From Streptomyces sp. DG2A-72 (GTDB lineage: Bacteria; Actinomycetota; Actinomycetes; Streptomycetales; Streptomycetaceae), in NCBI RefSeq assembly GCF_030499575.1, contig NZ_JASTLC010000001.1, positions 8,208,001 through 8,272,000 on the forward strand: a stretch of DNA of 64,000 nt, written 5' to 3'. The translations under genes and the position numbers were made by a program. Below the pieces are notes generated by a model. The model saw nothing but the letters and a program-made list of their open reading frames with translations, searched no databases and was not told where the DNA came from. Shown here in pieces: positions 1 to 64,000 of the stretch. How positions within the stretch are numbered: position 1 is the first letter of the stretch; every line of letters starts with the position of its first letter.

Positions 1-2
1 TG

Positions 3-1004
3 GTGCTGCTCAGTCGGCGACTGGAGCCTCGGTCAGCGGACGCGAACTCCCGTCGTCTGCCGGTGGGCTGGCTGGTCGTCGCGGGTGCGGCGGCGCTGGT
101 GCTGGCGGTGCTGCCGCTGACGCGGCGCGAGTACGGGGTGTGGGCGGTGGCGCCCGCGGTGACGGTCGCGATCGCCGCGACCTATCTCGTGCCTCGGCAC
201 AGACGGCAGTTGATCGCCGGGGCGGTGGTGCTGGCCTTGCTGCCGGGCGGCGTGCTCAGCCTGGTCTCCGGGGATGGCGAGCTGGCCTATGCGGCGCTGT
301 TCCCGGCCGGGCTGGTCGCCTTCACCGTGTGGGTGACCCTCGGCCCGCTGTGGGCCTGGGACATCGCGGGGCGGCTGGACCGGGCCCGGCGGCTGGAGGC
401 GGAGCTGGCGGTCAAGGACGAGCGGCTCCGGTTCGCCGCGGACCTGCACGACATCCAGGGGCACCATCTGCAAGTCATCGCGCTGAAGAGCGAGTTGGCC
501 GGGCGGCTCGTCGAGTCCGACCCGGTGCGCGCCGCCGGTGAGGTGACGGAGATACGACAGCTGTCCTACGACGCGCTGCGTGACACCCGCGCCGTGGTGC
601 AGGGCTACCGCCGTACGACGCTGGACGACGAGATCGCCAACGCCACGCGAGTGCTGGCGGCGGCGGACATCGACGCCGGGATGCGCCTCGACACCCCCAC
701 GGACGGGCTCGCCGACTCGGCCCGGCACCTCCTCGGACTGGTGATGCGCGAGGCCACCACCAATGTGCTGCGGCACAGCCGGGCGCGGCACGCAGCCGTC
801 GCGTACCGCGTCACCGGCGGTGTCGCCTCGCTGCGGGTCAGCAACGACGGTGCCGTCGAAGGCCGTTCGGACACCGAGGGGACCGGATTGCGGTCGCTCG
901 CCGAACGATTGCGGGCTGCCGGAGGTGAGTTGACGTGGGAACGTGACGGCGAGCGGTTCGTCGTACGGGCCGCGCTGCCCGTGGACTCCCGTGAGGTGAC
1001 ATGA
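3..1004 (+). CDS. DesK-like sensor histidine kinase (5' end may be cut)
   Basis: This is a membrane sensor kinase of the HisKA_3 class that would phosphorylate the response regulator encoded directly downstream. About four hydrophobic stretches fill residues 20-120. The dimerisation/phosphoacceptor motif DLHDIQGHHLQ follows, with the phosphorylatable His near residue 149. A HATPase_c domain comes last, with MREATTNVLRHS as its N-box and GTGLRSLAERL as its G-box. The GTG at position 3 is only the first in-frame start inside the window, so the true N-terminus may lie upstream. The stop overlaps the regulator's ATG (ATGA), which implies translational coupling. The sensed signal cannot be read from the sequence. 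Confidence 0.85.
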   Translation: MLLSRRLEPRSADANSRRLPVGWLVVAGAAALVLAVLPLTRREYGVWAVAPAVTVAIAATYLVPRHRRQLIAGAVVLALLPGGVLSLVSGDGELAYAALFPAGLVAFTVWVTLGPLWAWDIAGRLDRARRLEAELAVKDERLRFAADLHDIQGHHLQVIALKSELAGRLVESDPVRAAGEVTEIRQLSYDALRDTRAVVQGYRRTTLDDEIANATRVLAAADIDAGMRLDTPTDGLADSARHLLGLVMREATTNVLRHSRARHAAVAYRVTGGVASLRVSNDGAVEGRSDTEGTGLRSLAERLRAAGGELTWERDGERFVVRAALPVDSREVT

Positions 1005-1603
1005 TCCGGCTGCTGCTCGCCGACGACGAGGACCTGCTCCGCAGCGCCCTGGCCGCGTTGCTCGGACTGGAGGACGACCTGACGGTCGTCGCCGAGGCGG
1101 CCACCTCCACGGACGCCGTACGGCTGGCCCGCGAGCACCGCCCCGACATCGCCGTGCTCGACCTGGAGATGCCGCCCACCGACGGACTGCGCGCCGCCGA
1201 GGAGATCCGGGCCGAGCTCGGCACCCAGATCGTCCTCGTCACCCGGCACGCCCGCCCCGCGGTGCTCCGCCGCGCCCTGTCCGCAGGCGTCCGCGGCTTC
1301 GTCCCCAAGACGACCCCGGCGGCCCGGCTGGCGGAGATCATCCGCGACATCGCCGCCGGCCGCCGCTATGTGGACCCGGACATCGCCGCCTCCGCCCTGA
1401 CCGAGGACGACTGCCCGCTCACCGACCGGGAGCTGGAGGTCCTGCGGGCGGCCCGCACCGGCGCCTCGGTCGCCGAGATAGCCACCGCGGTCCACCTGGC
1501 GCCCGGAACGGTCCGCAACTACCTCTCCGCCGCCATGTCGAAACTGGGCACCCCGACCCGGCATGCCGCCGCCCATCGCGCGTGGGAGCAAGGCTGGATC
1601 TAA
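1001..1603 (+). CDS. LuxR/NarL-family response regulator
   Basis: A 200-residue two-domain response regulator. The receiver domain (residues 1-120) has the acidic pair ADDED, the phosphoacceptor Asp in VLDLEMPP and the conserved Lys in FVPKTT. The C-terminal LuxR-type helix-turn-helix begins at LTDRELEVLRAA and contains the recognition segment VAEIATAVHLAPGTVRNYLS. It starts inside the stop codon of the kinase gene, so the two form a DesK/DesR-type pair. A copy of the interspersed palindromic repeat begins about 30 bp after its stop and may act as a terminator. The target genes are unknown. Confidence 0.9.
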   Translation: MIRLLLADDEDLLRSALAALLGLEDDLTVVAEAATSTDAVRLAREHRPDIAVLDLEMPPTDGLRAAEEIRAELGTQIVLVTRHARPAVLRRALSAGVRGFVPKTTPAARLAEIIRDIAAGRRYVDPDIAASALTEDDCPLTDRELEVLRAARTGASVAEIATAVHLAPGTVRNYLSAAMSKLGTPTRHAAAHRAWEQGWI

Positions 1604-1633
1604 CGGGAACCGGTGAAGGCCGGTGCGGTACAA

Positions 1634-1680
1634 CGCCCCGTCAGGGGCGCGGGGCTGTATCGATATGCGGCTCCGCCCCA
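1634..1680. repeat. Interspersed palindromic repeat, long variant
   Basis: The core CGCCCCGTCAGGGGCG forms a hairpin and is followed by CGGGGCTGTATCGATATGCG and a CTCCGCC tract. Versions with the same body occur at 7135-7197, 26741-26800 and 62794-62892. Here it lies after a response regulator gene and at the truncated end of the phosphatase remnant on the other strand, whose last apparent codons are repeat sequence. Confidence 0.8.
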
Positions 1681-2039
1681 AGGGGTGGGCTCGCCCGCGC
1701 AGTTGACGGCCGTACCGGCGATCGCGACCCGTTCGGACCGGACCCGGCCGCCGCTGTCCAGCGTCAGGGCCGTACAGCCGCCCTTGCCCGCGGGATCGTG
1801 GGTGAGGCCCTCGACCGGCGGGACTGGGACCTCGGCGTCGGCCCTGTTCTCGTGGTTTCGGACCAGGTGGACGCGACCGTGCCGGCCCGCGAAGGCCGCC
1901 ATGCCGTCCGGGTGGGAGGGCACATCGCCCTCGCCGGAGCGCAGTGGGTCGGGGACGAGCGGGCCGTAACCGGTGTGGCCCAGGTTCACTTGCGGTGGGC
2001 GAGTACCTGACGGCGTGTCGTACGGCCGTTCTCGGACAT
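1675..2039 (-). pseudogene. Remnant of a PhoX-type (DUF839) secreted phosphatase
   Basis: A GGAAGG ribosome site and an ATG at 2039 open a typical Tat leader, MSENGRTTRRQVLA, which stops at a TGA after 17 codons. In a different frame from 1989 onward the strand reads VNLGHTGYGPLVPDP, then MAAFAGRHGRVHLVRNHENR, GGCTALTLD and AIAGTAVNCAG. These match, from family knowledge, the N-terminal part of PhoX/DUF839 proteins. Residues expected between VPDP and the MAAFAGRH region are missing, so there is an internal deletion as well as loss of the rest of the signal peptide. Homology ends at PTPWG, exactly where the interspersed repeat begins. The gene is dead and reduced to about a tenth of its expected length. 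Confidence 0.7.
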
Positions 2040-2128
2040 GGGGCAACCTTCCTGCCGGCGGACAGGACTGTGACGCCGCCGTGTCTGTCACCTGGTTGCG
2101 GCCACGTGAACCACGCGCGTAGAACCCG

Positions 2129-3088
2129 TCATTGCTCCAGCGAGCGGTCGGGTGAGGGCTGCCGGCCGGAAGGGGCGGGTGGGAGCTCGTCGGGGTGCTC
2201 GGGAGGGAGCTGGTCGAGGCTGTCGGGCGGGAACTGGTCGGAGGGGTCGGGAGAGAGCTGGCCGGAAGGGGTGGGCGGTACCTGGCCGGAGCTGTCCGGT
2301 GCGGGGCGGCCGTGGTGTTCCGGGTGCGCCTCCGCCCCCTTCTCCAGGAACCGCAGCAGCTCCACCGGGATGGGCAGCACCAGCGTGGAGTTCTTCTCCG
2401 CCGCCACGGCCATCACCGTCTGGAGCAGCCGCAACTGGAGTGCGGAGGGCGTGTCGGCCATCTGCTGTGCGGCCTCGGCGAGCTTCTTGGAGGCCTGGAG
2501 CTCGGCGTCGGCGTTGATGACCCGGGCCCGACGCTCGCGGTCCGCCTCGGCCTGCCGGGCCATGGAGCGCTTCATCGTGTCCGGCAGGGACACGTCCTTG
2601 ATCTCGACGCGGTCGATCTGCACGCCCCAGCCGATGGCCGGGCTGTCGATCATCAGCTCCAGGCCCTGGTTGAGCTTCTCGCGATTGGAGAGCAGGTCGT
2701 CCAGGTCGCTCTTGCCGATGATCGAGCGCAGCGAGGTCTGTGCCATCTGCGAGACCGCGAAGCGGTAGTCCTCGACGTTGATGATCGCCGCCGCCGCGTC
2801 CACGACCTTGAAGTAGACGACCGCGTCGACCCGCACGGTCACGTTGTCGCGCGTGATGCCCTCCTGCGCGGGCACCGGCATCGTCACGATCTGCAGGTTC
2901 ACTTTGTACAGCCGGTCAATGGCGGGGATGATCAGGGTGAAGCCCGGTGGCCGTACGGCGCCCCGCAGGCGCCCGAGCCGGAGGACCACCCCGCGCTCGT
3001 ACTGCTTGACGACCCGCGCCGCCGCGGCGATGTACACCACCCCGGCGGTCCCGGTGGCGATGGCCGCGGTCAGCAACTCTTCCAGCAT
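2129..3088 (-). CDS. SPFH/band-7 (stomatin/slipin-like) membrane protein
   Basis: A 319-residue protein with one N-terminal membrane segment (residues 4-24, AAIATGTAGVVYIAAAARVV). The band-7 domain follows, starting with QYERGVVLRLGRLRGAVRPP and containing VEIKDVSLPDTM. A charged coiled-coil stretch (AEADRERRARVINADAELQA) comes next. Family members assemble into membrane-associated rings that organise proteases or lipid domains. The last 70 residues are a low-complexity Pro/Ser/Asp/Gln tail built of degenerate PPxPSxQ-like units, which is unusual for the family. The ATG at 3088 has an AGGGG ribosome site. The gene lies downstream of the carbonic anhydrase/SulP pair but is separated from it by a strong hairpin. 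No partner NfeD gene is visible. Confidence 0.9.
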   Translation of the reverse strand: MLEELLTAAIATGTAGVVYIAAAARVVKQYERGVVLRLGRLRGAVRPPGFTLIIPAIDRLYKVNLQIVTMPVPAQEGITRDNVTVRVDAVVYFKVVDAAAAIINVEDYRFAVSQMAQTSLRSIIGKSDLDDLLSNREKLNQGLELMIDSPAIGWGVQIDRVEIKDVSLPDTMKRSMARQAEADRERRARVINADAELQASKKLAEAAQQMADTPSALQLRLLQTVMAVAAEKNSTLVLPIPVELLRFLEKGAEAHPEHHGRPAPDSSGQVPPTPSGQLSPDPSDQFPPDSLDQLPPEHPDELPPAPSGRQPSPDRSLEQ

Positions 3089-3176
3089 GATGACGACCCC
3101 TGTTCAGCCGTCCCTGCACCTTAAAAGCGGGATTGGCAACCTCTTCCAACGATATGCCCGAATAGGGCAACGGTAA

Positions 3177-3212
3177 GCCCGGCTGAAGCCCCGGTTCGGG
3201 CTTCAGCCGGGC
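3177..3212 (-). terminator. Hairpin after the SulP gene
   Basis: A perfect 15-bp inverted repeat (arms 3177-3191 and 3198-3212, arm sequence GCCCGGCTGAAGCCC) with a 6-nt loop lies just downstream of the SulP stop on the minus strand. No U-run follows, as is usual in Streptomyces. It probably ends the carbonic anhydrase/SulP transcript before the band-7 gene. Confidence 0.7.
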
Positions 3213-3232
3213 ATCGCCGGACTCAGGGAGGG

Positions 3233-4738
3233 CTACCTCCGGGCCTCAGGTGCTGCCACGGCACCGTCGAGCCGTACCGGATCGGTGCCGGCCGCGCTGT
3301 GCCGCTCGGCCCAGTTCTCCAGCGCCGTACGGCAGGCGTGGTCCAGGTGGTGCAGCCCGGACAGGTTCAGCTCGACGGGACGGTCCTGGGGCAGGGACTC
3401 CAGGCTGTCGAGTATCTTCGGCAGCCGCAGGAAGGTCGCGTTGCCCGACAGGTAGGCCTGGACGGGCCCGGCGCCCTTGTCTATGACCTCCAGCTTGATG
3501 TGCGAGGCCTCCCAGGCGGTCTTGGCGATGGCCAGCGCGAGGCCGATGAGGACGCCCTCGAACATGCTGACCGCGACGATCGATACCGCCGTGACCACCA
3601 GGATCAGCGCCTCACCGCGATGCTCGCGCCACAGCGACACGATCTCCCGCACCGGGATGAGCTTGGCGCCGGCGTGCACCAGGATGCCCGCCAGGGCCGG
3701 GATCGGGATGTAGGCGAGGACGGCCGGCAGCAGGGCCGCGAACAGCAGCAGCCATACGCCGTGCATCACCCGGGACGCCTTCGTCCGCGCGCCCGCCTGG
3801 ACGTTCGCCGCGCTGCGTACGATCACCGCGGTCATCGGCAGCGCGCCCAGCGCACCGCAGACGGTGTTGCCCGCGCCCTGTGCGAGCAGCTCCTTGTCGT
3901 ACTCGGTGCGCGGACCGTCGTGCAGCCGGTCCACCGCCGCCGCGCTGAACAGCGACTCGGCGGACGCGATCAGCGTGAAGGCGGCCACGGTGGCGAGCAC
4001 GCCGACATCGGCGAGCTCACCGAAGGCGTCCGGGGACGGCGGCTGGATGGAGCCCAGCAGCCCCTGCACCTCGACGGTGGCCACCGGCAGGCCGAAGACC
4101 AGGGCGGCCAGCGTCGCCAGGCCCACCGCGGCCAGCGGACCGGGCACCGTGCGCACCTGGCGCGGCATCCGCTTCCACAGCACCAGCACGGCGACCGTGC
4201 CCGCGCCGAGACCCAGCGAGGCCATGGCCCCGGTGTCCTGGACGGCGTCCGAGAGCGCCCCGGGCAGCCCCGCGATCTTCGCGAGCCCGGAGGCGGGGGC
4301 CTCGGCGTCCGCGACCGAGTACAGCTGCCCGGCGATCAGGACGAGCCCGATACCGGCCAGCATGCCCTCGACCACGGCGACCGAGATGGCCCGGAACCAG
4401 CGCCCCAGCTTCAGGGCGCCCATCAGCATCTGGAGCAGGCCGGTGACGAGCACGATCACACCGAGCACCGGCAGCCCGAACTCGCGCACCGCCTCGAAGA
4501 CCAGCACGGTCAGCCCGGCGGCCGGGCCGGACACCTGAAGGCTGCTGCCGCGCATCAGCCCGGTGACGATGCCGCCCACGATGCCGGTGACGAGCCCGAG
4601 CTCGGCCGGCACACCGGAGGCGACGGCCACGCCCACGCACAGCGGGAGCGCGACCAGGAAGACGACGAGAGACGCGGCGAAGTCCTGCCGCAGATGAGGG
4701 AACTTGGTGAGGGTGGAGGGGTTCATGGCGGTGCTCAC
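3233..4738 (-). CDS. SulP-family anion (probably bicarbonate) transporter
   Basis: A 501-residue polytopic membrane protein of the SulP/SLC26 family. The signature region is near the N-terminus: DFAASLVVFLVALPLCVGVA, with the substrate-site stretch SSLQVSGPAAGLTVLV downstream. About 10-14 membrane segments fill residues 20-400, and a short STAS-like cytoplasmic domain ends the protein (VELNLSGLHHLDHACRTALE). The GTG start at 4738 overlaps the carbonic anhydrase stop as GTGA; an ATG four codons later is an alternative. Coupling to a carbonic anhydrase points to bicarbonate uptake rather than sulfate. That is inferred from context, not read from a binding site. Confidence 0.9.
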   Translation of the reverse strand: MSTAMNPSTLTKFPHLRQDFAASLVVFLVALPLCVGVAVASGVPAELGLVTGIVGGIVTGLMRGSSLQVSGPAAGLTVLVFEAVREFGLPVLGVIVLVTGLLQMLMGALKLGRWFRAISVAVVEGMLAGIGLVLIAGQLYSVADAEAPASGLAKIAGLPGALSDAVQDTGAMASLGLGAGTVAVLVLWKRMPRQVRTVPGPLAAVGLATLAALVFGLPVATVEVQGLLGSIQPPSPDAFGELADVGVLATVAAFTLIASAESLFSAAAVDRLHDGPRTEYDKELLAQGAGNTVCGALGALPMTAVIVRSAANVQAGARTKASRVMHGVWLLLFAALLPAVLAYIPIPALAGILVHAGAKLIPVREIVSLWREHRGEALILVVTAVSIVAVSMFEGVLIGLALAIAKTAWEASHIKLEVIDKGAGPVQAYLSGNATFLRLPKILDSLESLPQDRPVELNLSGLHHLDHACRTALENWAERHSAAGTDPVRLDGAVAAPEARR

Positions 4739-5313
4739 AGGGCCTTGAAGGTGTCGGTCTGCGGGGTGTGCGCCAGTACGGCACCGGTGTGCACCTCGTA
4801 GTACCAGGCGTGCAGGGCGAGTTGGCCCTGGGTCAGCTTCTGGGCGATACAGGGGTAGGAGCGCAGCCGCAGCAGCTGCGCCAGGACATGGCTCTGCACT
4901 CCCTCGGCCACGGTCGGATCGCCGGCCGCTCCCTGCGGACGCGGCGTCGCGGCGGCGAGCCAGTCGCGGACGGCGGGTACGGCGTCCAGATCGTCACCGC
5001 GCACCAGCGCGCCGACCGCTCCGCAGTGGGAGTGGCCGCAGACGACTATGTCGCGGACGCCGAGCACCTCCACCGCGTACTCGACGGTGGCCGCCTCGCT
5101 GGTGGGGTGCTCGGAGGCGTACGGCGGGACGATGTTGCCCGCGGTGCGCAGCTCGAAGAGCTGGCCGGGGCGGGCGCCGGTGATCAGGGCCGGTACGACC
5201 CGGGAGTCGGAACAGGTGATGAACAGGACCTCGGGGGACTGGCCTTCGGCGAGTTTGGCGAACTCCTCAGGGCGCTGTCCGAACGTGCGGGCGTTGTCGA
5301 TGAGGGGCTGCAT
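4735..5313 (-). CDS. Beta-class carbonic anhydrase
   Basis: A 192-residue zinc enzyme interconverting CO2 and bicarbonate. The beta-class active-site residues are all visible: Cys/Asp/Arg in ITCSDSRVVP, and His and Cys in VVCGHSHCGAVGAL. I chose the ATG at 5313 (MQPLIDNAR) because it has an AGGAGG ribosome site 12 bases upstream and matches the usual family start. The frame is open further upstream, but that extension would run into the neighbouring small secreted protein gene. The stop overlaps the GTG of the SulP transporter, so enzyme and transporter are made together, a recurrent bacterial bicarbonate-supply arrangement. Confidence 0.92.
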   Translation of the reverse strand: MQPLIDNARTFGQRPEEFAKLAEGQSPEVLFITCSDSRVVPALITGARPGQLFELRTAGNIVPPYASEHPTSEAATVEYAVEVLGVRDIVVCGHSHCGAVGALVRGDDLDAVPAVRDWLAAATPRPQGAAGDPTVAEGVQSHVLAQLLRLRSYPCIAQKLTQGQLALHAWYYEVHTGAVLAHTPQTDTFKAL

Positions 5314-5390
5314 GATGTGGTGACTCCTCCTGGCGCGCCAAAGGCGCGTCGGACGTGCAAGACAGAGTGGTGGTACTGCTCTGCTCTCTC

Positions 5391-5786
5391 TCAGCAGCGG
5401 AAGACCTGAAGTGCCGCCGGAGAGTGGGTTGTCGAGGATCTCGCCGTGCGACATTGCACGGCGCGCAGCACCGTCGGGTGCGCGGCTGTCGTGCCCGGGG
5501 CCACGAGCGGGCGCTCCTGCGCCCCGGGCCAGGCGACGGAGGAGCGGTTCCGCTCCCGCGTGTGCTGGGGACCGGTCGGGTCCCCGGAGCAGCTCACGTC
5601 ACGGAACGCGATGATTCCGTTGCGCAGTGCCTTGGGTGACAGCTTGGATCCGGGCTGAGCCTTGGCCTCGACATGACCGACCGTGTGCGCGGATGCGAAC
5701 GACGTGGAGGGAGCGAAGAACTGCAGGGCGAGCAGGACGGCGGCGAGGGCCGACACCACGGTCCGGGCCGTCGTACCTCGCAACAT
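5391..5786 (-). CDS. Small secreted protein of unknown function
   Basis: I do not recognise a named family. The 131-residue product starts at an ATG with a strong GGAGGGGGG ribosome site 5 bases upstream. It has a clear signal peptide (MLRGTTARTVVSALAAVLLA, cleavage likely after FASA). The mature part carries one Cys in the segment RDVSCSGDPTGPQ and another cysteine near each of VQCRTARSS and the extreme C-terminus. A plausible promoter lies 24 bp upstream of the start, with a long AT-rich palindrome beyond it. The gene reads toward the carbonic anhydrase gene with about 80 bp between them. The C-terminal half is of low complexity and less certain to be conserved. Confidence 0.55.
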   Translation of the reverse strand: MLRGTTARTVVSALAAVLLALQFFAPSTSFASAHTVGHVEAKAQPGSKLSPKALRNGIIAFRDVSCSGDPTGPQHTRERNRSSVAWPGAQERPLVAPGTTAAHPTVLRAVQCRTARSSTTHSPAALQVFRC

Positions 5787-5809
5787 CCGCCCCCCTCCAG
5801 GCAGTTCAC

Positions 5810-5838
5810 GACTTATGCACACGCCAACACTTGGTCAA
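5810..5838 (-). promoter_or_regulatory. Predicted housekeeping-type promoter
   Basis: On the minus strand TTGACC (5838-5833) and TAAGTC (5815-5810) are separated by exactly 17 bp and lie just upstream of the small secreted protein gene. This fits a vegetative sigma promoter with a very short leader. It is a prediction from sequence only. Confidence 0.5.
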
Positions 5839-5856
5839 TGGCTGGTCAAGAAACAC

Positions 5857-5888
5857 GTTAACCCTGCAAAGTTGTTTGCAGGGTTAAC
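5857..5888. repeat. AT-rich 14-bp perfect palindrome
   Basis: The arms GTTAACCCTGCAAA (5857-5870) and its exact complement (5875-5888) flank a 4-nt loop. The TTAA-containing arms stand out from the GC-rich surroundings. The palindrome sits between the end of the zapE-type gene and the promoter of the small secreted protein gene, so it could be a terminator or an operator. Confidence 0.75.
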
Positions 5889-5894
5889 TTAACG

Positions 5895-5918
5895 TTTCAG
5901 GCTGAAGAGAGCCTGAAA
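5895..5918. repeat. Second hairpin, 9-bp arms
   Basis: TTTCAGGCT (5895-5903) pairs with AGCCTGAAA (5910-5918) across a 6-nt loop. A third related word, GGCCTGAAA, follows at about 5931-5939. Together with the adjacent palindrome it makes a tandem-hairpin intergenic region downstream of the zapE-type gene. Confidence 0.65.
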
Positions 5919-5969
5919 GTCGTGGTCACTTGGCCTGAAATACCTCTTGACCTGGGGGGAGTTGTCGGG

Positions 5970-7076
5970 CTAGCCGGCGTCGACGAGTCCCTTGGCGTCC
6001 CGGGCCAGCGCGGTGAGCCGGGAGATCGCCCGGAAGTACTTCTTGCGGTAGCCGCCGTTCAGCATCTCCTCGCTGAACAACTGGTCGAAGGGGAGTCCCG
6101 AGGCGAGCACGGGCACCTCGCGGTCGTACAACCGGTCCGCGAGGACGACGAGCCGCAGCGCCGTCGACTGGTCCGGGATCGGCTGGACGTCGGTGAGGCA
6201 CACCGCCCGGATTCCGTCGGTCAGCGCGCCGTACCGGCTGGGGTGGACCCGGGCGAGGTGCTCCAGCAGATGCGGGAAGTCGTCGAGCGAGGCGCCCTGC
6301 GTGGCGTACGCGGACTTGGTGACCTGCTCGTCGGAGAACGGCGCCGGCGCCTGGGGCAGCCCGCGGTGGCGGTAGTCCTCGCCGTCGATGCGCAGGGATC
6401 GGAAGTGCGCGGACAGGCCCTGGATCTCGCGCAGGAAGTCGGCCGCCGCGAACCGGCCCTCACCGAGCTTGCCCGGCAGCGTGTTCGAGGTGGCGGCGAG
6501 CGCGACGCCCGCGTCCACCAGCTTGCCGAGCAGCGTCGAGACCAGGACGGTGTCGCCGGGGTCGTCCAGCTCGAACTCGTCGATGCACAGCAGACGGTGC
6601 CCGGACAGGGTCTGGACGGTCTTCTGGAAGCCGAGCGCGCCGACCAGGTTCGTCAGCTCCACGAACGTGCCGAACGCCTTGAGCGCGGGCTCGGCCGGGG
6701 TGGCGTGCCAGAGGGAGGCGAGAAGGTGGGTCTTGCCGACGCCGTAGCCGCCGTCGAGGTAGACGCCGCGGGGGCCGGCCGGGGCCTTCGGTGCCTTCGC
6801 CCTGCCGAAACCGAAGAAGCCGCGCTTGGCGGTGGCGGTCGCGTGCGCACCGCCGAGTCCGCCCGCGAAGGCCTCCAGGACCCGGACGGCCTCGGTCTGA
6901 CTGGGCTGGTTCGGGTCCGGGATGTACGTGCTGAAGCGGACCGAGTCGAAGCGGGGTGGTGGCACCATCTCGCCGACCAGGCGCTCCGCGGGGACGTGGG
7001 GCTCGCGGGCACACAGCGAGACGGGGCTCACGTCGGATATCGGACCCGGCCCGGAGGCGGCGGTGGAGTTACGCAC
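5970..7076 (-). CDS. zapE: ZapE/AFG1-like AAA ATPase
   Basis: A 368-residue P-loop ATPase of the AFG1/ZapE family. In other bacteria members act at the division septum; the eukaryotic relative is a mitochondrial protein-quality factor. Visible motifs are Walker A GGYGVGKTH, Walker B LLCIDEFELDD and the sensor-like ATSNTLPGKL. The family's N-terminal MVPPPRFDSVRFSTYIPD is present. The GTG at 7076 (reading VRNSTAASGPGPISDVSP) gives the length normal for Streptomyces homologues. The frame is open upstream but would run through the interspersed repeat and antisense to the divergent reductase gene. It is divergently transcribed from that reductase gene. Confidence 0.88.
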   Translation of the reverse strand: MRNSTAASGPGPISDVSPVSLCAREPHVPAERLVGEMVPPPRFDSVRFSTYIPDPNQPSQTEAVRVLEAFAGGLGGAHATATAKRGFFGFGRAKAPKAPAGPRGVYLDGGYGVGKTHLLASLWHATPAEPALKAFGTFVELTNLVGALGFQKTVQTLSGHRLLCIDEFELDDPGDTVLVSTLLGKLVDAGVALAATSNTLPGKLGEGRFAAADFLREIQGLSAHFRSLRIDGEDYRHRGLPQAPAPFSDEQVTKSAYATQGASLDDFPHLLEHLARVHPSRYGALTDGIRAVCLTDVQPIPDQSTALRLVVLADRLYDREVPVLASGLPFDQLFSEEMLNGGYRKKYFRAISRLTALARDAKGLVDAG

Positions 7077-7134
7077 GTTTCCCAACTCTAAGTGCACCGC
7101 TTCCAGGCCGGTACTTCGTCTGCTGGTCCGTTGT

Positions 7135-7197
7135 GGCTGGTCGCGCCCACGCGGCGGGGCCGCACATTGATACAGCCCCGCGCCCCTTTGGGGCGCC
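7135..7197. repeat. Interspersed palindromic repeat, long variant, inverted
   Basis: It reads GGCTGGTCGCGCCCACGCGG, then CATTGATACAGCCCCGCGCC and a terminal CCCCTTTGGGG hairpin. This copy lies between two divergently transcribed genes, so it cannot be a terminator for either. That argues that these elements are mobile or selfish sequences rather than dedicated terminators. Confidence 0.8.
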
Positions 7198-7240
7198 TGA
7201 CCTCCCCAGACCTGCTTGGCACCGTGCCACACTGCACGAC

Positions 7241-8014
7241 ATGCGACGTCTGTTCCCTGTGACCTACGAAACAGCCCCGGACGCCCGTGAATGGAGCCTC
7301 GGCGAGCTGGCCGACGCCTATGCCTATCCCGAGCCGGGTCCCGGTGGGCGGGAGCCGTGGCTGCGGGCCAACATGGTGGGGACGCTCGACGGTGCCGCCC
7401 AGCACGGTGGCCGCTCGCAGCCCATTTCCAGCGCGGCGGACATGCGGATCTTCGGCACGCTGCGGGCGCTGGCGGATGTGGTGGTGGTCGGGGCGGAAAC
7501 GGTACGCCAGGAGGGGTACCGTCCGGCACGCGCGCGTGAGGAGTTCGCTCGGCGGCGTGACGAGGCCGGACAGGCGCCCGCGCCGGCGATCGCGGTGGTC
7601 ACCGCGAGCATGGACCTGGACTTCTCGCTGCCGCTGTTCGCCTCGCCCACGGTGCCGACCCTGATCCTGACGGGCGCCGCCGCGGCCCCCGACCGGATCG
7701 CGGCCGCGGAGAAGGCGGGCGCCCAGGTGGTGATCGCCGGGGACGGGGTCGGAGTCGACCCGGCCCGCGCCGTACGGGCCCTCGGCGGTCTCGGACACAC
7801 CCGGCTGCTGTCCGAGGGCGGCCCGCGCCTGCTGGGCCAGCTGGTGGCGGCCGAGGTGCTGGACGAACTGTGTCTGACCGTGTCCCCGATGCTCACCGCG
7901 GGAGACGCGCAGCGCATCGCGGGCGGGCCGACGGTCGCGGTGCCGCGCCGATTCACACTGGTGTCCCTGTTGGAGGAGGACGGGTTCCTCTTCGGCAGGT
8001 ACCGGCGAGCTTGA
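7241..8014 (+). CDS. RibD C-terminal-domain (pyrimidine reductase-like) protein
   Basis: A 257-residue NAD(P)H-dependent reductase of the RibD_C/dihydrofolate-reductase-like fold. Visible features are ANMVGTLDGAAQHGGRSQPI (substrate loop), DVVVVGAETVRQEGYRPARA (cofactor loop) and the C-terminal LLSEGGPRLLGQLVAAEVLDEL signature. It has no deaminase domain and is not beside riboflavin genes. It may therefore reduce another pyrimidine- or pterin-like substrate, which the sequence does not identify. The ATG at 7241 is the natural start because translation further upstream would be repeat sequence. An inverted repeat after the stop may terminate it. Confidence 0.85.
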   Translation: MRRLFPVTYETAPDAREWSLGELADAYAYPEPGPGGREPWLRANMVGTLDGAAQHGGRSQPISSAADMRIFGTLRALADVVVVGAETVRQEGYRPARAREEFARRRDEAGQAPAPAIAVVTASMDLDFSLPLFASPTVPTLILTGAAAAPDRIAAAEKAGAQVVIAGDGVGVDPARAVRALGGLGHTRLLSEGGPRLLGQLVAAEVLDELCLTVSPMLTAGDAQRIAGGPTVAVPRRFTLVSLLEEDGFLFGRYRRA

Positions 8015-8032
8015 GTGCGCTGGTCAGGTAAT

Positions 8033-8066
8033 CGCCGGAATCTACCGTTCCGTTTAGCTTCCGGCG
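8033..8066. terminator. Weak inverted repeat after the reductase gene
   Basis: CGCCGGAA (8033-8040) and TTCCGGCG (8059-8066) form an 8-bp stem with an 18-nt AT-richer loop about 20 bp after the reductase stop. It could equally be an operator for the next gene. Confidence 0.35.
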
Positions 8067-8159
8067 GGCACACTAAATCTCGCAGTCCCCGTGCGATCGC
8101 GGGGCAGGATGGTTTCCGCAGGGGCCGGCCAAGGCCCACGGAGGAGAAGGACGCCTGTC

Positions 8160-8633
8160 GTGTTCACAAGCGTATTGATGATCGAGAAGGCCCTGACATC
8201 CGCCGACGTGGAGTTCGTCACCACCTTGCACGGGGACGAGCCGGTCTCCTTCCACGTCCTGCTCCAGCCGCGCGGCGACCAGGCCGACCGGCTGCTGCGG
8301 GCCATCGACGACATCGCACTCGGCGAGATCGACGAGGCGGCTCGCGAGCTGGAGAGCCCGGACGGCAAGGACGCCGCCGCCCTCGGCGAGCAGGCCCTGG
8401 AGGTGTCCCTCACGGCTCTGCGCGGCTCCGGCAGCGAGGCGGAGGGCCGTCTCATCGAGGACCACCCGCTGGACGCGCTCCGGGCCCTGGTCGAGGAGAC
8501 CGGGGCGGACGAGGTCATCGTGCTGACCGACCCCCACTACGTGGAGGAGTTCTTCCACCGGGACTGGGCCTCGCGGGCCCGGCACAAGGTGGGGGTGCCG
8601 GTGCTGAAGCTGTTCTCCCACAGCAAGGCATAG
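8160..8633 (+). CDS. Conserved 157-residue protein of unknown function
   Basis: Start is the GTG at 8160 (reading MFTSVLMIEKALTSADVEFV), with GGAGGAGAAGG upstream. The protein is alpha/beta with a central acidic helical region and the C-terminal stretch ADEVIVLTDPHYVEEFFHRD, followed by WASRARHKVGVPVLKLFSHS. The VIVLTDPH segment and the basic C-terminus resemble universal-stress or nucleotide-binding folds, but no catalytic motif is evident. Relatives in Streptomyces are often labelled indole-3-glycerol phosphate synthase; nothing here supports that, as no TIM-barrel phosphate motifs are present. It stands immediately upstream of murC in the same direction and may be co-transcribed with it. 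Confidence 0.75.
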   Translation: MFTSVLMIEKALTSADVEFVTTLHGDEPVSFHVLLQPRGDQADRLLRAIDDIALGEIDEAARELESPDGKDAAALGEQALEVSLTALRGSGSEAEGRLIEDHPLDALRALVEETGADEVIVLTDPHYVEEFFHRDWASRARHKVGVPVLKLFSHSKA

Positions 8634-8677
8634 GCTGACCCCTCGATACGTGTCGCATCACTTGGGGAGAAACACTC

Positions 8678-10063
8678 ATGGCACCCGGCCTTCCTACCGC
8701 CATGGACCGCCCGCACTTCATCGGCATCGGCGGGGCCGGGATGTCGGGGATCGCGAAGATCCTCGCGCAGCGGGGCGCGAAGGCGGCGGGCAGTGATGCG
8801 AAGGAGTCCGCCACCGCCGAGGCGCTCCGTGCGCTGGGCGTGACCGTGCACATCGGGCACGCCACAGAGCACCTCGCCGACGACGCCAGCTGTGTCGTGG
8901 TGTCCTCGGCGATCCGCGAGGACAACCCGGAGCTGGCCCGCGCGGCCGAGCTGGGCATCCCGGTGGTGCACCGCTCCGACGCCCTCGCGGCCCTGATGGA
9001 GGGATTGCGTCCGATCGCGGTCGCGGGCACCCACGGCAAGACCACGACCACGTCGATGCTGGCCGTCTCGCTGTCCGAGCTGGGCCTCAAGCCCTCGTAC
9101 GCCATCGGCGGCGACCTGGACGCCCCCGGCTCCAACGCCCTGCACGGCGACGGGGAGATCTTCGTCGCCGAGGCGGACGAAAGCGACCGCAGCTTCCACA
9201 AGTACGCGCCCGAGGTCGCCATCGTCCTCAACGTGGAGCTCGACCACCACGCCAACTACGCGTCGATGGACGAGATCTACGAGTCCTTCGAGACCTTCGC
9301 GGGCCGGATCGTGCCCGGCGGCACGCTGGTGATCACCGCGGACCAGGACGGCGCGCGCGAGCTGGCCCGGCGGATCGAGGGCGTCCGCGTGGTGACGTAC
9401 GGCGAGTCTCCGGACGCGGACGTACGGATCCTGTCGGTGCGGGCCCAGGGGCTGAAGAGCGAGGTCACGGTGCTGCTGGACGGCACGGAGATCACCTTCG
9501 CGGTCTCCGTCCCCGGCCGGCACTACGCCCACAACGCCGTCGCCGCGCTCGCCGCCGGCGTGGCGCTGGGCCTCCCCGCCGCTCAGCTGGCGCCCGCGCT
9601 TGCCGCATACACCGGCGTCAAGCGCCGCCTGCAGCTCAAGGGCGAGGCGGCGGGCGTCCAGGTCATCGACTCCTACGCGCACCACCCGACGGAGATGACT
9701 GCCGACCTGGAGGCGATGCGCTCGGCGGCCGGTGACGCGCGGATCCTGGTGGTCTTCCAGCCGCACCTGTTCTCCCGCACCCAGGAGCTGGGCAAGGAGA
9801 TGGGCCAGTCCCTGTCCCTGGCGGACGCCTCCGCCGTCCTGGACATCTACCCGGCCCGCGAGGACCCGATCCCGGGCATCACCAGCGAGCTGATCATCGA
9901 CGCCGCGCGGGCGGCGGGCGCGGACGTCACCGCGGTCCACGACAAGGCCGAGGTGCCGTCGGTGATCGCGGGAATGGCCAAGGCGGGCGATCTCGTTCTC
10001 ACCATGGGCGCGGGCGATGTGACCGACCTGGGCCCGCTGATCCTGGACCGTCTGTCGCAGTGA
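8678..10063 (+). CDS. murC: UDP-N-acetylmuramate--L-alanine ligase
   Basis: A cytoplasmic Mur ligase that adds L-Ala to UDP-MurNAc in peptidoglycan synthesis; 461 residues, normal length. The N-terminal Rossmann region has HFIGIGGAGMSGIAKI, the ATP-binding loop is VAGTHGKTTTTSML, and the central-domain motif is IFVAEADESDRSF. VELDHHANY, HNAVAALAAG and the C-terminal DSYAHHPTEM and VFQPHLFSRT complete the family pattern. The ribosome site GGGGAGA precedes the ATG. It lies outside any visible dcw cluster. The methionine sulfoxide reductase gene follows 13 bp after the stop, so the two are probably co-transcribed. Confidence 0.97.
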   Translation: MAPGLPTAMDRPHFIGIGGAGMSGIAKILAQRGAKAAGSDAKESATAEALRALGVTVHIGHATEHLADDASCVVVSSAIREDNPELARAAELGIPVVHRSDALAALMEGLRPIAVAGTHGKTTTTSMLAVSLSELGLKPSYAIGGDLDAPGSNALHGDGEIFVAEADESDRSFHKYAPEVAIVLNVELDHHANYASMDEIYESFETFAGRIVPGGTLVITADQDGARELARRIEGVRVVTYGESPDADVRILSVRAQGLKSEVTVLLDGTEITFAVSVPGRHYAHNAVAALAAGVALGLPAAQLAPALAAYTGVKRRLQLKGEAAGVQVIDSYAHHPTEMTADLEAMRSAAGDARILVVFQPHLFSRTQELGKEMGQSLSLADASAVLDIYPAREDPIPGITSELIIDAARAAGADVTAVHDKAEVPSVIAGMAKAGDLVLTMGAGDVTDLGPLILDRLSQ

Positions 10064-10076
10064 GGGGCTGACACCC

Positions 10077-10484
10077 ATGTCGTACGACGTCGAGAAGCCG
10101 GACGAGCAGTGGCGCGCGGAGCTGACGCCGGGCGAGTACGCGGTGCTGCGCCAGGCCGCCACGGAGCCCGCCTTCACCGGTGAGTACACCGACACCAAGA
10201 CGAAGGGCATCTACTCCTGCCGCGCCTGCGGCGCCGACCTCTTCACCTCGGACGCGAAGTTCGAGTCCCACTGCGGCTGGCCGAGCTTCTTCGACGCCCG
10301 CGACTCCGACGCGGTGGAGCTGATCGAGGACCGTTCGCACGGGATGGTGCGGACGGAGGTGCGGTGCGCCCGGTGCGGTTCGCACCTTGGGCATCTGTTC
10401 GAGGGCGAGGGCTATGCCACGCCCACCGACCAGCGGTACTGCATCAACAGCATCGCGGTGCGGCTGACGCCCGACGAGGGCTGA
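10077..10484 (+). CDS. msrB: Peptide-methionine (R)-S-oxide reductase
   Basis: A 135-residue enzyme that repairs R-methionine sulfoxide in proteins. The two zinc-binding CxxC pairs are present (SCRACGADLF and RCARCGSHLGHLF), as are HCGWPSFF and the catalytic Cys in the C-terminal RYCINSIAVRL. It starts 13 bp after murC and ends in a clean stop. A broken sigma-factor remnant lies convergently just downstream. Confidence 0.97.
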   Translation: MSYDVEKPDEQWRAELTPGEYAVLRQAATEPAFTGEYTDTKTKGIYSCRACGADLFTSDAKFESHCGWPSFFDARDSDAVELIEDRSHGMVRTEVRCARCGSHLGHLFEGEGYATPTDQRYCINSIAVRLTPDEG

Positions 10485-10492
10485 GCCGCGTT

Positions 10493-10693
10493 TCAGGGGC
10501 CGACGCGTTCCTGGAGTACGGCGCGTTCGGCGGGGTGGGCGGTCAGGTCGAGGGCGAGGCGGTCCGCGGTGCGGGCCGCGTCGGGGTGGCCCAGTGCGCG
10601 CAGGAGGTCGGCGCGGGTGGCGTGGAACATGTAGTAGCGGTCGAAGCGGCGGGCCGGCGGATACGACAGCCACACCGGCGGATTCCCGAAAAG
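10493..10693 (-). pseudogene. C-terminal remnant of an ECF-type sigma factor
   Basis: The strand reads VWLSYPPARRFDRYYMFHAT, then RADLLRALGHPDAARTADR and AERAVLQERVGP. From family knowledge this is the extreme C-terminus of ECF sigma factors carrying a SigJ/DUF6596-like tail, whose last segment is R-x-DLLRRLGR...A...ER. A TGA lies in frame just upstream (about 10692), and no sigma-2 or sigma-4 region precedes it. Only the tail survives. The assignment rests on a short match and is moderate. Confidence 0.5.
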
Positions 10694-11166
10694 TCACCTG
10701 CCGCGGCCGGTTGTGTTTCCGTTTGCCGAATTTTCCGTGAACCGATCGGGGCACGTCCTGGGGGTGCCCGAATTGTCTTCGCGTTCTCTCCGCGCGCTCT
10801 CCGCCCGGCCTGTTCCGGCCGGGGTGAGGTGGACATGCAAAGTTTACAAAGCGCCGAGGAACGGTCGAGCGTGTTTCGAGAGCATGAGGCGTGAGTGAAC
10901 TGGTCAGTGCTCTGCCGGATTCCCGGCGCCGGCCTGTGTTTCTGTCGCCCGGCTCGCGACACGGCCGAATGGGATTATCCCTGATTTTTCGGCTCTTGGG
11001 GTCATCGGTCGGTGCTGGCCGAATGTGATACGGCGGTATGCCGAAAGCCGGGCCCTTGTTGACCGGCCGGTAATTTCTGGTGTTGGCTTCCGCATGGTTT
11101 TTGACGACCGATTCCGTCGGCATTCCCACCCCCACCGTGCAGTCTCACCGATTATTCGGGAGCATC
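10694..11166. other. Gene-free leader region of the megasynthase operon
   Basis: About 470 bp without a convincing gene. It is clearly richer in A and T than its surroundings (runs such as TTTACAAAG and TTATCCCTGATTTTTCGG). It presumably holds the promoter and control sites of the giant operon that begins at 11167. I see TTGACC near 11057 but no convincing -10 partner, and no obvious terminator. Confidence 0.5.
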
Positions 11167-14100
11167 ATGACGTCTGCTGTGCGCGCCGAGGACATGATCA
11201 TCGGAGTCACCCCGTTCGGTGAACCCGACGCCCGTCTGGCCGCGGCGGTCAGCCGCGCCGGCGGGCTCGGGATCCTGGACCTGGGTGCCGGCGACCGAAG
11301 AACAAGAGCAGCGCTGGCGCGAATACGACGCCTCAGGCCCGGTCCGTACGGAGTGCGGGTCGGCGCGCGGTGCCGGCTCCGGCCCGAGGACGTCCTGAAC
11401 GACGGTCCCGGCACCGTCGTCCTCTCCGTGGACGCGGTCTGGCGGATCGGCGAAGTTCCCTCCGCCATCCGGGTGTTGGCCGAGGTCACCGATCTGGAGC
11501 AGGCGCGGGAGGCGGTGCGTGCCGGGGCGCACGGGCTGATCGCCCGCGGGTCCGAAAGCGGCGGCCGGACAGGGGAGTTGAGCACCTTCGTGCTCCTCCA
11601 GCAGCTGCTGTCCGGCGTCGGCCTTCCCGTGTGGGCCTGCGGCGGCATCGGCCCCCGGACCGCCGCTGCCGCCGTCGCGGGCGGCGCCGCCGGAGTCGTA
11701 CTGGACAGCCAACTGGCCCTGCTGGCCGAGTCGGAGCTGCCGGAACCGGCCGCTGCCGCGCTGCGGTCGATGGACGGCTCCGAGACGGTCGTGGCCGGCG
11801 GTCACCGGGTGCTGCGGCGCCGCGGACCGGACGCCCCGGACATGCCGGACGACGACACGGTGGCGGATCTGCTCGGCGCGCAGGATCTGCGCCGCCAGGT
11901 GCTGCCGGTGGGGCAGGACGGGTTCCTGGCCGCACGGTTCGCCGAACGGTGGGGTGATGCGGGGCGGATGGTGCGCGCGCTCACCGACGCCGTACGGGAA
12001 GCGGTGCGCGACGACACGGCCGTACGGGCACTGCGGGACGGGTCACCGATGGGCCGCGCCCTCGGTACCCGGCTGCCCGTCGCGCAGGGTCCGATGACCC
12101 GGGTGAGCGACCGGGCGCGGTTCGCGGCGGCCGTAGCCGGGGACGGTGCCCTGCCGTTCATCGCGCTCGCCCTCGCGAACGGGGAGCAGACCCGGGCGAT
12201 GCTGGAGGAGACCAGGGACGCCGTGACCGGGCGGCCCTGGGGTGTCGGCGTGCTCGGGTTCGCGCCGGAGGAGACGCGGAACGCCCAGCTGGAGGTCGTA
12301 CGCGAGCTGCGGCCGACGCACGCGATCATCGCGGGCGGGCGGCCCTCGCAGGCCGAGGCGCTGGAGCGGGAGGGGATCAGCACCTTCCTGCATGTGCCCT
12401 CGCCGGGGCTGCTGCGGCAGTTCCTGCAGGCCGGGGCGCGCAGGTTCGTCTTCGAGGGTTCCGAATGCGGCGGCCATGTCGGGCCGCGGGCGAGCTTTCC
12501 ACTCTGGGAGGCCCAACTCGCCGTCATCGAGGACCACTTGGCGGACGCCGAGGACGGCTCCGACATCGAGGTGTTCTTCGCGGGCGGCGTCCACGACGAG
12601 CGATCGGCCGCGATGGTCGCCGCGCTCGCCGCACCGCTGACCGCGCGCGGGGCCGCCGTCGGCGTCCTGATGGGCACCGCCTACCTGTTCACCGAGGAGG
12701 CCGTGGAGTGCGGGGCGATCCAGCCGCTCTTCCAACGGCAGGTCGTCGCCGCGACCGCCACCGCCCTGCTGGAGACGGCTCCCGGCCACGCCACCCGCTG
12801 CGTGCCGAGCCCGTTCAGCGACGACTACCGCGAGCGCGAGGCCGAACTGCGTGCCGACGGCGTGCCCGACCGACGGATCTGGGAGGAGCTGGAGCGGCTG
12901 AACGTCGGGCGGCTGCGGATCGCCAGCAAGGGCGTCGACCGGGACTCCTCCGGCGAGTTGACGGCCGTCGACGAACGACGGCAGCTCACCGACGGGATGT
13001 TCATGGCCGGGGAAGTGGCGGTGCTGCGCTCGGCCACCACCACCATCGGCGCTCTGCACCGGTCGGTGGCCGAAGGCGCGGCCGGCTTCCTCGACGAACG
13101 GGCGCGAGAGCTGCGTGCGCGGTTGAGCGTCGAGGCCGTGGAGCCCGCTGCCCCCGCGCCGCTCGACATCGCCGTCGTCGGCATGGCCTGCATGTTCCCC
13201 GAGGCCCCCGACCTCGCCGCCTTCTGGGCGAACATCCTCGGCGGACGCGACGCCGTCACGGAGGTCCCGCCCGAGCGCTGGGACCCGGCCGTGCACTACG
13301 GCCCCGACGGCGACGGCGCCAGCACATCCAAATGGGGCGGCTTCCTGCCGCGCATCCCCTTCGACCCCCTGCGCTACGGCATCCCGCCCACGTCCCTCGG
13401 CGCCATCGAGCCCGTGCAGCTGCTGGCCCTCGAGGCCGCCCGGCGGGCGCTGGAGGACGCCGGGTACGGCGAGCGCGGGCGGGCGTTCGAGCGGGCGCGC
13501 ACCTCCGTCGTGTTCGGCGCGGAGGCGGGCAGCGACCTGTCCAACGCGACCACGCTGAGGGCCGTACTGCCCTCGTACCACGGCACGATCCCCGACGGCA
13601 TCGAGCAGCAGCTCCCGCGGCTCACCGAGGACTCCTTCCCCGGCATGCTGGCCAACGTCATCTCCGGCCGCATCGCCAACCGGCTCGATCTCGGCGGCGC
13701 CAACTACACCGTCGACGCGGCCTGCGCGTCCTCGCTGGCCGCCCTCGACGTCGCCTGCAAGGAACTCGTCGGCGGGACCAGCGACGTGGTGTTGTGCGGC
13801 GGCGCCGATCTGCACAACGGCATCAACGACTACGTCCTCTTCTCGTCCGTGCACGCCCTGTCCCCGACGGGCCGGTCCCGCGCCTTCGACAGCTCGGCGG
13901 ACGGCATCGCGCTCGGTGAGGGCGTCGCCTGCGTGGTGCTGAAGCGGCTCGCGGACGCCGAGCGGGACGGGGATCGGATCTACGGCGTCATCAAGGGAGT
14001 CGGGAGTTCCAGCGACGGGCGTTCGCTGGGGCTCACCGCACCGCGCCCCGAGGGCCAGCGCGCCGCGCTCCAGCGGGCCTACCGCAACGCCGGGGTCTCG

Positions 14101-17100
14101 CCCGCCGACGTCGGCCTGGTCGAGGCGCACGGCACCGGCACCGTCGTCGGCGACCGTACCGAACTCACCATCCTCAGCGAGGTGTTCAGCGAGGCCGGGG
14201 CCGAAGCGGGCGGGTGTGCGCTCGGGTCGGTCAAGTCGCAGATCGGGCACACGAAGTGCGCCGCGGGACTCGCCGGGCTGATCAAGACGGTGCTGGCACT
14301 GCACCACGGCGTCAAGCCGCCGACGCTGCACGTCCAGCGGCCCAACTCCGGGTGGCGCGAGGACAGCAGCCCGTTCGTGTTCCATGCGCAGGCGCGTCCC
14401 TGGGCGGCTCCGGCAGAGGAACGCCTCGCCGGGCTCAGCGCGTTCGGGTTCGGCGGGACCAACTTCCATGCGGTGCTGGGGGCTTACGGCGATGCCGTGC
14501 CGTCGGCGCAGGGGCTGGACGCGTGGCCCGCGGAGCTGTTCACGTTCCGGGGGAAGGACTTCGCGGGGGCGCGGCGGGCCGTCGAGGACGTGCTCGAGGT
14601 CGCCGAGTCCGTGGCGGCGGAGAGCGGGTGGCCGTGGCGGCTGCGCGATCTGGCACTGAGCGTCGCGCGACGGTCCGATGCCGGGCACGATCCGGTGCAG
14701 ATGGCGGTCGTAGCGACGGATGTGGCTGGTCTGGTAGGGCAGTTGCGGAGGGCGCTGGCCGGGGAGCACGATCCGGCGGCGGGGATTCATATGGCCGGCC
14801 AGGGCTCGGAGGGCGGAGCCGGCGCGGGCTCTGAGGGCAAAGCTGACCGCGGCCCCGTGGGTGACGCCGACCACGGCCCCAGGGGGCAAGCCGACGCAGG
14901 CCCCGGCGCCCCAGCCGACCAAAGCTCCCACGGCAAAGTCGCCTTCCTCTTCCCCGGCCAGGGCAGCCAGCGGCCCGGGATGCTCGCCGACGTCTTCATC
15001 GCGTTCCCCGAACTCCAGCACCACCTCGAACTCGGCCGCGCCTACGCCGACGTGCTGTACCCGCCCGCCGCCTTCGACGACACCGAGCGAGAGCGTCAGC
15101 GCGCCCGCCTCACCGACACCCGCGTCGCCCAGCCCGCCCTCGGCATCGTCGGTCTCGCCGCCCACGAGCTGCTCACCAGGGCCGGGATACGGCCCGACAT
15201 GGCCGCCGGACACAGCTACGGCGAACTGGTCGCCCTGTGCGCGGCGGGCGCCCTCGACCCGGAGACACTGCTGACGCTGAGCGCCGAGCGGGCGGAGGCG
15301 ATCCTCGACGCGGCCGGGGCGGACCCCGGGACGATGGCGGCGGTGGCGGCCGGTGCCGGAGACATCGAGCGGGTGCTCGACGCATCGGCCGAGGTCGTCG
15401 CCGCCAACCACAACTCACCCGGTCAGACGGTGATTTCGGGACCCACGGCGGCCGTCGAGGAGGCCGTACGACAGCTGCGCGCGGCCGGGATCGGCGCCAA
15501 GCGCATCCCCGTGGCCTGCGCCTTCCACAGCCCGCTGGTGGCGGGCGCCGGTGAGCGGTTCGCCGGGGCCTTGGCCCAACACGCCGTGCGCGCACCCGAG
15601 TTCCCGGTGTGGGCCAACCGCACCGGGAGCCCGTACGGCGACGACGCAGCCGCCGTACGGACCGAACTGGCCGCCCAGATCGGCGCACCCGTCGCCTTCG
15701 TCACGCAGATCGAGGCGATGTACGAGGCCGGAGCGCGCGTCTTCGTCGAGGCGGGCCCGGGATCCGTGCTCACCCGGCTGGTCGGACAGATCCTCGGCGA
15801 CCGCCCGCACCGCACCGTCGCCTGCGAGCCCCGCGCCGGCAGCGGACTGCGCGGCTGGCTCGACGCACTCGCCCAACTCGCCGTCGCCGGGCAGCCGGTA
15901 CGCACCGCGTGGCTGCTGCGGGGCCGGGACGCCGTCGACGCCGTCCGCACCCCCGCGCCGAAGCGGCCCGGCTGGACGGTCGACGGCCAGCTGGTCCGCA
16001 CCGCCGCCGGAGAACTCCTCCCCGGTGCCCTCGCACCGGCCCGACGCGTCGTGGAGACGACTGTGACGACCAACCACACGAACGGCACCCCGGCCCACTC
16101 GGACAAGGACGCGCTGATCTCCGAGTTCCTGCGCACCAGCCGCGAGATGGTGGCGGCCCAGCGGGACGTGCTGCTGACGTACTTCGGCGGGGCCGCGGCG
16201 GCAGGGCAGTGGGTTCCGGCACAGCAGCCGGTCCAGCTTCCTGTGGAGCAACCAGTTCAACTGGCCGTGGAGCAATCGGCCTTGCAGCAGGCGCCGCAGC
16301 CTGAAGCCGCCTCCGAAGCAACAACCGAAGAAACAACCGACGAAACCGATGTCCTCTCCGTCGTGCTCGAGATCATCAGCGAGCGCACCGGCTACCCCAT
16401 GGACATGATCGAGCCCGACCTCGACCTGGAGGCCGACCTCAGCATCGACTCCATCAAGCGCGCCGAGATCGCCGGTGAACTGGCCAAGCGCCTCGGCGCA
16501 GGCGGCGGCGCCGACCTCGCCGCGCTCGACGACGCCGAGCTGGAGGAGTTGGCGAAGGCGCGTACGGCGGCGGCGGTCACCGAGTGGCTCGCGGGGCGGC
16601 TGTCCCCGGCGGAGCAGCAGCCCGAGCCGGTCGTGGCGGCGGAGCCCGACCCCGACCCGGTGACCGGTGAGGCGCCGAAGCGGTTCGTGCTGCGGCCCGT
16701 CCTCCTGGAGCCGGCCGCCGCGGACCCGGCCGCCGAACTCACCGGGCGGCGGTTCATGCTCATCGGTGAGGACGAGACCGCCGAAGCCGCCCGGGAGATC
16801 GCGGCCCGGCTCACCTCGCACGGCGCCGAGACCGTGGCCCTCGGCCGGGAGCACCTGCTCTCCGAAGCCGACGGCCGGGTGGACGGCGTGCTGTACCTCC
16901 ACGCCCTCGCCACCGCCGCCCCGCCGGTGCTGCCTGACGCCTTCCCCGTCCTGAAGGCCGCCCTGGGCCGCGCTCCGCGCCACCTGATCGCCGTACGTCC
17001 CGCCGCCCCGAGTCCGCGGTCGGCCGGTCTGCACGGCCTCTTCCGCACCATCGCCCGCGAGTACCCGGAGACGGTCGCACGGGTCGTCGACCTGGACGAC

Positions 17101-18138
17101 ACGAGGCCCGCCGCCGTCGCCGACGCGCTGCTCGCCGAACTGCTGGCGCCGGAACCGGCCGCCCCGGTGGTGCTGCGCACCGCATCCGGCCGCCATGGGC
17201 TGGAGTTGGCGGAGACACCGCTCGGCACCCTCGGTACGACCGGTGCCGGACCCGCCGGGGACGGGGCCGCCGAGGCCGCCGCGCTCGGACTCGACCGTGA
17301 CTCGGTCGTGCTGCTGGTGGGCGGCGCCCGCGGGATCACCGCCAAGTTCGCCGTCTCGCTCGCCGCCGCCTCCCGCTGCCGTATTGAACTGCTCGGCCGC
17401 ACGCCCGCACCGGACGGACCCGAGGACCCGGTGACCGCCGCCGCACCGGACCGGGCCGCCCTGCGTGCCGCCCTCGCCGCCCGCGGTGGTCTGACGCCCG
17501 CCGAGATCAACCGCGAGACCGGACTCCTGCTCGCCCAGCGGGAGATCACCGCCACGCTCGACGAACTGGCCGCCCTCGGCAGCCGGGCCCGCTACCACTC
17601 CGTCGACTTCCGGGAGCCGGACGCCGCACTCCAGGCGGTGAAGGAGATCCACGCCGAGCACGGCAGGCTCGACGGGGTCGTCTACGCGGCCGGGGTGATC
17701 GAGGACAAGGTGATCGCCGAGAAGGCCACCGAGTCGTTCGAGCGGGTCTACGGCACCAAGACCGTGGGCGCCGAGACGCTGCTGACGGCGCTGGAGGAAC
17801 TGCCGGGCGGGCCCGCGTTCGCGGTGCTGTTCGGGAGTATCTCCGCCGTGCTCGGCAACCGCGGCCAGTCGGACTACGCGGCAGCCAACGACGCTCTGGA
17901 GAGCCTGGGTTCGGCGTGGGCCGCGCGCACCGGCCGCCGGGCGCTGACCGTGCACTGGGGACCGTGGGCGCCGACCGGCGCGCACACCGGCATGGTCAGT
18001 CCGGAGCTGGGCCGGGAGTACGCCCGGCGCGGGATCAAGCTGATCGACCCCGAGGAAGGGACCGCGGCACTGCTGCGCGAACTCGCCTGGGGCGACGAGT
18101 CGGCACGCGCGGTCGTCCACACCGCGTCGGGCTGGTGA
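11167..18138 (+). CDS. PUFA-synthase-like megasynthase A: ER-like x2, KS, AT, ACP, KR
   Basis: A 2323-residue iterative synthase. Residues 5-235 and 285-640 are two nitronate-monooxygenase-type TIM barrels, the fold used as enoyl reductase in PfaD. The second has the expected His in GSECGGHVG (H437); the first has GSESGGRTG, with Arg in that place. KS spans about 667-1105 with Cys853 (VDAACASSLAA), His988 (EAHGTGT) and His1028 (GHTKCAAG). AT spans 1256-1565 with FPGQGSQ, Ser1350 (GHSYGE) and His1454 (AFHSPLV). There is one ACP (DLSIDSIKRAEI, Ser1762), and a KR from 2046 with Tyr2237 (QSDYAAAN). The SIDSIKR-type ACP motif is typical of PUFA and enediyne synthases. I chose the ATG at 11167 over an upstream in-frame ATG. 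The stop lies 1 bp before the next synthase's ATG. The product is unknown. Confidence 0.9.
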   Translation: MTSAVRAEDMIIGVTPFGEPDARLAAAVSRAGGLGILDLGAGDRRTRAALARIRRLRPGPYGVRVGARCRLRPEDVLNDGPGTVVLSVDAVWRIGEVPSAIRVLAEVTDLEQAREAVRAGAHGLIARGSESGGRTGELSTFVLLQQLLSGVGLPVWACGGIGPRTAAAAVAGGAAGVVLDSQLALLAESELPEPAAAALRSMDGSETVVAGGHRVLRRRGPDAPDMPDDDTVADLLGAQDLRRQVLPVGQDGFLAARFAERWGDAGRMVRALTDAVREAVRDDTAVRALRDGSPMGRALGTRLPVAQGPMTRVSDRARFAAAVAGDGALPFIALALANGEQTRAMLEETRDAVTGRPWGVGVLGFAPEETRNAQLEVVRELRPTHAIIAGGRPSQAEALEREGISTFLHVPSPGLLRQFLQAGARRFVFEGSECGGHVGPRASFPLWEAQLAVIEDHLADAEDGSDIEVFFAGGVHDERSAAMVAALAAPLTARGAAVGVLMGTAYLFTEEAVECGAIQPLFQRQVVAATATALLETAPGHATRCVPSPFSDDYREREAELRADGVPDRRIWEELERLNVGRLRIASKGVDRDSSGELTAVDERRQLTDGMFMAGEVAVLRSATTTIGALHRSVAEGAAGFLDERARELRARLSVEAVEPAAPAPLDIAVVGMACMFPEAPDLAAFWANILGGRDAVTEVPPERWDPAVHYGPDGDGASTSKWGGFLPRIPFDPLRYGIPPTSLGAIEPVQLLALEAARRALEDAGYGERGRAFERARTSVVFGAEAGSDLSNATTLRAVLPSYHGTIPDGIEQQLPRLTEDSFPGMLANVISGRIANRLDLGGANYTVDAACASSLAALDVACKELVGGTSDVVLCGGADLHNGINDYVLFSSVHALSPTGRSRAFDSSADGIALGEGVACVVLKRLADAERDGDRIYGVIKGVGSSSDGRSLGLTAPRPEGQRAALQRAYRNAGVSPADVGLVEAHGTGTVVGDRTELTILSEVFSEAGAEAGGCALGSVKSQIGHTKCAAGLAGLIKTVLALHHGVKPPTLHVQRPNSGWREDSSPFVFHAQARPWAAPAEERLAGLSAFGFGGTNFHAVLGAYGDAVPSAQGLDAWPAELFTFRGKDFAGARRAVEDVLEVAESVAAESGWPWRLRDLALSVARRSDAGHDPVQMAVVATDVAGLVGQLRRALAGEHDPAAGIHMAGQGSEGGAGAGSEGKADRGPVGDADHGPRGQADAGPGAPADQSSHGKVAFLFPGQGSQRPGMLADVFIAFPELQHHLELGRAYADVLYPPAAFDDTERERQRARLTDTRVAQPALGIVGLAAHELLTRAGIRPDMAAGHSYGELVALCAAGALDPETLLTLSAERAEAILDAAGADPGTMAAVAAGAGDIERVLDASAEVVAANHNSPGQTVISGPTAAVEEAVRQLRAAGIGAKRIPVACAFHSPLVAGAGERFAGALAQHAVRAPEFPVWANRTGSPYGDDAAAVRTELAAQIGAPVAFVTQIEAMYEAGARVFVEAGPGSVLTRLVGQILGDRPHRTVACEPRAGSGLRGWLDALAQLAVAGQPVRTAWLLRGRDAVDAVRTPAPKRPGWTVDGQLVRTAAGELLPGALAPARRVVETTVTTNHTNGTPAHSDKDALISEFLRTSREMVAAQRDVLLTYFGGAAAAGQWVPAQQPVQLPVEQPVQLAVEQSALQQAPQPEAASEATTEETTDETDVLSVVLEIISERTGYPMDMIEPDLDLEADLSIDSIKRAEIAGELAKRLGAGGGADLAALDDAELEELAKARTAAAVTEWLAGRLSPAEQQPEPVVAAEPDPDPVTGEAPKRFVLRPVLLEPAAADPAAELTGRRFMLIGEDETAEAAREIAARLTSHGAETVALGREHLLSEADGRVDGVLYLHALATAAPPVLPDAFPVLKAALGRAPRHLIAVRPAAPSPRSAGLHGLFRTIAREYPETVARVVDLDDTRPAAVADALLAELLAPEPAAPVVLRTASGRHGLELAETPLGTLGTTGAGPAGDGAAEAAALGLDRDSVVLLVGGARGITAKFAVSLAAASRCRIELLGRTPAPDGPEDPVTAAAPDRAALRAALAARGGLTPAEINRETGLLLAQREITATLDELAALGSRARYHSVDFREPDAALQAVKEIHAEHGRLDGVVYAAGVIEDKVIAEKATESFERVYGTKTVGAETLLTALEELPGGPAFAVLFGSISAVLGNRGQSDYAAANDALESLGSAWAARTGRRALTVHWGPWAPTGAHTGMVSPELGREYARRGIKLIDPEEGTAALLRELAWGDESARAVVHTASGW

Positions 18139-18139
18139 C

Positions 18140-21100
18140 ATGAGGGACAACCATCAGTCACAGCCGCCCGTCGCCATCGTGGGGATGTCGGTGCTGCTGC
18201 CGGGCGCCGCCGACCTCGACTCGTACTGGCGGAACCTGGTGGCCGGCACGGACGCCATCACCGACGTACCCGAAGGGCGGTGGGACTCCGACTACTACCG
18301 TCCGGGTTCCGCCGCCGGGCGTGCGGTCGCCGACCAGGTGTACTGCCGGCGCGGCGGATTCGTCGACACCCTCGCCGAGGTGGAGGTCACCCGGTTCGGG
18401 ATCATGCCGAATTCGGTTTCCGGCACCGAGCCCGACCAGCTCATCGCCCTGCACGTGGCCGCCGCGGCGCTCGCGGACGCGGGCGGTGAGGAGCGGCTGC
18501 CGGACCGGCAGCGGATCGGAGTCGTGCTGGGCCGGGGCGGGTACCTCACGCCCGGGCTGGTCCGGCTCGACCAGCGGGTGCGTACGGCGGGGCAACTCGT
18601 CCGCACGCTGGGGGAGTTGCTGCCCGATCTCGACGGCGGGCAACTGGAGCGCATACGGGCGGCGTTCACCGAACGGCTCGGCCCCGACAGCCCCGAGTCC
18701 GCGATCGGCCTCGTCCCCAACCTCGCGGCGTCCCGCGTCGCCAACCGGCTCGACCTGCGCGGGCCCGCGTACACCGTGGACGCCGCCTGTGCGTCCTCGC
18801 TGGTCGCCGTCGACCAGGCGGTGGGCGAACTGGCCGCCGGGCGCTGCGACCTGATGCTCGCCGGGGGAGTGCACCACTGCCACGACATCACCCTGTGGTC
18901 CGTCTTCTCCCAGCTCCGCGCCCTCTCCCCGAGCCAGCGCATCCGCCCCTTCCACCGCAACGCCGACGGCCTCCTGATCGGCGAGGGCACCGGCGTAGTC
19001 GTCCTCAAGCGCCTCGCCGACGCCGAGCGTGACGGGGACCGCGTGTACGCCGTCATCCGCGGCACGGGCGTCGCGAGCGACGGGCGTGCCGCCGGTCTCG
19101 TCAATCCCGACCCCGGCGGCCAGGCCCGTGCGATACGGCAGGCGTGGCGGGCAGCGGGGCTCGATCCGGCGGCGTCCGGGTCCATCGGGCTGCTGGAGGC
19201 ACACGGTACGGCTACCCCTGCGGGGGACGCGGCCGAACTGGCCACGCTGGCCGATGTGTTCGGACCGGGCGACGCTGCGGTGATCGGCTCGGTGAAGTCG
19301 ATGATCGGTCACACGATGCCGGCGGCGGGCGTGGCGGGGCTGGTGAAGGCGGCCCTCGCGGTCCATCACCGGGTGCTGCTGCCGACGCTGCACTGCGACG
19401 AGCCGAATCCGGGGCTGGCCGAGACCCGTTTCCGGCCGCTGGAGAGGGCGGAGCCGTGGGAGGGGGGTGAGGTGCGGCGGGCGGCGGTGAACGCGTTCGG
19501 ATTTGGCGGGATCAACGCGCACGTGGTACTGGAGGAGCCGCCGGTGCGGCAGCGCCCCGTAGGGGCGCGGGGAACTGCGCGACCAGCCACGACGCAGCCG
19601 CACCCGACCGACGGCACATCACGCGTGCTGCTCCTCGCCGCCGACACCCCTGAGGGCCTTGCCGCACAGCTGGACGCCGACGACGCGGACGTACGCGCGG
19701 CCGGTCTCGACGGGGTGACGCCGGAGGCATACGCCCGGCTCGGCATTATCGACCCCACCGCGAAGCGCCTCGCGCTCGCCCGACGCGCGGTAGCCCGCGG
19801 ACGCGCCTGGCACGGTCGTAACGACGTCTGGTTCTCACCCGCCCCGCTCGGCGGAAAGCTCGCGTTCGTCTTCCCCGGCCTCGAAGGCGACTTCGCACCC
19901 CAAGTGGACGATGTCGCCGCCCACTTCGGCCTGTCCGCGCCCGTACCGGGAGCCGCCCAGGTCGGCGACATCGGCCGGCACGGGCTCGGCGTCGTCGCTG
20001 TCGGGCGGCTGCTCGACGCGGCGTTGCGGCGGATGGGGATCGTGCCGGACGCGGTCGCCGGGCACAGTGTCGGCGAATGGACGGCGATGGTCGCGGCCGG
20101 GCTGTACTCCGGGCACGAGGTGGACGGCTTCATGGCGTCCTTCGACCCGGACGCGCTGACCGTGCCGGGGCTGGCGTTCGGGGCGCTCGGGGCGCCGGCC
20201 GAGCGGGTGCTGGAGGCTCTGTCCGCCGACTGGCCGGACGCCGGGATCGTGCTGTCCCACGACAACGCGCCCGCCCAGTCGATGGTGTGCGGTCCGGACA
20301 CGGCCGTGACGGAGTTCGTACGGGCCTTCCGCGCGCAGGGCGTGATCAGCCAGGTGCTGCCTTTCCGGTCCGGCTTCCACACGCCGATGCTTCAGCCGTA
20401 TCTCGGACCCATCAAGGAGGCGGCGAGCCGCTTCCGGCTGCATCCCCCGGCCGTGCCGGTGTGGTCCGGGACCACGGCGGCGCCGTTCCCGTCGGGGGAG
20501 TCGGCGGTCCGTGAGCTGTTCGTCCGGCATCTGCTGGAGCCGGTCCGCTTCCGGCAGCTCGTCGAGGCGATGTACGCGGCCGGGCACCGCACGTTCGTCC
20601 AGGTCGGCCCCGGCCGGCTCGGCTCCCTCGTCGGCGACACCCTGTCGGGCCGCGACCACCTCGTCGTATCCGCCAACTCTCCCCACCGCACGGGCCTCGC
20701 CCAGCTGCAGCGGGTGGCGACGGCGCTGTGGGCGACCGGCGCGAAGCGCTCCGCCGGAATGGCCGCGGTGGGTCGTCGGTTGTCTGCGGCGCCGCGGGGG
20801 CTGGTCGCGCAGTTCCCCGCGCCCCTTGGGGGCGCTGCCGAATCGCAGTCGACTTCGGCTCCCGCGCGAGGGGACCGGCCCCCGGTCCGGCTCGACCTGG
20901 GCGGGGCGCTCGTCTCGCTCGACGGGCCGATCCTGGCGGAGTTGCGTGCGCAGTTGAAGGCCGGTTCCGCGGCCGACCGTGGCGCGGCACCGGCGGTGGC
21001 TCCGGGCGTGGCCCGCCTCGTCGGCGACGCCGTGGGCCGGACGGGCGCGGACGCTCTCGGGGGTGCGGCTGTCTCTCGCGTCCCGGAGCGCGCATCGACG

Positions 21101-23164
21101 GCGGAGCATGCCGCCGTCCCGGGAGCCCTGACCGCGTCCGGCCCGTCGACGCTGGACGCGGTCGCCGCGCACTCTTCGGCCGCCGCCGAACTGAGCGCTC
21201 TCCTACGGGAAACCGCGGAGACGGCAGCCGAGTTGATCGCGGCGGCCGATCGTCGCCCGGCCCCGGCGACCGGAGGTCATCCGGCTCCGGCGATGGCTTC
21301 CGCCTCCGCGGCGGTAGCGGGCACACCCTCCGTCGCGGCCGTTGAGGCGCTGCGCGCCGGGACCGCGACCTCGGAGCCGCAGGCGAACTCGGGCCCGCCG
21401 GTCCCCGGCCTCGCATCGGCCGCCATCGTGCCCCACTTCGCATCGGGCCCGCCGGTCCCCGGCCCCGCATCGGCCCCGCCCCTGCCTCGCCGCGCCTCGG
21501 CCCCGCCCGTGTCCCACCCCGCGCCGCCCACAGGCCTCCCCGCCGCTCCGCCGCCCCCGAATCCCCCCGGCCACCACCACGGAACCGGTCACTCGCGCGC
21601 CCACCGCACCACCGTCCACGTCTCCCCGGACACCATGCCCCACCTCCTCGACCACTGCTTCTTCCCCCAGCGCCCCGGCTGGCCCGACGTGTCGGACCGC
21701 TGGCCGGTCGTGCCGGCCACGACGATCGTGCAGCACATGATGGAGGCGGCGGAGCAGGCGGTACCCGGTACGCGGGCGGTCGCCGTGCACGGGGCGCGTT
21801 TCGACAAGTGGCTCACCGCCACCCCGCCCGTCGACGTCGAGGTCGCCGTCGCCCCTGTCCCCGACGCCCCCGCCCGGCGCGCCGTCTCCTTCGGCCCGCA
21901 GGCACGCTCGGTCGTCGAGCTGTCCGACCGCTACCCGGCGACATCCCCCGCCCCCTGGCACCCCGACCCCGCCACCGAACGCACCCCCGACCACACGGCC
22001 GCCCAGCTCTACGCCGAACGCTGGATGTTCCACGGCCCGGCGTTCCAGGGCGTCAGCGAGCTCACCGCCATCGGTGAGACGCACGTGCGCGGGGTGATCA
22101 CTACGCCGCCCGCGCCCGGGTCCCTCCTCGACAACGTCGGCCAGATCCTGGGCTACTGGATCATGGCGACCCGCACCGAGCGGACCGTCGTCTTCCCGGT
22201 GCACATGCGGCAGATGCGCTTCTACGGGCCGCAGCCGCTCCCCGGCACGGACGTCGGCTGCTTCGTACAGATCACATCCCTCACCGACACCGTTCTCGAA
22301 GCGGACGTCCAGCTGACCGTCGACGGCGAGGTCTGGGCCGAGCTGACCGGCTGGCAGGACCGCCGCTTCGACAACGACCCGCAGACCCGGCCGGTCGAAC
22401 GGTTCCCCGAGCGCAACACCCTCTCCGAGGCCCGGCCGGACGGCTGGGTGCTGCTGCACGAGCGGTGGCCGGACCTGGCCTCGCGGGACCTCATCATGCG
22501 CAACTCGCTGAGCGGCGTGGAGCGTTCGGAGTACGCGGCGCATGCGCCGCGCGGTCGCAGACAGTGGCTGCTCGGGAGGATCGCCGCCAAGGACGCCGTA
22601 CGGCGGTGGTTGTGGGATCACGGTGAGGGGCCCGTTTTTCCGGCCGAGATCCGCGTCCTGAACGACGACTCGGGGCGGCCGTACGTCACCGGCATGCACG
22701 GCCGGCGCCTCCCCCCGCTGGATCTCTCGCTCGCCCATCGCGCGGAGGCCGGCGTGGCGATCGTACGGCCGCACACCCCGGGCCCCGGGCCCGGCATCGA
22801 CATCGAGGAAGTCGTCGAACGGGACCGGGAGACCCTCGCCGCCGCCCTCGGTCCGGACGAACTCGCCCTGCTGCGGGCGCGGTGCGCGGCCACCGCGGAG
22901 TCCGAGGCGTTGTGGTTCACCCGGTTCTGGGCGGCCAAGGAGGCCGTCGCGAAGGCGGAGGGAACCGGTTTCGGCGGGCGGCCGCGCGACTTCGCCGTGC
23001 TGGCGGCCGACGCGGACCGCCTGGTCGTCTCGGGGCGGCTGGAGCGAGCGCGTTACAGCGTGCGCTGCGAACGGACCGGCAACCCGCCCGGGTTGCCGAG
23101 CAGGGAGTACGTCGTGGCCTGGACGACGGGACCGACGCGACAGGACGACGAGGAGAGGGACTGA
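18140..23164 (+). CDS. PUFA-synthase-like megasynthase B: KS, AT-like, DH, PPTase
   Basis: A 1674-residue partner of the preceding synthase. KS (8-455) keeps a full triad: Cys217 (VDAACASSLVA), His355 (EAHGTATPAGD) and His391 (GHTMPAAG). It is therefore not a classical chain-length factor. The AT-like domain (571-870) has Ser643 in AGHSVGEW, but the usual FPGQGSQ is degenerate (FPGLEGDF). A long Ala/Pro-rich linker leads to a hotdog dehydratase (about 1150-1400) with His1172 in LLDHCFFP and ERWMFHGPAFQGV. The C-terminus is a 4'-phosphopantetheinyl transferase: GIDIEEV (Asp1554) and WAAKEAVAKAEG (Lys1600/Glu1601). The protein can thus activate its own ACPs. Two interspersed repeats are translated in frame in its linkers. 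The stop overlaps the next ATG (TGATG). Confidence 0.9.
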   Translation: MRDNHQSQPPVAIVGMSVLLPGAADLDSYWRNLVAGTDAITDVPEGRWDSDYYRPGSAAGRAVADQVYCRRGGFVDTLAEVEVTRFGIMPNSVSGTEPDQLIALHVAAAALADAGGEERLPDRQRIGVVLGRGGYLTPGLVRLDQRVRTAGQLVRTLGELLPDLDGGQLERIRAAFTERLGPDSPESAIGLVPNLAASRVANRLDLRGPAYTVDAACASSLVAVDQAVGELAAGRCDLMLAGGVHHCHDITLWSVFSQLRALSPSQRIRPFHRNADGLLIGEGTGVVVLKRLADAERDGDRVYAVIRGTGVASDGRAAGLVNPDPGGQARAIRQAWRAAGLDPAASGSIGLLEAHGTATPAGDAAELATLADVFGPGDAAVIGSVKSMIGHTMPAAGVAGLVKAALAVHHRVLLPTLHCDEPNPGLAETRFRPLERAEPWEGGEVRRAAVNAFGFGGINAHVVLEEPPVRQRPVGARGTARPATTQPHPTDGTSRVLLLAADTPEGLAAQLDADDADVRAAGLDGVTPEAYARLGIIDPTAKRLALARRAVARGRAWHGRNDVWFSPAPLGGKLAFVFPGLEGDFAPQVDDVAAHFGLSAPVPGAAQVGDIGRHGLGVVAVGRLLDAALRRMGIVPDAVAGHSVGEWTAMVAAGLYSGHEVDGFMASFDPDALTVPGLAFGALGAPAERVLEALSADWPDAGIVLSHDNAPAQSMVCGPDTAVTEFVRAFRAQGVISQVLPFRSGFHTPMLQPYLGPIKEAASRFRLHPPAVPVWSGTTAAPFPSGESAVRELFVRHLLEPVRFRQLVEAMYAAGHRTFVQVGPGRLGSLVGDTLSGRDHLVVSANSPHRTGLAQLQRVATALWATGAKRSAGMAAVGRRLSAAPRGLVAQFPAPLGGAAESQSTSAPARGDRPPVRLDLGGALVSLDGPILAELRAQLKAGSAADRGAAPAVAPGVARLVGDAVGRTGADALGGAAVSRVPERASTAEHAAVPGALTASGPSTLDAVAAHSSAAAELSALLRETAETAAELIAAADRRPAPATGGHPAPAMASASAAVAGTPSVAAVEALRAGTATSEPQANSGPPVPGLASAAIVPHFASGPPVPGPASAPPLPRRASAPPVSHPAPPTGLPAAPPPPNPPGHHHGTGHSRAHRTTVHVSPDTMPHLLDHCFFPQRPGWPDVSDRWPVVPATTIVQHMMEAAEQAVPGTRAVAVHGARFDKWLTATPPVDVEVAVAPVPDAPARRAVSFGPQARSVVELSDRYPATSPAPWHPDPATERTPDHTAAQLYAERWMFHGPAFQGVSELTAIGETHVRGVITTPPAPGSLLDNVGQILGYWIMATRTERTVVFPVHMRQMRFYGPQPLPGTDVGCFVQITSLTDTVLEADVQLTVDGEVWAELTGWQDRRFDNDPQTRPVERFPERNTLSEARPDGWVLLHERWPDLASRDLIMRNSLSGVERSEYAAHAPRGRRQWLLGRIAAKDAVRRWLWDHGEGPVFPAEIRVLNDDSGRPYVTGMHGRRLPPLDLSLAHRAEAGVAIVRPHTPGPGPGIDIEEVVERDRETLAAALGPDELALLRARCAATAESEALWFTRFWAAKEAVAKAEGTGFGGRPRDFAVLAADADRLVVSGRLERARYSVRCERTGNPPGLPSREYVVAWTTGPTRQDDEERD
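19553..19620. repeat. Interspersed repeat copy inside the megasynthase B gene
   Basis: GCGCCCCGTAGGGGCGCGGG followed by GAACTGCGCGACCAGCCACG is the same element as the intergenic copies. It continues through CCGACCGACGGCA, a word shared with the copy near 62900. Here it is translated in frame as RQRPVGARGTARPATTQP in the linker after the KS domain. Confidence 0.85.
20775..20850. repeat. Second interspersed repeat copy inside the megasynthase B gene
   Basis: GGGGCTGGTCGCGCAGTTCC then CCGCGCCCCTTGGGGGCG lies in the opposite orientation to the first copy. Its flank TGCCGAATCGCAGTCGACTT is shared with the intergenic copy at 26741-26830. It is translated in frame as RGLVAQFPAPLGGAAESQS after the AT-like domain. 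Confidence 0.85.
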
Positions 23165-23487
23165 TGCAGCCCAACCCGCAGCCCGACCCGCAGGCCACCG
23201 ACGAGGAAACCGTGCTCGCCGACATCACCGGCATGCTCGCGGCGCTCCTCGACGAGTACGGCCTCGACGACGTCGAGATCGGCATGCAGACCACGTTCAA
23301 CCGCGATCTGGAGCTGGAGAGCATCGACCTCGTCACGCTCGCCGGGCTGCTGGAGGAGCGGTACGGCGGACGGGTCAACTTCGCCGAGTTCCTGGCCGGG
23401 ATGGAGTTCGACGAGATCATCGAACTCACCGTCGGCCGGCTCGTCGAGCACATCGTGCAGAGCCTCAAAGCGGCGGAGGCGGTCTGA
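23164..23487 (+). CDS. Free-standing acyl carrier protein
   Basis: A 107-residue acidic, helical carrier protein. The phosphopantetheine attachment Ser53 lies in DLELESIDLVTL, followed by LLEERYGGRVNFAEFLAGM as helix III. Its ATG overlaps the stop of megasynthase B (TGATG) and the hydrolase gene starts 2 bp after its stop, so it belongs to the same operon. It probably receives an acyl chain from, or loads one onto, the megasynthases, or presents the product to the tailoring enzymes. The attachment motif differs from the SIDSIKR motif of the built-in ACP, which suggests a separate role. Confidence 0.9.
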   Translation: MQPNPQPDPQATDEETVLADITGMLAALLDEYGLDDVEIGMQTTFNRDLELESIDLVTLAGLLEERYGGRVNFAEFLAGMEFDEIIELTVGRLVEHIVQSLKAAEAV

Positions 23488-23489
23488 GC

Positions 23490-24296
23490 ATGGCCATCGT
23501 CGACACGGGCGACATCCGGCTGCACGTCCAGAGAGTGGGCCCCAGGGACGACCGACCCACGACGGCCACCGCGGTGCTGGTGCACGGCCTGCTCACCGAC
23601 AGCCTCGCCAGCTACTACTTCACCGTGGCACCGGTGTTCGCGCTGGCCGGCATCGACGTCGTCATGTACGACCTGCGCGGCCACGGCCGCAGCGAACGCC
23701 CCGAAACCGGTTACCACCTCGACGACAACATCGACGACCTGGAGGCCCTGCTCGACCGGCTTGCGGTCACCGGGCCGGTCCACCTGGTCGGCAACTCGTA
23801 CGGCGGCACGGTCGCCTTCGGCTACGCCGCCTGCCACCCGGAGCGCGTCGCGAGCCTCACTCTCATCGAGTCGGAACCGGCCACCGAGGCCTGGGCGGTG
23901 AAAATCGGCGGCATCCTGCACCGTGTGCTCACCCAGCTCGCGCTCAACGAGGACGACGCCCTCGCCTGGATCACCGCGAACCGCAGCCACAACACCGCCC
24001 GCCTCGCCAAGGGCGCGGCCCGCCTGGCCCGTACCACGAGCCTCCCGCACGACATCCCGGCCAGCCGGGTGCTGACGGAGGAAGAAATCCGGTCCGTGTC
24101 GTGTCCCGTCCTCGCCCTGTACGGCGGTGACTCCGACCTCGCCGAACTCGCACCGTGGCTGAAGGCACTGTTGCCCGACTGCCGGACAGTGGTCGTGCCG
24201 GGGCACGAGCACTCGGTGCTGGTCGAGGCCGCCGGTGTGGTCGGCGAGCACATCCTCCAGCTGATCCGGCAGGCGCAGCTGGCGGAGGTGCGGTGA
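23490..24296 (+). CDS. Alpha/beta hydrolase (possible chain-release thioesterase)
   Basis: A 268-residue cytoplasmic alpha/beta-hydrolase. Visible are the oxyanion segment VLVHGLLTDS, the RGHGRSERP loop, the nucleophile elbow VGNSYGGTVA, an acidic residue in LYGGDSDLAE and the catalytic His in PGHEHSVLVE. No signal peptide is present. Its position directly after the carrier protein and before the glycosyltransferase makes release of the acyl chain from an ACP the likely job. A role in ester hydrolysis or transacylation cannot be excluded. The last codons overlap the next gene as GTGA. Confidence 0.88.
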   Translation: MAIVDTGDIRLHVQRVGPRDDRPTTATAVLVHGLLTDSLASYYFTVAPVFALAGIDVVMYDLRGHGRSERPETGYHLDDNIDDLEALLDRLAVTGPVHLVGNSYGGTVAFGYAACHPERVASLTLIESEPATEAWAVKIGGILHRVLTQLALNEDDALAWITANRSHNTARLAKGAARLARTTSLPHDIPASRVLTEEEIRSVSCPVLALYGGDSDLAELAPWLKALLPDCRTVVVPGHEHSVLVEAAGVVGEHILQLIRQAQLAEVR

Positions 24297-25474
24297 GCAG
24301 GTTCCTGTTCGTCGTGCCGCCGCTCGTCGGTCATATCAACCCGGCCGTGGGGGTCGCCGCCGAACTGACCGCCCGGGGACACCGGGTGGCCTGGGCGTGT
24401 GCCGATCCCGGCCTGGTGCTGCGGCTCGCGGGCGGGAAGGCCGTCGTGTTCTCCTGCGACGGGCCCGTGCCGGGGGCGGGGGACGGCGTACGACCACCCG
24501 AAATCCGCGGACCCGAGGCGCTGAAGTTCCTGTGGGAACGGTTTCTCGCACCGCTCGCCGAGGCGATGGCGCCCGGAGTGGCCGCCGCGGTACGGGAGTT
24601 CGGCCCGGACGTGGTCGTCGCCGATCAGCAGGCGCTCGCCGGAGGGCTGGTCGCCGAACGGCTGGGCGTGCCGTGGGCGACGTCGGCCACCACCTCCGCC
24701 GAGTTCACCGATGTGCTGGCGGGCATGCCGAAGGTCGCCGACTGGATCGACGGAGTCCTGAGGGGGCTGCGGGCCCGGATGGGTGACCCGTCCGGTACCG
24801 CCGATCCCCGCTTCTCGCCCCAACTCGTGCTCGCCTTCAGCATCCGGGAGTTCGTCGGGCCGGACGCCAGGACGGGCGAGCAGATCCGGTACGTCGGCCC
24901 GTCCATCACCGAACGGCCCGGCCCGGCCGACTTCCCCTGGGACTGGCTGGACGCCTCCCGCGCGACCGTCCTGGTCACCCTCGGCACCGCCAACACCGAT
25001 GTGGGACCGCGGTTTCTCGCCGAGTGCCATCGGGCCGTACGGTCCCGTGCCGACCGGATGCAGGCGGTGATCGTGGATCCGGCGGGAGCACTCGCGGGCG
25101 CCGACGACAAGGACGTACTGATCGTGCGATCGGTCCCTCAACTCCCGCTGCTGGAAAGGGTCGACGCCGTCGTCTGTCACGCCGGTCACAACACCGTCTG
25201 CGAGGCGCTCTGGCACGGTGTGCCCCTCGTCGTGGCGCCCATCCGGGACGATCAGCCGGTCGTGGCCGGGCAGGTGGTGGAGGCCGGGGCGGGGATCAGG
25301 GTCCGGTTCGGGCGGGTCACCGCCGTGAAGCTGGGCGAGGCACTCGACGCCGTTCTGCACGAACCCGGTTACCGTGCCGCGGCCGAGCGCATGCGCAGCG
25401 GATTCCGGGCCGCCGGGGGTGCCACCGCGGCGGCCTCCCGTCTCGAAGAGCTGGTCGCCGAGGAGGCGTCATGA
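24293..25474 (+). CDS. GT-B glycosyltransferase of the UDPGT/MGT type
   Basis: A 393-residue GT1-family glycosyltransferase that should transfer a sugar from an NDP donor to a small hydrophobic acceptor. The N-terminal acceptor domain starts FVVPPLVGHINPAVGVAAEL. The C-terminal donor-binding signature is VVCHAGHNTVCEALWHGVPL followed by VVAPIRDDQP, with ATVLVTLGTANTDVG before it. The start is a GTG overlapping the hydrolase stop. In this operon the natural acceptor is the polyketide/fatty-acid-like product of the megasynthases. Its closest recognisable relatives by motif are macrolide-type transferases. The sugar donor is not predictable. Confidence 0.9.
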   Translation: MSRFLFVVPPLVGHINPAVGVAAELTARGHRVAWACADPGLVLRLAGGKAVVFSCDGPVPGAGDGVRPPEIRGPEALKFLWERFLAPLAEAMAPGVAAAVREFGPDVVVADQQALAGGLVAERLGVPWATSATTSAEFTDVLAGMPKVADWIDGVLRGLRARMGDPSGTADPRFSPQLVLAFSIREFVGPDARTGEQIRYVGPSITERPGPADFPWDWLDASRATVLVTLGTANTDVGPRFLAECHRAVRSRADRMQAVIVDPAGALAGADDKDVLIVRSVPQLPLLERVDAVVCHAGHNTVCEALWHGVPLVVAPIRDDQPVVAGQVVEAGAGIRVRFGRVTAVKLGEALDAVLHEPGYRAAAERMRSGFRAAGGATAAASRLEELVAEEAS

Positions 25475-25520
25475 ACGAGGAAGAGGCGTCATGAGCGAGA
25501 AGGGCGTCATGAACGAGGAA
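25461..25520 (+). repeat. Triplicated translation-start region
   Basis: Three tandem units of about 20 bp, each with AGGCGTC or GGGCGTC immediately before ATGA, put ATG codons at 25471, 25491 and 25509. The first ATG overlaps the glycosyltransferase stop. It opens a 7-codon frame (MNEEEAS) whose own stop overlaps the second ATG, the likely methyltransferase start. The third ATG is in frame with the second. Confidence 0.85.
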
Positions 25521-26588
25521 CAGCGCAAAGCGCCGAGCCGCAATGAGCAGGTCGCCGCTCTCCGCCCCGGCTACCTGGCCGACCTGGCCGACGGCCTGGA
25601 ACGGTTCTTCGAACCCCGGCGCACCACCTGCCCGTGGTGCGGTGCGCAGGACCTGCAGACCCGGCTGCGCACCACCGATCTGCTCCAGCACAAGCCCGGC
25701 CGGTTCGTCCTCGACCAGTGCCAGGCGTGCCGGCACACCTTCCAGAACCCCCGACTCAGCGCCGAGGGGCTGGAGTTCTACTACCGGGACTTCTACGACG
25801 GCCTGGGCGAGAAGCAGCTGGGCAACACCTTCGCGGGCCGGACGAAGATGTACGAGCAGCGGGCCGCGTCCCTGCTGCCGTACGCCGCCGACCCGAAGAG
25901 CTGGCTCGACGTCGGTACCGGGCACGGTCACTTCTGCGAGGCCGCCCGCATCGTTCACCCCGGTACGAGGTTCGACGGGCTCGACTTCACCGACGGGGCG
26001 GAACTCGCCGAGCGGGCGGGGCGGGTGGAGCGGGGTTACCGGGGGAGCTTCCCGGAGCTGGCGCCGGGGTTCGCCGGGCAGTACGACGTGGTGAGCATGT
26101 TCCACTACCTGGAGCACAGCACCGAGCCGGACCGGGAACTGAGGGCCGCGCACGAGGCGTTGCGGCCCGGCGGGCATCTGCTGATCGAGGTGCCCGACCC
26201 CGACAGCCGGTACGCCCGGCTCCTCGGCCGGTGGTGGCTGCCGTGGCTCCAGCCGCAGCATCTGCACTTCGTGCCGGTCGGCAATCTGCGGCAGCGGTTG
26301 ACCGACCTCGGCTTCACGGTCGTGGCGGAACAGCACACCGAGCCGCACGATCCCGTCGATCTGCTGGCGGGGACGTGGCTGGCGCTGGACGCGGTGGCTC
26401 CCCGGGACAACCTGCCGTGGCTGCGGTCCGGGCCCAACGCGCTCCAGCGCACCCTGCGCGGTGCGCTGCTTCTCGCCGGTGTCCCGGCCCTGGTCGCGGG
26501 CACGTTGCTGGATCGGTTCGCGATCAGGCCACTGTCGCATCGGCTCGGTGTGTCCAACGCATACCGGCTGGTGGCTCGACGGGACTGA
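25491..26588 (+). CDS. SAM-dependent methyltransferase with N-terminal zinc ribbon
   Basis: A 365-residue class I methyltransferase (Methyltransf_23-like). Near residue 45 a probable zinc ribbon is formed by TTCPWCGAQ and DQCQACRHTFQNP. The SAM-binding glycine motif is SWLDVGTGHGHFCEA, with motif-IV-like YDVVSMFHYLEHS and motif-V LRPGGHLLIEVPDPDS. A C-terminal region (ALLLAGVPALVAGTLLDRF) is rather hydrophobic and could touch the membrane. Start is the ATG at 25491 or 25509; the triplicated start region makes the choice uncertain. It closes the megasynthase operon and probably methylates the lipid, its sugar or a carboxylate. Confidence 0.85.
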   Translation: MSEKGVMNEEQRKAPSRNEQVAALRPGYLADLADGLERFFEPRRTTCPWCGAQDLQTRLRTTDLLQHKPGRFVLDQCQACRHTFQNPRLSAEGLEFYYRDFYDGLGEKQLGNTFAGRTKMYEQRAASLLPYAADPKSWLDVGTGHGHFCEAARIVHPGTRFDGLDFTDGAELAERAGRVERGYRGSFPELAPGFAGQYDVVSMFHYLEHSTEPDRELRAAHEALRPGGHLLIEVPDPDSRYARLLGRWWLPWLQPQHLHFVPVGNLRQRLTDLGFTVVAEQHTEPHDPVDLLAGTWLALDAVAPRDNLPWLRSGPNALQRTLRGALLLAGVPALVAGTLLDRFAIRPLSHRLGVSNAYRLVARRD

Positions 26589-26632
26589 GCGCTCGGCCGG
26601 ATACGCGGTTTGGATGTCCGCGGGCCGGTGGG

Positions 26633-26660
26633 GGCTGGTCGCGCAGTTCCCCGCGCCCCT
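26633..26660. repeat. Interspersed palindromic repeat, short variant
   Basis: GGCTGGTCGCGCAGTTCCCC followed by GCGCCCCT lies 45 bp after the methyltransferase stop. A second, longer and more divergent copy follows within 90 bp. The 340 bp between the methyltransferase and the glycosidase gene consists mostly of these two elements. Confidence 0.85.
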
Positions 26661-26740
26661 GAAGGGGGGCGATGCGGCACCGTACTTCATACGCACGTGC
26701 GACGCTGGATGCGCGGTTTGGTTGTCTGCGGGTCGGTGAG

Positions 26741-26800
26741 GGCTGGTCGCGCCCACGCGGCGGAGCCGCATATTGATACAGCCCCGCGCCCCTTCGGGGC
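26741..26800. repeat. Interspersed palindromic repeat, long variant
   Basis: It has GGCTGGTCGCGCCCACGCGG, then GCATATTGATACAGCCCCGC and a CCCCTTCGGGG hairpin. It is the same orientation and variant as the copy at 7135-7197 and the reverse of those at 1634-1680 and 62794. Confidence 0.85.
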
Positions 26801-26929
26801 GTTGCCGAACCGCAGCCGACTTCACCCGCCCCGCTGTGGGACAACTCTGCGCGCCGCTTCGGCAGTTGTTCATCCGGGTGGGTTCGGAGGGCCCACCGGG
26901 TGTTCCCCGGGCGGAAGAAGCTCGCGGGC

Positions 26930-28186
26930 ATGACATCCAGCTCGTACAGACTCAGGATGACTCGTGCCGCGGCTGTGACGACGGCCGTAGTGACCCTTCT
27001 GGTCGCCCCCGGCGGCCATGCCCAAGCTGCCGACAAGACGCTTCCCCTCGGTGACGCCGACCTCGTGGAGACCCGCAGCAGCCGGGTGCTCGCCGATGGT
27101 GTCACGCTGACCCGGGTCGTGCGGGGCACCGAACCCGCTCCGGCCGATCAGATCAACACGACGACACGCGGCCCGTGGGTGGTCAACGTCCTGACCATCG
27201 ACCCCCGCAGGACCCGCGGCCATCTGAAGGCGACGTACGGACCGGACCTGGCCCGCACGGAGAAGACCACCGATCTCGTCCGTTCCTCCGGAGCGCTCGC
27301 CGGGGTCAATGCCTCCTTCTTCACCTTCACGGCCAGTGCCCAATACCCCGGCGACCCGGTCGGGTTGGGCCTGTACGGCGGGAAGCTCCTCAGCGAGCCG
27401 ACCGCGGATCCCGCCGAGGCCGACCTCGTCGTCGACTCCCGTACCGACCGCGTCCTGATGGGCAAGCTCAGCTGGTCGGGCAGCGTGACGAACCGGGCGA
27501 CCGGCGCCGCGCTCCCGCTGGAGTTCCTCAACCACCCGCCCGTCGTCCCGGCGGCCTGCGCGGCAACCGCCGACTGCACCGAACCCGGCGATGTCACCCG
27601 CTTCACCCCGGAGTTCGCCGACGCCACGCCCTCCGGGCCCGGGACGGAGGCCGTCCTGGACCGGCGCGGCTGCGTCGTACGCACATCGACGACCCGGGGG
27701 ACTGCCCTGACCGCCGGTCAGACGTCGATCCAGGCGACGGGCCGGGAGGCGGCCACCCTGCTCCAGGTGGCCGGAACCGGCTGCCTCAGGGTGACCTCGA
27801 CACTCACCGACGAGCGCGGTGAGACGCTTCCGGTGCGGCCGGGGCTGTCCGGCGTCAACGGGCGCTACCGGCTCACCGCGAACGGCACGATCGTGGTGCC
27901 GCCCGGCTCCGGCAGCTTCTTCGACCGCAACCCGCGCACCATCGCCGGAACGACACGGGACGGCAGGATCGTCCTCGCGACCATCGACGGCCGCGTGACC
28001 ACCAGCGTCGGCACGACCATGAACGAGACCGCCGAGGTCGCCCACGCCCTCGGCCTCCACAACTCCATCAACCTGGACGGCGGCGGCTCCACGGCCATGT
28101 CGGTGGAGGGCACCTTGGTGAACCGCCCGAGCGGAACGACGGAGAGGGCGGTAGGGGACGCCTTGGTATTCACGGACGCCCCGTGA
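26930..28186 (+). CDS. Secreted phosphodiester glycosidase (NAGPA-like) protein
   Basis: A 418-residue exported protein with an N-terminal signal peptide (RMTRAAAVTTAVVTLLVAPG, cleavage near AQAA). The NAGPA/DUF2233 domain is recognised by RGPWVVNVLTIDPRRTRGHL near the start, SGALAGVNASFFTF, and the hallmark SINLDGGGSTAMSVEG close to the C-terminus. Family members hydrolyse sugar-phosphodiester bonds, for example to uncover mannose-6-phosphate, or act on phosphorylated cell-wall glycans. The ATG at 26930 has a GGAAGAAG ribosome site. It follows the megasynthase operon in the same direction but is separated by 340 bp of repeats, so a functional link is only suggestive. A repeat between it and the convergent gene may terminate both. 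Confidence 0.85.
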   Translation: MTSSSYRLRMTRAAAVTTAVVTLLVAPGGHAQAADKTLPLGDADLVETRSSRVLADGVTLTRVVRGTEPAPADQINTTTRGPWVVNVLTIDPRRTRGHLKATYGPDLARTEKTTDLVRSSGALAGVNASFFTFTASAQYPGDPVGLGLYGGKLLSEPTADPAEADLVVDSRTDRVLMGKLSWSGSVTNRATGAALPLEFLNHPPVVPAACAATADCTEPGDVTRFTPEFADATPSGPGTEAVLDRRGCVVRTSTTRGTALTAGQTSIQATGREAATLLQVAGTGCLRVTSTLTDERGETLPVRPGLSGVNGRYRLTANGTIVVPPGSGSFFDRNPRTIAGTTRDGRIVLATIDGRVTTSVGTTMNETAEVAHALGLHNSINLDGGGSTAMSVEGTLVNRPSGTTERAVGDALVFTDAP

Positions 28187-28219
28187 TTTTCAAGAGACGC
28201 CCCCTGAAACGCGCCCCAT

Positions 28220-28247
28220 AGGGGCGCGGGGAACTGCGCGACCAGCC
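28220..28247. repeat. Interspersed palindromic repeat, short variant
   Basis: CGCCCCATAGGGGCG forms the hairpin, followed by CGGGGAACTGCGCGACCAGC. It lies between two converging genes, where it could serve as a bidirectional terminator. Confidence 0.85.
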
Positions 28248-28286
28248 ACAACGAACCCGCAGCCAAGAAGCGACAGGCGGAAGCAC

Positions 28287-29318
28287 TCACAACATCTTCC
28301 GCCGCACCATCCCCGACAACACCAACGCCCCCGGCAACAACGGCAACCACACCGTGATCACCCGAAAGCCGATCACCGCACCGGTAGCCAGAACCATGGG
28401 CGCGCCAAACACGACGAGCGTAAAGACCAGCGCCGCATCAACGGGGCCGATGCCGCCCGGCGAGGGCACCGCCCCCACCGCGGCGCTGGCCGCGAGATAC
28501 GCGAAGATCACATGCACCCAGGGCAGTTGCAGCCCGAGCGACGACCCCACCGAGGCCAGCACACAGGCCTGCAGCAGCGGAAACGCCGCCGCCCCGCCCC
28601 ACAGCTGAAGCACCCGGACCGGACGGGTGTGCAACAGCCGCGCGTCGGTCAGGGCGGAGTTCAGACAGCCGAGCAGCGGTCGCCGCAACGGCCGTACGGC
28701 CGTCACCAGCAAGGTCGCCGCGCCGAGCACGCAGGCGATGCCGATGCCGGCCACGATCAGCGTCGATGCGTCCGGGACGAGCTGGCCGATGCGCAGCGTG
28801 CCGGGGAAGGCGGCGAGGAACGCCAGGATCAGCAGCGTCTTCACGACCGGCTTGACCAGCGAGTACAGCGCCAGCGACGCCGTCGCCCGGGGGATGGGTA
28901 TCCCCTGTTTCTGCAGAAACCGCAGGGTCACGGCGTGCGCGCCCAGACCGGCCGGCAGAACATGATTCGCGGCGCCCGCGGCGAACTGCGAGGCCAGCAA
29001 CGGACCCGGCGGCAGCCGTTCCGGCAGGGCGCCCTGCCGGGTCACGGACGCGGCCACCCAGCACAGGATGTTGAACACGGTTCCGGCCAGCAGCCACCAG
29101 GGGTCGGCACCGGCCAGCCGGACAGCGCTGTCATGGACGGTGGGCCAGTCGAACGCCGCGTACCCGCCGATCAGCAGGAGCGGCAGCAGACTCAGCGCCC
29201 AGCGGAGCCGGCGCTGACGCGTCGTGGTCGGTGTGGGGGCACTGACCGAGGCGGGAGCGGGGATGGGGACGGGGGTGAGCGATGGCTTGGGGAGCTCGTC
29301 GAGCTGGAGCGGGGACAC
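28287..29318 (-). CDS. Flippase-like (LPG-synthase TM-region/AglD-type) membrane protein
   Basis: A 343-residue integral membrane protein with about eight hydrophobic segments, of the UPF0104/lysylphosphatidylglycerol-synthase transmembrane family. Characteristic stretches are QFAAGAANHVLPAGLGAHAV, RATASLALYSLVKPVVKTLL and GAVPSPGGIGPVDAAL. It lacks the soluble lysyltransferase domain, so it is not an aminoacyl-PG synthase. Relatives are proposed lipid or polyprenyl-glycan translocases. The GTG at 29318 has a GGAAGGAC ribosome site; the frame stays open far upstream but that part is antisense to the next gene. The short N-terminal segment is Pro/Thr-rich and cytoplasmic. Confidence 0.82.
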   Translation of the reverse strand: MSPLQLDELPKPSLTPVPIPAPASVSAPTPTTTRQRRLRWALSLLPLLLIGGYAAFDWPTVHDSAVRLAGADPWWLLAGTVFNILCWVAASVTRQGALPERLPPGPLLASQFAAGAANHVLPAGLGAHAVTLRFLQKQGIPIPRATASLALYSLVKPVVKTLLILAFLAAFPGTLRIGQLVPDASTLIVAGIGIACVLGAATLLVTAVRPLRRPLLGCLNSALTDARLLHTRPVRVLQLWGGAAAFPLLQACVLASVGSSLGLQLPWVHVIFAYLAASAAVGAVPSPGGIGPVDAALVFTLVVFGAPMVLATGAVIGFRVITVWLPLLPGALVLSGMVRRKML

Positions 29319-29488
29319 GGCGCACGTCGTCCTTCCACGTCGTACCCGACGGTTAGGCGGGACTGACGGGTACGAGGAGGCGAGCAAAGGGGGACGCGGG
29401 GGAGCGTTCCCTTTCTGCGTGACGGGACGGTGGCCGGGAACCGACGAGGCGAGGGCGGACGGGCAACGCGGTCGCGGTGTGACCGGAG

Positions 29489-30853
29489 TCACCAGCCCGT
29501 CAGCAAGAGATGGTTGACGAGAAGCGCGACGATCGCCTGCGCCGCCAGCCACCCCCGTACGCCCTTCAGAAGCGCGCACGCCGGCAGCAGCCACAGCGCG
29601 AACGGCAGCCAGATCCGTTCCGTCTCCGCCTTGCTCATCCCGGACAGATCGGCGACGACCATGGCGACCAGCGCCGCCAGCACCAGCACACCGAGGCGCA
29701 CGGCGGTCCTGTCGTCCCGGCGGAGCAGGGCCACCCCCGTCCGCCGCAGCCCGGCCGCTGTCGCGAGGCCCACCACCAGCACCGTGCACGCGAAGTTGGC
29801 CCACACCCAGTAGCTGTACGGCCGCACGCCGCCCACGCCCTCGTAGTAGCGGGTGACCAGCAGGTCGTACGCCTCCCACCAGTAGAAGCCCAGCGCGGTG
29901 AACACGACGGGGACGACCACGAACCCGGCGAGCACGAAGGGAAGCGGTCTGATGCGGTGGGTCCCCAGCAGCAGGACGGCCGCGGCGATCAGCGCGAAGA
30001 GCGTGAGGCCGTACGACAGGTAGGCCGTCAGGCCGAACAGGAGGCCGGAGGCCAGGCCGGTCCAGTGCGGGCGGTGGCCTGTGACGGCCAGTGCCAGGAA
30101 CGCGACCGCCCAGGCGGCGACCGCCGCGAAGTAGCCGTTGGCGGAGGTGCCCATCCACACCGCTCCCGGTGCCAGGACCAGGAAGGGCGCGGCGCGGCGG
30201 GCGAGGTTCTCGTCGGTGAGGAGGCGGACGGTGACGAGGACGGCGAGGGCGGCCGTGGCGCCGACGGTGATGCACCAGACTCCGGCCCAGGCGCCGCCGC
30301 CGAGGCCGATGCGGTCCAGGTAGACGAAGGTGAGGGTGGCCGCGGGGGGATGTCCGGCGACATGCGCGGGCCAGTTGTCCGGCGAGTGGATCAGGATGTG
30401 CTGGGTGAAGTCCCGCAGGGTGGCCGGGATGTCCCCGAAACTGTCGATGACCTGGAGGTATTCGGCGCGCGTCGTCAGCCGCCGGGCGATGCCGCGGTCC
30501 CAGCCGTCGATGAGCGCCAGCGACCATGTCCAGGCCATGCCCGCCCCCCAGACCGCGAGCAGCAGGGAGCGCCACGGCAGGCGAACGGCGAGGACGGGGC
30601 CGTACGCGATGACCGCGAGCGCGACGGCGAGCGCGGCCGGGGTGCCGGGGCCGATGTGCGGGTCCCAGTGCGCCAGCAGCGGGGGCCAGCGGACGAAGAG
30701 CGTGTCGTCGCGGCGCTCGATCGCGCTGCCGACCAGCGCGGCGGTCAGGACGAGCAGGGCGGCGGCCGTCGCCGTGTACAGGTCGCGCCTCAGGTCCCGG
30801 CGGGCGTCGGGGAGCGCGTCGGGGCGGGTGCCTGGCAGAAGATCGGGGGTCAC
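29489..30853 (-). CDS. GT-C-like integral membrane protein
   Basis: A 454-residue polytopic protein with about 11 membrane segments. An early loop contains an acidic pair (SALIDGWDRGIARRL), followed by PDNWPAHVAGHPPAATL, which resembles the extracytoplasmic catalytic loops of GT-C mannosyl- or arabinosyltransferases. Later loops contain LVTRYYEGVGGVRPYSYWVW and MSKAETERIWLPF, the latter typical of this uncharacterised actinobacterial group. Start is a GTG. It precedes the flippase-like gene in the same direction (170 bp apart). The pair may build or move a polyprenyl-linked sugar, but no donor or acceptor can be named. Confidence 0.75.
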   Translation of the reverse strand: MTPDLLPGTRPDALPDARRDLRRDLYTATAAALLVLTAALVGSAIERRDDTLFVRWPPLLAHWDPHIGPGTPAALAVALAVIAYGPVLAVRLPWRSLLLAVWGAGMAWTWSLALIDGWDRGIARRLTTRAEYLQVIDSFGDIPATLRDFTQHILIHSPDNWPAHVAGHPPAATLTFVYLDRIGLGGGAWAGVWCITVGATAALAVLVTVRLLTDENLARRAAPFLVLAPGAVWMGTSANGYFAAVAAWAVAFLALAVTGHRPHWTGLASGLLFGLTAYLSYGLTLFALIAAAVLLLGTHRIRPLPFVLAGFVVVPVVFTALGFYWWEAYDLLVTRYYEGVGGVRPYSYWVWANFACTVLVVGLATAAGLRRTGVALLRRDDRTAVRLGVLVLAALVAMVVADLSGMSKAETERIWLPFALWLLPACALLKGVRGWLAAQAIVALLVNHLLLTGW

Positions 30854-30966
30854 GTCTGAACGCTAGGACGCCCGGCGTGCGCCGGACGCGTGACGGGCGC
30901 GGACGTCAGAGATTCGTCATGGTTCGCGGGCCCTGTCCTGGGGTGATCCAGGCCTACGGTCGGGGC

Positions 30967-32196
30967 ATGCGACGCACACTTCCCACTCCGTTCGCGCCCG
31001 GATTCTGGCGCAGCCCGCTGCGCGGGCCCCGGTTCACCTCGGTGCTCGGCGTCGTGCTGCTCGGCGGGATCACGGTGCTGTTCCTGACGGGGCTGGTGTC
31101 GTACGCCGCCTACAACCCGGACCTGGATCCGGTGAACGACAAGACCCAGGGCAAGGGGATCCTCGGCTTCTACCTCTTCTCCTGGCCCACCGACCCGCAC
31201 TGGCTGTACCGGCTCAACCAGGGCATCCACGTCACGCTCGGGATCGCCCTCATCCCCGTGCTGCTGGCCAAGCTGTGGTCGGTCGTGCCCAGGCTGTTCA
31301 CCCTGCCACCGGCCCGCTCGCTCGCGCACGCGGCGGAGCGGATCTCACTGCTCCTGCTGGTCGGCGGGGCCCTCTTCGAGTTCGTCACCGGTGTGCTGAA
31401 CGTCCAGCTCGACTACATCTTCCCCGGCTCGTTCTACGCCCTGCACTTCTACGGGGCATGGGTGTTCTTCGCCGCGTTCGTCGCCCATGCCGCGCTGAAG
31501 ACGCCGAAGGCGCTGCGCAATCTGCGGCAACTGCGCGAGGAGAAGGACGACTTGGTGGCCCCGGAGCCCGCCGAGCCGACCGTGTCCCGGCGCGGTGCCC
31601 TGTGGTTCGTCGGGGGCGGCTCGCTGCTGCTGTTCGCCACGACCGTCGGACAGAGCTTCGACGGCTTCCTGCGCCGTACGGCCCTGCTCGCCCCGCACGG
31701 CGGCGGAGAACCGGGCTCGGGACCGAACGGCTTCCAGATCAACAAGACGGCCGCGAAGGTGGGGATCACCCCGGCGGAGACCGGCGCGGAGGCCTGGCGG
31801 CTGGTCGTCACCGGCCGCACCGGCACCGTCCGGCTCAGCCGCGCCGACCTGCTTCAACTTCCCTTGCATTCCGCCTCGTTGCCCATCGCCTGCGTCGAGG
31901 GCTGGTCGACCTCCGACCAGTGGTGGCGCGGCGTACGGCTGCGGGATCTGGCCGCCCTCGTCGGCTACGACGATCCGCCCGACGTCTTCGTGGAGTCGCT
32001 GCAACGCGCCGGCGCCTTCCGCCGCGCCGCCCTGCGTGCGAACCAAGTCGCCGACGAACGCTCCCTGCTCGCCCTGACCGTCAACGGCGAGGACCTGTCC
32101 CCCGACCACGGCTACCCGGCCCGGGTCATCGTGCCCGCGGCGCCCGGTGTGCTCAACACCAAGTGGGTGGCCCGGATGACGTTCGGAGATCTGTGA
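30967..32196 (+). CDS. Membrane-anchored sulfite-oxidase-fold molybdopterin oxidoreductase
   Basis: A 409-residue fusion. The N-terminal half (residues 20-190) has four hydrophobic helices with His residues in RLNQGIHVTLGIAL and YALHFYGAWVFFAAFVAHAA, like a cytochrome-b561-type membrane domain. After an RRGALWF segment the C-terminal half has the sulfite-oxidase/YedY fold: LPLHSASLPIACVEGWST contains the molybdenum-ligand Cys, then QWWRGVRLRDLAALVGY and the C-terminal HGYPARVIVPAAPGVLNTKW. Such proteins pass electrons between a molybdenum centre outside the membrane and the quinone pool. The substrate is unknown. The ATG at 30967 is the sensible start. The stop overlaps the following gene (TGATG). 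Confidence 0.85.
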   Translation: MRRTLPTPFAPGFWRSPLRGPRFTSVLGVVLLGGITVLFLTGLVSYAAYNPDLDPVNDKTQGKGILGFYLFSWPTDPHWLYRLNQGIHVTLGIALIPVLLAKLWSVVPRLFTLPPARSLAHAAERISLLLLVGGALFEFVTGVLNVQLDYIFPGSFYALHFYGAWVFFAAFVAHAALKTPKALRNLRQLREEKDDLVAPEPAEPTVSRRGALWFVGGGSLLLFATTVGQSFDGFLRRTALLAPHGGGEPGSGPNGFQINKTAAKVGITPAETGAEAWRLVVTGRTGTVRLSRADLLQLPLHSASLPIACVEGWSTSDQWWRGVRLRDLAALVGYDDPPDVFVESLQRAGAFRRAALRANQVADERSLLALTVNGEDLSPDHGYPARVIVPAAPGVLNTKWVARMTFGDL

Positions 32197-32654
32197 TGCG
32201 CGCGCGTCTCGCTGTCGGCAGCCCGTTCCAACTGCTCCTGCTCGCCGCATCGTTCGCGCTTGCCGGATACGCGGGCCTGCGGCTGCTCGACGGCGACTGG
32301 TTCGAGGTCGCGCTGTGGTTCGTGGGCGCCGCCGTCGTCCACGACCTGGTCCTGGTGCCGCTGTACGCGGCGGCCGACCGCGCGCTGGTGGCGGCCTGCG
32401 GCGCGGCCGGGCGGCGGTGGGCGGCCGGCTACGTCCGCGTGCCGGCCGCCCTGTCGCTGTTGCTGCTGCTCGTGTGGTTCCCGCTGATCAGCGGGCGGGT
32501 GGCGGACCGCTACGCCGCCTCCACCGGCATGTCCGCGGACTCCTACCTCGCCCGCTGGCTGCTGATCACCGCCGCACTGTTCGCGGGCTCCGCGATCGTC
32601 TTCGTACGGCGGCTGCGCAGGGCGGCGAAGGAACGGCCGCCGGAGGTCCACTGA
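32196..32654 (+). CDS. Small four-helix membrane protein
   Basis: A 152-residue protein with four predicted membrane helices (LLLLAASFALAGYAGLRLL, VALWFVGAAVVHDLVLVPLY, VPAALSLLLLLVWFPLIS, WLLITAALFAGSAIVFVRRL). A His-Asp pair sits at the end of helix two and a basic tail ends the protein. I do not recognise a named family. It is translationally coupled to the molybdopterin oxidoreductase, so it is probably an accessory or electron-transfer subunit. Its last 112 bp overlap, on the opposite strand, the 3' end of the converging methyltransferase gene. Confidence 0.8.
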   Translation: MRARLAVGSPFQLLLLAASFALAGYAGLRLLDGDWFEVALWFVGAAVVHDLVLVPLYAAADRALVAACGAAGRRWAAGYVRVPAALSLLLLLVWFPLISGRVADRYAASTGMSADSYLARWLLITAALFAGSAIVFVRRLRRAAKERPPEVH

Positions 32655-33367
32655 TCGACGGCACTCCAGCCCGCGCTGTCGGCGTGCCGCAGCAGGGCGG
32701 GAGTGCCGAGGCGGGCCCACGGGAACGGGGCGCCGACCGCGCCCCGGCCGTCGGTCACGTGCACATGGACACGCTCGTCCACGTCGACAGCGGCCGTCTC
32801 GGCGATCAGCAGCCCGCCGGGAGCCAGCAGCTGGCCCAGCCGGTCGAGCAGGGCGACGGGGTCGCCGCCGATGCCGACATTGCCGTCGGCGAGCAGGACG
32901 GTGCCCCAGCGGCCCTCTCCCGGCACCGGCTCGAACACCGAGCGGTGCAGCGCCTGTCCGCCGAGCCGCACGGTGTGCGCTACGGCCGCCTCGCTGACGT
33001 CGATGCCGAGCGCGCGCCGGCCCCGGGCCGCGAGTTCGGCGACCAGCCGGCCGGGACCGCAGCCCACGTCCAGCACCGCGCCCTCGCACCGGGCCAGCAC
33101 CTCCAGGTCCACGGCGTCCGCCCGCGCACACCAGCGCTCCACGTCCAGCGGCAGCAGCCAGCCGTCCGTACGGCGCAGGAAGAGCGGCCCGCGCCCGGTG
33201 CGCAGGGCGTCGCTGTAGAGGTCGACGGTCCAGGGGCGGGCGTCGGGAGGCGTCTCGCGGACGATCGGGCGGGCGTCGGGGGTCGTCTCGTGCATGATCG
33301 GGCGGCCGTCGGGGGTCGGCTGCCGAACGATCGGCACCACCTGCTGGGCGCTCCGCACCGCACTCAC
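32543..33367 (-). CDS. Class I SAM-dependent methyltransferase
   Basis: A 274-residue protein. After an odd N-terminal segment of three imperfect repeats (PDGRPIMHETT, PDARPIVRETP, PDARPWTVDLY), the Rossmann fold has the SAM motif GAVLDVGCGPGRLVAEL, the acidic GIDVSEAAVAHTVRLG and the LAPGGLLIAETAAVDVD strand. It is the last gene of a three-gene minus-strand operon; the GTG at 33367 overlaps the stop of the DUF2064 gene. The C-terminus overlaps the end of the converging membrane protein gene. The acceptor is unknown; glycosyltransferase neighbours suggest a lipid- or sugar-linked substrate. Confidence 0.82.
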   Translation of the reverse strand: MSAVRSAQQVVPIVRQPTPDGRPIMHETTPDARPIVRETPPDARPWTVDLYSDALRTGRGPLFLRRTDGWLLPLDVERWCARADAVDLEVLARCEGAVLDVGCGPGRLVAELAARGRRALGIDVSEAAVAHTVRLGGQALHRSVFEPVPGEGRWGTVLLADGNVGIGGDPVALLDRLGQLLAPGGLLIAETAAVDVDERVHVHVTDGRGAVGAPFPWARLGTPALLRHADSAGWSAVDQWTSGGRSFAALRSRRTKTIAEPANSAAVISSQRAR

Positions 33368-33972
33368 CGCGCCTCTGTCGTCAGCCGCTCCAGCTCCGCC
33401 GCGAAGCGCCCGCCCGGCGCCGCCTTGGCGACGACCTCCGCGTCGTACGCCGTGTCGACGTCGCGCAGGCGCGGCAGGTCCCGCACCCGCAGTCCCGCGA
33501 GGCGGTCGCGTTGTACGGCGCCGGTGTGCGGCGTCGACATCGGGACGCCCCGCAGGAGGGCGGGGTCCGGTGCGGCCAGGCCCAGCGCCCAGAAGCCGCC
33601 GTCCTCGGCGGGACCGAAGTACGCGTCGCAGCCGGCGAAGTCCACCGTCAGCAGCTCCGGCGTCACCTGCGGGGTGTCCATGCCGATGAGCAGGGACGGG
33701 CCGGTGCAGGCCGCGAAGGCGGCGGCGAGACGTTCGTCGAGGCCTCCCGCGCACTGCGCTACGACCTCGAAGCCGGACGGCAGCCAGCGCCCCGGTCTGC
33801 CGTCGAGGACCAGAATCCGGCGCGTGGCCGGCGCCCGCGCCACCACGTCCAGGGTGTCCGCGAGCGATGCCTCGGCGAGGGCCGCCGCCGCCTCGGGCGT
33901 GAACGGCGGCGTCAGCCGGGTCTTGACCCGGCCCGGCCGGGGCTCCTTGGCGATGACGAGCAGCGTGGTCAC
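33364..33972 (-). CDS. DUF2064 (TIGR04282) nucleotidyl/glycosyltransferase-like protein
   Basis: A 202-residue GT-A-like protein. Its N-terminus MTTLLVIAKEPRPGRVKTRL carries the K-x-P-x-x-G-x-x-K-T-R-L signature used to bind a nucleotide, and it is followed by LLIGMDTPQVTPELL and the acidic segment YFGPAEDGGFWALGL. Relatives are labelled arsenosugar glycosyltransferases because some lie in such loci, but nothing here concerns arsenic. Start is a GTG overlapping the GT2 stop, and its own stop overlaps the methyltransferase GTG. This is a tight three-gene unit. Confidence 0.85.
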   Translation of the reverse strand: MTTLLVIAKEPRPGRVKTRLTPPFTPEAAAALAEASLADTLDVVARAPATRRILVLDGRPGRWLPSGFEVVAQCAGGLDERLAAAFAACTGPSLLIGMDTPQVTPELLTVDFAGCDAYFGPAEDGGFWALGLAAPDPALLRGVPMSTPHTGAVQRDRLAGLRVRDLPRLRDVDTAYDAEVVAKAAPGGRFAAELERLTTEAR

Positions 33973-34691
33973 GGGCGGGCTCCCTGCTCGGCGGCGGTCT
34001 CGGTCAGTACGCGGCTCATGTCGCGTACCGCCTGCCAGGTCCCGCGCCAGGTGCCGGTGACCTTGGAGGCGCCGGTGCGCGGGAAGTACGGAACGTCGTG
34101 CTCGGCGATGCGCCAGCCCGCGTCGGCGGCACGCACCACCATCTGCAGCGGATAGCCGCTGCGCCGGTCGCTGAGCCCGAGGGCGAGCAGCGGCTCGCGC
34201 CGGGCGGCCCGCAGCGGGCCCAGGTCGTGCAGGCGCAGCCCGGTACGGCGGCGCAGCATCCGGGCCAGTGCCAGATTGCCCGCGCGGGCATGCGCGGGCC
34301 ACGCGCCCCGGCTCCGCGGGCGCCGCCTGCCGAGCACCAGGTCGGCCGCGCCGCCCGCCACTTCCCGTACGAAGGGCACGAGGTCGCCCGGGTCCAGGGA
34401 GGCGTCGCAGTCGCAGAAGCACACGAAGTCGGCGGTGGCCGCCGTCAGGCCCGCATGGCAGGCGGCGCCGAAGCCGCGCCGCTCCTCGTGCACCACGGTC
34501 GCCCCGAGGGCGCGGGCGATGTCGGCGGAGCCGTCCGTGGACCCGTTGTCCACGACGAGCGCCCGCCAACCGGGCGGGATGCGCTCCAGGACCCAGGGCA
34601 GCGCCTCGGCCTCATTGAGACAGGGGAGGACCACGTCGACTTCCTGGTCCGTTCTGTGGTCCATCGGAGAAGAGGTCGTCACGGCTTTCAC
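33969..34691 (-). CDS. Family 2 glycosyltransferase
   Basis: A 240-residue GT-A glycosyltransferase. It has VDVVLPCLNEAEALPWVLER, the VDNGSTDGSADIARALGA nucleotide region and the metal-binding FCDCDASLDPGDL (a DxD-like motif). No membrane helices are present, in contrast to dolichyl-phosphate mannose synthases with anchors. Several starts are possible (GTG at 34691, GTG at 34682, ATG at 34664); I list the longest. It is the first gene of the GT2/DUF2064/methyltransferase operon and is divergent from the broken response regulator gene. In other actinobacteria the same set lies near molybdopterin oxidoreductase genes, as here. Confidence 0.85.
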   Translation of the reverse strand: MKAVTTSSPMDHRTDQEVDVVLPCLNEAEALPWVLERIPPGWRALVVDNGSTDGSADIARALGATVVHEERRGFGAACHAGLTAATADFVCFCDCDASLDPGDLVPFVREVAGGAADLVLGRRRPRSRGAWPAHARAGNLALARMLRRRTGLRLHDLGPLRAARREPLLALGLSDRRSGYPLQMVVRAADAGWRIAEHDVPYFPRTGASKVTGTWRGTWQAVRDMSRVLTETAAEQGARP

Positions 34692-34794
34692 CCTACGAGC
34701 GCGAAACGGGCATAACGGACTCCGGCTCCTTACGAAACAAGGACGTCAGCGGGGGCGGGCGCCATCGGCGGGCGGGTGGTGCGAGGCTGGCGGC

Positions 34795-35564
34795 ATGGAA
34801 CAGCAGCAGCATGCGGGGCCCGGGGCCCGGGTCCTCGTCGTCGACGACGATCCGACCGTCGCCGAGGTGGTGTCCGGATACCTCGACCGGGCCGGATACG
34901 TGGTCGACCGGGCCGGGGACGGGCCCGACGCGCTGGAGCGGGCCGCCGCGCACTGGCCGGACCTCGTCGTGCTCGACCTGATGCTGCCCGGCATGGACGG
35001 CCTGGAGGTGTGCCGGCGGATGCGGGTGCGCGGGCCCGTGCCGGTCATCATGCTCACCGCACGCGGCGACGAGGACGACCGGATCCTGGGCCTGGAGGTC
35101 GGCGCCGACGACTACGTCACCAAACCCTTCAGCCCCCGCGAACTCGTCCTGCGCGTCGAGTCCGTGCTGCGCCGCGCCCTCCCCTCTCTCTCGACTCCGC
35201 TCGAGCCGGGGGGACCCCCATCGCCCAGCCGTCCGCCAGCCTGCACGCGGCCGGGCTCACCGTCGACCCGGCAGCCCGGCGCGCCGCCAAGAACGGCACC
35301 GAACTCGCCCTCACCGTCCGCGAGTTCGACCTCCTCGCCTTCTTCCTCCGGCACACCGGCCGGGTGTTCAGCCGGGAGGACCTGATGCGTGAGGTGTGGG
35401 GCTGGGACTTCGGCGACCTGTCGACCGTCACCGTCCATGTCCGCAGACTGCGCGGCAAGGTCGAGGACGATCCGGCGCGGCCGAGGCTGATCCAGACGGT
35501 GTGGGGCGTCGGCTACCGGTTCGACACCGGCTTCGGCAGCGGTTCCGGCACCGGGGAGGCGTGA
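34795..35564 (+). pseudogene. OmpR-family response regulator split by a 41-bp repeat
   Basis: The receiver domain is intact from the ATG at 34795: RVLVVDDDPTVAEVVSGYLD, the phosphoacceptor Asp in VVLDLMLPGMDGLEV, VIMLTARGDEDD and the Lys in DDYVTKPFSPREL. After SVLRRAL the frame is lost at a 41-bp insertion (35181-35221). The winged-helix DNA-binding domain continues in another frame: LALTVREFDLLAFFLRHTG, then FSREDLMREVWGWDFGDLST and VWGVGYRFDTGF. Deleting those 41 bases restores one continuous frame reading SVLRRALAQPSASLHAAGLT, with no other defect. As it stands translation would stop near 35385, giving a receiver without a DNA-binding domain. The gene is followed by its kinase. Confidence 0.88.
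35181..35221. repeat. 41-bp interspersed repeat inserted in a regulator gene
   Basis: The stretch reads CCCCTCTCTCTCGACTCCGC then TCGAGCCGGGGGGACCCCCA plus one T. The reverse complement of 62841-62880 has the same structure (CTCTCGAATGCGCTCGAGCG, then GGGGGACCCCCAT), so the two are copies of one element. Its length is 2 modulo 3, exactly what is needed to explain the frame change in the host gene. Confidence 0.85.
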
Positions 35565-35566
35565 TC

Positions 35567-36679
35567 ATGCGCGACATGCTCCTCATCGCCTTCTTCGCCT
35601 TCCTCGGCGCCGCCGCGGCCGGCGTGCTCGGCGCGGGCGTCCTGCGGCTCATCCGGCGCCGCTCGCTCGCCGTGCACCTCGCCGTGGTCGCCGCCGTCGG
35701 GGTCACCGCGATGCTCGCGGGCACCCTCGCGGTCGCGCAGGCGATGTTCCTGTCCGAGCACGATCTGAAGGTCGTCACGCTGGTCGTCGCGATGGCCGCC
35801 GTGGTCTCCCTCGTCACCGCGACTCTGCTCGGCCGCTGGGTCGTCGCCCGCAGCCGCGCCCTCGCGCTCGCCGCGCGCTCCTTCGGCGACGGCGGCGACT
35901 TCACCTCGCCCGTCGGTCCCGCCACCGCTGAACTCGCCGCGCTGAGCCGCGAGTTGGAGGCGACCAGCGTCAGACTCGCCGAGTCCCGGACCCGTGAGCG
36001 GGCTCTGGAGTCCTCGCGGCGTGAACTCGTCGCCTGGATCTCGCACGATCTGCGTACCCCGCTCGCCGGGCTGCGCGCGATGGCCGAGGCGCTGGAGGAC
36101 GGTGTCGCCGCGGACCCCGACCGCTATCTCCGTCAGATCCGCACCGAGGTGGAACGCCTCAACGACATGGTGGGCGACCTCTTCGAACTGTCCCGCATCC
36201 ATGCGGGGACGCTGGCGCTGAGCCCCAGCCGGATTTCGCTGTACGACCTTGTCGGGGACGCCCTCGCGGGGGCGGATCCGCTGGCGCGGGAGCACGGTGT
36301 GCGGCTTGTCGGTGATCGGGTGGAACCGGTGCCGGTCGAGGTGGACGGTAAGGAGATGAGCCGTGTTCTCGGCAATCTGCTCGTCAATGCCATTCGCCGT
36401 ACGCCGACGGACGGGACGGTCGCCGTGGCCGCCCAACGCTCGGCCGATGGTGTGGTGTTGTCCGTGACGGACGGCTGTGGGGGGATTCCCGAGGAGGATC
36501 TGCCGCGTGTGTTCGACACCGGGTGGCGGGGCAACGATGCGCGGACGCCTCCGGCGGGGGCGGGGCTGGGGCTGGCGATCGTGCGGGGGATTGTGGAGGC
36601 TCATCAGGGGCGGGCCGCGGTTCACAATGTGCCGGGTGGTTGTCGGTTCGAGGTGACGTTGCCGATGGCTGGGGTGTGA
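35567..36679 (+). CDS. Sensor histidine kinase (HAMP, HisKA, HATPase)
   Basis: A 370-residue membrane kinase with two N-terminal helices (LLIAFFAFLGAAAAGVLGAG and the region around VVTLVVAMAAVVSLVTATLL), a short HAMP-like linker, the phosphoacceptor box ELVAWISHDLRTPLAGLRAM and an ATPase domain with LGNLLVNAIRRTP, VTDGCGGIPEEDLPRVF and AGLGLAIVRGIVEAHQG. The ATG at 35567 has GGAGG at ideal spacing and is preferred over the GTG at 35561 that overlaps the regulator stop. Its cognate regulator immediately upstream is broken, so this kinase may be orphaned or may signal to another regulator. Confidence 0.9.
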   Translation: MRDMLLIAFFAFLGAAAAGVLGAGVLRLIRRRSLAVHLAVVAAVGVTAMLAGTLAVAQAMFLSEHDLKVVTLVVAMAAVVSLVTATLLGRWVVARSRALALAARSFGDGGDFTSPVGPATAELAALSRELEATSVRLAESRTRERALESSRRELVAWISHDLRTPLAGLRAMAEALEDGVAADPDRYLRQIRTEVERLNDMVGDLFELSRIHAGTLALSPSRISLYDLVGDALAGADPLAREHGVRLVGDRVEPVPVEVDGKEMSRVLGNLLVNAIRRTPTDGTVAVAAQRSADGVVLSVTDGCGGIPEEDLPRVFDTGWRGNDARTPPAGAGLGLAIVRGIVEAHQGRAAVHNVPGGCRFEVTLPMAGV

Positions 36680-36720
36680 CAAGCGGGTTTCGCCCCCTCC
36701 GCCCCTACCCGTCCCATCCC

Positions 36721-36770
36721 TGGGGCTCCGCCCCAGACCCCGCTCCTCAAACGCCGGAGGGGCTGGATTT
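36721..36770. repeat. Different interspersed element between converging genes
   Basis: TGGGGCTCCGCCCCAGACCC followed by CGCTCCTCAAACGCCGGAGG and GGCTGGATTT has two hairpins (GGGGCTCCGCCCC and CTCC...GGAG). Elements of this form are frequent after Streptomyces genes and probably act as bidirectional terminators. Here it lies between the kinase and epimerase genes. Confidence 0.7.
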
Positions 36771-36785
36771 CAGCCGGTGGGGCTG

Positions 36786-37769
36786 TTACTGCGCGAACTC
36801 CCGCATCCCCTCCTCGAAGCCCACCTCCGCCTTCCAACCCAACTCCGCCCGCAGCCGTGAGGAGTCGGCCGTGATGTGGCGTACGTCGCCCAGGCGGAAC
36901 TCGCCGGTGACCACCGGCTCCGGGCCGCCGCACGCCGCTGCGAGGGCGTGGGCCATCTCGCCGACCGTGTGGGGGTCGCCGCTGCCGGTGTTGTACGAGG
37001 TGAGCGTGCCGTTGGCCGAACTTGACTCCAGTGCCGCCACGTTGGCCGATGCCACGTCCCGTACGTGGACGAAGTCGCGGCGCTGGCGGCCGTCTTCGTA
37101 GACGCGGGGGGAGTCGCCGCGGGCGAGGGCGGAGCGGAAGAAGGAGGCGACGCCCGCGTAGGGGGTGTCGCGGGGCATGTTGGGGCCGTAGACGTTGTGG
37201 TAGCGCAGCGACACCGCCGAGCCGCCGGTCGACCGTGCCCAGGCCGCGGCGAGGTGCTCCTGGGCGAGCTTGGTCGTCGCGTACACGTTGCGTGGGTCGA
37301 CGGGGGCGTCCTCGCCGACCAGGCCGGGGGACAGGTCTTCGCCGCAGACGGGGCAGAGCGGCTCGAAGCGGCCCGACTCCAGGTCGGCGACCGAACGGGG
37401 GCCCGGTCGCACCACGCCGTGCCACTCGCACGAGTACCGTCCCTCGCCGTACACCACCATCGACCCGGCCAGCACCAGCCGTCGTACGCCCGTCTCCGCC
37501 ATGGCGGTGAGCAGGACCGCGGTGCCCAGGTCGTTGTGGGAGACGTAGTCGGCCGCGTCCGAGAAATCGACGCCGAGGCCGACCATCGCCGCCTGGTGGC
37601 AGACCGCGTCCACGCCGGTCAGGGCGGCGCGGACGGCGTCGGGGTCCCGTACGTCCGACGCCGGGTCGTCGCGGATGTCGTGGACGACGGGCTCGTGGCC
37701 GTGGGCCCGCAGGGCCTCGACTACATGGGACCCGATGAACCCGGCACCGCCGGTGACCAGTACGCGCAT
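36786..37769 (-). CDS. NAD-dependent sugar epimerase/dehydratase (dTDP-rhamnose 4-epimerase-like)
   Basis: A 327-residue extended short-chain dehydrogenase acting on NDP-sugars. The cofactor motif is MRVLVTGGAGFIGSHVV, and the catalytic Tyr and Lys are in NVYATTKLAQEHLA. The conserved RRDFVHVRDVASANVAAL and YNTGSGDPHTVGEM follow. Between strands there is an inserted Cys/His cluster (YSCEWHGV and LCPVCGEDL) that could bind zinc. This insertion is, from memory, typical of the subgroup annotated as dTDP-L-rhamnose 4-epimerase. Substrate specificity is inferred from that resemblance only. The gene stands alone between two two-component systems. Confidence 0.85.
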   Translation of the reverse strand: MRVLVTGGAGFIGSHVVEALRAHGHEPVVHDIRDDPASDVRDPDAVRAALTGVDAVCHQAAMVGLGVDFSDAADYVSHNDLGTAVLLTAMAETGVRRLVLAGSMVVYGEGRYSCEWHGVVRPGPRSVADLESGRFEPLCPVCGEDLSPGLVGEDAPVDPRNVYATTKLAQEHLAAAWARSTGGSAVSLRYHNVYGPNMPRDTPYAGVASFFRSALARGDSPRVYEDGRQRRDFVHVRDVASANVAALESSSANGTLTSYNTGSGDPHTVGEMAHALAAACGGPEPVVTGEFRLGDVRHITADSSRLRAELGWKAEVGFEEGMREFAQ

Positions 37770-37822
37770 GCCCTCAACGTAGGCCTGCGGCCAGTCCTTA
37801 CGGGTGGGCCGCGCCCGTCATG

Positions 37823-39274
37823 TCACCGGTCCGTAAGACCTTTCGGGAGGGGCAGCGAGACCGTGAACACCGTGGCGCCCGGTTCGCTGGTGACGTCGAT
37901 CGTGCCGGCGTGCGCGCACACCAGCGAGTGCGCCACCGCCAGGCCGAGTCCGCTGCCGCCGCGGTCGCGGCTGCGGGCCTTGTCGACGCGGTAGAAGCGG
38001 TCGAAGATCCGTTTCCGGTCGGCGGGCGGTATGCCGGGGCCCGCGTCGGCGACCCGGACGACGGCCCGGCCGTCCGTGACCGACACCGACAGGGACACGT
38101 CCGTGCCCTCGGGGGTGTGCACGGCCGCGTTGGTGAGGAGGTTGTCCAGGACCTGCCGGACGCGTTGCGGATCCAGCCGCATCGTCAGCCGGGAGGGGCC
38201 CGTGGCCACCGTCAGCGGGTGGTCCGTGTGGGCCGCGCGGAAGGCGTCCGCGGCGTCCTCCACCAGCTCCACCAGGTCCGCGTCCTTGATCCGCAGCGGC
38301 GCCTCGACCTCGGCGGCGTCCAGCCGGGCGAGCAGCAGCAGGTCGTCCAGGAGGAAGCCCATCCGGGCGGCTTCGGCGCGCAGCCGGGCCAGATGCTTGT
38401 CGCGTTCCTCGGGGGCGTTGGCGGCGGCGTACTGGAAGAGGTCGGCGTAGCCGCGTACCGACATCAGCGGTGTGCGCAGCTCGTGCGAGGCGTCCGCGAC
38501 GAACCGGCGCAGCCGCTGCTCCGCCTCCGCACGGACCGCGAGGGAGACGTCGATGTGCTCCAGCATCGTGTTGAACGCGGTGCGCAGCTCCTCGACCTCG
38601 GGGCCGCCGCTGCGCCCGTCGTGCCGCACCGGCAGCCGCGCCGAGTCCGTCAGATCGTGCGAGGTGATGCCGCGCGCCGTGTGCGCCATGTCGCTCAGCG
38701 GCTTCAGACCGCGCCGCAGCATCCCCCGGCCGGCCACCACCAGGGCGAGCAGCGCGAGCCCGAACGTGACGGCCTGGATGGTGATCAGCTGGCCCACGGT
38801 GTCGTCGATGCCGGCCATGGGCGCGGCGCTGACCAGGATCAGACCGGGCTCGACCGCGCAGGCGCGCAACCGGTAGTCGCCCTTGCCCTTGAGGTGGTCG
38901 GTGCGCAGGACTTCCGCGTCCGCGGTGGTCTGCGCTCGCGCCACGGCGGTGAAGTCGTCGACGTCCTCCGGCAGGTCGGCGGGGTCCTCCGGCTTGCGGA
39001 GCACGGGCGTGCCGTCCCGCACGTCGTACACGGCGTAGTACCAGCTGTAGTACTTCTTCCCGGAGAGCGTGCCGTAGTCCGCGATGGACTTGGACTGGGC
39101 GATCTGGCCCTGCGCCAGCTGTTCGTCGAGCTGCTTCGACAGGTAGTCCCGCATGTACGTCGTCAGCGCCGTGCCGACGACCGCGAAGACGACGAGGGAC
39201 AGCACGCCGAGGCCCAGCGCGAGCCGGGTGCCGAGGCGCAGTCTGCGGTAGGTCTGCCTGAGCCGCCGGATCAC
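37823..39274 (-). CDS. Sensor histidine kinase
   Basis: A 483-residue membrane kinase: helix 1 near residues 17-40 (LALGLGVLSLVVFAVVGTAL), an extracytoplasmic sensor of about 120 residues, helix 2 (ITIQAVTFGLALLALVVAG), HAMP, the phosphoacceptor box RRFVADASHELRTPLMSVRG, and an ATPase domain with LDNLLTNAAVHTP, VADAGPGIPPADRKRIFDRF and GLGLAVAHSLV. The GTG at 39274 overlaps the stop of the response regulator gene (GTGA), so the two are translated together. It lies divergently from the ferric-reductase-like operon, which is a possible target. Confidence 0.93.
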   Translation of the reverse strand: MIRRLRQTYRRLRLGTRLALGLGVLSLVVFAVVGTALTTYMRDYLSKQLDEQLAQGQIAQSKSIADYGTLSGKKYYSWYYAVYDVRDGTPVLRKPEDPADLPEDVDDFTAVARAQTTADAEVLRTDHLKGKGDYRLRACAVEPGLILVSAAPMAGIDDTVGQLITIQAVTFGLALLALVVAGRGMLRRGLKPLSDMAHTARGITSHDLTDSARLPVRHDGRSGGPEVEELRTAFNTMLEHIDVSLAVRAEAEQRLRRFVADASHELRTPLMSVRGYADLFQYAAANAPEERDKHLARLRAEAARMGFLLDDLLLLARLDAAEVEAPLRIKDADLVELVEDAADAFRAAHTDHPLTVATGPSRLTMRLDPQRVRQVLDNLLTNAAVHTPEGTDVSLSVSVTDGRAVVRVADAGPGIPPADRKRIFDRFYRVDKARSRDRGGSGLGLAVAHSLVCAHAGTIDVTSEPGATVFTVSLPLPKGLTDR

Positions 39275-39984
39275 TCGGCGGCCTGCCGGATGACGTATCC
39301 GAAGCCCCGGACGGTGTGGATCAGCGGAGTCGTGCCGGCGACGGGCTCATCGGGCTCATCGAGCTTGCGGCGGAGCCGGCTGACGACCAGCTCGACGACG
39401 TTCGAGCGGCCGCCGAAGCCGTACTCCCACACATGGTCGAGGATCTGCGCCTTGGTGAGCACGGTCGGCGACTTGCGCATCAGGTAGCGCAGCACCTCGT
39501 ACTCGGTGGGAGTGAGGGTGAGCAGCCGGTCGCCGCGCCGCACCTCACGGGTGTCCTCGTCCATCGTGAGGTCGGCGACCTGGAGGACGGACCGCTGGAA
39601 GCCGGGCCCGGCGCTGCGTCGCAGCACGGTGCGCAGCCGGGCCATCAGCTCCTCCACCGCGAACGGCTTGACCAGGTAGTCGTCGCCGCCCCGGGTCAGC
39701 CCCGCCACCCGGTCGGCGACCGCGTCCCGCGCGGTGAGGAACACCACCGGCACCATCGTCCCGGAGCGGCGCAGCCGGTCGAGCACGCCGAAGCCGTCCA
39801 GGTCCGGCAGCATCAGGTCGAGCACCACGATGTCCGGGTGGAACTCGGCGGCGGCGCGCAGCGCCTCCTCACCGGAGTTCGCCGTGACCGCGTCCCAGCC
39901 TTCGTAACGGGCGACCGTCGCGACGAGGTCGGCGATCGGCGGGTCGTCGTCCACGACGAGCAGTCGTACTTTTTCCACCCCCAC
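39271..39984 (-). CDS. OmpR-family response regulator
   Basis: A 237-residue two-domain regulator. The receiver has RLLVVDDDPPIADLV, the phosphoacceptor Asp in IVVLDLMLPDLDGFG and the Lys in DDYLVKPFAVEEL. The winged-helix output domain has LTLTPTEYEVLRYLMRKSPT and VVSRLRRKLD, ending TVRGFGYVIRQ. The GTG at 39984 or the GTG two codons later (39978) could be the start; no strong ribosome site separates them. It is the intact counterpart to the broken regulator at 34.8 kb and is co-translated with the kinase downstream. The 160 bp divergent region to the ferric-reductase gene would hold both promoters. Confidence 0.92.
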   Translation of the reverse strand: MGVEKVRLLVVDDDPPIADLVATVARYEGWDAVTANSGEEALRAAAEFHPDIVVLDLMLPDLDGFGVLDRLRRSGTMVPVVFLTARDAVADRVAGLTRGGDDYLVKPFAVEELMARLRTVLRRSAGPGFQRSVLQVADLTMDEDTREVRRGDRLLTLTPTEYEVLRYLMRKSPTVLTKAQILDHVWEYGFGGRSNVVELVVSRLRRKLDEPDEPVAGTTPLIHTVRGFGYVIRQAAE

Positions 39985-40144
39985 ATAGTGCGGCACGCGC
40001 CCCCGGACGCCATGAGCCCGGTCGGGGCCGGGGCCACATCGATAACCACTTGAAAGAACAACGACAGGTCTTCGACAGCTCCCGCCAGCGAAGCTCGGTG
40101 TCCGAGAACCGACGTTCCAGAATCCGACCAAGGAGCTGCCGCCC

Positions 40145-41482
40145 GTGACAACCGTCCAATCGCCCCCTGCGCCCCCCACGGCGATACGCCCCAGGGTGGC
40201 CGCCCGCACGGGCCTGTACGCCGTGCTGGCCGTGAACGTTGCCGTGGTGGCCTATTTCTTCGTCCAGGCCGGGTTCGCCTCCAACACCCTGATCGTTTTG
40301 GGCCGGCTGTGCGGCCTGCTGGGCGGGCTCCTGATGGCGTTCCAGCTGCTGCTGGTGGCCCGGCTTCCGTGGTTCGACCACCGGATCGGCATGGACCGGA
40401 TGACCCTCTGGCACCGCTGGATCGGCTTCTCACTGCTGTGGACGCTGGTCGGCCACGTGGTCTTCATCACCTTCGGCTACGGCGAGTCCTCCGGCCTGGA
40501 CCCGGTCAACCAGCTGGTGGACCTCGCGGAGACCACCGAGGGCGTGCTGCGCGCACTCGTCGCCTGGGTGCTGATCATCTTCATCGGCGCCCTCTCGGGC
40601 CGCTGGGCCCGGCGCCGGCTGGCCTACGAGACCTGGCACTTCATCCACCTGTACACCTACGCCGCCGTGGTCCTGGCGTTCACGCACGAAGTGGCGGTCG
40701 GTACGACGTTCGTCGCGTCGTCCCTGGCCACCGCCTACTGGTGGACCCTGTGGGGCTTCGCGCTCGGCGCGGTGGTCCTGGGCCGGGCCGTGCTGCCGCT
40801 GTGGCGGAACTGGCGCCACCAACTGCGCGTCTCGGCCGTCGTCCCCGAGTCCCACAACGTCGTCTCCGTCTACATCACCGGCCGCGACCTCGACCGACTG
40901 CCCGCGCGGGCCGGCCAGTTCTTCCTGTGGCGGTTCCTCACCCGGGACCGCTGGTGGCAGGCCAACCCCTTCTCGCTGTCCGCCGCGCCCGACGGCCGCA
41001 GCCTCAGGCTCACCGCCAAGGCGGCCGGTGACGGCAGCGCGGCCCTGCGGCACGTGAAGGTCGGCACGCGCGTCTTCGCCGAGGGCCCCTACGGCGCGTT
41101 CACCGCGATGCACCGCACCCGGCCCGAATCCCTCCTCATCGCGGGCGGCGTCGGCGTCACCCCGATCCGTGCCCTGCTGGAAGAGCTGGAGGGCCACGCC
41201 GTCGTCATCTACCGCGTGAGCAGCGACCGGGACGCCGTCCTCTATGACGAGCTGCGCGACCTCGCCGCCACGAAGGGCGCCGAGCTGCACCTGGTGACCG
41301 GATCGCCCGTCCCGGACCGGCTCGCGGCGCCGGAACTCGGCCGGCTCGTGCCGGACATCGCCGACCGGGACGTCTTCCTGTGCGGGCCGCCGCCCATGAT
41401 GAACGCGGTGCTCGGCACCCTGCGCGAGCTGGGCGTGCCCAAGCCGCAGATCCACTTCGAGCGTTTCAGCCTGGCTGGATGA
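40145..41482 (+). CDS. Ferric-reductase-like transmembrane flavoprotein
   Basis: A 445-residue membrane oxidoreductase that should move electrons from NAD(P)H through FAD and haem across the membrane. Six hydrophobic segments (20-230) carry likely haem His residues (TLWHRWIGFSLLWTLVGHVV, TWHFIHLYTYAAVVLAFTHE). The ferredoxin-reductase half has the FAD motif RAGQFFLWRFL with NPFSLSAAP, the NAD motif LLIAGGVGVTPIRALLEEL and the terminal FLCGPPPMMNAVL. A GTG start follows AAGGAG. The FMN-binding protein and ApbE genes follow 10 bp and 1 bp after their respective upstream stops, so all three form one operon. Confidence 0.92.
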   Translation: MTTVQSPPAPPTAIRPRVAARTGLYAVLAVNVAVVAYFFVQAGFASNTLIVLGRLCGLLGGLLMAFQLLLVARLPWFDHRIGMDRMTLWHRWIGFSLLWTLVGHVVFITFGYGESSGLDPVNQLVDLAETTEGVLRALVAWVLIIFIGALSGRWARRRLAYETWHFIHLYTYAAVVLAFTHEVAVGTTFVASSLATAYWWTLWGFALGAVVLGRAVLPLWRNWRHQLRVSAVVPESHNVVSVYITGRDLDRLPARAGQFFLWRFLTRDRWWQANPFSLSAAPDGRSLRLTAKAAGDGSAALRHVKVGTRVFAEGPYGAFTAMHRTRPESLLIAGGVGVTPIRALLEELEGHAVVIYRVSSDRDAVLYDELRDLAATKGAELHLVTGSPVPDRLAAPELGRLVPDIADRDVFLCGPPPMMNAVLGTLRELGVPKPQIHFERFSLAG

Positions 41483-41492
41483 GAGGGACACC

Positions 41493-42158
41493 GTGAAGCG
41501 AGTCATACCCGCCCTTGTCCTGTCCGCCGCCGGCCTGGTCACCGTCTGGCGCTACGAACCGTCCGTCGGCACCGCCGCGTCCACGGAAGCGGCGGCACCG
41601 GCGTCCACGCCTTCGGCATCCTCCGGCTCCACCGTGGTCACGGGCTCGACCATCCAGACCGAAAAGGGTCCGGTGCAGGTCGAGGTCACCTTCGAGGGTG
41701 ACAAGATCACCGCCGTGCGGATGCTCCAGCAGCCGAACCACCCGCAGACGACGGCCGCGGTGCCGAAGCTGATCGCGGAGACGCTGACGGCCCAGAGCGC
41801 GGACATCGACACCGTGTCCGGGGCCACGATCACCACCGAGGGCTACAAGGAGTCGCTCCAGGCGGCGATCGACAAGAACGCAACCAGTAACGCAACCAGT
41901 GAGGTGGTGGCGGGCTCGACGATCACCACCGAAAAGGGTCCGGTGCAGGTCGAGGTCACCTTCGAGGGCGACGCCATCAAGTCGGTGCGGATGCTCCAGC
42001 AGCCGAACCACCCGCAGACCACGGCCGCGGTGCCGAAGCTGATCGCGGCGACCTTGGAGGCGCAGAGCGCGGACGTCGACACGGTGTCCGGTGCCACGAT
42101 CACCAGCGACGGCTACAAGGAGTCCCTCCAGGCGGCCATCGACGCGAAGGGCGCCTGA
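41493..42158 (+). CDS. Membrane-anchored protein with two tandem FMN-binding domains
   Basis: A 221-residue protein with an N-terminal signal/anchor (MKRVIPALVLSAAGLVTVWR) and an Ala/Ser/Thr-rich spacer. Two FMN_bind domains follow, 90 residues apart and nearly identical. Each contains EKGPVQVEVTFEGD, LQQPNHPQTTAAVPKLIA and DTVSGATIT. Thr112 and Thr202 in the SGAT motifs are the expected sites for covalent FMN attachment by ApbE, which is encoded next. The protein would relay electrons outside the membrane from the flavoprotein encoded upstream. The near identity of the DNA copies shows a recent internal duplication. Confidence 0.92.
   Translation: MKRVIPALVLSAAGLVTVWRYEPSVGTAASTEAAAPASTPSASSGSTVVTGSTIQTEKGPVQVEVTFEGDKITAVRMLQQPNHPQTTAAVPKLIAETLTAQSADIDTVSGATITTEGYKESLQAAIDKNATSNATSEVVAGSTITTEKGPVQVEVTFEGDAIKSVRMLQQPNHPQTTAAVPKLIAATLEAQSADVDTVSGATITSDGYKESLQAAIDAKGA
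41641..42142 (+). repeat. Internal 270-bp tandem duplication
   Basis: The word CGGGCTCGAC begins at 41641 and again at 41911. From there most bases match for about 230 bp, including an exact 40-bp block around ACCGAAAAGGGTCCGGTGCA. The copies are joined by a short spacer encoding KNATSNATSEVV, itself a small repeat (AACGCAACCAGT-type units). Confidence 0.9.
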
Positions 42159-42159
42159 C

Positions 42160-42879
42160 ATGCACCGGGTCGAGCACGTCATGGGCTTCCCCGTCTCCCT
42201 GCGCATCGACGACGAGGACGTTCCCACCGCGCTCGCGGACGAGGTCTTCGCCTGGCTGCGCGAGGTCGACGAACGGTTCAGCCCGTTCAAGCCCGACAGC
42301 GAGGTGTCCCGGCTCGACCGCGGCGACATCGCCCTCGGCGAGGTCAGCGCCGACCTTGCCGAGGTGCTCGACCTGTGCGAGCAGTACCGCCTCGCCACCG
42401 GCGGCGCCTTCGACGCCCGCCGGCCCGGCGAGGGCCTCGACCCGTGCGCGGTCGTCAAGGGCTGGTCGGTGCAGCGGGCGGCGGACCTGCTGACCGCCGC
42501 CGGGGTGCGCAGGTTCTGCCTCAACGCCGGCGGCGATGTCGTCGCGGCGGGCGGTCCCTGGCGCGTGGGCGTACGGCACCCCGAACACGCCGATCAGCTG
42601 TGCACGGTGCTGGAGATCATCGACGGCGCGGTCGCGACGTCGGGGCGCTATGAGCGCGGCGACCACATCGTCGACGGGCGTACCGGGCGTCCGGCGGCCG
42701 GTCTTCTCTCGGTCACCGTCGTGGCGTCCACGCTCACGGAGGCGGACACCGCGGCGACGGCGGCGTTCGCGATGGGCGCGGAGGGTGTTGCGTGGGCGGC
42801 TGGGCGGGAGGGGTGCGAGGTGTTCGCCGTTGACGCCGAGCGGCGGGTGTTGCGCACGGAAAAGGTGCCGGTCGCCTGA
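42160..42879 (+). CDS. apbE: FAD:protein FMN transferase
   Basis: A 239-residue flavin transferase that attaches FMN to Thr in SGAT-type motifs, as found in the neighbour. Family features are HVMGFPVSLRI at the start, ERFSPFKPDSEVSRLDRGD, the TGGAFDARR segment, ALVKGW-like AVVKGWSVQRAAD, LNAGGDVVAAG and the metal/FAD site HIVDGRTGRPAAGLLSVTVV with ADTAATAAFAMG. It is shorter than typical ApbE and has no visible signal peptide or lipobox, so it is apparently cytoplasmic. It starts 1 bp after the FMN-binding protein gene. The pairing with two SGAT motifs upstream makes the assignment firm. Confidence 0.93.
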   Translation: MHRVEHVMGFPVSLRIDDEDVPTALADEVFAWLREVDERFSPFKPDSEVSRLDRGDIALGEVSADLAEVLDLCEQYRLATGGAFDARRPGEGLDPCAVVKGWSVQRAADLLTAAGVRRFCLNAGGDVVAAGGPWRVGVRHPEHADQLCTVLEIIDGAVATSGRYERGDHIVDGRTGRPAAGLLSVTVVASTLTEADTAATAAFAMGAEGVAWAAGREGCEVFAVDAERRVLRTEKVPVA

Positions 42880-42907
42880 GAGTTCGGCTGTGACACAGGC
42901 CGTCTAG

Positions 42908-44099
42908 TGGCTCGTCACGCAGCCTTGGCCGGGTAATCGACGTGCTGCTCGTGGGTCAGCAGACTGTCTCCAGGATCTGATCCCGGAGGTGGGCGTGGGG
43001 CGTCGACCGAGTGTGTTCGTCCATCCGGCCAGCGCGGAAGAAGACCGCAGACTGCAGCGCATCAGTCGGACCGCGAAGGACCCGGTGCGGCTGCGGCGGG
43101 CGATCGTGGTGCTGATGTCCGCCCAAGGCCAGACCGTCAAGCACATCACCTCCCTGATGCAGGTCAGCGCGGATTACGTCCGCGGTGTCATCCACGCTTA
43201 CAACGAGCGAGGGTTCGACGCGCTGGACCCAAAATGGAGCGGAGGACGCCGACCGTCGATAGGTGAACGGGTGCGAGAGCACATCCGTCTGATCGCCCGG
43301 ACGTCCCCCGTCGACTGGGGCGTGACCGGCTTCTCCACGTGGAGCCTGAGCAAACTCGCCGACCACCTGGTCGAGCGGCGCGTGGTCCCTCGTATCAGCC
43401 GGGAGACGCTGCGCCGCATCCTGCGTGAAGGCAAGGTCTCCTGGTAGACCACGACCACCTGGAAGGCATCCACCGACCCAAACTTCATCAGCAAAATGCA
43501 CCAAGTCCTGGCCCTGTACGACACCCTGCCAACCGACGGACGGGTGATATGCGTCGATGAGTTCGGCCCACTCAACCTTCAGCCGCGCAAAGGCAAGACG
43601 TGGCGTCCGGCCGGCAGGCCCCGCAGGCTGCGGGCGACCTACAACCGCTACGGCGGGGTGATGCACATGCTCGCCGCCCTCGACCTGGCCACCGGCAAGA
43701 TCTACTACCGCATCCGCACGCGCAAGCGGTGGCGCGAGTTCCTCGGCCTGCTCAAGACCCTGCGAGCCCGCTGGCCCGGGGAGAAGCTGTACGTGGTGCT
43801 GGACAACTTCTCCCCGCACCGGCACGGCGAAGTCCGCATCTGGGCCGCTGACAACGACGTCCAGCTGGTCTTCTTACCGACCTACGGCTCGTGGCTGAAC
43901 TGGATCGAGTCCGAGTTCGCAGCCCTGCGCTACTTCGCACTGAACGGCACCGACCATCACACCCACAACGAACAGAACGCCGCCATCGCCGACTACATCC
44001 GCTGGCGCAACGCACGCGCCGAGCCCAAGACCAACTTCGCCTCCGACTCACCCATCCGTCAGTGGACCGCATACCCGACCAAAGCTGCGTGACGAGCCA
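42908..44099 (+). mobile_element. IS630-family insertion sequence
   Basis: A 1.19-kb element bounded by inverted repeats: left TGGCTCGTCACGCAGC at 42908-42923, right its exact complement at 44084-44099. The match extends with two mismatches to 28 bp (CTTGGCCGGGTA versus TTTGGTCGGGTA). The single transposase gene runs rightward and its stop lies inside the right repeat. A TA dinucleotide is present 2 bp outside the left end but not at the right end, so no clear TA target duplication is visible. The element sits between apbE and the VOC gene. Confidence 0.88.
42989..44092 (+). pseudogene. IS630-type transposase with an in-frame amber stop
   Basis: The N-terminal part (helix-turn-helix, RRAIVVLMSAQGQTVKHITS) and the C-terminal DDE nuclease lie in one frame. 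The catalytic Asp is in VICVDEFGPLNLQ, the second Asp in YVVLDNFSPHRH and the Glu in SWLNWIESEFAALRYF. A TAG at 43445-43447 interrupts the frame after KVSW. Relatives have Gln (CAG) here, so one C-to-T change suffices to explain it. No other defect is visible. The element is probably immobile unless readthrough occurs or an intact copy supplies transposase in trans. Confidence 0.85.
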
Positions 44100-44323
44100 A
44101 CAAGCAGCCGATCGCTAACCTGTTGTCGCAGCCAGCAAGATCAAGTAAAGTCCCCGACGTGAACACCGGACCGGCGCTACGCCACACACGGATTGGCCAC
44201 CCGGTGGAGGGCTGATCGCACAGCGGGTGCGCAGATGGCACCCCATCAGTTCGGCACGCGGACCTCCCAATGCTCGTGCACTACGAGTCCGTTTTCGTGT
44301 CGAACAACAGCGAGGTCAACCGC

Positions 44324-44698
44324 ATGCCAGCCACCTTCAACCACACCATTATCGCCGCCAAAGACCGCAACGAGTCGGCTCAATTCTTCCGTGAGCTTTT
44401 GGAACTTTCGGAAGCGCCGTCCTGGGGCCCGTTCACCAACATCCAGCTCACCGACGGCGTGCTTCTTCAGTTCGCCGAGCCGCCGGTGGAGATCCAGATG
44501 CAGCACTACGCGTTCCTGCTCGACGACGAGCTGTTCGATCGGGCATACCAGCGACTGTGCGATCGCGGCGTCGAGCACTGGGCCGATCCGCAGATGCAGC
44601 GCTCGGGCGAGATCAACAACGGACACGGCGGTCGAGGGGTGTACTTCAAGGACCCCGCCGGTCACGCGATTGAGCTGATCACCCGCCCGTACCTGTAA
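44324..44698 (+). CDS. VOC-superfamily (glyoxalase-like) protein
   Basis: A 124-residue single-domain vicinal-oxygen-chelate protein. A metal-type His lies near the start (TFNHTIIAAKD), ESAQFFRELLELSEAPSWGP follows, MQHYAFLLDD holds the middle metal-type residue, and RGVYFKDPAGHAIELITRPY ends with the typical Glu. Start is the ATG at 44324 with GAGG upstream. It lies alone between the insertion sequence and the ABC importer operon. The substrate is unknown; members include dioxygenases, lyases and drug-binding proteins. Confidence 0.88.
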   Translation: MPATFNHTIIAAKDRNESAQFFRELLELSEAPSWGPFTNIQLTDGVLLQFAEPPVEIQMQHYAFLLDDELFDRAYQRLCDRGVEHWADPQMQRSGEINNGHGGRGVYFKDPAGHAIELITRPYL

Positions 44699-44848
44699 CC
44701 GAGGCGGTGCCTGGTCGGGCACCCAAAACGTGGCGCCCGACCAGGCAACCAATCGGCGAAACCCCCTGCTGCCCCGGGGCACTACGGCGGTCGTGCAAGC
44801 CGTCCTCGCCATCCACGCCGCCGACGCGAGACAGCACTCCGTTTACCC

Positions 44849-44878
44849 GGTCAACGATGCGAGCCGGACCACTAGACT
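44849..44878 (+). promoter_or_regulatory. Possible promoter of the ABC importer operon
   Basis: A good -10 hexamer TAGACT occurs at 44873-44878. GGTCAA about 18 bp upstream is a poor -35. The leader to the TTG start would be about 65 nt. Low-confidence prediction. Confidence 0.3.
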
Positions 44879-44948
44879 CTCCCCGGAACGGCCCGCGCCA
44901 TGGCCGAAAGCGGGCGACTTCTGCCAGACCCGAAGGGTATTCGGCGTT

Positions 44949-46100
44949 TTGATACGGATAGATTCAGTCACGAAGCGGTACCCGGACGGCACGGTGGCGG
45001 TCGACCGGCTCTCCTTGGAGATACCCGACCGCTCGATCACCGTCCTCGTCGGCCCCTCGGGCTGCGGGAAGACGACGACCCTGCGCATGATCAACCGGAT
45101 GGTGGAGCCGAGCGAGGGGACCATCACCCTCGACGGCGTCGACATCATGAAGCAGCCGGTCAACACGCTGCGCCGGTCCATGGGTTACGTCATCCAGAAC
45201 GCCGGACTCTTCCAGCACCGCACGATCGTCGACAACATCGCCACCGTGCCCCGCATGCTCGGCTGGGGGAAGGGCAAGGCACGGGCGCGGGCCAGGGAGC
45301 TGATGGAGCGGGTCGGACTCGACGCCGCCCTCGCCAAGCGGTACCCCTACCAGCTGTCCGGCGGTCAGCAGCAGCGCGTCGGCGTGGCACGGGCGCTAGC
45401 CGCGGACCCGCCGGTGCTGCTGATGGACGAGCCGTTCTCGGCCGTCGACCCGATCGTCCGCAAGGGCCTGCAGGACGAACTCCTGCGGATCCAGGCGGAG
45501 TTGGGCAAGACGATCGTCTTCGTCACCCACGACATCGACGAGGCCGTCAAGCTCGGCACCATGGTCGCCGTGATGCGCACCGGCGGCCATCTCGCCCAGT
45601 TCGCGCCGCCCGCCGAACTGCTCACCGACCCCGTGGACGCCTTCGTGGAGGACTTCCTCGGCGCCGACCGCGGCATCCGGCGGCTGTCGTTCTTCCCGTC
45701 CGCGGGCCTCGAACTGCTGACCGCGCCGATCATCGCCGTCGACGCGACCGCCGAACAGATCGCCGCCCGCAACACCACGGACGCGCCCTACCTCCTCGTA
45801 ACGGATCTGGACGGCAAGCCGCTCGGCTGGGCCGAACCGGGGGAGCTGACCGCGGGGGAGATCCGGCAGGACCAACTCCTCTCCTACGGACGGCCGTTCA
45901 CCGCCGGTACGGACTCGCTGCGGGCCGCGCTGGACTGTGCCGTGCTCTCACCCACCGGGTGGGCCGTCGCCGTGGACGGCGAGGGCCGGGCCGCCGGAGT
46001 CGTCTCCCAGCAGACCATCGGCGAGGCGATCCGCGGTGCGCACGCGGAGCGGCGCGCGGACGGCAAGGCTGACGGCAAGACCGAGAAGACCGCGCGATGA
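44949..46100 (+). CDS. Glycine betaine/choline-type ABC transporter ATPase
   Basis: A 383-residue ATPase of the OpuCA/ProV type that powers compatible-solute uptake. Walker A is VGPSGCGKTTTLRMINRM, the Q-loop lies in GYVIQNAGLF, the signature is LSGGQQQRVGVARAL, Walker B is PPVLLMDEPFSAVDP and the switch His is in VFVTHDIDEAVKLG. After residue 260 come two degenerate CBS-like segments (YLLVTDLDGKPLGWAEPGEL and WAVAVDGEGRAAGVVSQQ), which in relatives sense ionic strength. The start is a TTG (reading MIRIDSVTKRYPDG). The stop overlaps the permease ATG. Confidence 0.93.
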   Translation: MIRIDSVTKRYPDGTVAVDRLSLEIPDRSITVLVGPSGCGKTTTLRMINRMVEPSEGTITLDGVDIMKQPVNTLRRSMGYVIQNAGLFQHRTIVDNIATVPRMLGWGKGKARARARELMERVGLDAALAKRYPYQLSGGQQQRVGVARALAADPPVLLMDEPFSAVDPIVRKGLQDELLRIQAELGKTIVFVTHDIDEAVKLGTMVAVMRTGGHLAQFAPPAELLTDPVDAFVEDFLGADRGIRRLSFFPSAGLELLTAPIIAVDATAEQIAARNTTDAPYLLVTDLDGKPLGWAEPGELTAGEIRQDQLLSYGRPFTAGTDSLRAALDCAVLSPTGWAVAVDGEGRAAGVVSQQTIGEAIRGAHAERRADGKADGKTEKTAR

Positions 46101-46780
46101 GCGAACTCTTCGACCTGCCCAGCGACCTCCAGCACAGCTACTTCGGCCTGGTCATGCTGCATCTGCGCGAGGCGCTGTTGCCGGTGCTGTTCGGGCTGCT
46201 GGTGGCGCTGCCCCTGGCCCAGTTGTGCGTGCGGGTGCGCTGGCTGTATCCGCCGGTGCTGTGGGTGACGACCGTGCTCTACGCGATCCCGTCGCTCGCG
46301 TTCTTCGTCATCCTCATCGACTACACCGGGCTGAGCGAGCTCACGGTGATGATCCCGCTGGCCGTCTACAGCCTGGTCGTGCTGGTCCCGGCGATCGTCG
46401 ACGGGGTGCGGTCGGTGCCGCAGGAGACCCTCGCCGCGGCCACCGCGATGGGCTTCGGGCCCGTACGACGCTATGTCCACGTGCAGTTGCCGATCGCCGC
46501 GCCCGCGATCATCGCCGGGCTGCGGGTGGCGTCCGTGTCCAGCGTCTCCCTCGTCAGCGTCGGCATGCTGATCGGCAACCAGGGAGCCCTCGGCAACCTG
46601 CTCAACAGCGGCATGATCTACAACCAGCCGCGGCTGATCTGGCTCTCCGTGCTGGGCACGGCCGTCCTCGCCATCCTCGTGGACGCCGCGCTGATCGGGG
46701 TCCGGATCCTCCTCACGCCCTGGATGCCGCGCGGCACCCGCAAGAACACCCGTACGCTCGCGAAGGCGGCCGCCCGGTGA
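46097..46780 (+). CDS. ABC permease, first (OpuCB-like)
   Basis: A 227-residue membrane permease of the BPD-transport type. It has five to six helices and the ATPase-contact loop around ETLAAATAMGFGPVRRYVHV followed by QLPIAAPAIIAGLRVA. The start overlaps the ATPase stop (ATGA) and the stop overlaps the GTG of the second permease. In this family two different permeases and a lipoprotein complete the importer. Confidence 0.92.
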   Translation: MSELFDLPSDLQHSYFGLVMLHLREALLPVLFGLLVALPLAQLCVRVRWLYPPVLWVTTVLYAIPSLAFFVILIDYTGLSELTVMIPLAVYSLVVLVPAIVDGVRSVPQETLAAATAMGFGPVRRYVHVQLPIAAPAIIAGLRVASVSSVSLVSVGMLIGNQGALGNLLNSGMIYNQPRLIWLSVLGTAVLAILVDAALIGVRILLTPWMPRGTRKNTRTLAKAAAR

Positions 46781-47442
46781 ACGTCCTGAACTACATCGAC
46801 GCCTTCTTCAGCGACAGCGCCCACTGGCAGGGCTACGACGGCATCCCGACCCGTGTCGCCGAGCACATCCAGTACACGCTGGAGGCGCTCGCCATCGCCG
46901 CCGCCGTAGGGCTGCCGGTCGGCCTGCTCACCGGCCACACCGGACGCGGCGGCAACACCCTCGCCCTCATCGCCACCGCGGGGCGCGCGCTGCCCAGCTT
47001 CGGCCTGATGGTGCTGATGTTCGTGCTGCTGGGCCTGGGCCTCGCCCCCGTCATGATCCCGCTGGTCGTGCTCGCGATCCCGCCCATCCTCGTCACCACG
47101 TACGAGGCGATGCGCTCCGTCGACCCCGCGCCGGTGGACGCCGCCCGCGGCATGGGCATGGCCGAGACCAAGATCCTCTTCCGGGTCGAACTGCCCGTCG
47201 CGCTCCCGCTGATCCTCAGCGGACTGCGCTCCGCGGCCATCCAGATCGTCTCCACGGCCACCATCGCCGCGTACGTCAGCTTCGGCGGCCTCGGGCGCTA
47301 CATCGTCGACGGCCTCTACCAGCGCGACTACGAGAAGGTCGTCGGCGGCGCCACGCTGGTCGCAGCCCTCGCCCTGGTCACCCTCGGGGTGTTCTGGGCG
47401 GCGGGCCGCCTCTCGGTGTCACGCGGAGTGCGCCGCGCGTAG
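46777..47442 (+). CDS. ABC permease, second (OpuCD-like)
   Basis: A 221-residue permease paralogous to the preceding one. The contact loop is VDAARGMGMAETKILFRVEL followed by PVALPLILSGLRSAAIQIV, and VSFGGLGRYIVDGLYQRDY is typical of osmoprotectant permeases. It starts at a GTG within the stop of the first permease. A pair of inverted repeats and a promoter-like region separate it from the binding-protein gene. Confidence 0.92.
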   Translation: MNVLNYIDAFFSDSAHWQGYDGIPTRVAEHIQYTLEALAIAAAVGLPVGLLTGHTGRGGNTLALIATAGRALPSFGLMVLMFVLLGLGLAPVMIPLVVLAIPPILVTTYEAMRSVDPAPVDAARGMGMAETKILFRVELPVALPLILSGLRSAAIQIVSTATIAAYVSFGGLGRYIVDGLYQRDYEKVVGGATLVAALALVTLGVFWAAGRLSVSRGVRRA

Positions 47443-47490
47443 CTCCGCTGGAGGTGCCGCGCGGTTGTCGGTCCGCTGCGGCGCCGTCGT

Positions 47491-47575
47491 GGCTGGTCGC
47501 GCAGTTCCCCGCGCCCCTCCGGGGCGCTGTCGAACCGCGTGCCCATAAGGGGCGCGGGGAACTGCGCGACCAGCC
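47491..47575. repeat. Head-to-head pair of interspersed repeats: 28-bp perfect inverted repeat
   Basis: Two copies of the short repeat face each other. The arm 47491-47518 (GGCTGGTCGCGCAGTTCCCC plus GCGCCCCT) is exactly complementary to 47548-47575, with 29 nt between. The transcript would form a very stable 28-bp hairpin. It lies between the second permease and the binding-protein gene and could limit readthrough into the latter. Confidence 0.88.
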
Positions 47576-47719
47576 CCAGACGGCCCGCAGTGAACCACGA
47601 ACCTTCGACGCCCCTCGCTACGGGCCAGGGCCAGTTCGCCACCCGGGCGAGTTCGCGCCCGGCGACCTCGGCGGCCTCCTGCGGGTACGCATCGAAGCCA
47701 ATTGGTGACCCGGCTGCCC

Positions 47720-47766
47720 TTGACTGACCAAGAAGTGGCTGGATTGGATCAGATGAAGTCATCCAA
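47720..47766 (+). promoter_or_regulatory. Possible promoter and operator of the binding-protein gene
   Basis: TTGACT (47720-47725) and TTGGAT (47744-47749) are spaced 18 bp apart. TTGGAT also forms a 6-bp inverted repeat with ATCCAA (47761-47766) around an AT-rich centre containing GATGAAGTCATC-like half sites. A repressor bound there would cover the promoter. Prediction only. Confidence 0.35.
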
Positions 47767-47789
47767 CTTCTGAGCCCGGAACGGGAATC

Positions 47790-48746
47790 GTGACTTCTAC
47801 CGTGAAGAGCAGCTGGTCCAGCATGCGACACCCCCGCGCGGCCGCGGTCGCCCTCGCAGCAGTGGCGGCGCTCGTTGCCGGATGCGGCTCCGCCGACGAT
47901 TCGTCCAACCCGCTGACGGAAGACAAGGCGGACGGCAACACGGTCGTCGTCGGCTCGAACAACTTCGCCGAGAGCATCCTGCTCGCCGACATCTACGGCG
48001 AGGCCCTGAAGGCCAAGGGCATCAAGGTCGAGTACAAGCCGAACATCGGCAGCCGTGAGACGACCTACGGCCTGCTCAAGAACGGTTCCATCACCGTCCT
48101 GCCCGAGTACAACGGCTCCCTGCTGGCGTACCTGGACCCGAAGGCGGAGCAGAAGTCCATCGAGGCCGTCGGCTCCGCGGTGAAGGCCAAGCTCGACTCC
48201 AAGCTGACGCTCCTCGACCCCTCGCCCGCCGAGGACAAGGACTCCGTGTCGGTGAACGCGGAGACCGCCAAGAAGTACAACCTCACCACGTCGTCCACCC
48301 TCGAGGACATCAAGGACGTCGCGCCCGAGATGGTCATCGGCGGCTCGCCCGAGTTCCAGACCCGCCAGCAGGGCCTGCTCGGCCTGAAGGACGTATACGG
48401 CCTGGAGTTCAAGTCCTTCAAGGCGCTCGACGCGGGCGGCCCGCTGACCACGGCGGCGCTGAAGAAGAACACCGTGCAGGCCGCGGACATCTTCACCACC
48501 GACCCGAACATCACCAAGGAGAAGTTCGTCGTCCTCCAGGACCCGAAGAACCTCTTCGGCTTCGCCAACGTGACGCCGCTCGTATACAAGTCCGGCCTCT
48601 CCCAGGAGGGCGTCGCCGCCCTCAACGCGGTCTCCGCCAAGCTGGACACCAAGACCCTGCTGGAGCTGGACTCCCAGGTCCAGCTCGAGAACAAGGACCC
48701 GCTGGACGTCGCCAAGACCTGGCTGAAGACGGCCGGCCTGAGCTGA
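47790..48746 (+). CDS. Glycine betaine/choline-type ABC substrate-binding lipoprotein
   Basis: A 318-residue exported lipoprotein: N-terminal hydrophobic segment and lipobox ALVAGCGS, then the OpuAC domain (NTVVVGSNNFAESILLADIY, NIGSRETTYGLLKNGSITVL, LPEYNGSLLAYLD, VQAADIFTTDPNI). It delivers the solute to the permeases encoded just upstream. A GTG at 47790 starts it. It has its own likely promoter and ends at a strong terminator, so it can be made in excess over the membrane components. Confidence 0.93.
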   Translation: MTSTVKSSWSSMRHPRAAAVALAAVAALVAGCGSADDSSNPLTEDKADGNTVVVGSNNFAESILLADIYGEALKAKGIKVEYKPNIGSRETTYGLLKNGSITVLPEYNGSLLAYLDPKAEQKSIEAVGSAVKAKLDSKLTLLDPSPAEDKDSVSVNAETAKKYNLTTSSTLEDIKDVAPEMVIGGSPEFQTRQQGLLGLKDVYGLEFKSFKALDAGGPLTTAALKKNTVQAADIFTTDPNITKEKFVVLQDPKNLFGFANVTPLVYKSGLSQEGVAALNAVSAKLDTKTLLELDSQVQLENKDPLDVAKTWLKTAGLS

Positions 48747-48767
48747 CCCCCGGTTCGGTCATGACGG

Positions 48768-48807
48768 GGCGGAGGGCACCGACGCCGACGCGTCGGTGCC
48801 CTCCGCC
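48768..48807 (+). terminator. Strong hairpin terminator of the ABC importer operon
   Basis: A perfect 18-bp stem (48768-48785 with 48790-48807; arm GGCGGAGGGCACCGACGC) with a 4-nt loop lies 22 bp after the binding-protein stop. Confidence 0.88.
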
Positions 48808-49040
48808 TTCAGTGAACCGCTCGTCGGGCCGGTAGAACCGGCGACGAGCCGGCCATCGCGTGCACCACCTCGCCGTGAGGGAAATCGACACCGCGACGGC
48901 CGCCCATGGAAGGAATCCTCCAACTCCCGGCTCCCGCTGGAGCACCCGGGTCTCCACCCGCACGCTGACCCGTGATCGGCCCCGACGCCCCGTACCGGCG
49001 GCTCGGGCCGGTGTGTCGACGACGGTGGAGAGGGACTCCG

Positions 49041-50340
49041 ATGACTCCTGAGCGTGTGCTCACGCCGACTCCGGCGACGTACCGGTGGCGGTGGACGGCA
49101 CTTGCCGCGCTGCTGCTCGGTGAGGCGATGAACCTGCTGGACGCGACGATCGTGCAGGTCGCCGCGCCGGCGATGCACTCGGATCTGGGCGGGGTCGGTG
49201 TCCGACATCCAGTGGTTCACGACGGCCTACACGCTGCCGTTCGCCGTGCTGCTGATCACCGGAGGCCGGCTGGGCGACATCGCGCGCCGCAAGCGGCTGT
49301 TCGTGACCGGCGTCCTGGGCTTCATGAGCGCATCGCTGGCCTGTGCCCTGGCACCCGCGGCGGGGCCGCTGATCGCCTTCCGCGTGGTGCAGGGCGCCGC
49401 GGCGGCCGTGATCATTCCGCAGACCGTCGGCCTGATCAAGACGATGTTCTCGGGACCCGAGCTGTCCAAGGCGCTCGGCAGCAGGACCGGTGATGGGTCT
49501 GGCAGCCGTCTGCGGACCCGTGCTCGGCGGAGTCCTCACCCACGCCGACCTGTTCGGCTCGTCCTGGCGGGCGGCCTTCCTGGTGAACATCCCGGTGTCC
49601 CTGGTCGTCCTCGCCCTCTCACCCAGGCTGCTGGAGAACCGCGCCCCGAAGCGGCCCACCCTCGACCTGACCGGCACGTTGCTCGCCATGGCCGGGATCG
49701 GGCTCGTGGTCTTCCCGCTGATCGGCGCCGACCTGGCGGCCCTGTCCGGGTGGAACTGGGGGTTCATGGTGGCCGGTCTCGTCCTGCTGGGGGTGTTCGC
49801 CGTGCACCAGCGCGGCGTCGCCGCCACGGGCCGCAGCCCCCTGGTGGAGCCCAGTCTGTTCGCCCATCGCGGCTTCCCGGCCGCCCTGGTGACGTCGACG
49901 GCGTTCTTCGCCGTGACCAACGGCCTGATGACGGTGATCGTGCTCCAGCTCCAACTCGGCCTGGGAGCCGATACGTTGAAGGCCGGACTCACCCTTGCCC
50001 CGTGGTCGGTGGGCCTCGCGGTCGCCTCCTGGGTGGCCGGCGCGCACCTCGTCAAGCGCTACGGGCACCGCATGATGTCCCTCGGCCTCGCCGTCCTGCT
50101 GGTCGGCGCGCTCGCCGCCATCGCCGTCTACCACTCGGCCGACCCGGACTCCTACCCCACACCCCTGCTGTTCGCCCTCGGGGTCGTCGGGCTCTTCAAT
50201 CCCGCGTTCTTCACCATCGCTCTGAAGCCGCTGCAGCCGCAGGAGATCGGCTCGGCCGCCGGACTGCTGAACGCGGTCCAGGTCGCCTTCCGGGTTGCCG
50301 TCGCTCTGGTGGTCGTGAGCTTTGTGACCACGGATCGTCG
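49041..50340 (+). pseudogene. Decayed MFS (drug-efflux-type) transporter gene
   Basis: Three frames must be joined to read a DHA2-like transporter. The ATG at 49041 opens ALAALLLGEAMNLLDATIVQ. After SDLGG the frame shifts at a run of four G (49191-49194); removing one G restores SVSDIQWFTTAYTLPFAVLL and RVVQGAAAAVIIPQTVGLI. Near 49482 a second shift, best explained by loss of two bases, leads into MGLAAVCGPVLGGVLTHADL. Homology then runs to about AVALVVVSFVTT and stops short of the last helices, ending beside the converging conservon. Two frameshifts plus 3' truncation make this a dead gene. Confidence 0.85.
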
Positions 50341-50358
50341 CCCCCTCGGGCCAGCCGC

Positions 50359-50976
50359 TCACCGGTCCCGACGAGTGAGACCGTCGTCCCCGTCGGCCTC
50401 GATGGCGTCGGCGATCAACTGGTCGATCAGCGCGATCAGTACGTCCCGGCACGACTCCCGCTTCCGCGCGTCGCACAGCAGTACGCGGACGTGCTCCGGC
50501 AGTGCCAGGGCGTCCCGGATGTCCTCGGGCGGGTAGGGATGTGCGCCGTAGAAGCCGTTCACTCCCACGACGAAGGGGATGCCGCGGCGCTCGAAGAAGT
50601 CGATCGCGGCGAAGCTGGACTCGGGCCGGCGGACGTCGATCAGGACCACCGCGCCCAGAGCGCCGATGGCGAGGTCGTTCCACATGAACCAGAACCGCTG
50701 CTGCCCGGGCGTACCGAACAGATACAGCACCAGCTCCCGGCTGATGGTGATCCGGCCGAAGTCCAGGGCCACGGTGGTGGCCCGCTTCTCCTCGATGCCG
50801 TCGAGGTCGTCGATGCCCAGGCCCGCCGCGGTCAGCGGTTCCTCGGTGCGCAGCGGGACGATCTCGCTGACGGACCCGACCATGGTGGTCTTGCCGACGC
50901 CGAAGCCCCCGGCGATCAGGATCTTGACCGTGTCGGGTGGCGCTGCCGCCGTGGCGGCGGGCTCAGAGCCGGCCAA
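50359..50976 (-). CDS. cvnD: Conservon GTPase-like ATP/GTP-binding protein (CvnD)
   Basis: A 205-residue small G-protein-like component. The P-loop is ILIAGGFGVGKTTMVGSVSE, the switch/G3-like region is VLYLFGTPGQQRFWFMWNDL, and the G4-like segment is IPFVVGVNGFYG with Asn rather than the usual NKxD. In conservons this protein works with CvnA-C at the membrane in a system likened to eukaryotic G-protein signalling. The start is a TTG at 50976 that overlaps the intended end of the DUF742 gene. It is the last gene of the operon; no cytochrome P450 gene follows, unlike in several other conservons. Confidence 0.92.
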   Translation of the reverse strand: MAGSEPAATAAAPPDTVKILIAGGFGVGKTTMVGSVSEIVPLRTEEPLTAAGLGIDDLDGIEEKRATTVALDFGRITISRELVLYLFGTPGQQRFWFMWNDLAIGALGAVVLIDVRRPESSFAAIDFFERRGIPFVVGVNGFYGAHPYPPEDIRDALALPEHVRVLLCDARKRESCRDVLIALIDQLIADAIEADGDDGLTRRDR

Positions 50977-50985
50977 GGCCGTCCC

Positions 50986-51342
50986 TCACTTTCTGCAGCA
51001 GGTCCAGATCCGGGGAACGGGGGAGACGGGGTGCGGCGGGTGGGCGGTGATCAGGCCCACCTCCAGCAGATCGCACAGCATGATGACGACGACGCTCACC
51101 GGAAGGTCGAGATGGGCCGCCAGCTCCGCCACGGCGATCGGCTCCCCGCACCGGCGCAGGATCCGCGCCTGCTCCGGCTGCGGGCGGGGTGCCCGCACCG
51201 GCGGCGGATCCACCGCGGTGACCGTCGTGATGAGCGTGAAGTCGGCGCGGCTGGGCCGGGTCCGTCCGCCGGTCAGGGCGAAGAGTCGTACCAGCCGGCC
51301 CGTCGAGTCGTCTCCGGCCACCTCACGCGCCAGGACCGACAT
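50986..51342 (-). CDS. cvnC: Conservon DUF742 protein (CvnC), probable C-terminal frameshift
   Basis: A DUF742 protein with a winged-helix-like core: GRLVRLFALTGGRTRPSRAD at the start and EPIAVAELAAHLDLPVSVVV then IMLCDLLEVGLITAH. As written it ends VPRIWTCCRK after 118 residues. In the next frame the DNA encodes PDLDLLQKVRDGLGRL, which is the normal family C-terminus, and ends at 50963 overlapping the CvnD start. One extra C in the run at 51019-51023 would join the two. So this is either a real frameshift or a homopolymer sequencing error. The ATG at 51342 lies 20 bp inside the CvnB gene. Confidence 0.85.
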   Translation of the reverse strand: MSVLAREVAGDDSTGRLVRLFALTGGRTRPSRADFTLITTVTAVDPPPVRAPRPQPEQARILRRCGEPIAVAELAAHLDLPVSVVVIMLCDLLEVGLITAHPPHPVSPVPRIWTCCRK

Positions 51343-51757
51343 TGGCCCGCGGCGCCGCACTCAGGTGCTCGCCGATCTTCTTCACCAGCATGTTCATCTG
51401 GTACGCCACCACACCGACGTCCGCGCCCTGGCTGGTGAGGACGACGAGATGGGCGCCCGGGCCCGCGGAGGTGAGGATCAGATAGCTGTGCGCCATCTCG
51501 ATCAGCGCCTGGCGCACCGGGCCGCCGCGGAAGTCCATGCTGACGCCCTTGCTGAGGCTCATCAGGCCCGACGCCGTCGCCGCCAGCCGTTCGGCGTCGT
51601 CGCGCAGAAACCCGGTGGACTTGCTGACGACCAGCCCGTCCTCGGAGAGCACGACGGCGTGGTTCACCTCGGCGACCCGCTCCACGAGTCCGGTGAGCAG
51701 CTGATCGAGCTGGGTGTGCGTGGCGGGGGTGGGGCGTGTCATGGCGGAGTCCTTCAT
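51323..51757 (-). CDS. cvnB: Conservon roadblock/LC7 protein (CvnB)
   Basis: A 144-residue roadblock/LC7-domain protein (TQLDQLLTGLVERVAEVNHA, VVLSEDGLVVSKSTG, HSYLILTSAGPGAHLVVLTS, ADVGVVAYQMNMLVKKIGEH). Such domains dimerise and bind small GTPases, fitting partnership with CvnD. The ATG at 51757 overlaps the CvnA stop (ATGA); MTRP at 51742 is an alternative start. Confidence 0.93.
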   Translation of the reverse strand: MKDSAMTRPTPATHTQLDQLLTGLVERVAEVNHAVVLSEDGLVVSKSTGFLRDDAERLAATASGLMSLSKGVSMDFRGGPVRQALIEMAHSYLILTSAGPGAHLVVLTSQGADVGVVAYQMNMLVKKIGEHLSAAPRANVGPGA

Positions 51758-54168
51758 GAGCGGTCGGCGGGCGGAGTCGAAGACTGGGGGGCGTCGGCCG
51801 CGGTCGGCTCCTCGTCGGCGCCGTCGTCACGCGCCCGGAGCGTGCCGCGCTGGAACCCGGCGAGCGAGGAGGCGGCCTGCTCCGCGGTGAAGTCGTCCGC
51901 GTGACCGTTCTCTTCGGCGGCCGGGGCCTCCTCGCGCAGCTCGGCGGCGAGGCTGGTCTGCGGCACTCGGCGGGGCAGCGGGGTGAGGCCGCCCTTGGAA
52001 GCAGCGTGGGCGGGCCGACGGTCCGCGGCCGGGGCGGAGGCGGTGCGGGCGGAGGCGGTGCGGGCCGCGACGACGGGACGGGGCGCCCGTACGGGCTCCT
52101 CGGGCTCGGCGGCCTCGGCGTGCTCGATGTCGTCCGCGTCCGTGATCGAGTCCGCGGCCGTAACGGCATTCGCGCCTGCAACCGTGTCCGCATCCGTAAC
52201 CGAACTCGCGTCCGCGTCCGCATCGGTGTCCGAGGCCGGCACGTCCCGCACCACGACGTCGTGCGGGATGAGCACGATCGCCGTGGTCCCCCCGTACGGC
52301 GAGGAGCGCAGGGTGACGGCGATGCCGTGCCGGTGTGCGAGCCGGGAGATCACGAACATGCCGAGCCGGAGGTCGTCGGCGAGTGCCACCACGTCGAACT
52401 GCGGTGGCTCGGCCAACTGGGCGTTGAGGGAGGCGTAGTCCTCCTCGGACATCCCCAGCCCCCGGTCCTCGACCTCCACGGCCAGGCCCTTGGCGACCAG
52501 CGCGGCCCGCACCCCGACCGGGCTGGGCGCGGGGGAGTACACGGTCGCGTTGTCGATCAGCTCGGCCAGCAGATGGATCACGTCCGCCACCGCGGGCGGC
52601 GCGAGCGCCACCTCCTCCTCGGTGTGCACCTCCACCCGCTGGTACTCGGCGACCTCGCCGACCGCGCTGCGCAGGATGTCGGTCAGCGCGACCGGCTCCG
52701 TCCAGGTGCGGCCGGGCCGCTCACCGCTGATGATGACGAGGTTCTCCTCGTAGCGGCGCAACTGGCTGGCCGTGGAGTCCAGTTCGTACAGGCCCTTGAG
52801 GATCTCGGGGTCCTGGTGCGCGCGCTCCAGCGCGTCCAGCTTGGTCAGCTGCAGATTGACCAGGTTCTGGCTCTGCCGGGCGATGCCCAGGATCACCTTC
52901 TGGAAGCCGCGCCGGGTGTCCGCGAGTTCGACCGCGGTGTGCACGGCCGTGCGCTGCGCGGTGTTGAACGCCGTGGCCACCTGGCCGAGTTCGTCGTGGC
53001 CGTAGTCCAGCGGCGGGGTCGCCTGCTCCACGTCGACCTTCTCGCCCCGGTCCAGCCGGGCGACCACATCGGGCAGCCGCTCCTGGGCCAGGCCGAGCGT
53101 GGCCACGCGCAGACCGCGCAGCCGCCGGGACAGGGAGCGGGTGATGCGCCAGGACATCCACACGCACAGCAGCAGGGCGAGCAGTCCGCCGGCGCTGAGC
53201 GAACCGGCCGTGATCAGCAGGTTGGCCGACGTGTCGGCGCTCCGGTCGAGCAGTCCGGCCGTCTGCCGTGTGATCAGCAGCCCGTACTCGTCGGCGAGTT
53301 TCGTGAACGCGGTTTCCCACTGTTTTTGCACATCGGGCAGGGGGATCCTGCGGGCACCCGCGCTGTCCGCCCGGGCCGCCAGCACCTGGTCCTCGAGGGA
53401 TTCCAGCGTCTGCCATTCCCTGCTCTGCAGGATCCGCTCGGTCTCCGTCTTCGCGTCGCCGCTCATCTGGGGGACGATCTGGTCCTCGACGAGCCAGCGG
53501 CGCGTGTTGACCGACTCCGCGAACCGGGACCAGGCCTCCTCGTCCAGGTACCCGGACGGCCACGCCAGGGTGAGCCGGGCATCCTCCTGGGAGGCCAGCT
53601 CCGCCGCGTGCTCCAGCGCGACGAGCGGGCCCGCCTGGGCGGTGAGGTCGCCGTCGTCGACCTGGGAGAGCGCCTGGAAGGCGTGGATCTGCTCGTCGAT
53701 GATCGCGCTGTACTGGTCCAGCGCCTGCTGTGCGGTGATGTCGGTGGGGTCGTCGACCTGCCCGCGGTAGTACTCGAGGCTGCTCACCGATCCGACGACG
53801 GAGGTCAGCCGGTCCGAGATACGGGCGGGGGCGCGCTCGATCTCGTCGTTCTGGCCGACCAGTTTCGCGACCGCCTCGTCCGTCTTCCGCCGCTGCGCGT
53901 CCAGGGCGTTCCGGGAGCCGTTCGGTGAGGCCAGCCACGCGGCCGACAACCTGCGCTCCGTCTGCAGGGCGAGCGTGGCCTCGGTGCCCATGGCGCCGGT
54001 CGACCGGCTCAGCTCGTTCTGCCCGCGCAGCCGCAGTCCCTCCGTGAACATCTGCGTCGTCGTCACACCCCACATCGCGGCGAGGGTGACGCTGGGCACC
54101 AGGGCCAGGAGGATCAGGGAGAGACGTATGGAGCCGAGGCGGCGCCGGGAACGTGTCCGTGGAGACAT
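51754..54168 (-). CDS. cvnA: Conservon nitrate/nitrite-sensor-type histidine kinase (CvnA)
   Basis: An 804-residue membrane protein. Helix 1 (LGSIRLSLILLALVPSVTLA) precedes a 290-residue extracytoplasmic NIT-type helical sensor. Helix 2 (NLLITAGSLSAGGLLALLLC) is followed by HAMP and a degenerate dimerisation helix (FQKVILGIARQSQNLVNLQL) with no normal H-box. The ATPase domain has HLLAELIDNATVYSPAPSPV and VEVEDRGLGMSEEDY. The last 180 residues are a low-complexity Asp/Ala/Thr/Pro tail. The missing canonical phosphoacceptor is usual for CvnA and suggests ATP-dependent conformational rather than phosphotransfer signalling. It heads the cvnABCD operon. Confidence 0.93.
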   Translation of the reverse strand: MSPRTRSRRRLGSIRLSLILLALVPSVTLAAMWGVTTTQMFTEGLRLRGQNELSRSTGAMGTEATLALQTERRLSAAWLASPNGSRNALDAQRRKTDEAVAKLVGQNDEIERAPARISDRLTSVVGSVSSLEYYRGQVDDPTDITAQQALDQYSAIIDEQIHAFQALSQVDDGDLTAQAGPLVALEHAAELASQEDARLTLAWPSGYLDEEAWSRFAESVNTRRWLVEDQIVPQMSGDAKTETERILQSREWQTLESLEDQVLAARADSAGARRIPLPDVQKQWETAFTKLADEYGLLITRQTAGLLDRSADTSANLLITAGSLSAGGLLALLLCVWMSWRITRSLSRRLRGLRVATLGLAQERLPDVVARLDRGEKVDVEQATPPLDYGHDELGQVATAFNTAQRTAVHTAVELADTRRGFQKVILGIARQSQNLVNLQLTKLDALERAHQDPEILKGLYELDSTASQLRRYEENLVIISGERPGRTWTEPVALTDILRSAVGEVAEYQRVEVHTEEEVALAPPAVADVIHLLAELIDNATVYSPAPSPVGVRAALVAKGLAVEVEDRGLGMSEEDYASLNAQLAEPPQFDVVALADDLRLGMFVISRLAHRHGIAVTLRSSPYGGTTAIVLIPHDVVVRDVPASDTDADADASSVTDADTVAGANAVTAADSITDADDIEHAEAAEPEEPVRAPRPVVAARTASARTASAPAADRRPAHAASKGGLTPLPRRVPQTSLAAELREEAPAAEENGHADDFTAEQAASSLAGFQRGTLRARDDGADEEPTAADAPQSSTPPADRS

Positions 54169-54298
54169 CGTCGTCCTAGGGCGATCAGTGGGGCAACGGG
54201 GGAGTGGGCGGGGGTGCGCAGGATGCTATCCGCACAAGTGACCGCACGTGTCGTGAGGGGGGTGAATCTTTGGCGACACCGGTGCATGAACTGTCCGG

Positions 54299-55303
54299 TC
54301 AGCGCGTGCCCTTGGCGGCGAACCCGGCCACCGCGCCGACGTTCGCCCTGGAGACGATCGCCGGGCCGGTGAGCACCGGGGCCACACCGCCGCCGCTGAT
54401 GTTGCCGTTCGTCCGGTACAGCCACAGGGAGTCCACGGCGAGATACCCCTGCAGATACGGCTGCTGGTCCACCGCGAACTGCACGGAACCGTTCGCCACG
54501 GCCTTGACCAGGTCGTTGTCGAGGTCGAACGTCGCCACCTTCGCGGCGCTGCCCGCCTCCTTCACCGAGCCGACCGCGGCGAGCGCGAACTGCGCGCCCA
54601 AGGTGACCACTTCGTCGATGCTCGGGTCCTGGCGCAGCTCGGCCGTGATCGCGGCGGAGGTCGCGGCCATGTCGGTGCCCTCCACATAGAGCATCTGCGT
54701 CGCGCCGCCGAACGTCTTCTTCACGCCGGCGCAGCGCGCCTCCAGGGCGACGTTGCCGCGTTCGTGGATGACACAGAGGGCGTGCTTGGCCTTGAGGTCG
54801 TCCAGCTTGTCGCCGACGGCCCGGCCCGCGACGCTCTCGTCCTGGCCGAAGTACTCCAGGAGCCCCGCCGACTGCCAGGCGTCGATGCCGGAGTTGAGTC
54901 CGACCACGGGTATGCCCGCCGCCTTGGCCTCGGCGACCGCACCGGTCATCGCCGCCGGCTTGGCCAGGGTCACCGCGATGCCGTCGGCCTTGTCCCGGAT
55001 CGCGTTCCGCATCAGCTCGGCCTGGCCCGCCGGGTCGGAGTCGCTGGTGTAGGTGAGTTCGACGTCGTCCTTGGCGGCCGCCGCCTCGGCCCCCTTCCGC
55101 ACCTGCTCCCAGAAGACGTCGCCCTCTGCGCCGTGGGTGATCAGAGCGACCTTCATCCCTGTCCCGCCCGCCGCTGCCGTGTCCGCCCGGCTGTCGGCGT
55201 CATCGAGCCCGGAGCAGCCGGCCAGCAGCAGACAGGCGGCGGCCAGGACGGCGGCGGCACGAGCCGGACGTGGGGAACCGGAGGGAGGAGGCGGAGTCTT
55301 CAT
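54299..55303 (-). CDS. Sugar-type ABC substrate-binding lipoprotein (orphan)
   Basis: A 334-residue exported lipoprotein with lipobox CLLLAGCSGLDD and a Peripla_BP_4 (ribose/xylose-type) fold: MKVALITHGAEGDVFWEQVR, AELMRNAIRDKADGIAVTLA, AAGIPVVGLNSGIDAW, VTLGAQFALAAVGSVKEAG and FAVDQQPYLQGYLAVDSLWL. No ATPase or permease gene is next to it, so it either serves a distant importer or acts as a receptor. The ATG at 55303 is the natural start because it puts the signal peptide at the N-terminus. The gene lies just upstream of the conservon in the same direction. Confidence 0.9.
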   Translation of the reverse strand: MKTPPPPSGSPRPARAAAVLAAACLLLAGCSGLDDADSRADTAAAGGTGMKVALITHGAEGDVFWEQVRKGAEAAAAKDDVELTYTSDSDPAGQAELMRNAIRDKADGIAVTLAKPAAMTGAVAEAKAAGIPVVGLNSGIDAWQSAGLLEYFGQDESVAGRAVGDKLDDLKAKHALCVIHERGNVALEARCAGVKKTFGGATQMLYVEGTDMAATSAAITAELRQDPSIDEVVTLGAQFALAAVGSVKEAGSAAKVATFDLDNDLVKAVANGSVQFAVDQQPYLQGYLAVDSLWLYRTNGNISGGGVAPVLTGPAIVSRANVGAVAGFAAKGTR

Positions 55304-55531
55304 GGGGTGCGTGCACCTCGCTGTGCGGCCGAGCCGGAGGAACAGGGAGAGCGCTTGCCGGGCCGCACGAGGTGTGCGCCGAACGGGTGACTCTCGCTGG
55401 GGCGGATCACATCGCGTACGGCCACCGGTCGTCAAGTGCACCACGACGTGGAGTGAGTTGTCGCTCCCACATCGTGATGTGCGCCGGCCGCAAGCGCGAA
55501 GCGCTGCCGGACCGGTTGCGCCGGCAAACCG

Positions 55532-56335
55532 TCAGATCGCCTTGCGCGCCACCGCCCCGTACATCGCGATGTCCTCGTCCCGGACCACCTCGGTGCCCGT
55601 GCCGTCCGGACGCCACTTGTGGACCTGGACGATGCCCGGCTCGACGAGCTCGAGGCCCGTGAAGAACTCCTCGGCCTCGCCGTGCGTCCGCAGCCGCATC
55701 GGCATACCGCGAGCCGCGTACTCCCGCGCCACCCGTCCGACCTCCTCGGGCGCGAACTCGGCGGTACCGATGGACATCGCGAGAAAACTGCCCGCGGGCA
55801 GCGGTTCCAGCAGTCGTCGTACGATCCCGACGGCGTCGTCCTCGTCCAGCAGGAAGTGCACGATCGCGATCACCGTCAGCGCGACCGGCTCACCGAGATC
55901 GAGCGTGTCACGGAAGGCCGGGGCGTCGAGCACGGCCGCCGGTTCACGCATGTCCGCCTCGATGTACGACACCCTGCCCTCCGCCGTACCCGACATCAGC
56001 CCTTCCGACAGCGCGAGCACGAGCGGATCGTTGTCGACGTACACCACCCGTGCACCGGGAGCCGCTGCCTGGGCGATCTCATGGATGTTCGGCGAGGTCG
56101 GTATGCCCGTCCCGATGTCCAGGAACTGCCGTATCCCCGCCTCCTCCGCCAGATACCGAACCGCCCGGTTCATGAAGTCCCGGTTGGCCCGCATATGAAC
56201 AGGCAACGCAGGCCACTCCCGAACCATGGCATCACCGGCTTCCCGGTCGGCCGGGTAGTGGTCGTTTCCGCCGATGATGTAGTCGTAGATCCGGGCGGAG
56301 TGAGCATGCTCGGTGTCGATGCCATCGGTGGTCAA
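55532..56335 (-). CDS. SAM-dependent methyltransferase, Methyltransf_19 (DUF574) family
   Basis: A 267-residue Streptomyces-type methyltransferase. Family signatures are SARIYDYIIGGNDHYPADRE, MRANRDFMNRAVRYLAEEAG, the SAM motif IRQFLDIGTGIPTSPNIHEI and VVYVDNDPLVLALSEGLM. A TTG start at 56335 is chosen because GGGAGG lies just upstream and the reading LTTDGIDTEHAHSARIYD fits the family. Further upstream the frame is interspersed repeat. Substrates of this large family are unknown. It is monocistronic. Confidence 0.9.
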   Translation of the reverse strand: MTTDGIDTEHAHSARIYDYIIGGNDHYPADREAGDAMVREWPALPVHMRANRDFMNRAVRYLAEEAGIRQFLDIGTGIPTSPNIHEIAQAAAPGARVVYVDNDPLVLALSEGLMSGTAEGRVSYIEADMREPAAVLDAPAFRDTLDLGEPVALTVIAIVHFLLDEDDAVGIVRRLLEPLPAGSFLAMSIGTAEFAPEEVGRVAREYAARGMPMRLRTHGEAEEFFTGLELVEPGIVQVHKWRPDGTGTEVVRDEDIAMYGAVARKAI

Positions 56336-56374
56336 GTGGCCTCCCTGATAAAGAAGTTGACGCCAGCCGACCTT

Positions 56375-56402
56375 AGGGGCGCGGGGAACTGCGCGACCAG
56401 CC
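56375..56402. repeat. Interspersed palindromic repeat, short variant
   Basis: AGGGGCGCGGGGAACTGCGC followed by GACCAGCC. It lies between the DUF6114 gene and the methyltransferase gene, both on the minus strand. The CGCCCC half of the hairpin is missing here. Confidence 0.85.
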
Positions 56403-56438
56403 CCCACAGACCCGCACCCGCCAAACTCAACGAAACCC

Positions 56439-56849
56439 CTACGGCGAGACCGCTTTCACAACCTTCCGCCGAAACCGCCGAGGTTCCTGATCCGGCAGCC
56501 ACCCGAACACAAGACAACTCCCCACCACACCCAACAGCAGCCCCACGAAGAAGCCACCCAGGTTCGACGTCATCCAGGTCCCCAGCGACACCAGCACCCC
56601 GGTGATCGAATAGAACAACCGCTGCGCCGGATTGAACAGAACCAGCAACCCCAGCAGCACCATCAGTGTCGGCAGCAGATATCCCGCCACCCCCTGCATC
56701 CCCACATGCAGCATGACCTTCATCGACGCCTTCATGGTGAGCAGGACCTCCACCCCGCCCAGCACGAGCAGCAACCCGCCCCAGAACGGCCGGCCGGCCC
56801 GCCACCCCCGGAAGGCGGGCCGCAGTCCTCGACGTGGACGCTCCGACAT
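56439..56849 (-). CDS. DUF6114 membrane protein
   Basis: A 136-residue protein with about four hydrophobic segments (FWGGLLLVLGGVEVLLTM, GVAGYLLPTLMVLLGLLVLF, SITGVLVSLGTWMTSNLGGF, FVGLLLGVVGSCLVFGWLPD) and a basic tail. The N-terminal RRGLRPAFRGWRAGRPFWGG is characteristic of the DUF6114 family. The ATG at 56849 overlaps the stop of the DUF6230 gene (TGATG). The two families nearly always occur together in Streptomyces, implying a joint envelope function that is not known. Confidence 0.88.
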   Translation of the reverse strand: MSERPRRGLRPAFRGWRAGRPFWGGLLLVLGGVEVLLTMKASMKVMLHVGMQGVAGYLLPTLMVLLGLLVLFNPAQRLFYSITGVLVSLGTWMTSNLGGFFVGLLLGVVGSCLVFGWLPDQEPRRFRRKVVKAVSP

Positions 56850-57526
56850 CAGCAACCCTTGCTGCTGAAGCCGAGTTTCAGGCCGGGAAGCTTGAACACC
56901 CCTGCCGTGGTCGCGTAGTTGGTCTGCCGCAGATTGGCGATGCGCACGGTGTCGGCCTGCTGGCTGAACACCCCGATCGGCCCCTTCACCCCGGCCTTGG
57001 TCAACGTACTCGCGTCGTTGCCGATCTCGATGTTCTTGAAGGCGGCGTCACCGGACAACTCGGTCGAGTCGGTGGTCAGGTCGCGCGCCCGCACCTTCTG
57101 CGCACCACTGCCCGCCGTGATCAGCAGGTTCGTACCGCCGAGATCGACGCTCTGACACAGCTTGGTGAGCGTCGCGTCCTTGATCGCGGACGTGACGACC
57201 AGTACCTGTCCGCCGGTGTCGCCCGCGTTCGGGCTGCCCGGCGCCATGTTGTCGAGGCCGCCGAACTGCTCGAAACCGGTGCCCTTGAGCTCGGTCGCCG
57301 TGACGGTGAAGGGCATGCCGGAGATCGCGAACTGCACGCCCAGCGCCCCTTCGGCGGTGAGCACCGCGAGCGCGGCCGTGACCAGCGTGGCGGGTACCGC
57401 CAGCACCGCGGCCCGACGCAGCCGGACCCGGCCGCGTCTGTGCGGCTCGGCGGAGGCTGTGGAACCGCTTTCGGGGTTCTCGGGGGTGTGGTCGGCGGAC
57501 GACGAGACGTCCGAAGGTGGGGTCAT
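56849..57526 (-). CDS. DUF6230 secreted/anchored protein
   Basis: A 225-residue protein with a Pro/Ser-rich, Arg-containing N-terminus, one membrane segment (AAVLAVPATLVTAALAVLTA) and an exported domain (GVQFAISGMPFTVTATELKG, LVVTSAIKDATLTKLCQSVD, RIANLRQTNYATTAGVFKLP). Two cysteines, one in the middle and the C-terminal SSKGC, could form a disulfide. Database entries often call such proteins cholesterol esterases; no Ser-hydrolase motif is present. The ATG at 57526 has GGGAGCC upstream. Its partner DUF6114 gene follows with a 4-base overlap. Confidence 0.88.
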   Translation of the reverse strand: MTPPSDVSSSADHTPENPESGSTASAEPHRRGRVRLRRAAVLAVPATLVTAALAVLTAEGALGVQFAISGMPFTVTATELKGTGFEQFGGLDNMAPGSPNAGDTGGQVLVVTSAIKDATLTKLCQSVDLGGTNLLITAGSGAQKVRARDLTTDSTELSGDAAFKNIEIGNDASTLTKAGVKGPIGVFSQQADTVRIANLRQTNYATTAGVFKLPGLKLGFSSKGC

Positions 57527-57796
57527 GTCGGCTCCCAGGGGACTGGTGAATGCGGTCGGATCGTGCACGGCACGGTGTCCTGGCGCGGACAGCGGCTGCC
57601 GCGCACGCCTCCTCACAACTCCCGGCGGACGCAAGGGCTTTCTCGTTACGCGGCAGTAGCCGCCGAGGAAGTTACCGGGGGTTACATTCGAGGGTCAAGA
57701 GAGTTGTGGAAAAAGCGTGCCGATTGTGTGCCGCCTGTGCCCCAAGGGCCTTCCGGGCTTCCGCAAAGGCCACAGCTCGTGTCCCAACTCCCTTGA

Positions 57797-58714
<918 letters not shown>

Positions 58715-58732
58715 CCTTCGTACGCCCGGCGT

Positions 58733-59665
58733 TCAGCGCCGGCGCAGACGCAGGGCCAGGGCGGCGCCGCCGGTGAGCACCAGCACCGCCGCGGCGCCGC
58801 CCGCCACCATCGGGGCCGAGGGACCCGAGTCGGCGTCGGGGGTGGAGGCGAGCGGGGTGCTGTCCGGGGTCTGCGGGGTGGCCGGGGCCGTCGGACTCGG
58901 CGGCGCGCTGCTTCGGGTGGGCGTCGGCGACGGGGCCTTGCTCTTCGCGGCAGCCGATGCCGACTTATCGGCCGGCGACGCCGAGCCCGGCGCTTTCGGC
59001 GTCGCCGCGCTCCCGCCCTGCCCGGACGCCGGGAACATCACGTCCGAGCACGAGTAGTACGTGTCCGCCGTGCTGGTGTTCTGCCAGATCGTGTACAGCA
59101 CATGCCGGCCCGTCCGGTCGGACGGCAGCGTCCCGGTGATCCGGTACGCCCCGTCCGTCAGGGCCGGGTCCGTCACCTCGGCAAACGGTTGCGACGGCAG
59201 GTCGGACCAGGTGAGCGGTTTCGACGGGTCGTATCCCTGCTTCGTCAGGTAGAGCCGGAACGTGCCGGTGTGCGGGATCGTCGAGGCGTACCGCATCGTC
59301 AGCGCCGCGCCCGGTTTCAGGCTCGTCGACGGCCAGTCGGAGCGGGCCAGGTCGAGGCCCCGGTACGCGGGCAGGCCGCCGCTGCACAGCTGTCCGTCGG
59401 GGATGGTCTGCCGGTCCCGGCCGTTCACGTTCGCGATCCGCAGGTTGTCCCAGGCGGTGAAGGGCGCGCCGTTCGCACCGACGGCCGCCTCGCAGGCCGC
59501 CGAACCGGTCGCGTCGCCGCCCTCGGGGGAGCAGGCGTACACCCGGCTCACCGGGTCCGTGGGCGCACCGTGCGCCTGTGCCGGTCCCGCCGCCCAGAGC
59601 GGAAGAAGGAACGGGACCACGGCTACGGCCCTCAGGGCTCTGCGGTATGCGGTCATCCGGGACAT
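58733..59665 (-). CDS. AA10 lytic polysaccharide monooxygenase with C-terminal membrane anchor
   Basis: A 310-residue copper enzyme that oxidatively cleaves chitin or cellulose. The signal peptide ends AGPAQA, exposing His32 as the mature N-terminus (HGAPTDPVSR), the first ligand of the histidine brace. The second is His132 in YASTIPHTGTFRLYL. WQNTSTADTYYSCSDV is the usual end of the catalytic domain. A Ser/Pro/Thr/Ala linker of about 80 residues then leads to a hydrophobic helix (MVAGGAAAVLVLTGGAALAL) and the basic tail RLRRR. The enzyme therefore stays tethered to the cell surface. There is no LPXTG-type motif. GAGGAGAC precedes the ATG. Confidence 0.9.
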   Translation of the reverse strand: MSRMTAYRRALRAVAVVPFLLPLWAAGPAQAHGAPTDPVSRVYACSPEGGDATGSAACEAAVGANGAPFTAWDNLRIANVNGRDRQTIPDGQLCSGGLPAYRGLDLARSDWPSTSLKPGAALTMRYASTIPHTGTFRLYLTKQGYDPSKPLTWSDLPSQPFAEVTDPALTDGAYRITGTLPSDRTGRHVLYTIWQNTSTADTYYSCSDVMFPASGQGGSAATPKAPGSASPADKSASAAAKSKAPSPTPTRSSAPPSPTAPATPQTPDSTPLASTPDADSGPSAPMVAGGAAAVLVLTGGAALALRLRRR

Positions 59666-60035
59666 CCGGAACGTCTCCTCGGCCGGGCATGCGAACGGTC
59701 TGCTGTGTGCAGTACGGAAAACGCGTCCGGTGCGTTCATCGTGTGACGTCCGGGGAGAAAGGTGTCGCAACCGGTCAACTGCCTGCTGCCTAGGGTGGGT
59801 TTCTGGCCGGATCGAGGGTTTCCCCTGTATCCGGATGGTGATTCTTTTGCCTATCGTTCGACCACAGCTGACCCACAGGTAACCCCTCGACGGGTCGGCA
59901 TCCGCGCCTGGCCGGCCACGCAACGCACCTCGGGTTCCTCCCGACCGCTTTTCGGCTCACCCCCGCCGCTTCGAGGACGAAGCGAACCGACCGCACTCCG
60001 CGCTGCCCGGAGTCCGGCAACGAAAGGCAAAGCCC
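59666..60035. other. Divergent intergenic region between LPMO and subtilase genes
   Basis: 370 bp with no gene. It should contain two divergent promoters, but I cannot assign good -35/-10 pairs. A short hairpin (CGCTTCG, 59967-59973, with CGAAGCG, 59978-59984) lies about 50 bp before the subtilase start. Confidence 0.5.
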
Positions 60036-61841
60036 TTGCGTACCTCCCCCTCGCTCAGACGGAAGCTGATATCCGTCGCGGCGGTCTCCGCCGCACTCGT
60101 CACCGCCGCCACCGCCTCGGCCGCCGTCGCCCAGGAAACGGGCGCCCCGGAAGCCTCCGCCCCGGCCGCGCAGACCGAGGCCGCCCCCGGCACCGTCGCC
60201 GAGCGCCTCATCGTCGGCTACAAGTCCGGTGCCACCGAGGCCAAGTCGAACAGGGCCGCGGACGCCGACGCCGTGGCCAAGGGCAAGGAGGCCGGCGAAG
60301 ACCTGGACTTCCAGCGCCGCCTCGGCACCGGTGCCGCCCTGGTCGAGCTCGGTGAGAACCTCACCAAGGCGGATGTCGCCGACGTCGTCGCCGAGTACCA
60401 GGCCGACCCGCAGGTCGCCTACGTCGTACCGGACCGTCTGAACAAGCCGCAGGCCACGCCGAACGACCCCGAGTACACCAAGCAGTGGGACCTGTTCGAG
60501 ACCACCGCGGGCATGAACGTGCCGGGTGCCTGGGACGTCACCACCGGCACCGGGGTGACCGTCGCCGTCATCGACACCGGTTACGTCAGCCACTCCGACC
60601 TCGGCGCCAACGTCGTCGCGGGCTACGACTTCATCTCCGACGCCACCATGGCGAACGACGGCAACGGCCGCGACAGCAGCCCGGCCGACCCGGGCGACTG
60701 GACCGTGGACAGGGAGTGCTCCAGCACCTGGGTGGGGCAGTCCTCCTCCTGGCACGGCACCCACGTCGCGGGCACCATCGCCGCCGTCACCAACAACAGC
60801 AAGGGCGTCGCGGGCATCGCGTACGGCGCCAAGGTCTCCCCGCTGCGCGTCCTCGGCAAGTGCGGCGGCTACGACTCCGACATCATCGACGCCATCACCT
60901 GGGCGTCCGGCGGCACGGTCTCCGGTGTCCCGGCCAACACCAACGTCGCCAAGGTCATCAACATGAGCCTCGGTGGCGGCGGCGCGTGCACCACCGCGAC
61001 CCAGAACGCGATCAACGCCGCTGTGAACCGCGGTACCACGGTCGTCGTCGCTGCGGGCAACAGCAACGCCAACGCGGCCAACTACTCGCCCGCGAGCTGC
61101 AACAACGTCATCTCCGTGGCCGCCACCAACCGCGCCGGCTCCCGGTCCTCCTACTCCAACTACGGCTCGGTCGTCGACATCGCCGCGCCCGGTGGCGAGA
61201 CCCGTACGAGCTCGGCCAACGGCATCCTGTCCACGCTGAACTCCGGCGCGCAGGGCCCGTCCAGCGAGAACTACGACTACTACCAGGGCACCAGCATGGC
61301 CGCCCCGCACATCGCGGGCCTGGCCGCGCTGATGAAGTCGGCCGCCTCGTCGCTGACCCCGGCCCAGATCGAGTCCGCGATCAAGACCAACTCGCGTGCT
61401 CTGCCCGGCACTTGCTCGGGCGGCTGTGGCGCCGGTCTCGCGGACGCGGCCAAGACGGTGCAGGCGGTGAGCGGCTCCGGCGGCTCCACGGGAGGCACCA
61501 CCTTCACCAGCAGCACGGCCGTCTCCATCCCGGACAGCGGCGCGGCCATCGAGTCCTCCATCGCGGTCAGCGGGCGCAGCGGCAACGCCCCCTCGGCCCT
61601 CCAGGTGGGCGTGGACATCACCCACACCTACCGTGGTGACCTGGTCATCGACCTGGTCGCGCCGGACGGTACGAGCTATCGCCTGAAGGCGGCCAGTTCG
61701 TCGGACTCCGCGGACAACGTCAACACCACCTACACGGTGAACGCGTCCAGCGAGACCGCGAACGGCACCTGGAAGCTGCGCGTCCAGGACACGGCGGCGC
61801 AGGACACGGGCAGGCTCAACAGCTGGAAGCTGACCTTCTGA
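60036..61841 (+). CDS. Secreted subtilisin-family (S8) serine protease with P-domain
   Basis: A 601-residue exported protease. The signal peptide is LRRKLISVAAVSAALVTAAT. An inhibitor-I9-type propeptide (about 55-140, ERLIVGYKSG and VAYVVPDRLN) precedes the catalytic domain with Asp in VAVIDTGYVSHSDLG, His in SSWHGTHVAGTIAAV and Ser in GTSMAAPHIAGLAALMKSA. Paired cysteines are present. From about residue 490 a P/homoB beta domain follows (TYRGDLVIDLVAPDGTSYRL, GTWKLRVQDTAAQDTGRLNS). Start is a TTG with AAAGG upstream. A strong terminator follows. It probably digests extracellular protein. Confidence 0.94.
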   Translation: MRTSPSLRRKLISVAAVSAALVTAATASAAVAQETGAPEASAPAAQTEAAPGTVAERLIVGYKSGATEAKSNRAADADAVAKGKEAGEDLDFQRRLGTGAALVELGENLTKADVADVVAEYQADPQVAYVVPDRLNKPQATPNDPEYTKQWDLFETTAGMNVPGAWDVTTGTGVTVAVIDTGYVSHSDLGANVVAGYDFISDATMANDGNGRDSSPADPGDWTVDRECSSTWVGQSSSWHGTHVAGTIAAVTNNSKGVAGIAYGAKVSPLRVLGKCGGYDSDIIDAITWASGGTVSGVPANTNVAKVINMSLGGGGACTTATQNAINAAVNRGTTVVVAAGNSNANAANYSPASCNNVISVAATNRAGSRSSYSNYGSVVDIAAPGGETRTSSANGILSTLNSGAQGPSSENYDYYQGTSMAAPHIAGLAALMKSAASSLTPAQIESAIKTNSRALPGTCSGGCGAGLADAAKTVQAVSGSGGSTGGTTFTSSTAVSIPDSGAAIESSIAVSGRSGNAPSALQVGVDITHTYRGDLVIDLVAPDGTSYRLKAASSSDSADNVNTTYTVNASSETANGTWKLRVQDTAAQDTGRLNSWKLTF

Positions 61842-61888
61842 GCGAACGGCCGAGCCGACGGTCATGAACCGACGGACGGCCACGAGCG

Positions 61889-61928
61889 GACGGGCCGACT
61901 GGTGCGGATGGGCACCGGTCGGCCCGTC
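61889..61928 (+). terminator. Terminator of the subtilase gene
   Basis: A 17-bp stem with one mismatched/wobble pair (arms 61889-61905 and 61912-61928, GACGGGCCGACTGGTGC) and a 6-nt loop is followed by GTTTTGTG. It is the clearest rho-independent-type terminator in the window. Confidence 0.88.
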
Positions 61929-62100
61929 GTTTTGTGTCGTCGTTCGATACCGTCCACCCTGTTTTTCGGCCAACCCTTCACGGACGCCACACGATGCGAA
62001 GGGTGTGAATGCGCTAGTCGCGGGAATGGAGTGAAAGTCGGCGGACCGACTTCGGCTCGTCGATCACGCTGTACGGTGAGTTATCTTATACGGGGAGTCA

Positions 62101-62132
62101 GAAACAAACGGCGCGAGCCGTCTTTTTTGTTC
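62101..62132 (+). promoter_or_regulatory. Possible autoregulatory element (ARE) of the TetR gene
   Basis: AAACAAACGGC, then GCGAG, then CCGTCTTTTTTGTT is an imperfect palindrome. Its left half has the ACAAACGG form expected for gamma-butyrolactone-receptor operators and its right half is degenerate. It lies between an AT-rich -10-like stretch (TTATCTTATACGG, 62082-62094) and the AGGAG ribosome site, where a bound repressor would block its own gene. Confidence 0.45.
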
Positions 62133-62145
62133 AGGAGTCCCCACG

Positions 62146-62793
62146 ATGGCGAGGCAGTTACGCGCCGAGCAGACCCGTGCGACGATCATCACGTCGGCTG
62201 CCGATCTGTTCGACCGCCAGGGTTACGAGTCGACCAGTCTGAGCGACATCGTCGAGCACGCCCACGTCACCAAGGGCGCCCTGTATTTCCACTTCGCGGC
62301 CAAGGAGGACCTGGCCCACGCCATTCTGGAGATCCAGTCCACGGCGGCCCGAAAGCTGGTGGAGGAGATGGACAGCCGGGGCTGCACTTCCCTCGAAGCG
62401 CTGATCCGCACCACGTTCGGCATAGCCCGCCTGTCCGTGGACGGCCCGATACACCGGGCCGGACTCCGGCTCGCCACCGCCGGGGTCGCCGTACGGCCGC
62501 CGCTGCGGCACCCCTTCACCGAGTGGCTGGAGTTCTTCTCGCGCAGGCTCGGCGGCGCGGTCAGGGAATCCGACGTCCACCAGGACATCGACATCGAAGC
62601 CGTCGCCCACGCCCTGGTCTCCTTCTTCGTCGGCACCCGGGTCGTGGGGCGCTCCCTCGACCCGCTCGCCCGGCAGCCTCGCCGCATGGCCGAGATGTGG
62701 CACGTCCTGATCCGCGGCCTGGTTCCCGTCCCCCGCCGCGCCCGCTATCTGAGCCTCGCCACCCGACTGGAGCGGGAGATCACGGCCGGCTGA
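62146..62793 (+). CDS. Gamma-butyrolactone-receptor-type TetR regulator
   Basis: A 215-residue TetR repressor. The DNA-binding part MARQLRAEQTRATIITSAAD, SLSDIVEHAHVTKGALYFHF and AAKEDLAHAI is almost diagnostic of the ArpA/ScbR family, which binds gamma-butyrolactone autoregulators and controls antibiotic clusters. The ligand-binding half contains HRAGLRLATAGVAVRPPLRH and PFTEWLEFF, as in the family. No AfsA/ScbA-type synthase gene is in the window, so it is an orphan or pseudo-receptor here. A strong AGGAG site and a palindrome upstream suggest autoregulation. Confidence 0.9.
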   Translation: MARQLRAEQTRATIITSAADLFDRQGYESTSLSDIVEHAHVTKGALYFHFAAKEDLAHAILEIQSTAARKLVEEMDSRGCTSLEALIRTTFGIARLSVDGPIHRAGLRLATAGVAVRPPLRHPFTEWLEFFSRRLGGAVRESDVHQDIDIEAVAHALVSFFVGTRVVGRSLDPLARQPRRMAEMWHVLIRGLVPVPRRARYLSLATRLEREITAG

Positions 62794-62892
62794 GCGCCCC
62801 GAAGGGGCGCGGGGCTGTATCAATATGCGGCTCCGCCGCGATGGGGGTCCCCCCGCTCGAGCGCATTCGAGAGTGGGGGAGCGACCAGCCAC
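62794..62892. repeat. Composite interspersed repeat with nested 41-bp-type element
   Basis: GCGCCCCGAAGGGGCGCGGG, then GCTGTATCAATATGCGGCTC is the long variant. At 62841-62880 it is interrupted by a 40-bp copy of the element that breaks the response regulator at 35.2 kb. The repeat body resumes as GAGCGACCAGCCACGACGG. One element has therefore inserted into another. Confidence 0.85.
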
Positions 62893-62974
62893 GACGGCGC
62901 CGCAGCCGACCGACGGCATATCGCGCCCCTTCCAGCGGAGCGCTCCGCACACCTGGGGCGATACGGTGACGCGC

Positions 62975-64000
62975 ATGCCCTTCGCCTCGTCCGCGCCCGT
63001 CATCCTCGGCCACGAACTCGGCTCGTTCCCGCACAGCGTCCTCGCCGAGCGGCATCCCGCGATCGTGCGGCAGATCCGGGAGGCCTTCCCGTACGGCCCC
63101 GAGCAGCAGCGTGCACTCGACGCGCTCCTCGACAGCTGCACCAAGGGTGTGGCCGAACCGCTCCCGGCCGACGCGCCCGACCGGGAGCGCTGGCAGGAGT
63201 GGGGCGCGGCCGACCACACCGGCCGGTCCTGGTTCGACATCCCCTGGCTGTGGTCCGAGAGCTACTTCTACCGCCGACTCCTCGACACGGTCGGCTACTT
63301 CGGCCCCGGCGCCTGGCAGGGCATCGACCCCTTCCGCCCCTCCAAGCTCGCCGAACTCGACGCCCCGGAGACGGACGAGGAACTCGCCGCGCTCGACGAC
63401 CTGGAGGCGAAACCGGCCGACGAGCGGGCGCGCGCCCTGCTGCACGGCTCCCTGTGGGGCAACCGCGCGGACCTCGGCTTCCGCCTCTCCGCCAAGGACG
63501 CGGGAACACCCGCCGCCACGCCCGCCCTGGTCGCCGACGACAGCGACACCCTCTGGTCGCTGCTGCCTCCCGCCGGCAACGGCACGCTCTGCCTCGTCGC
63601 CGACAACGCGGGCCGCGAACTCATCCCCGACCTGCTCCTCATCGCCCACCTCCTCGCGCACGGGCACATCGGGCGGGCGGTGCTGCACATCAAGCCGTAC
63701 CCGTACTACGTCTCCGACGCCACCACCGCCGACGTCCTCGACGCGCTGCGCCGGATCGCCTCCGTACCGGGCGTGGCCGCCGGGTACGGGCGTGAGCTGT
63801 GGGCGGCGATGACCGACGGCCGTCTGACGGTACGGGCCCACCCCTTCTCCTGTGCCCCGCTGCCGTACGCCGACATGCCCGACGACCTGCGGGCGGAGTT
63901 CGCCTCGGCGACGCTGACCGTGGTGAAGGGGGACCTCAACTACCGCCGCCTGGTGGGCGACCGGATGTGGCCGCCGACCACGCCGTTCGACGAGGTCACC
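62975..64000 (+). CDS. DUF89 (ARMT1-like damage-control phosphatase) protein, 3' end beyond window
   Basis: The ATG at 62975 opens a frame that stays open to the last base (342 codons seen). Family features are WFDIPWLWSESYFYRRLLDT, HGSLWGNRADLGFRLS and LCLVADNAGRELIPDLLLIA (metal-binding Asp/Asn), then AVLHIKPYPYYVSDAT and VVKGDLNYRRLVGD. DUF89 proteins are metal-dependent phosphatases acting on damaged sugar phosphates or related metabolites. The family normally ends shortly after the KGDLNYR motif plus about 50 residues, so only a short piece is missing. It follows a composite repeat and is probably transcribed independently. Confidence 0.88.
   Translation, partial: MPFASSAPVILGHELGSFPHSVLAERHPAIVRQIREAFPYGPEQQRALDALLDSCTKGVAEPLPADAPDRERWQEWGAADHTGRSWFDIPWLWSESYFYRRLLDTVGYFGPGAWQGIDPFRPSKLAELDAPETDEELAALDDLEAKPADERARALLHGSLWGNRADLGFRLSAKDAGTPAATPALVADDSDTLWSLLPPAGNGTLCLVADNAGRELIPDLLLIAHLLAHGHIGRAVLHIKPYPYYVSDATTADVLDALRRIASVPGVAAGYGRELWAAMTDGRLTVRAHPFSCAPLPYADMPDDLRAEFASATLTVVKGDLNYRRLVGDRMWPPTTPFDEVT

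Follow-up and report, generated by a model that had tools for sequence, protein, structure and literature searches.

A six-gene locus of Streptomyces sp. DG2A-72 links a Type M-like, two-polypeptide lipid synthase to conserved carrier, hydrolase and glycosyltransferase genes

Organization of the locus

The window analyzed here is a stretch of 64,000 nucleotides from Streptomyces sp. DG2A-72 (contig NZ_JASTLC010000001.1, positions 8,208,001 to 8,272,000 of the forward strand). Its positions 11167-26588 had been predicted to encode a six-gene system resembling polyunsaturated fatty acid (PUFA) synthases, and the six genes were confirmed there: all are open, lie on the + strand, are tightly packed with overlaps or short gaps, and have their domains identified by Pfam and NCBIfam.

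11167..18138, + strand: gene 1, PfaD-PfaA fusion (pseudo-enoyl reductase barrel, enoyl reductase (ER) barrel, KS, malonyl-type acyltransferase (AT), one acyl carrier protein (ACP) domain, KR), 2323 aa
18140..23164, + strand: gene 2, KS-AT-DH-PPTase, 1674 aa
23164..23487, + strand: gene 3, free ACP, 107 aa
23490..24296, + strand: gene 4, alpha/beta hydrolase with Ser nucleophile and His
24293..25474, + strand: gene 5, family-1 (MGT/YjiC-like) glycosyltransferase (GT) with DQ pair
25491 (or 25509)..26588, + strand: gene 6, class I SAM methyltransferase (MT) with a Cys-rich (zinc-ribbon-like) N-terminal part

Gene 1 ends at 18138 and gene 2 starts at 18140, gene 2 and the ACP gene overlap by 1 base, the hydrolase and GT genes overlap by 4 bases and the MT gene starts 16 or 34 bases past the GT gene. 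For gene 1, the ATG at 11167 is likelier as a start than that of the longest ORF at 11080, because the conserved region opens just after 11167. Genes 3-6 match PP-binding, alpha/beta hydrolase, MGT-type GT and Methyltransf_23 in Pfam/NCBIfam, respectively, and the named relatives of the gene 2 protein are nearly all from Streptomyces among the matches listed.

Domains and active sites of the two large proteins

By Pfam and NCBIfam, the gene 1 product comprises NMO/FabK-type barrels, a KS, an AT, one ACP and a KR:

11197..11799, + strand: barrel 1, TIM barrel resembling FabK/NMO, catalytic His absent (GGR for GGH)
12037..13122, + strand: barrel 2, PfaD/FabK-type ER with the catalytic His (GGH)
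13165..14499, + strand: KS1, PfaA-type, Cys-His-His intact
14935..15819, + strand: AT1, malonyl-binding Gln and Arg present
16360..16500, + strand: single ACP domain (LSIDSIKR)
17305..17970, + strand: KR, Ser and Tyr intact

The plural ER-like barrels predicted in front of KS-AT-ACP-KR are indeed present, as barrels 1 and 2 each match FabK/NMO chains separately (E 2e-16 and 2.9e-13). When the barrel model was searched by fold, barrel 2 was covered but barrel 1 barely probed; the identity of the latter rests on sequence. Residues were recounted over the related loci after removing two duplicates and disregarding, in truncated loci, any match that fell on the sister domain; the catalytic His was found in 1 of 109 barrel 1 sequences and in all 124 barrel 2 sequences. 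Both barrels are thus FabK/NMO-like, but judged by motif only one of them can be an active ER, and barrel 1, lacking the catalytic His, looks like a built-in pseudo-partner.

The gene 2 product comprises KS, AT, PS-DH and ACPS (PPTase) domains by the same searches, in agreement with the predicted fusion of KS-AT-DH to the PPTase and a separate, free ACP:

18167..19534, + strand: KS2, Cys-His-His intact, own clade
19982..20617, + strand: AT2, PfaB-like, Ser-His retained, malonyl-binding Gln and Arg lost
20747..21589, + strand: Ala/Pro-rich linker from AT2 to DH, as read from the translation
21590..22400, + strand: DH, double hotdog of the PKS type with catalytic His and Asp
22412..23161, + strand: PPTase domain

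Across the related loci, the malonyl-binding Arg of AT2 is found in 0 of 148 sequences and the Gln in 6 of 148. These residues point to a PfaB-like AT2, that is, one of the terminal acyltransferase type rather than an extender-loading one; an Arg one column past the malonyl-binding position in 32 of the 148 rows counts against the explanation that we favor below. No chain-length factor (CLF) was found, and the KS beside AT2 is intact. KS2 is missing from four loci (L117, L184, L189 and L209), so not every locus requires it, and the Asp of the PPTase is retained in only 136 of 152 sequences; both observations likewise count against that explanation. The P1a-type motif x(G/D)xP reads SGRP in the window, and G-x-P is found in 10 of 11 aligned rows; this motif is not specific to Type M, one of the synthase types discussed below, as it is assigned to all types (Shulse and Allen, 2011; PMC3098273). 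The PPTase domain expected of polypeptides that had been called self-activating is present, and its motifs suggest that they may activate themselves.

The best-matching NCBIfam model for both large proteins is PfaA (TIGR02813), at 883.6 and 470.4 bits, which are under its cut-off of 1010.1 bits. This match would also suit a polyunsaturated or polyene acid glycoside, likened to PUFA or enediyne-polyene products, in which barrel 2 is active in some cycles only and double bonds are kept. The domain set of enediyne PKSs, KS-AT-ACP-KR plus DH and PPTase, counts on the same side, and we consider such a product quite unlikely nonetheless. Generic PKS models match as well (632.6 bits for protein 1 and 437.5 bits for protein 2), as would be expected of an ordinary type I PKS, whether iterative or modular, without kinship to the Pfa group, which the KS phylogeny makes very improbable.

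Phylogeny of the KS domains

In a tree of 50 KS domains, KS1 and the PfaA-type KS (22 rows) form one group at 100/99, the KS2 domains (16 rows) another at 100/99, the PKS-type KS (10 rows) a third at 100/100 and the PfaC-type KS (2 rows) a fourth at 100/99; the tree omits 5 of 55 earlier rows (one CLF-like and four FabF-like or short own-genome rows), and the groups were named only after the 55-row tree had been viewed. KS1 joins the PfaA-type KS at 100/99, and KS1 and KS2 both lie outside the PKS side at 100/100. The KS phylogeny that had been proposed as a check, in which both KS grouping with modular PKS would have spoken against the prediction, thus bears out a Pfa-like origin and rejects an ordinary PKS. 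The position of KS2 is not firm: it stands beside KS1/PfaA in the best tree at 88/69, and constraining it to the pair of PfaC-type KS gives a tree that the AU test does not reject (p 0.32). The KS rows of Persicobacter, Azospirillum and S. cattleyicolor were typed as PfaA or PfaC from arrangement and not from annotation; only Beijerinckia appears by name in the 2011 paper, and the tree is without canonical Shewanella or Moritella sequences. The KS of the window group with a Frankia-named KS2 and with the KS1 and KS2 of Frankiaceae, in a tree from which the Type M strains tabulated in 2011 are absent.

Distribution and gene order

Counting the genome of strain DG2A-72, 49 of 150 Streptomyces genomes carry the DH-PPTase stretch, in 40 places at 57-100% identity and in 10 at 41-44%. 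Within a class sample it occurs in 42 of 296 genomes, representing 11 of 114 genera, and within the Frankiaceae (family assigned by protein names) in 32 of 35. Named genomes hold at least 505 related stretches, of which the best 80 were kept for analysis; these 80 include Thermomonospora, Actinomadura, Streptomyces, Kitasatospora, Actinoplanes, Amycolatopsis, Kribbella and a Frankia alni MAG, as well as MAGs labelled Acidimicrobiia, Eremiobacterota, Acidobacteriaceae and Deltaproteobacteria. Together with these 80, 40 of 49 other Streptomyces places and 36 of 58 class-sample rows were analyzed; 158 loci correspond to 156 distinct DH sequences, and two locus pairs represent the same contig.

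The ACP, hydrolase and GT genes follow the DH in this order in 143 of 147 stretches of sufficient length (40/40 in Streptomyces, 34/35 in the class sample and 69/72 in named genomes), while the synthase domains lie upstream in order in 38/40, 32/33 and 54/57 stretches, respectively. The gene 2 domains share a single ORF in 72 of 78 stretches; for the gene 1 domains this holds in 60 of the 78, and the stretch end cuts several of the remainder. The exceptions are L115, L149 and L152, which are without a GT, ACP and hydrolase match, respectively; L156, in which the ACP/hydrolase/GT block is on the opposite strand; L074, in which the best AT2 match falls on AT1 and the frames are split; and L081, in which the downstream genes are present and no synthase match is found in about 11 kb upstream of the DH. 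L074 aside, these exceptions also count against the explanation favored below. Homologues of the ACP, hydrolase, GT and MT of the window were found neither in seven other Pfa/PKS-type plasmid loci (21-32 kb) nor around five KS genes of the own genome, whose stretches of 4.5-9.5 kb make weak controls (tblastn, E 1e-4 in both cases). The association of the synthase with the downstream genes is beyond chance; the finding that it shares a syntenic core with the ACP, hydrolase and GT is new here. All six genes are also found on two large Streptomyces plasmids. The MT gene is more patchy, being within range in 18/23, 7/14 and 39/61 stretches of the three samples. Of the release, glycosylation and methylation predicted from the downstream genes, the hydrolase and GT genes are thus conserved with the synthase but the MT gene is less so, and the reactions themselves are those that the gene classes suggest.

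Beyond the core, an ORF at 28512-29366 (+) seemed to be conserved and was considered as a seventh gene, but was rejected as the antisense of a PF03706 membrane protein encoded on the other strand; a PF03706 protein lies beyond the GT in 9 loci, against 140 loci with at least 3 kb there, and is therefore not core. The gene of a secreted-looking phosphodiester glycosidase (26900-28186) has a match only in L044, among stretches many of which reach just a few kb downstream. The upstream Mur ligase gene has no match in 45 loci, most of which hold little over 2 kb before gene 1, with only two Streptomyces plasmid loci reaching 12-15 kb.

The near-universal presence in Frankiaceae suggests a family-wide role and raises the alternative that the product is a cell-envelope glycolipid similar to heterocyst glycolipids, with a long hydroxylated chain and one sugar, which would serve as a barrier, be neither lactonised nor secreted and, in Frankia, form part of the vesicles or hyphae. 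A related synthase, Type F, makes the chains of heterocyst glycolipids, which are C26-C32 long and bear a hydroxyl or ketone (PMC3098273), and a Frankia CpI1 glycolipid of undetermined structure is tabulated in a review (PMC4365757). However, the patchy occurrence in Streptomyces and on plasmids resembles that of accessory metabolites, the vesicle envelope of Frankia has been described as consisting of hopanoid (PMC5745019), none of the six genes is for reduction to a fatty alcohol, and the hydrolase match is retained in nearly all stretches, L152 and the inverted L156 excepted. On balance, we regard an envelope glycolipid as unlikely.

Active sites of the downstream enzymes

The hydrolase retains the nucleophilic Ser in 147 of 154 sequences, with Cys replacing it in 6, and the His in all 154, while its acidic residue is not fixed (Asp in 69 and Glu in 56 of 156), which counts against the explanation favored below. 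In distant loci the hydrolase matches share just 34-50% identity within a large superfamily, a further point against it. The GT has its His in 150 of 151 sequences and the Gln of the DQ pair in 151 of 152, and among its relatives with solved structures are the UDP-glucosyltransferase YjiC and oleandomycin glycosyltransferases. In a distant clade the MT is about 640 aa long, and its N-terminal half matches no Pfam family and has PDB matches at chance level only.

Comparison with known lipid synthases

The classification of secondary-lipid synthases by Shulse and Allen (2011; PMC3098273) considers the phylogeny of the KS, the domain structure and the product. Type M, for which Frankia, Actinosynnema, Renibacterium and S. 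avermitilis are listed and no product is given (PMC3098273), has thus been known since 2011, and no product for a Type M-like gene set was found in the literature searched, in keeping with the original prediction, whose author knew of no characterised product for the full gene set. The window has the fused PfaD-PfaA and the fused PfaBC carrying a PPTase that are stated for Renibacterium (PMC13291983), to which fused pfaDA and pfaBC-PPTase of Aquimarina and Flavobacterium (Flavobacteriales hybrids) were likened in 2026 (PMC13291983). Moreover, the Frankia alni MAG (L185) has the same gene 2, ACP, hydrolase, GT and MT, and the whole core is present in Frankiaceae loci. We therefore assign the locus provisionally to Type M: the compact, reduced system that had been predicted is present, but its two-polypeptide synthase is of an already known type (PMC3098273). 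Neither a dead barrel nor a PfaB-like AT2 was found in the available text of PMC3098273, whose main text is also without the word "glycosyltransferase"; these two features, the AT2 being marked as PfaB-like by its residues, and the conservation of the sugar module are what the present analysis adds. The S. coelicolor cluster, named in the original prediction as related, is Type L, with a separate PfaD and KS-CLF-DH2-AT (PMC3098273), and is thus of a different type.

In common with the marine PfaA-E systems (Types A and B), the window has PfaA-type KS1-AT1-ACP-KR, a PfaD-type ER, a PfaB-like AT2 and a PPTase. It is not a PUFA synthase proper: it has a single ACP, whereas PfaA has 4-6 in tandem, one KS per protein, both with Cys-His-His, instead of the KS-CLF pair of PfaC, and a single detected PKS-type DH instead of the two DH/I domains of PfaC, while it adds the dead barrel, the glycosylation genes and an intact KS beside the PfaB-like AT. 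Type P (Azotobacter and Beijerinckia) makes phenolic lipid chains, in Azotobacter with a type III PKS (PMC3098273). Beijerinckia and the similar Methylosinus share with the window the tandem barrels before KS-AT-ACP-KR, of which barrel 1 is likewise without the His (Gln or Arg instead), and a DH-PPTase protein. Unlike the window, they have "3-oxoacyl-ACP synthase III C-terminal domain" genes and an ABC exporter; they have no match to the hydrolase, ACP and GT of the window, and an annotated glycosyltransferase of another kind is nearby.

Proposed pathway

Because carrier, hydrolase and sugar transferase travel with the synthase, a concrete product can be predicted. We consider it probable that the operon encodes a secondary-lipid synthase resembling Type M, together with a glycosylation module of its own, and that it makes a glycosylated long-chain hydroxy acid. 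This explanation draws on the domains, the conservation of active sites, synteny and KS placement, from which we infer every reaction and the product. In protein 1, AT1 would load malonyl, KS1 would condense and the KR would ketoreduce, after which the DH of protein 2 would dehydrate and barrel 2 would reduce the enoyl bond, with the catalytically dead barrel 1 as its fixed partner. KS2 may also extend the chain, replacing the KS-CLF pair. Iterative synthesis with dehydration omitted in a few cycles, including the final one, would leave hydroxyls on a long, sparsely hydroxylated chain. Once complete, the chain could be passed by AT2 to the free ACP; the GT may attach a glucose-type sugar to one of its hydroxyls, and the hydrolase would free the chain as an acid or, more specifically, lactonise it onto the sugar. 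The MT may methylate a hydroxyl of the sugar or the chain, and the PPTase is expected to activate the ACPs. A dead ER barrel and a PfaB-like AT with a live KS would be natural experiments on how partner contacts and chain length are set in PUFA-type machines. The locus also points to an unexplored lipid system with near-universal occurrence in Frankia and its relatives.

Possible relation to macrocyclic glucolipids

Arthrobacilins are products of Arthrobacter. Together with the macroviracins, they are mentioned alongside cycloviracin and fattiviracin (PMC8171317). The last two are acyl-glucose dimers with trihydroxy chains of about C22 to C33, in which glucose is attached to chain hydroxyls and the carboxyl is esterified to glucose C6; cycloviracin has O-methyl sugars, and glucolypsin, which is related but smaller, has a shorter chain of the iso-branched 2-methyl-3-hydroxy kind (PMC4365757). 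A long hydroxy chain, an O-glucoside, an ester and an O-methyl group are what the gene set could supply, and the fitting gene classes are all present in the window. The locus is thus a candidate pathway for these orphan antiviral glucolipids, for which no gene cluster was found in the literature searched, including the available text of PMC5168871, PMC8171317, PMC13047676, PMC6232825 and PMC11946340.

In its full form, which we offer as tentative and think more doubtful than probable, the idea is that the five-gene core may be the missing biosynthetic system of cycloviracin, fattiviracin and their kin, with the hydrolase as a lactonising dimerase and the MT setting methylated versus unmethylated sugars; the same system in Frankiaceae would lead to a near-universal glycolipid of unspecified role. 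Within the synthase, the dead ER barrel would be a covalent dimer partner, and the PfaB-like didomain with a live KS would replace the chain-length factor. The absence of S. microflavus, S. purpurogeniscleroticus, Kibdelosporangium, Nocardia vaccinii and Arthrobacter among the matches listed speaks weakly against it, while the patchiness of the MT across loci would fit the existence of both methylated and unmethylated glucolipids.

Variation in synthase architecture

Tandem ER-like barrels, of which the first is without the catalytic His, are common to the first protein of the window operon and the Type P-like plasmid clusters of Methylosinus (L010) and Beijerinckia (L011), and the tandem-barrel arrangement may therefore be older than the split from Type P. 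At L080 of genome G134, a single open frame of 4030 aa on the + strand spans the counterparts of both synthase proteins, P1 and P2; if the assembly is right, one polypeptide would constitute the entire synthase. KS2, the ketosynthase domain of P2, is absent in L117, L184, L189 and L209, where AT2-DH-PPTase and the subsequent genes are kept, and these four loci are naturally occurring KS2-less versions. The methyltransferase gene product is about 640 aa long in the distant relatives L158 (13902-15821) and L185 of a Frankia alni MAG (9393-11327), and its N-terminal half (about 390 aa) matched no Pfam family.

The window's own genome contains four further KS-like stretches in three frames (L235, C1:8032500-8042000), some 170 kb before the window begins; two of them grouped with FabF-like rows in the 55-row KS tree.

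Genes downstream of the operon

Genes that follow the operon include:

26900-28186, + strand, immediately after the operon, NAGPA-family phosphodiester glycosidase that looks secreted
28287-29390, - strand, pointing towards the operon, flippase-like membrane protein of family PF03706

Among the stretches compared, many of which include few kb downstream, L044 is the sole other locus with a match to the phosphodiester glycosidase. A PF03706 relative is found on the opposite strand, 1.1-3.1 kb beyond the end of the glycosyltransferase gene, in 8 of the 40 Streptomyces stretches, and beyond that gene on its same strand in L157.
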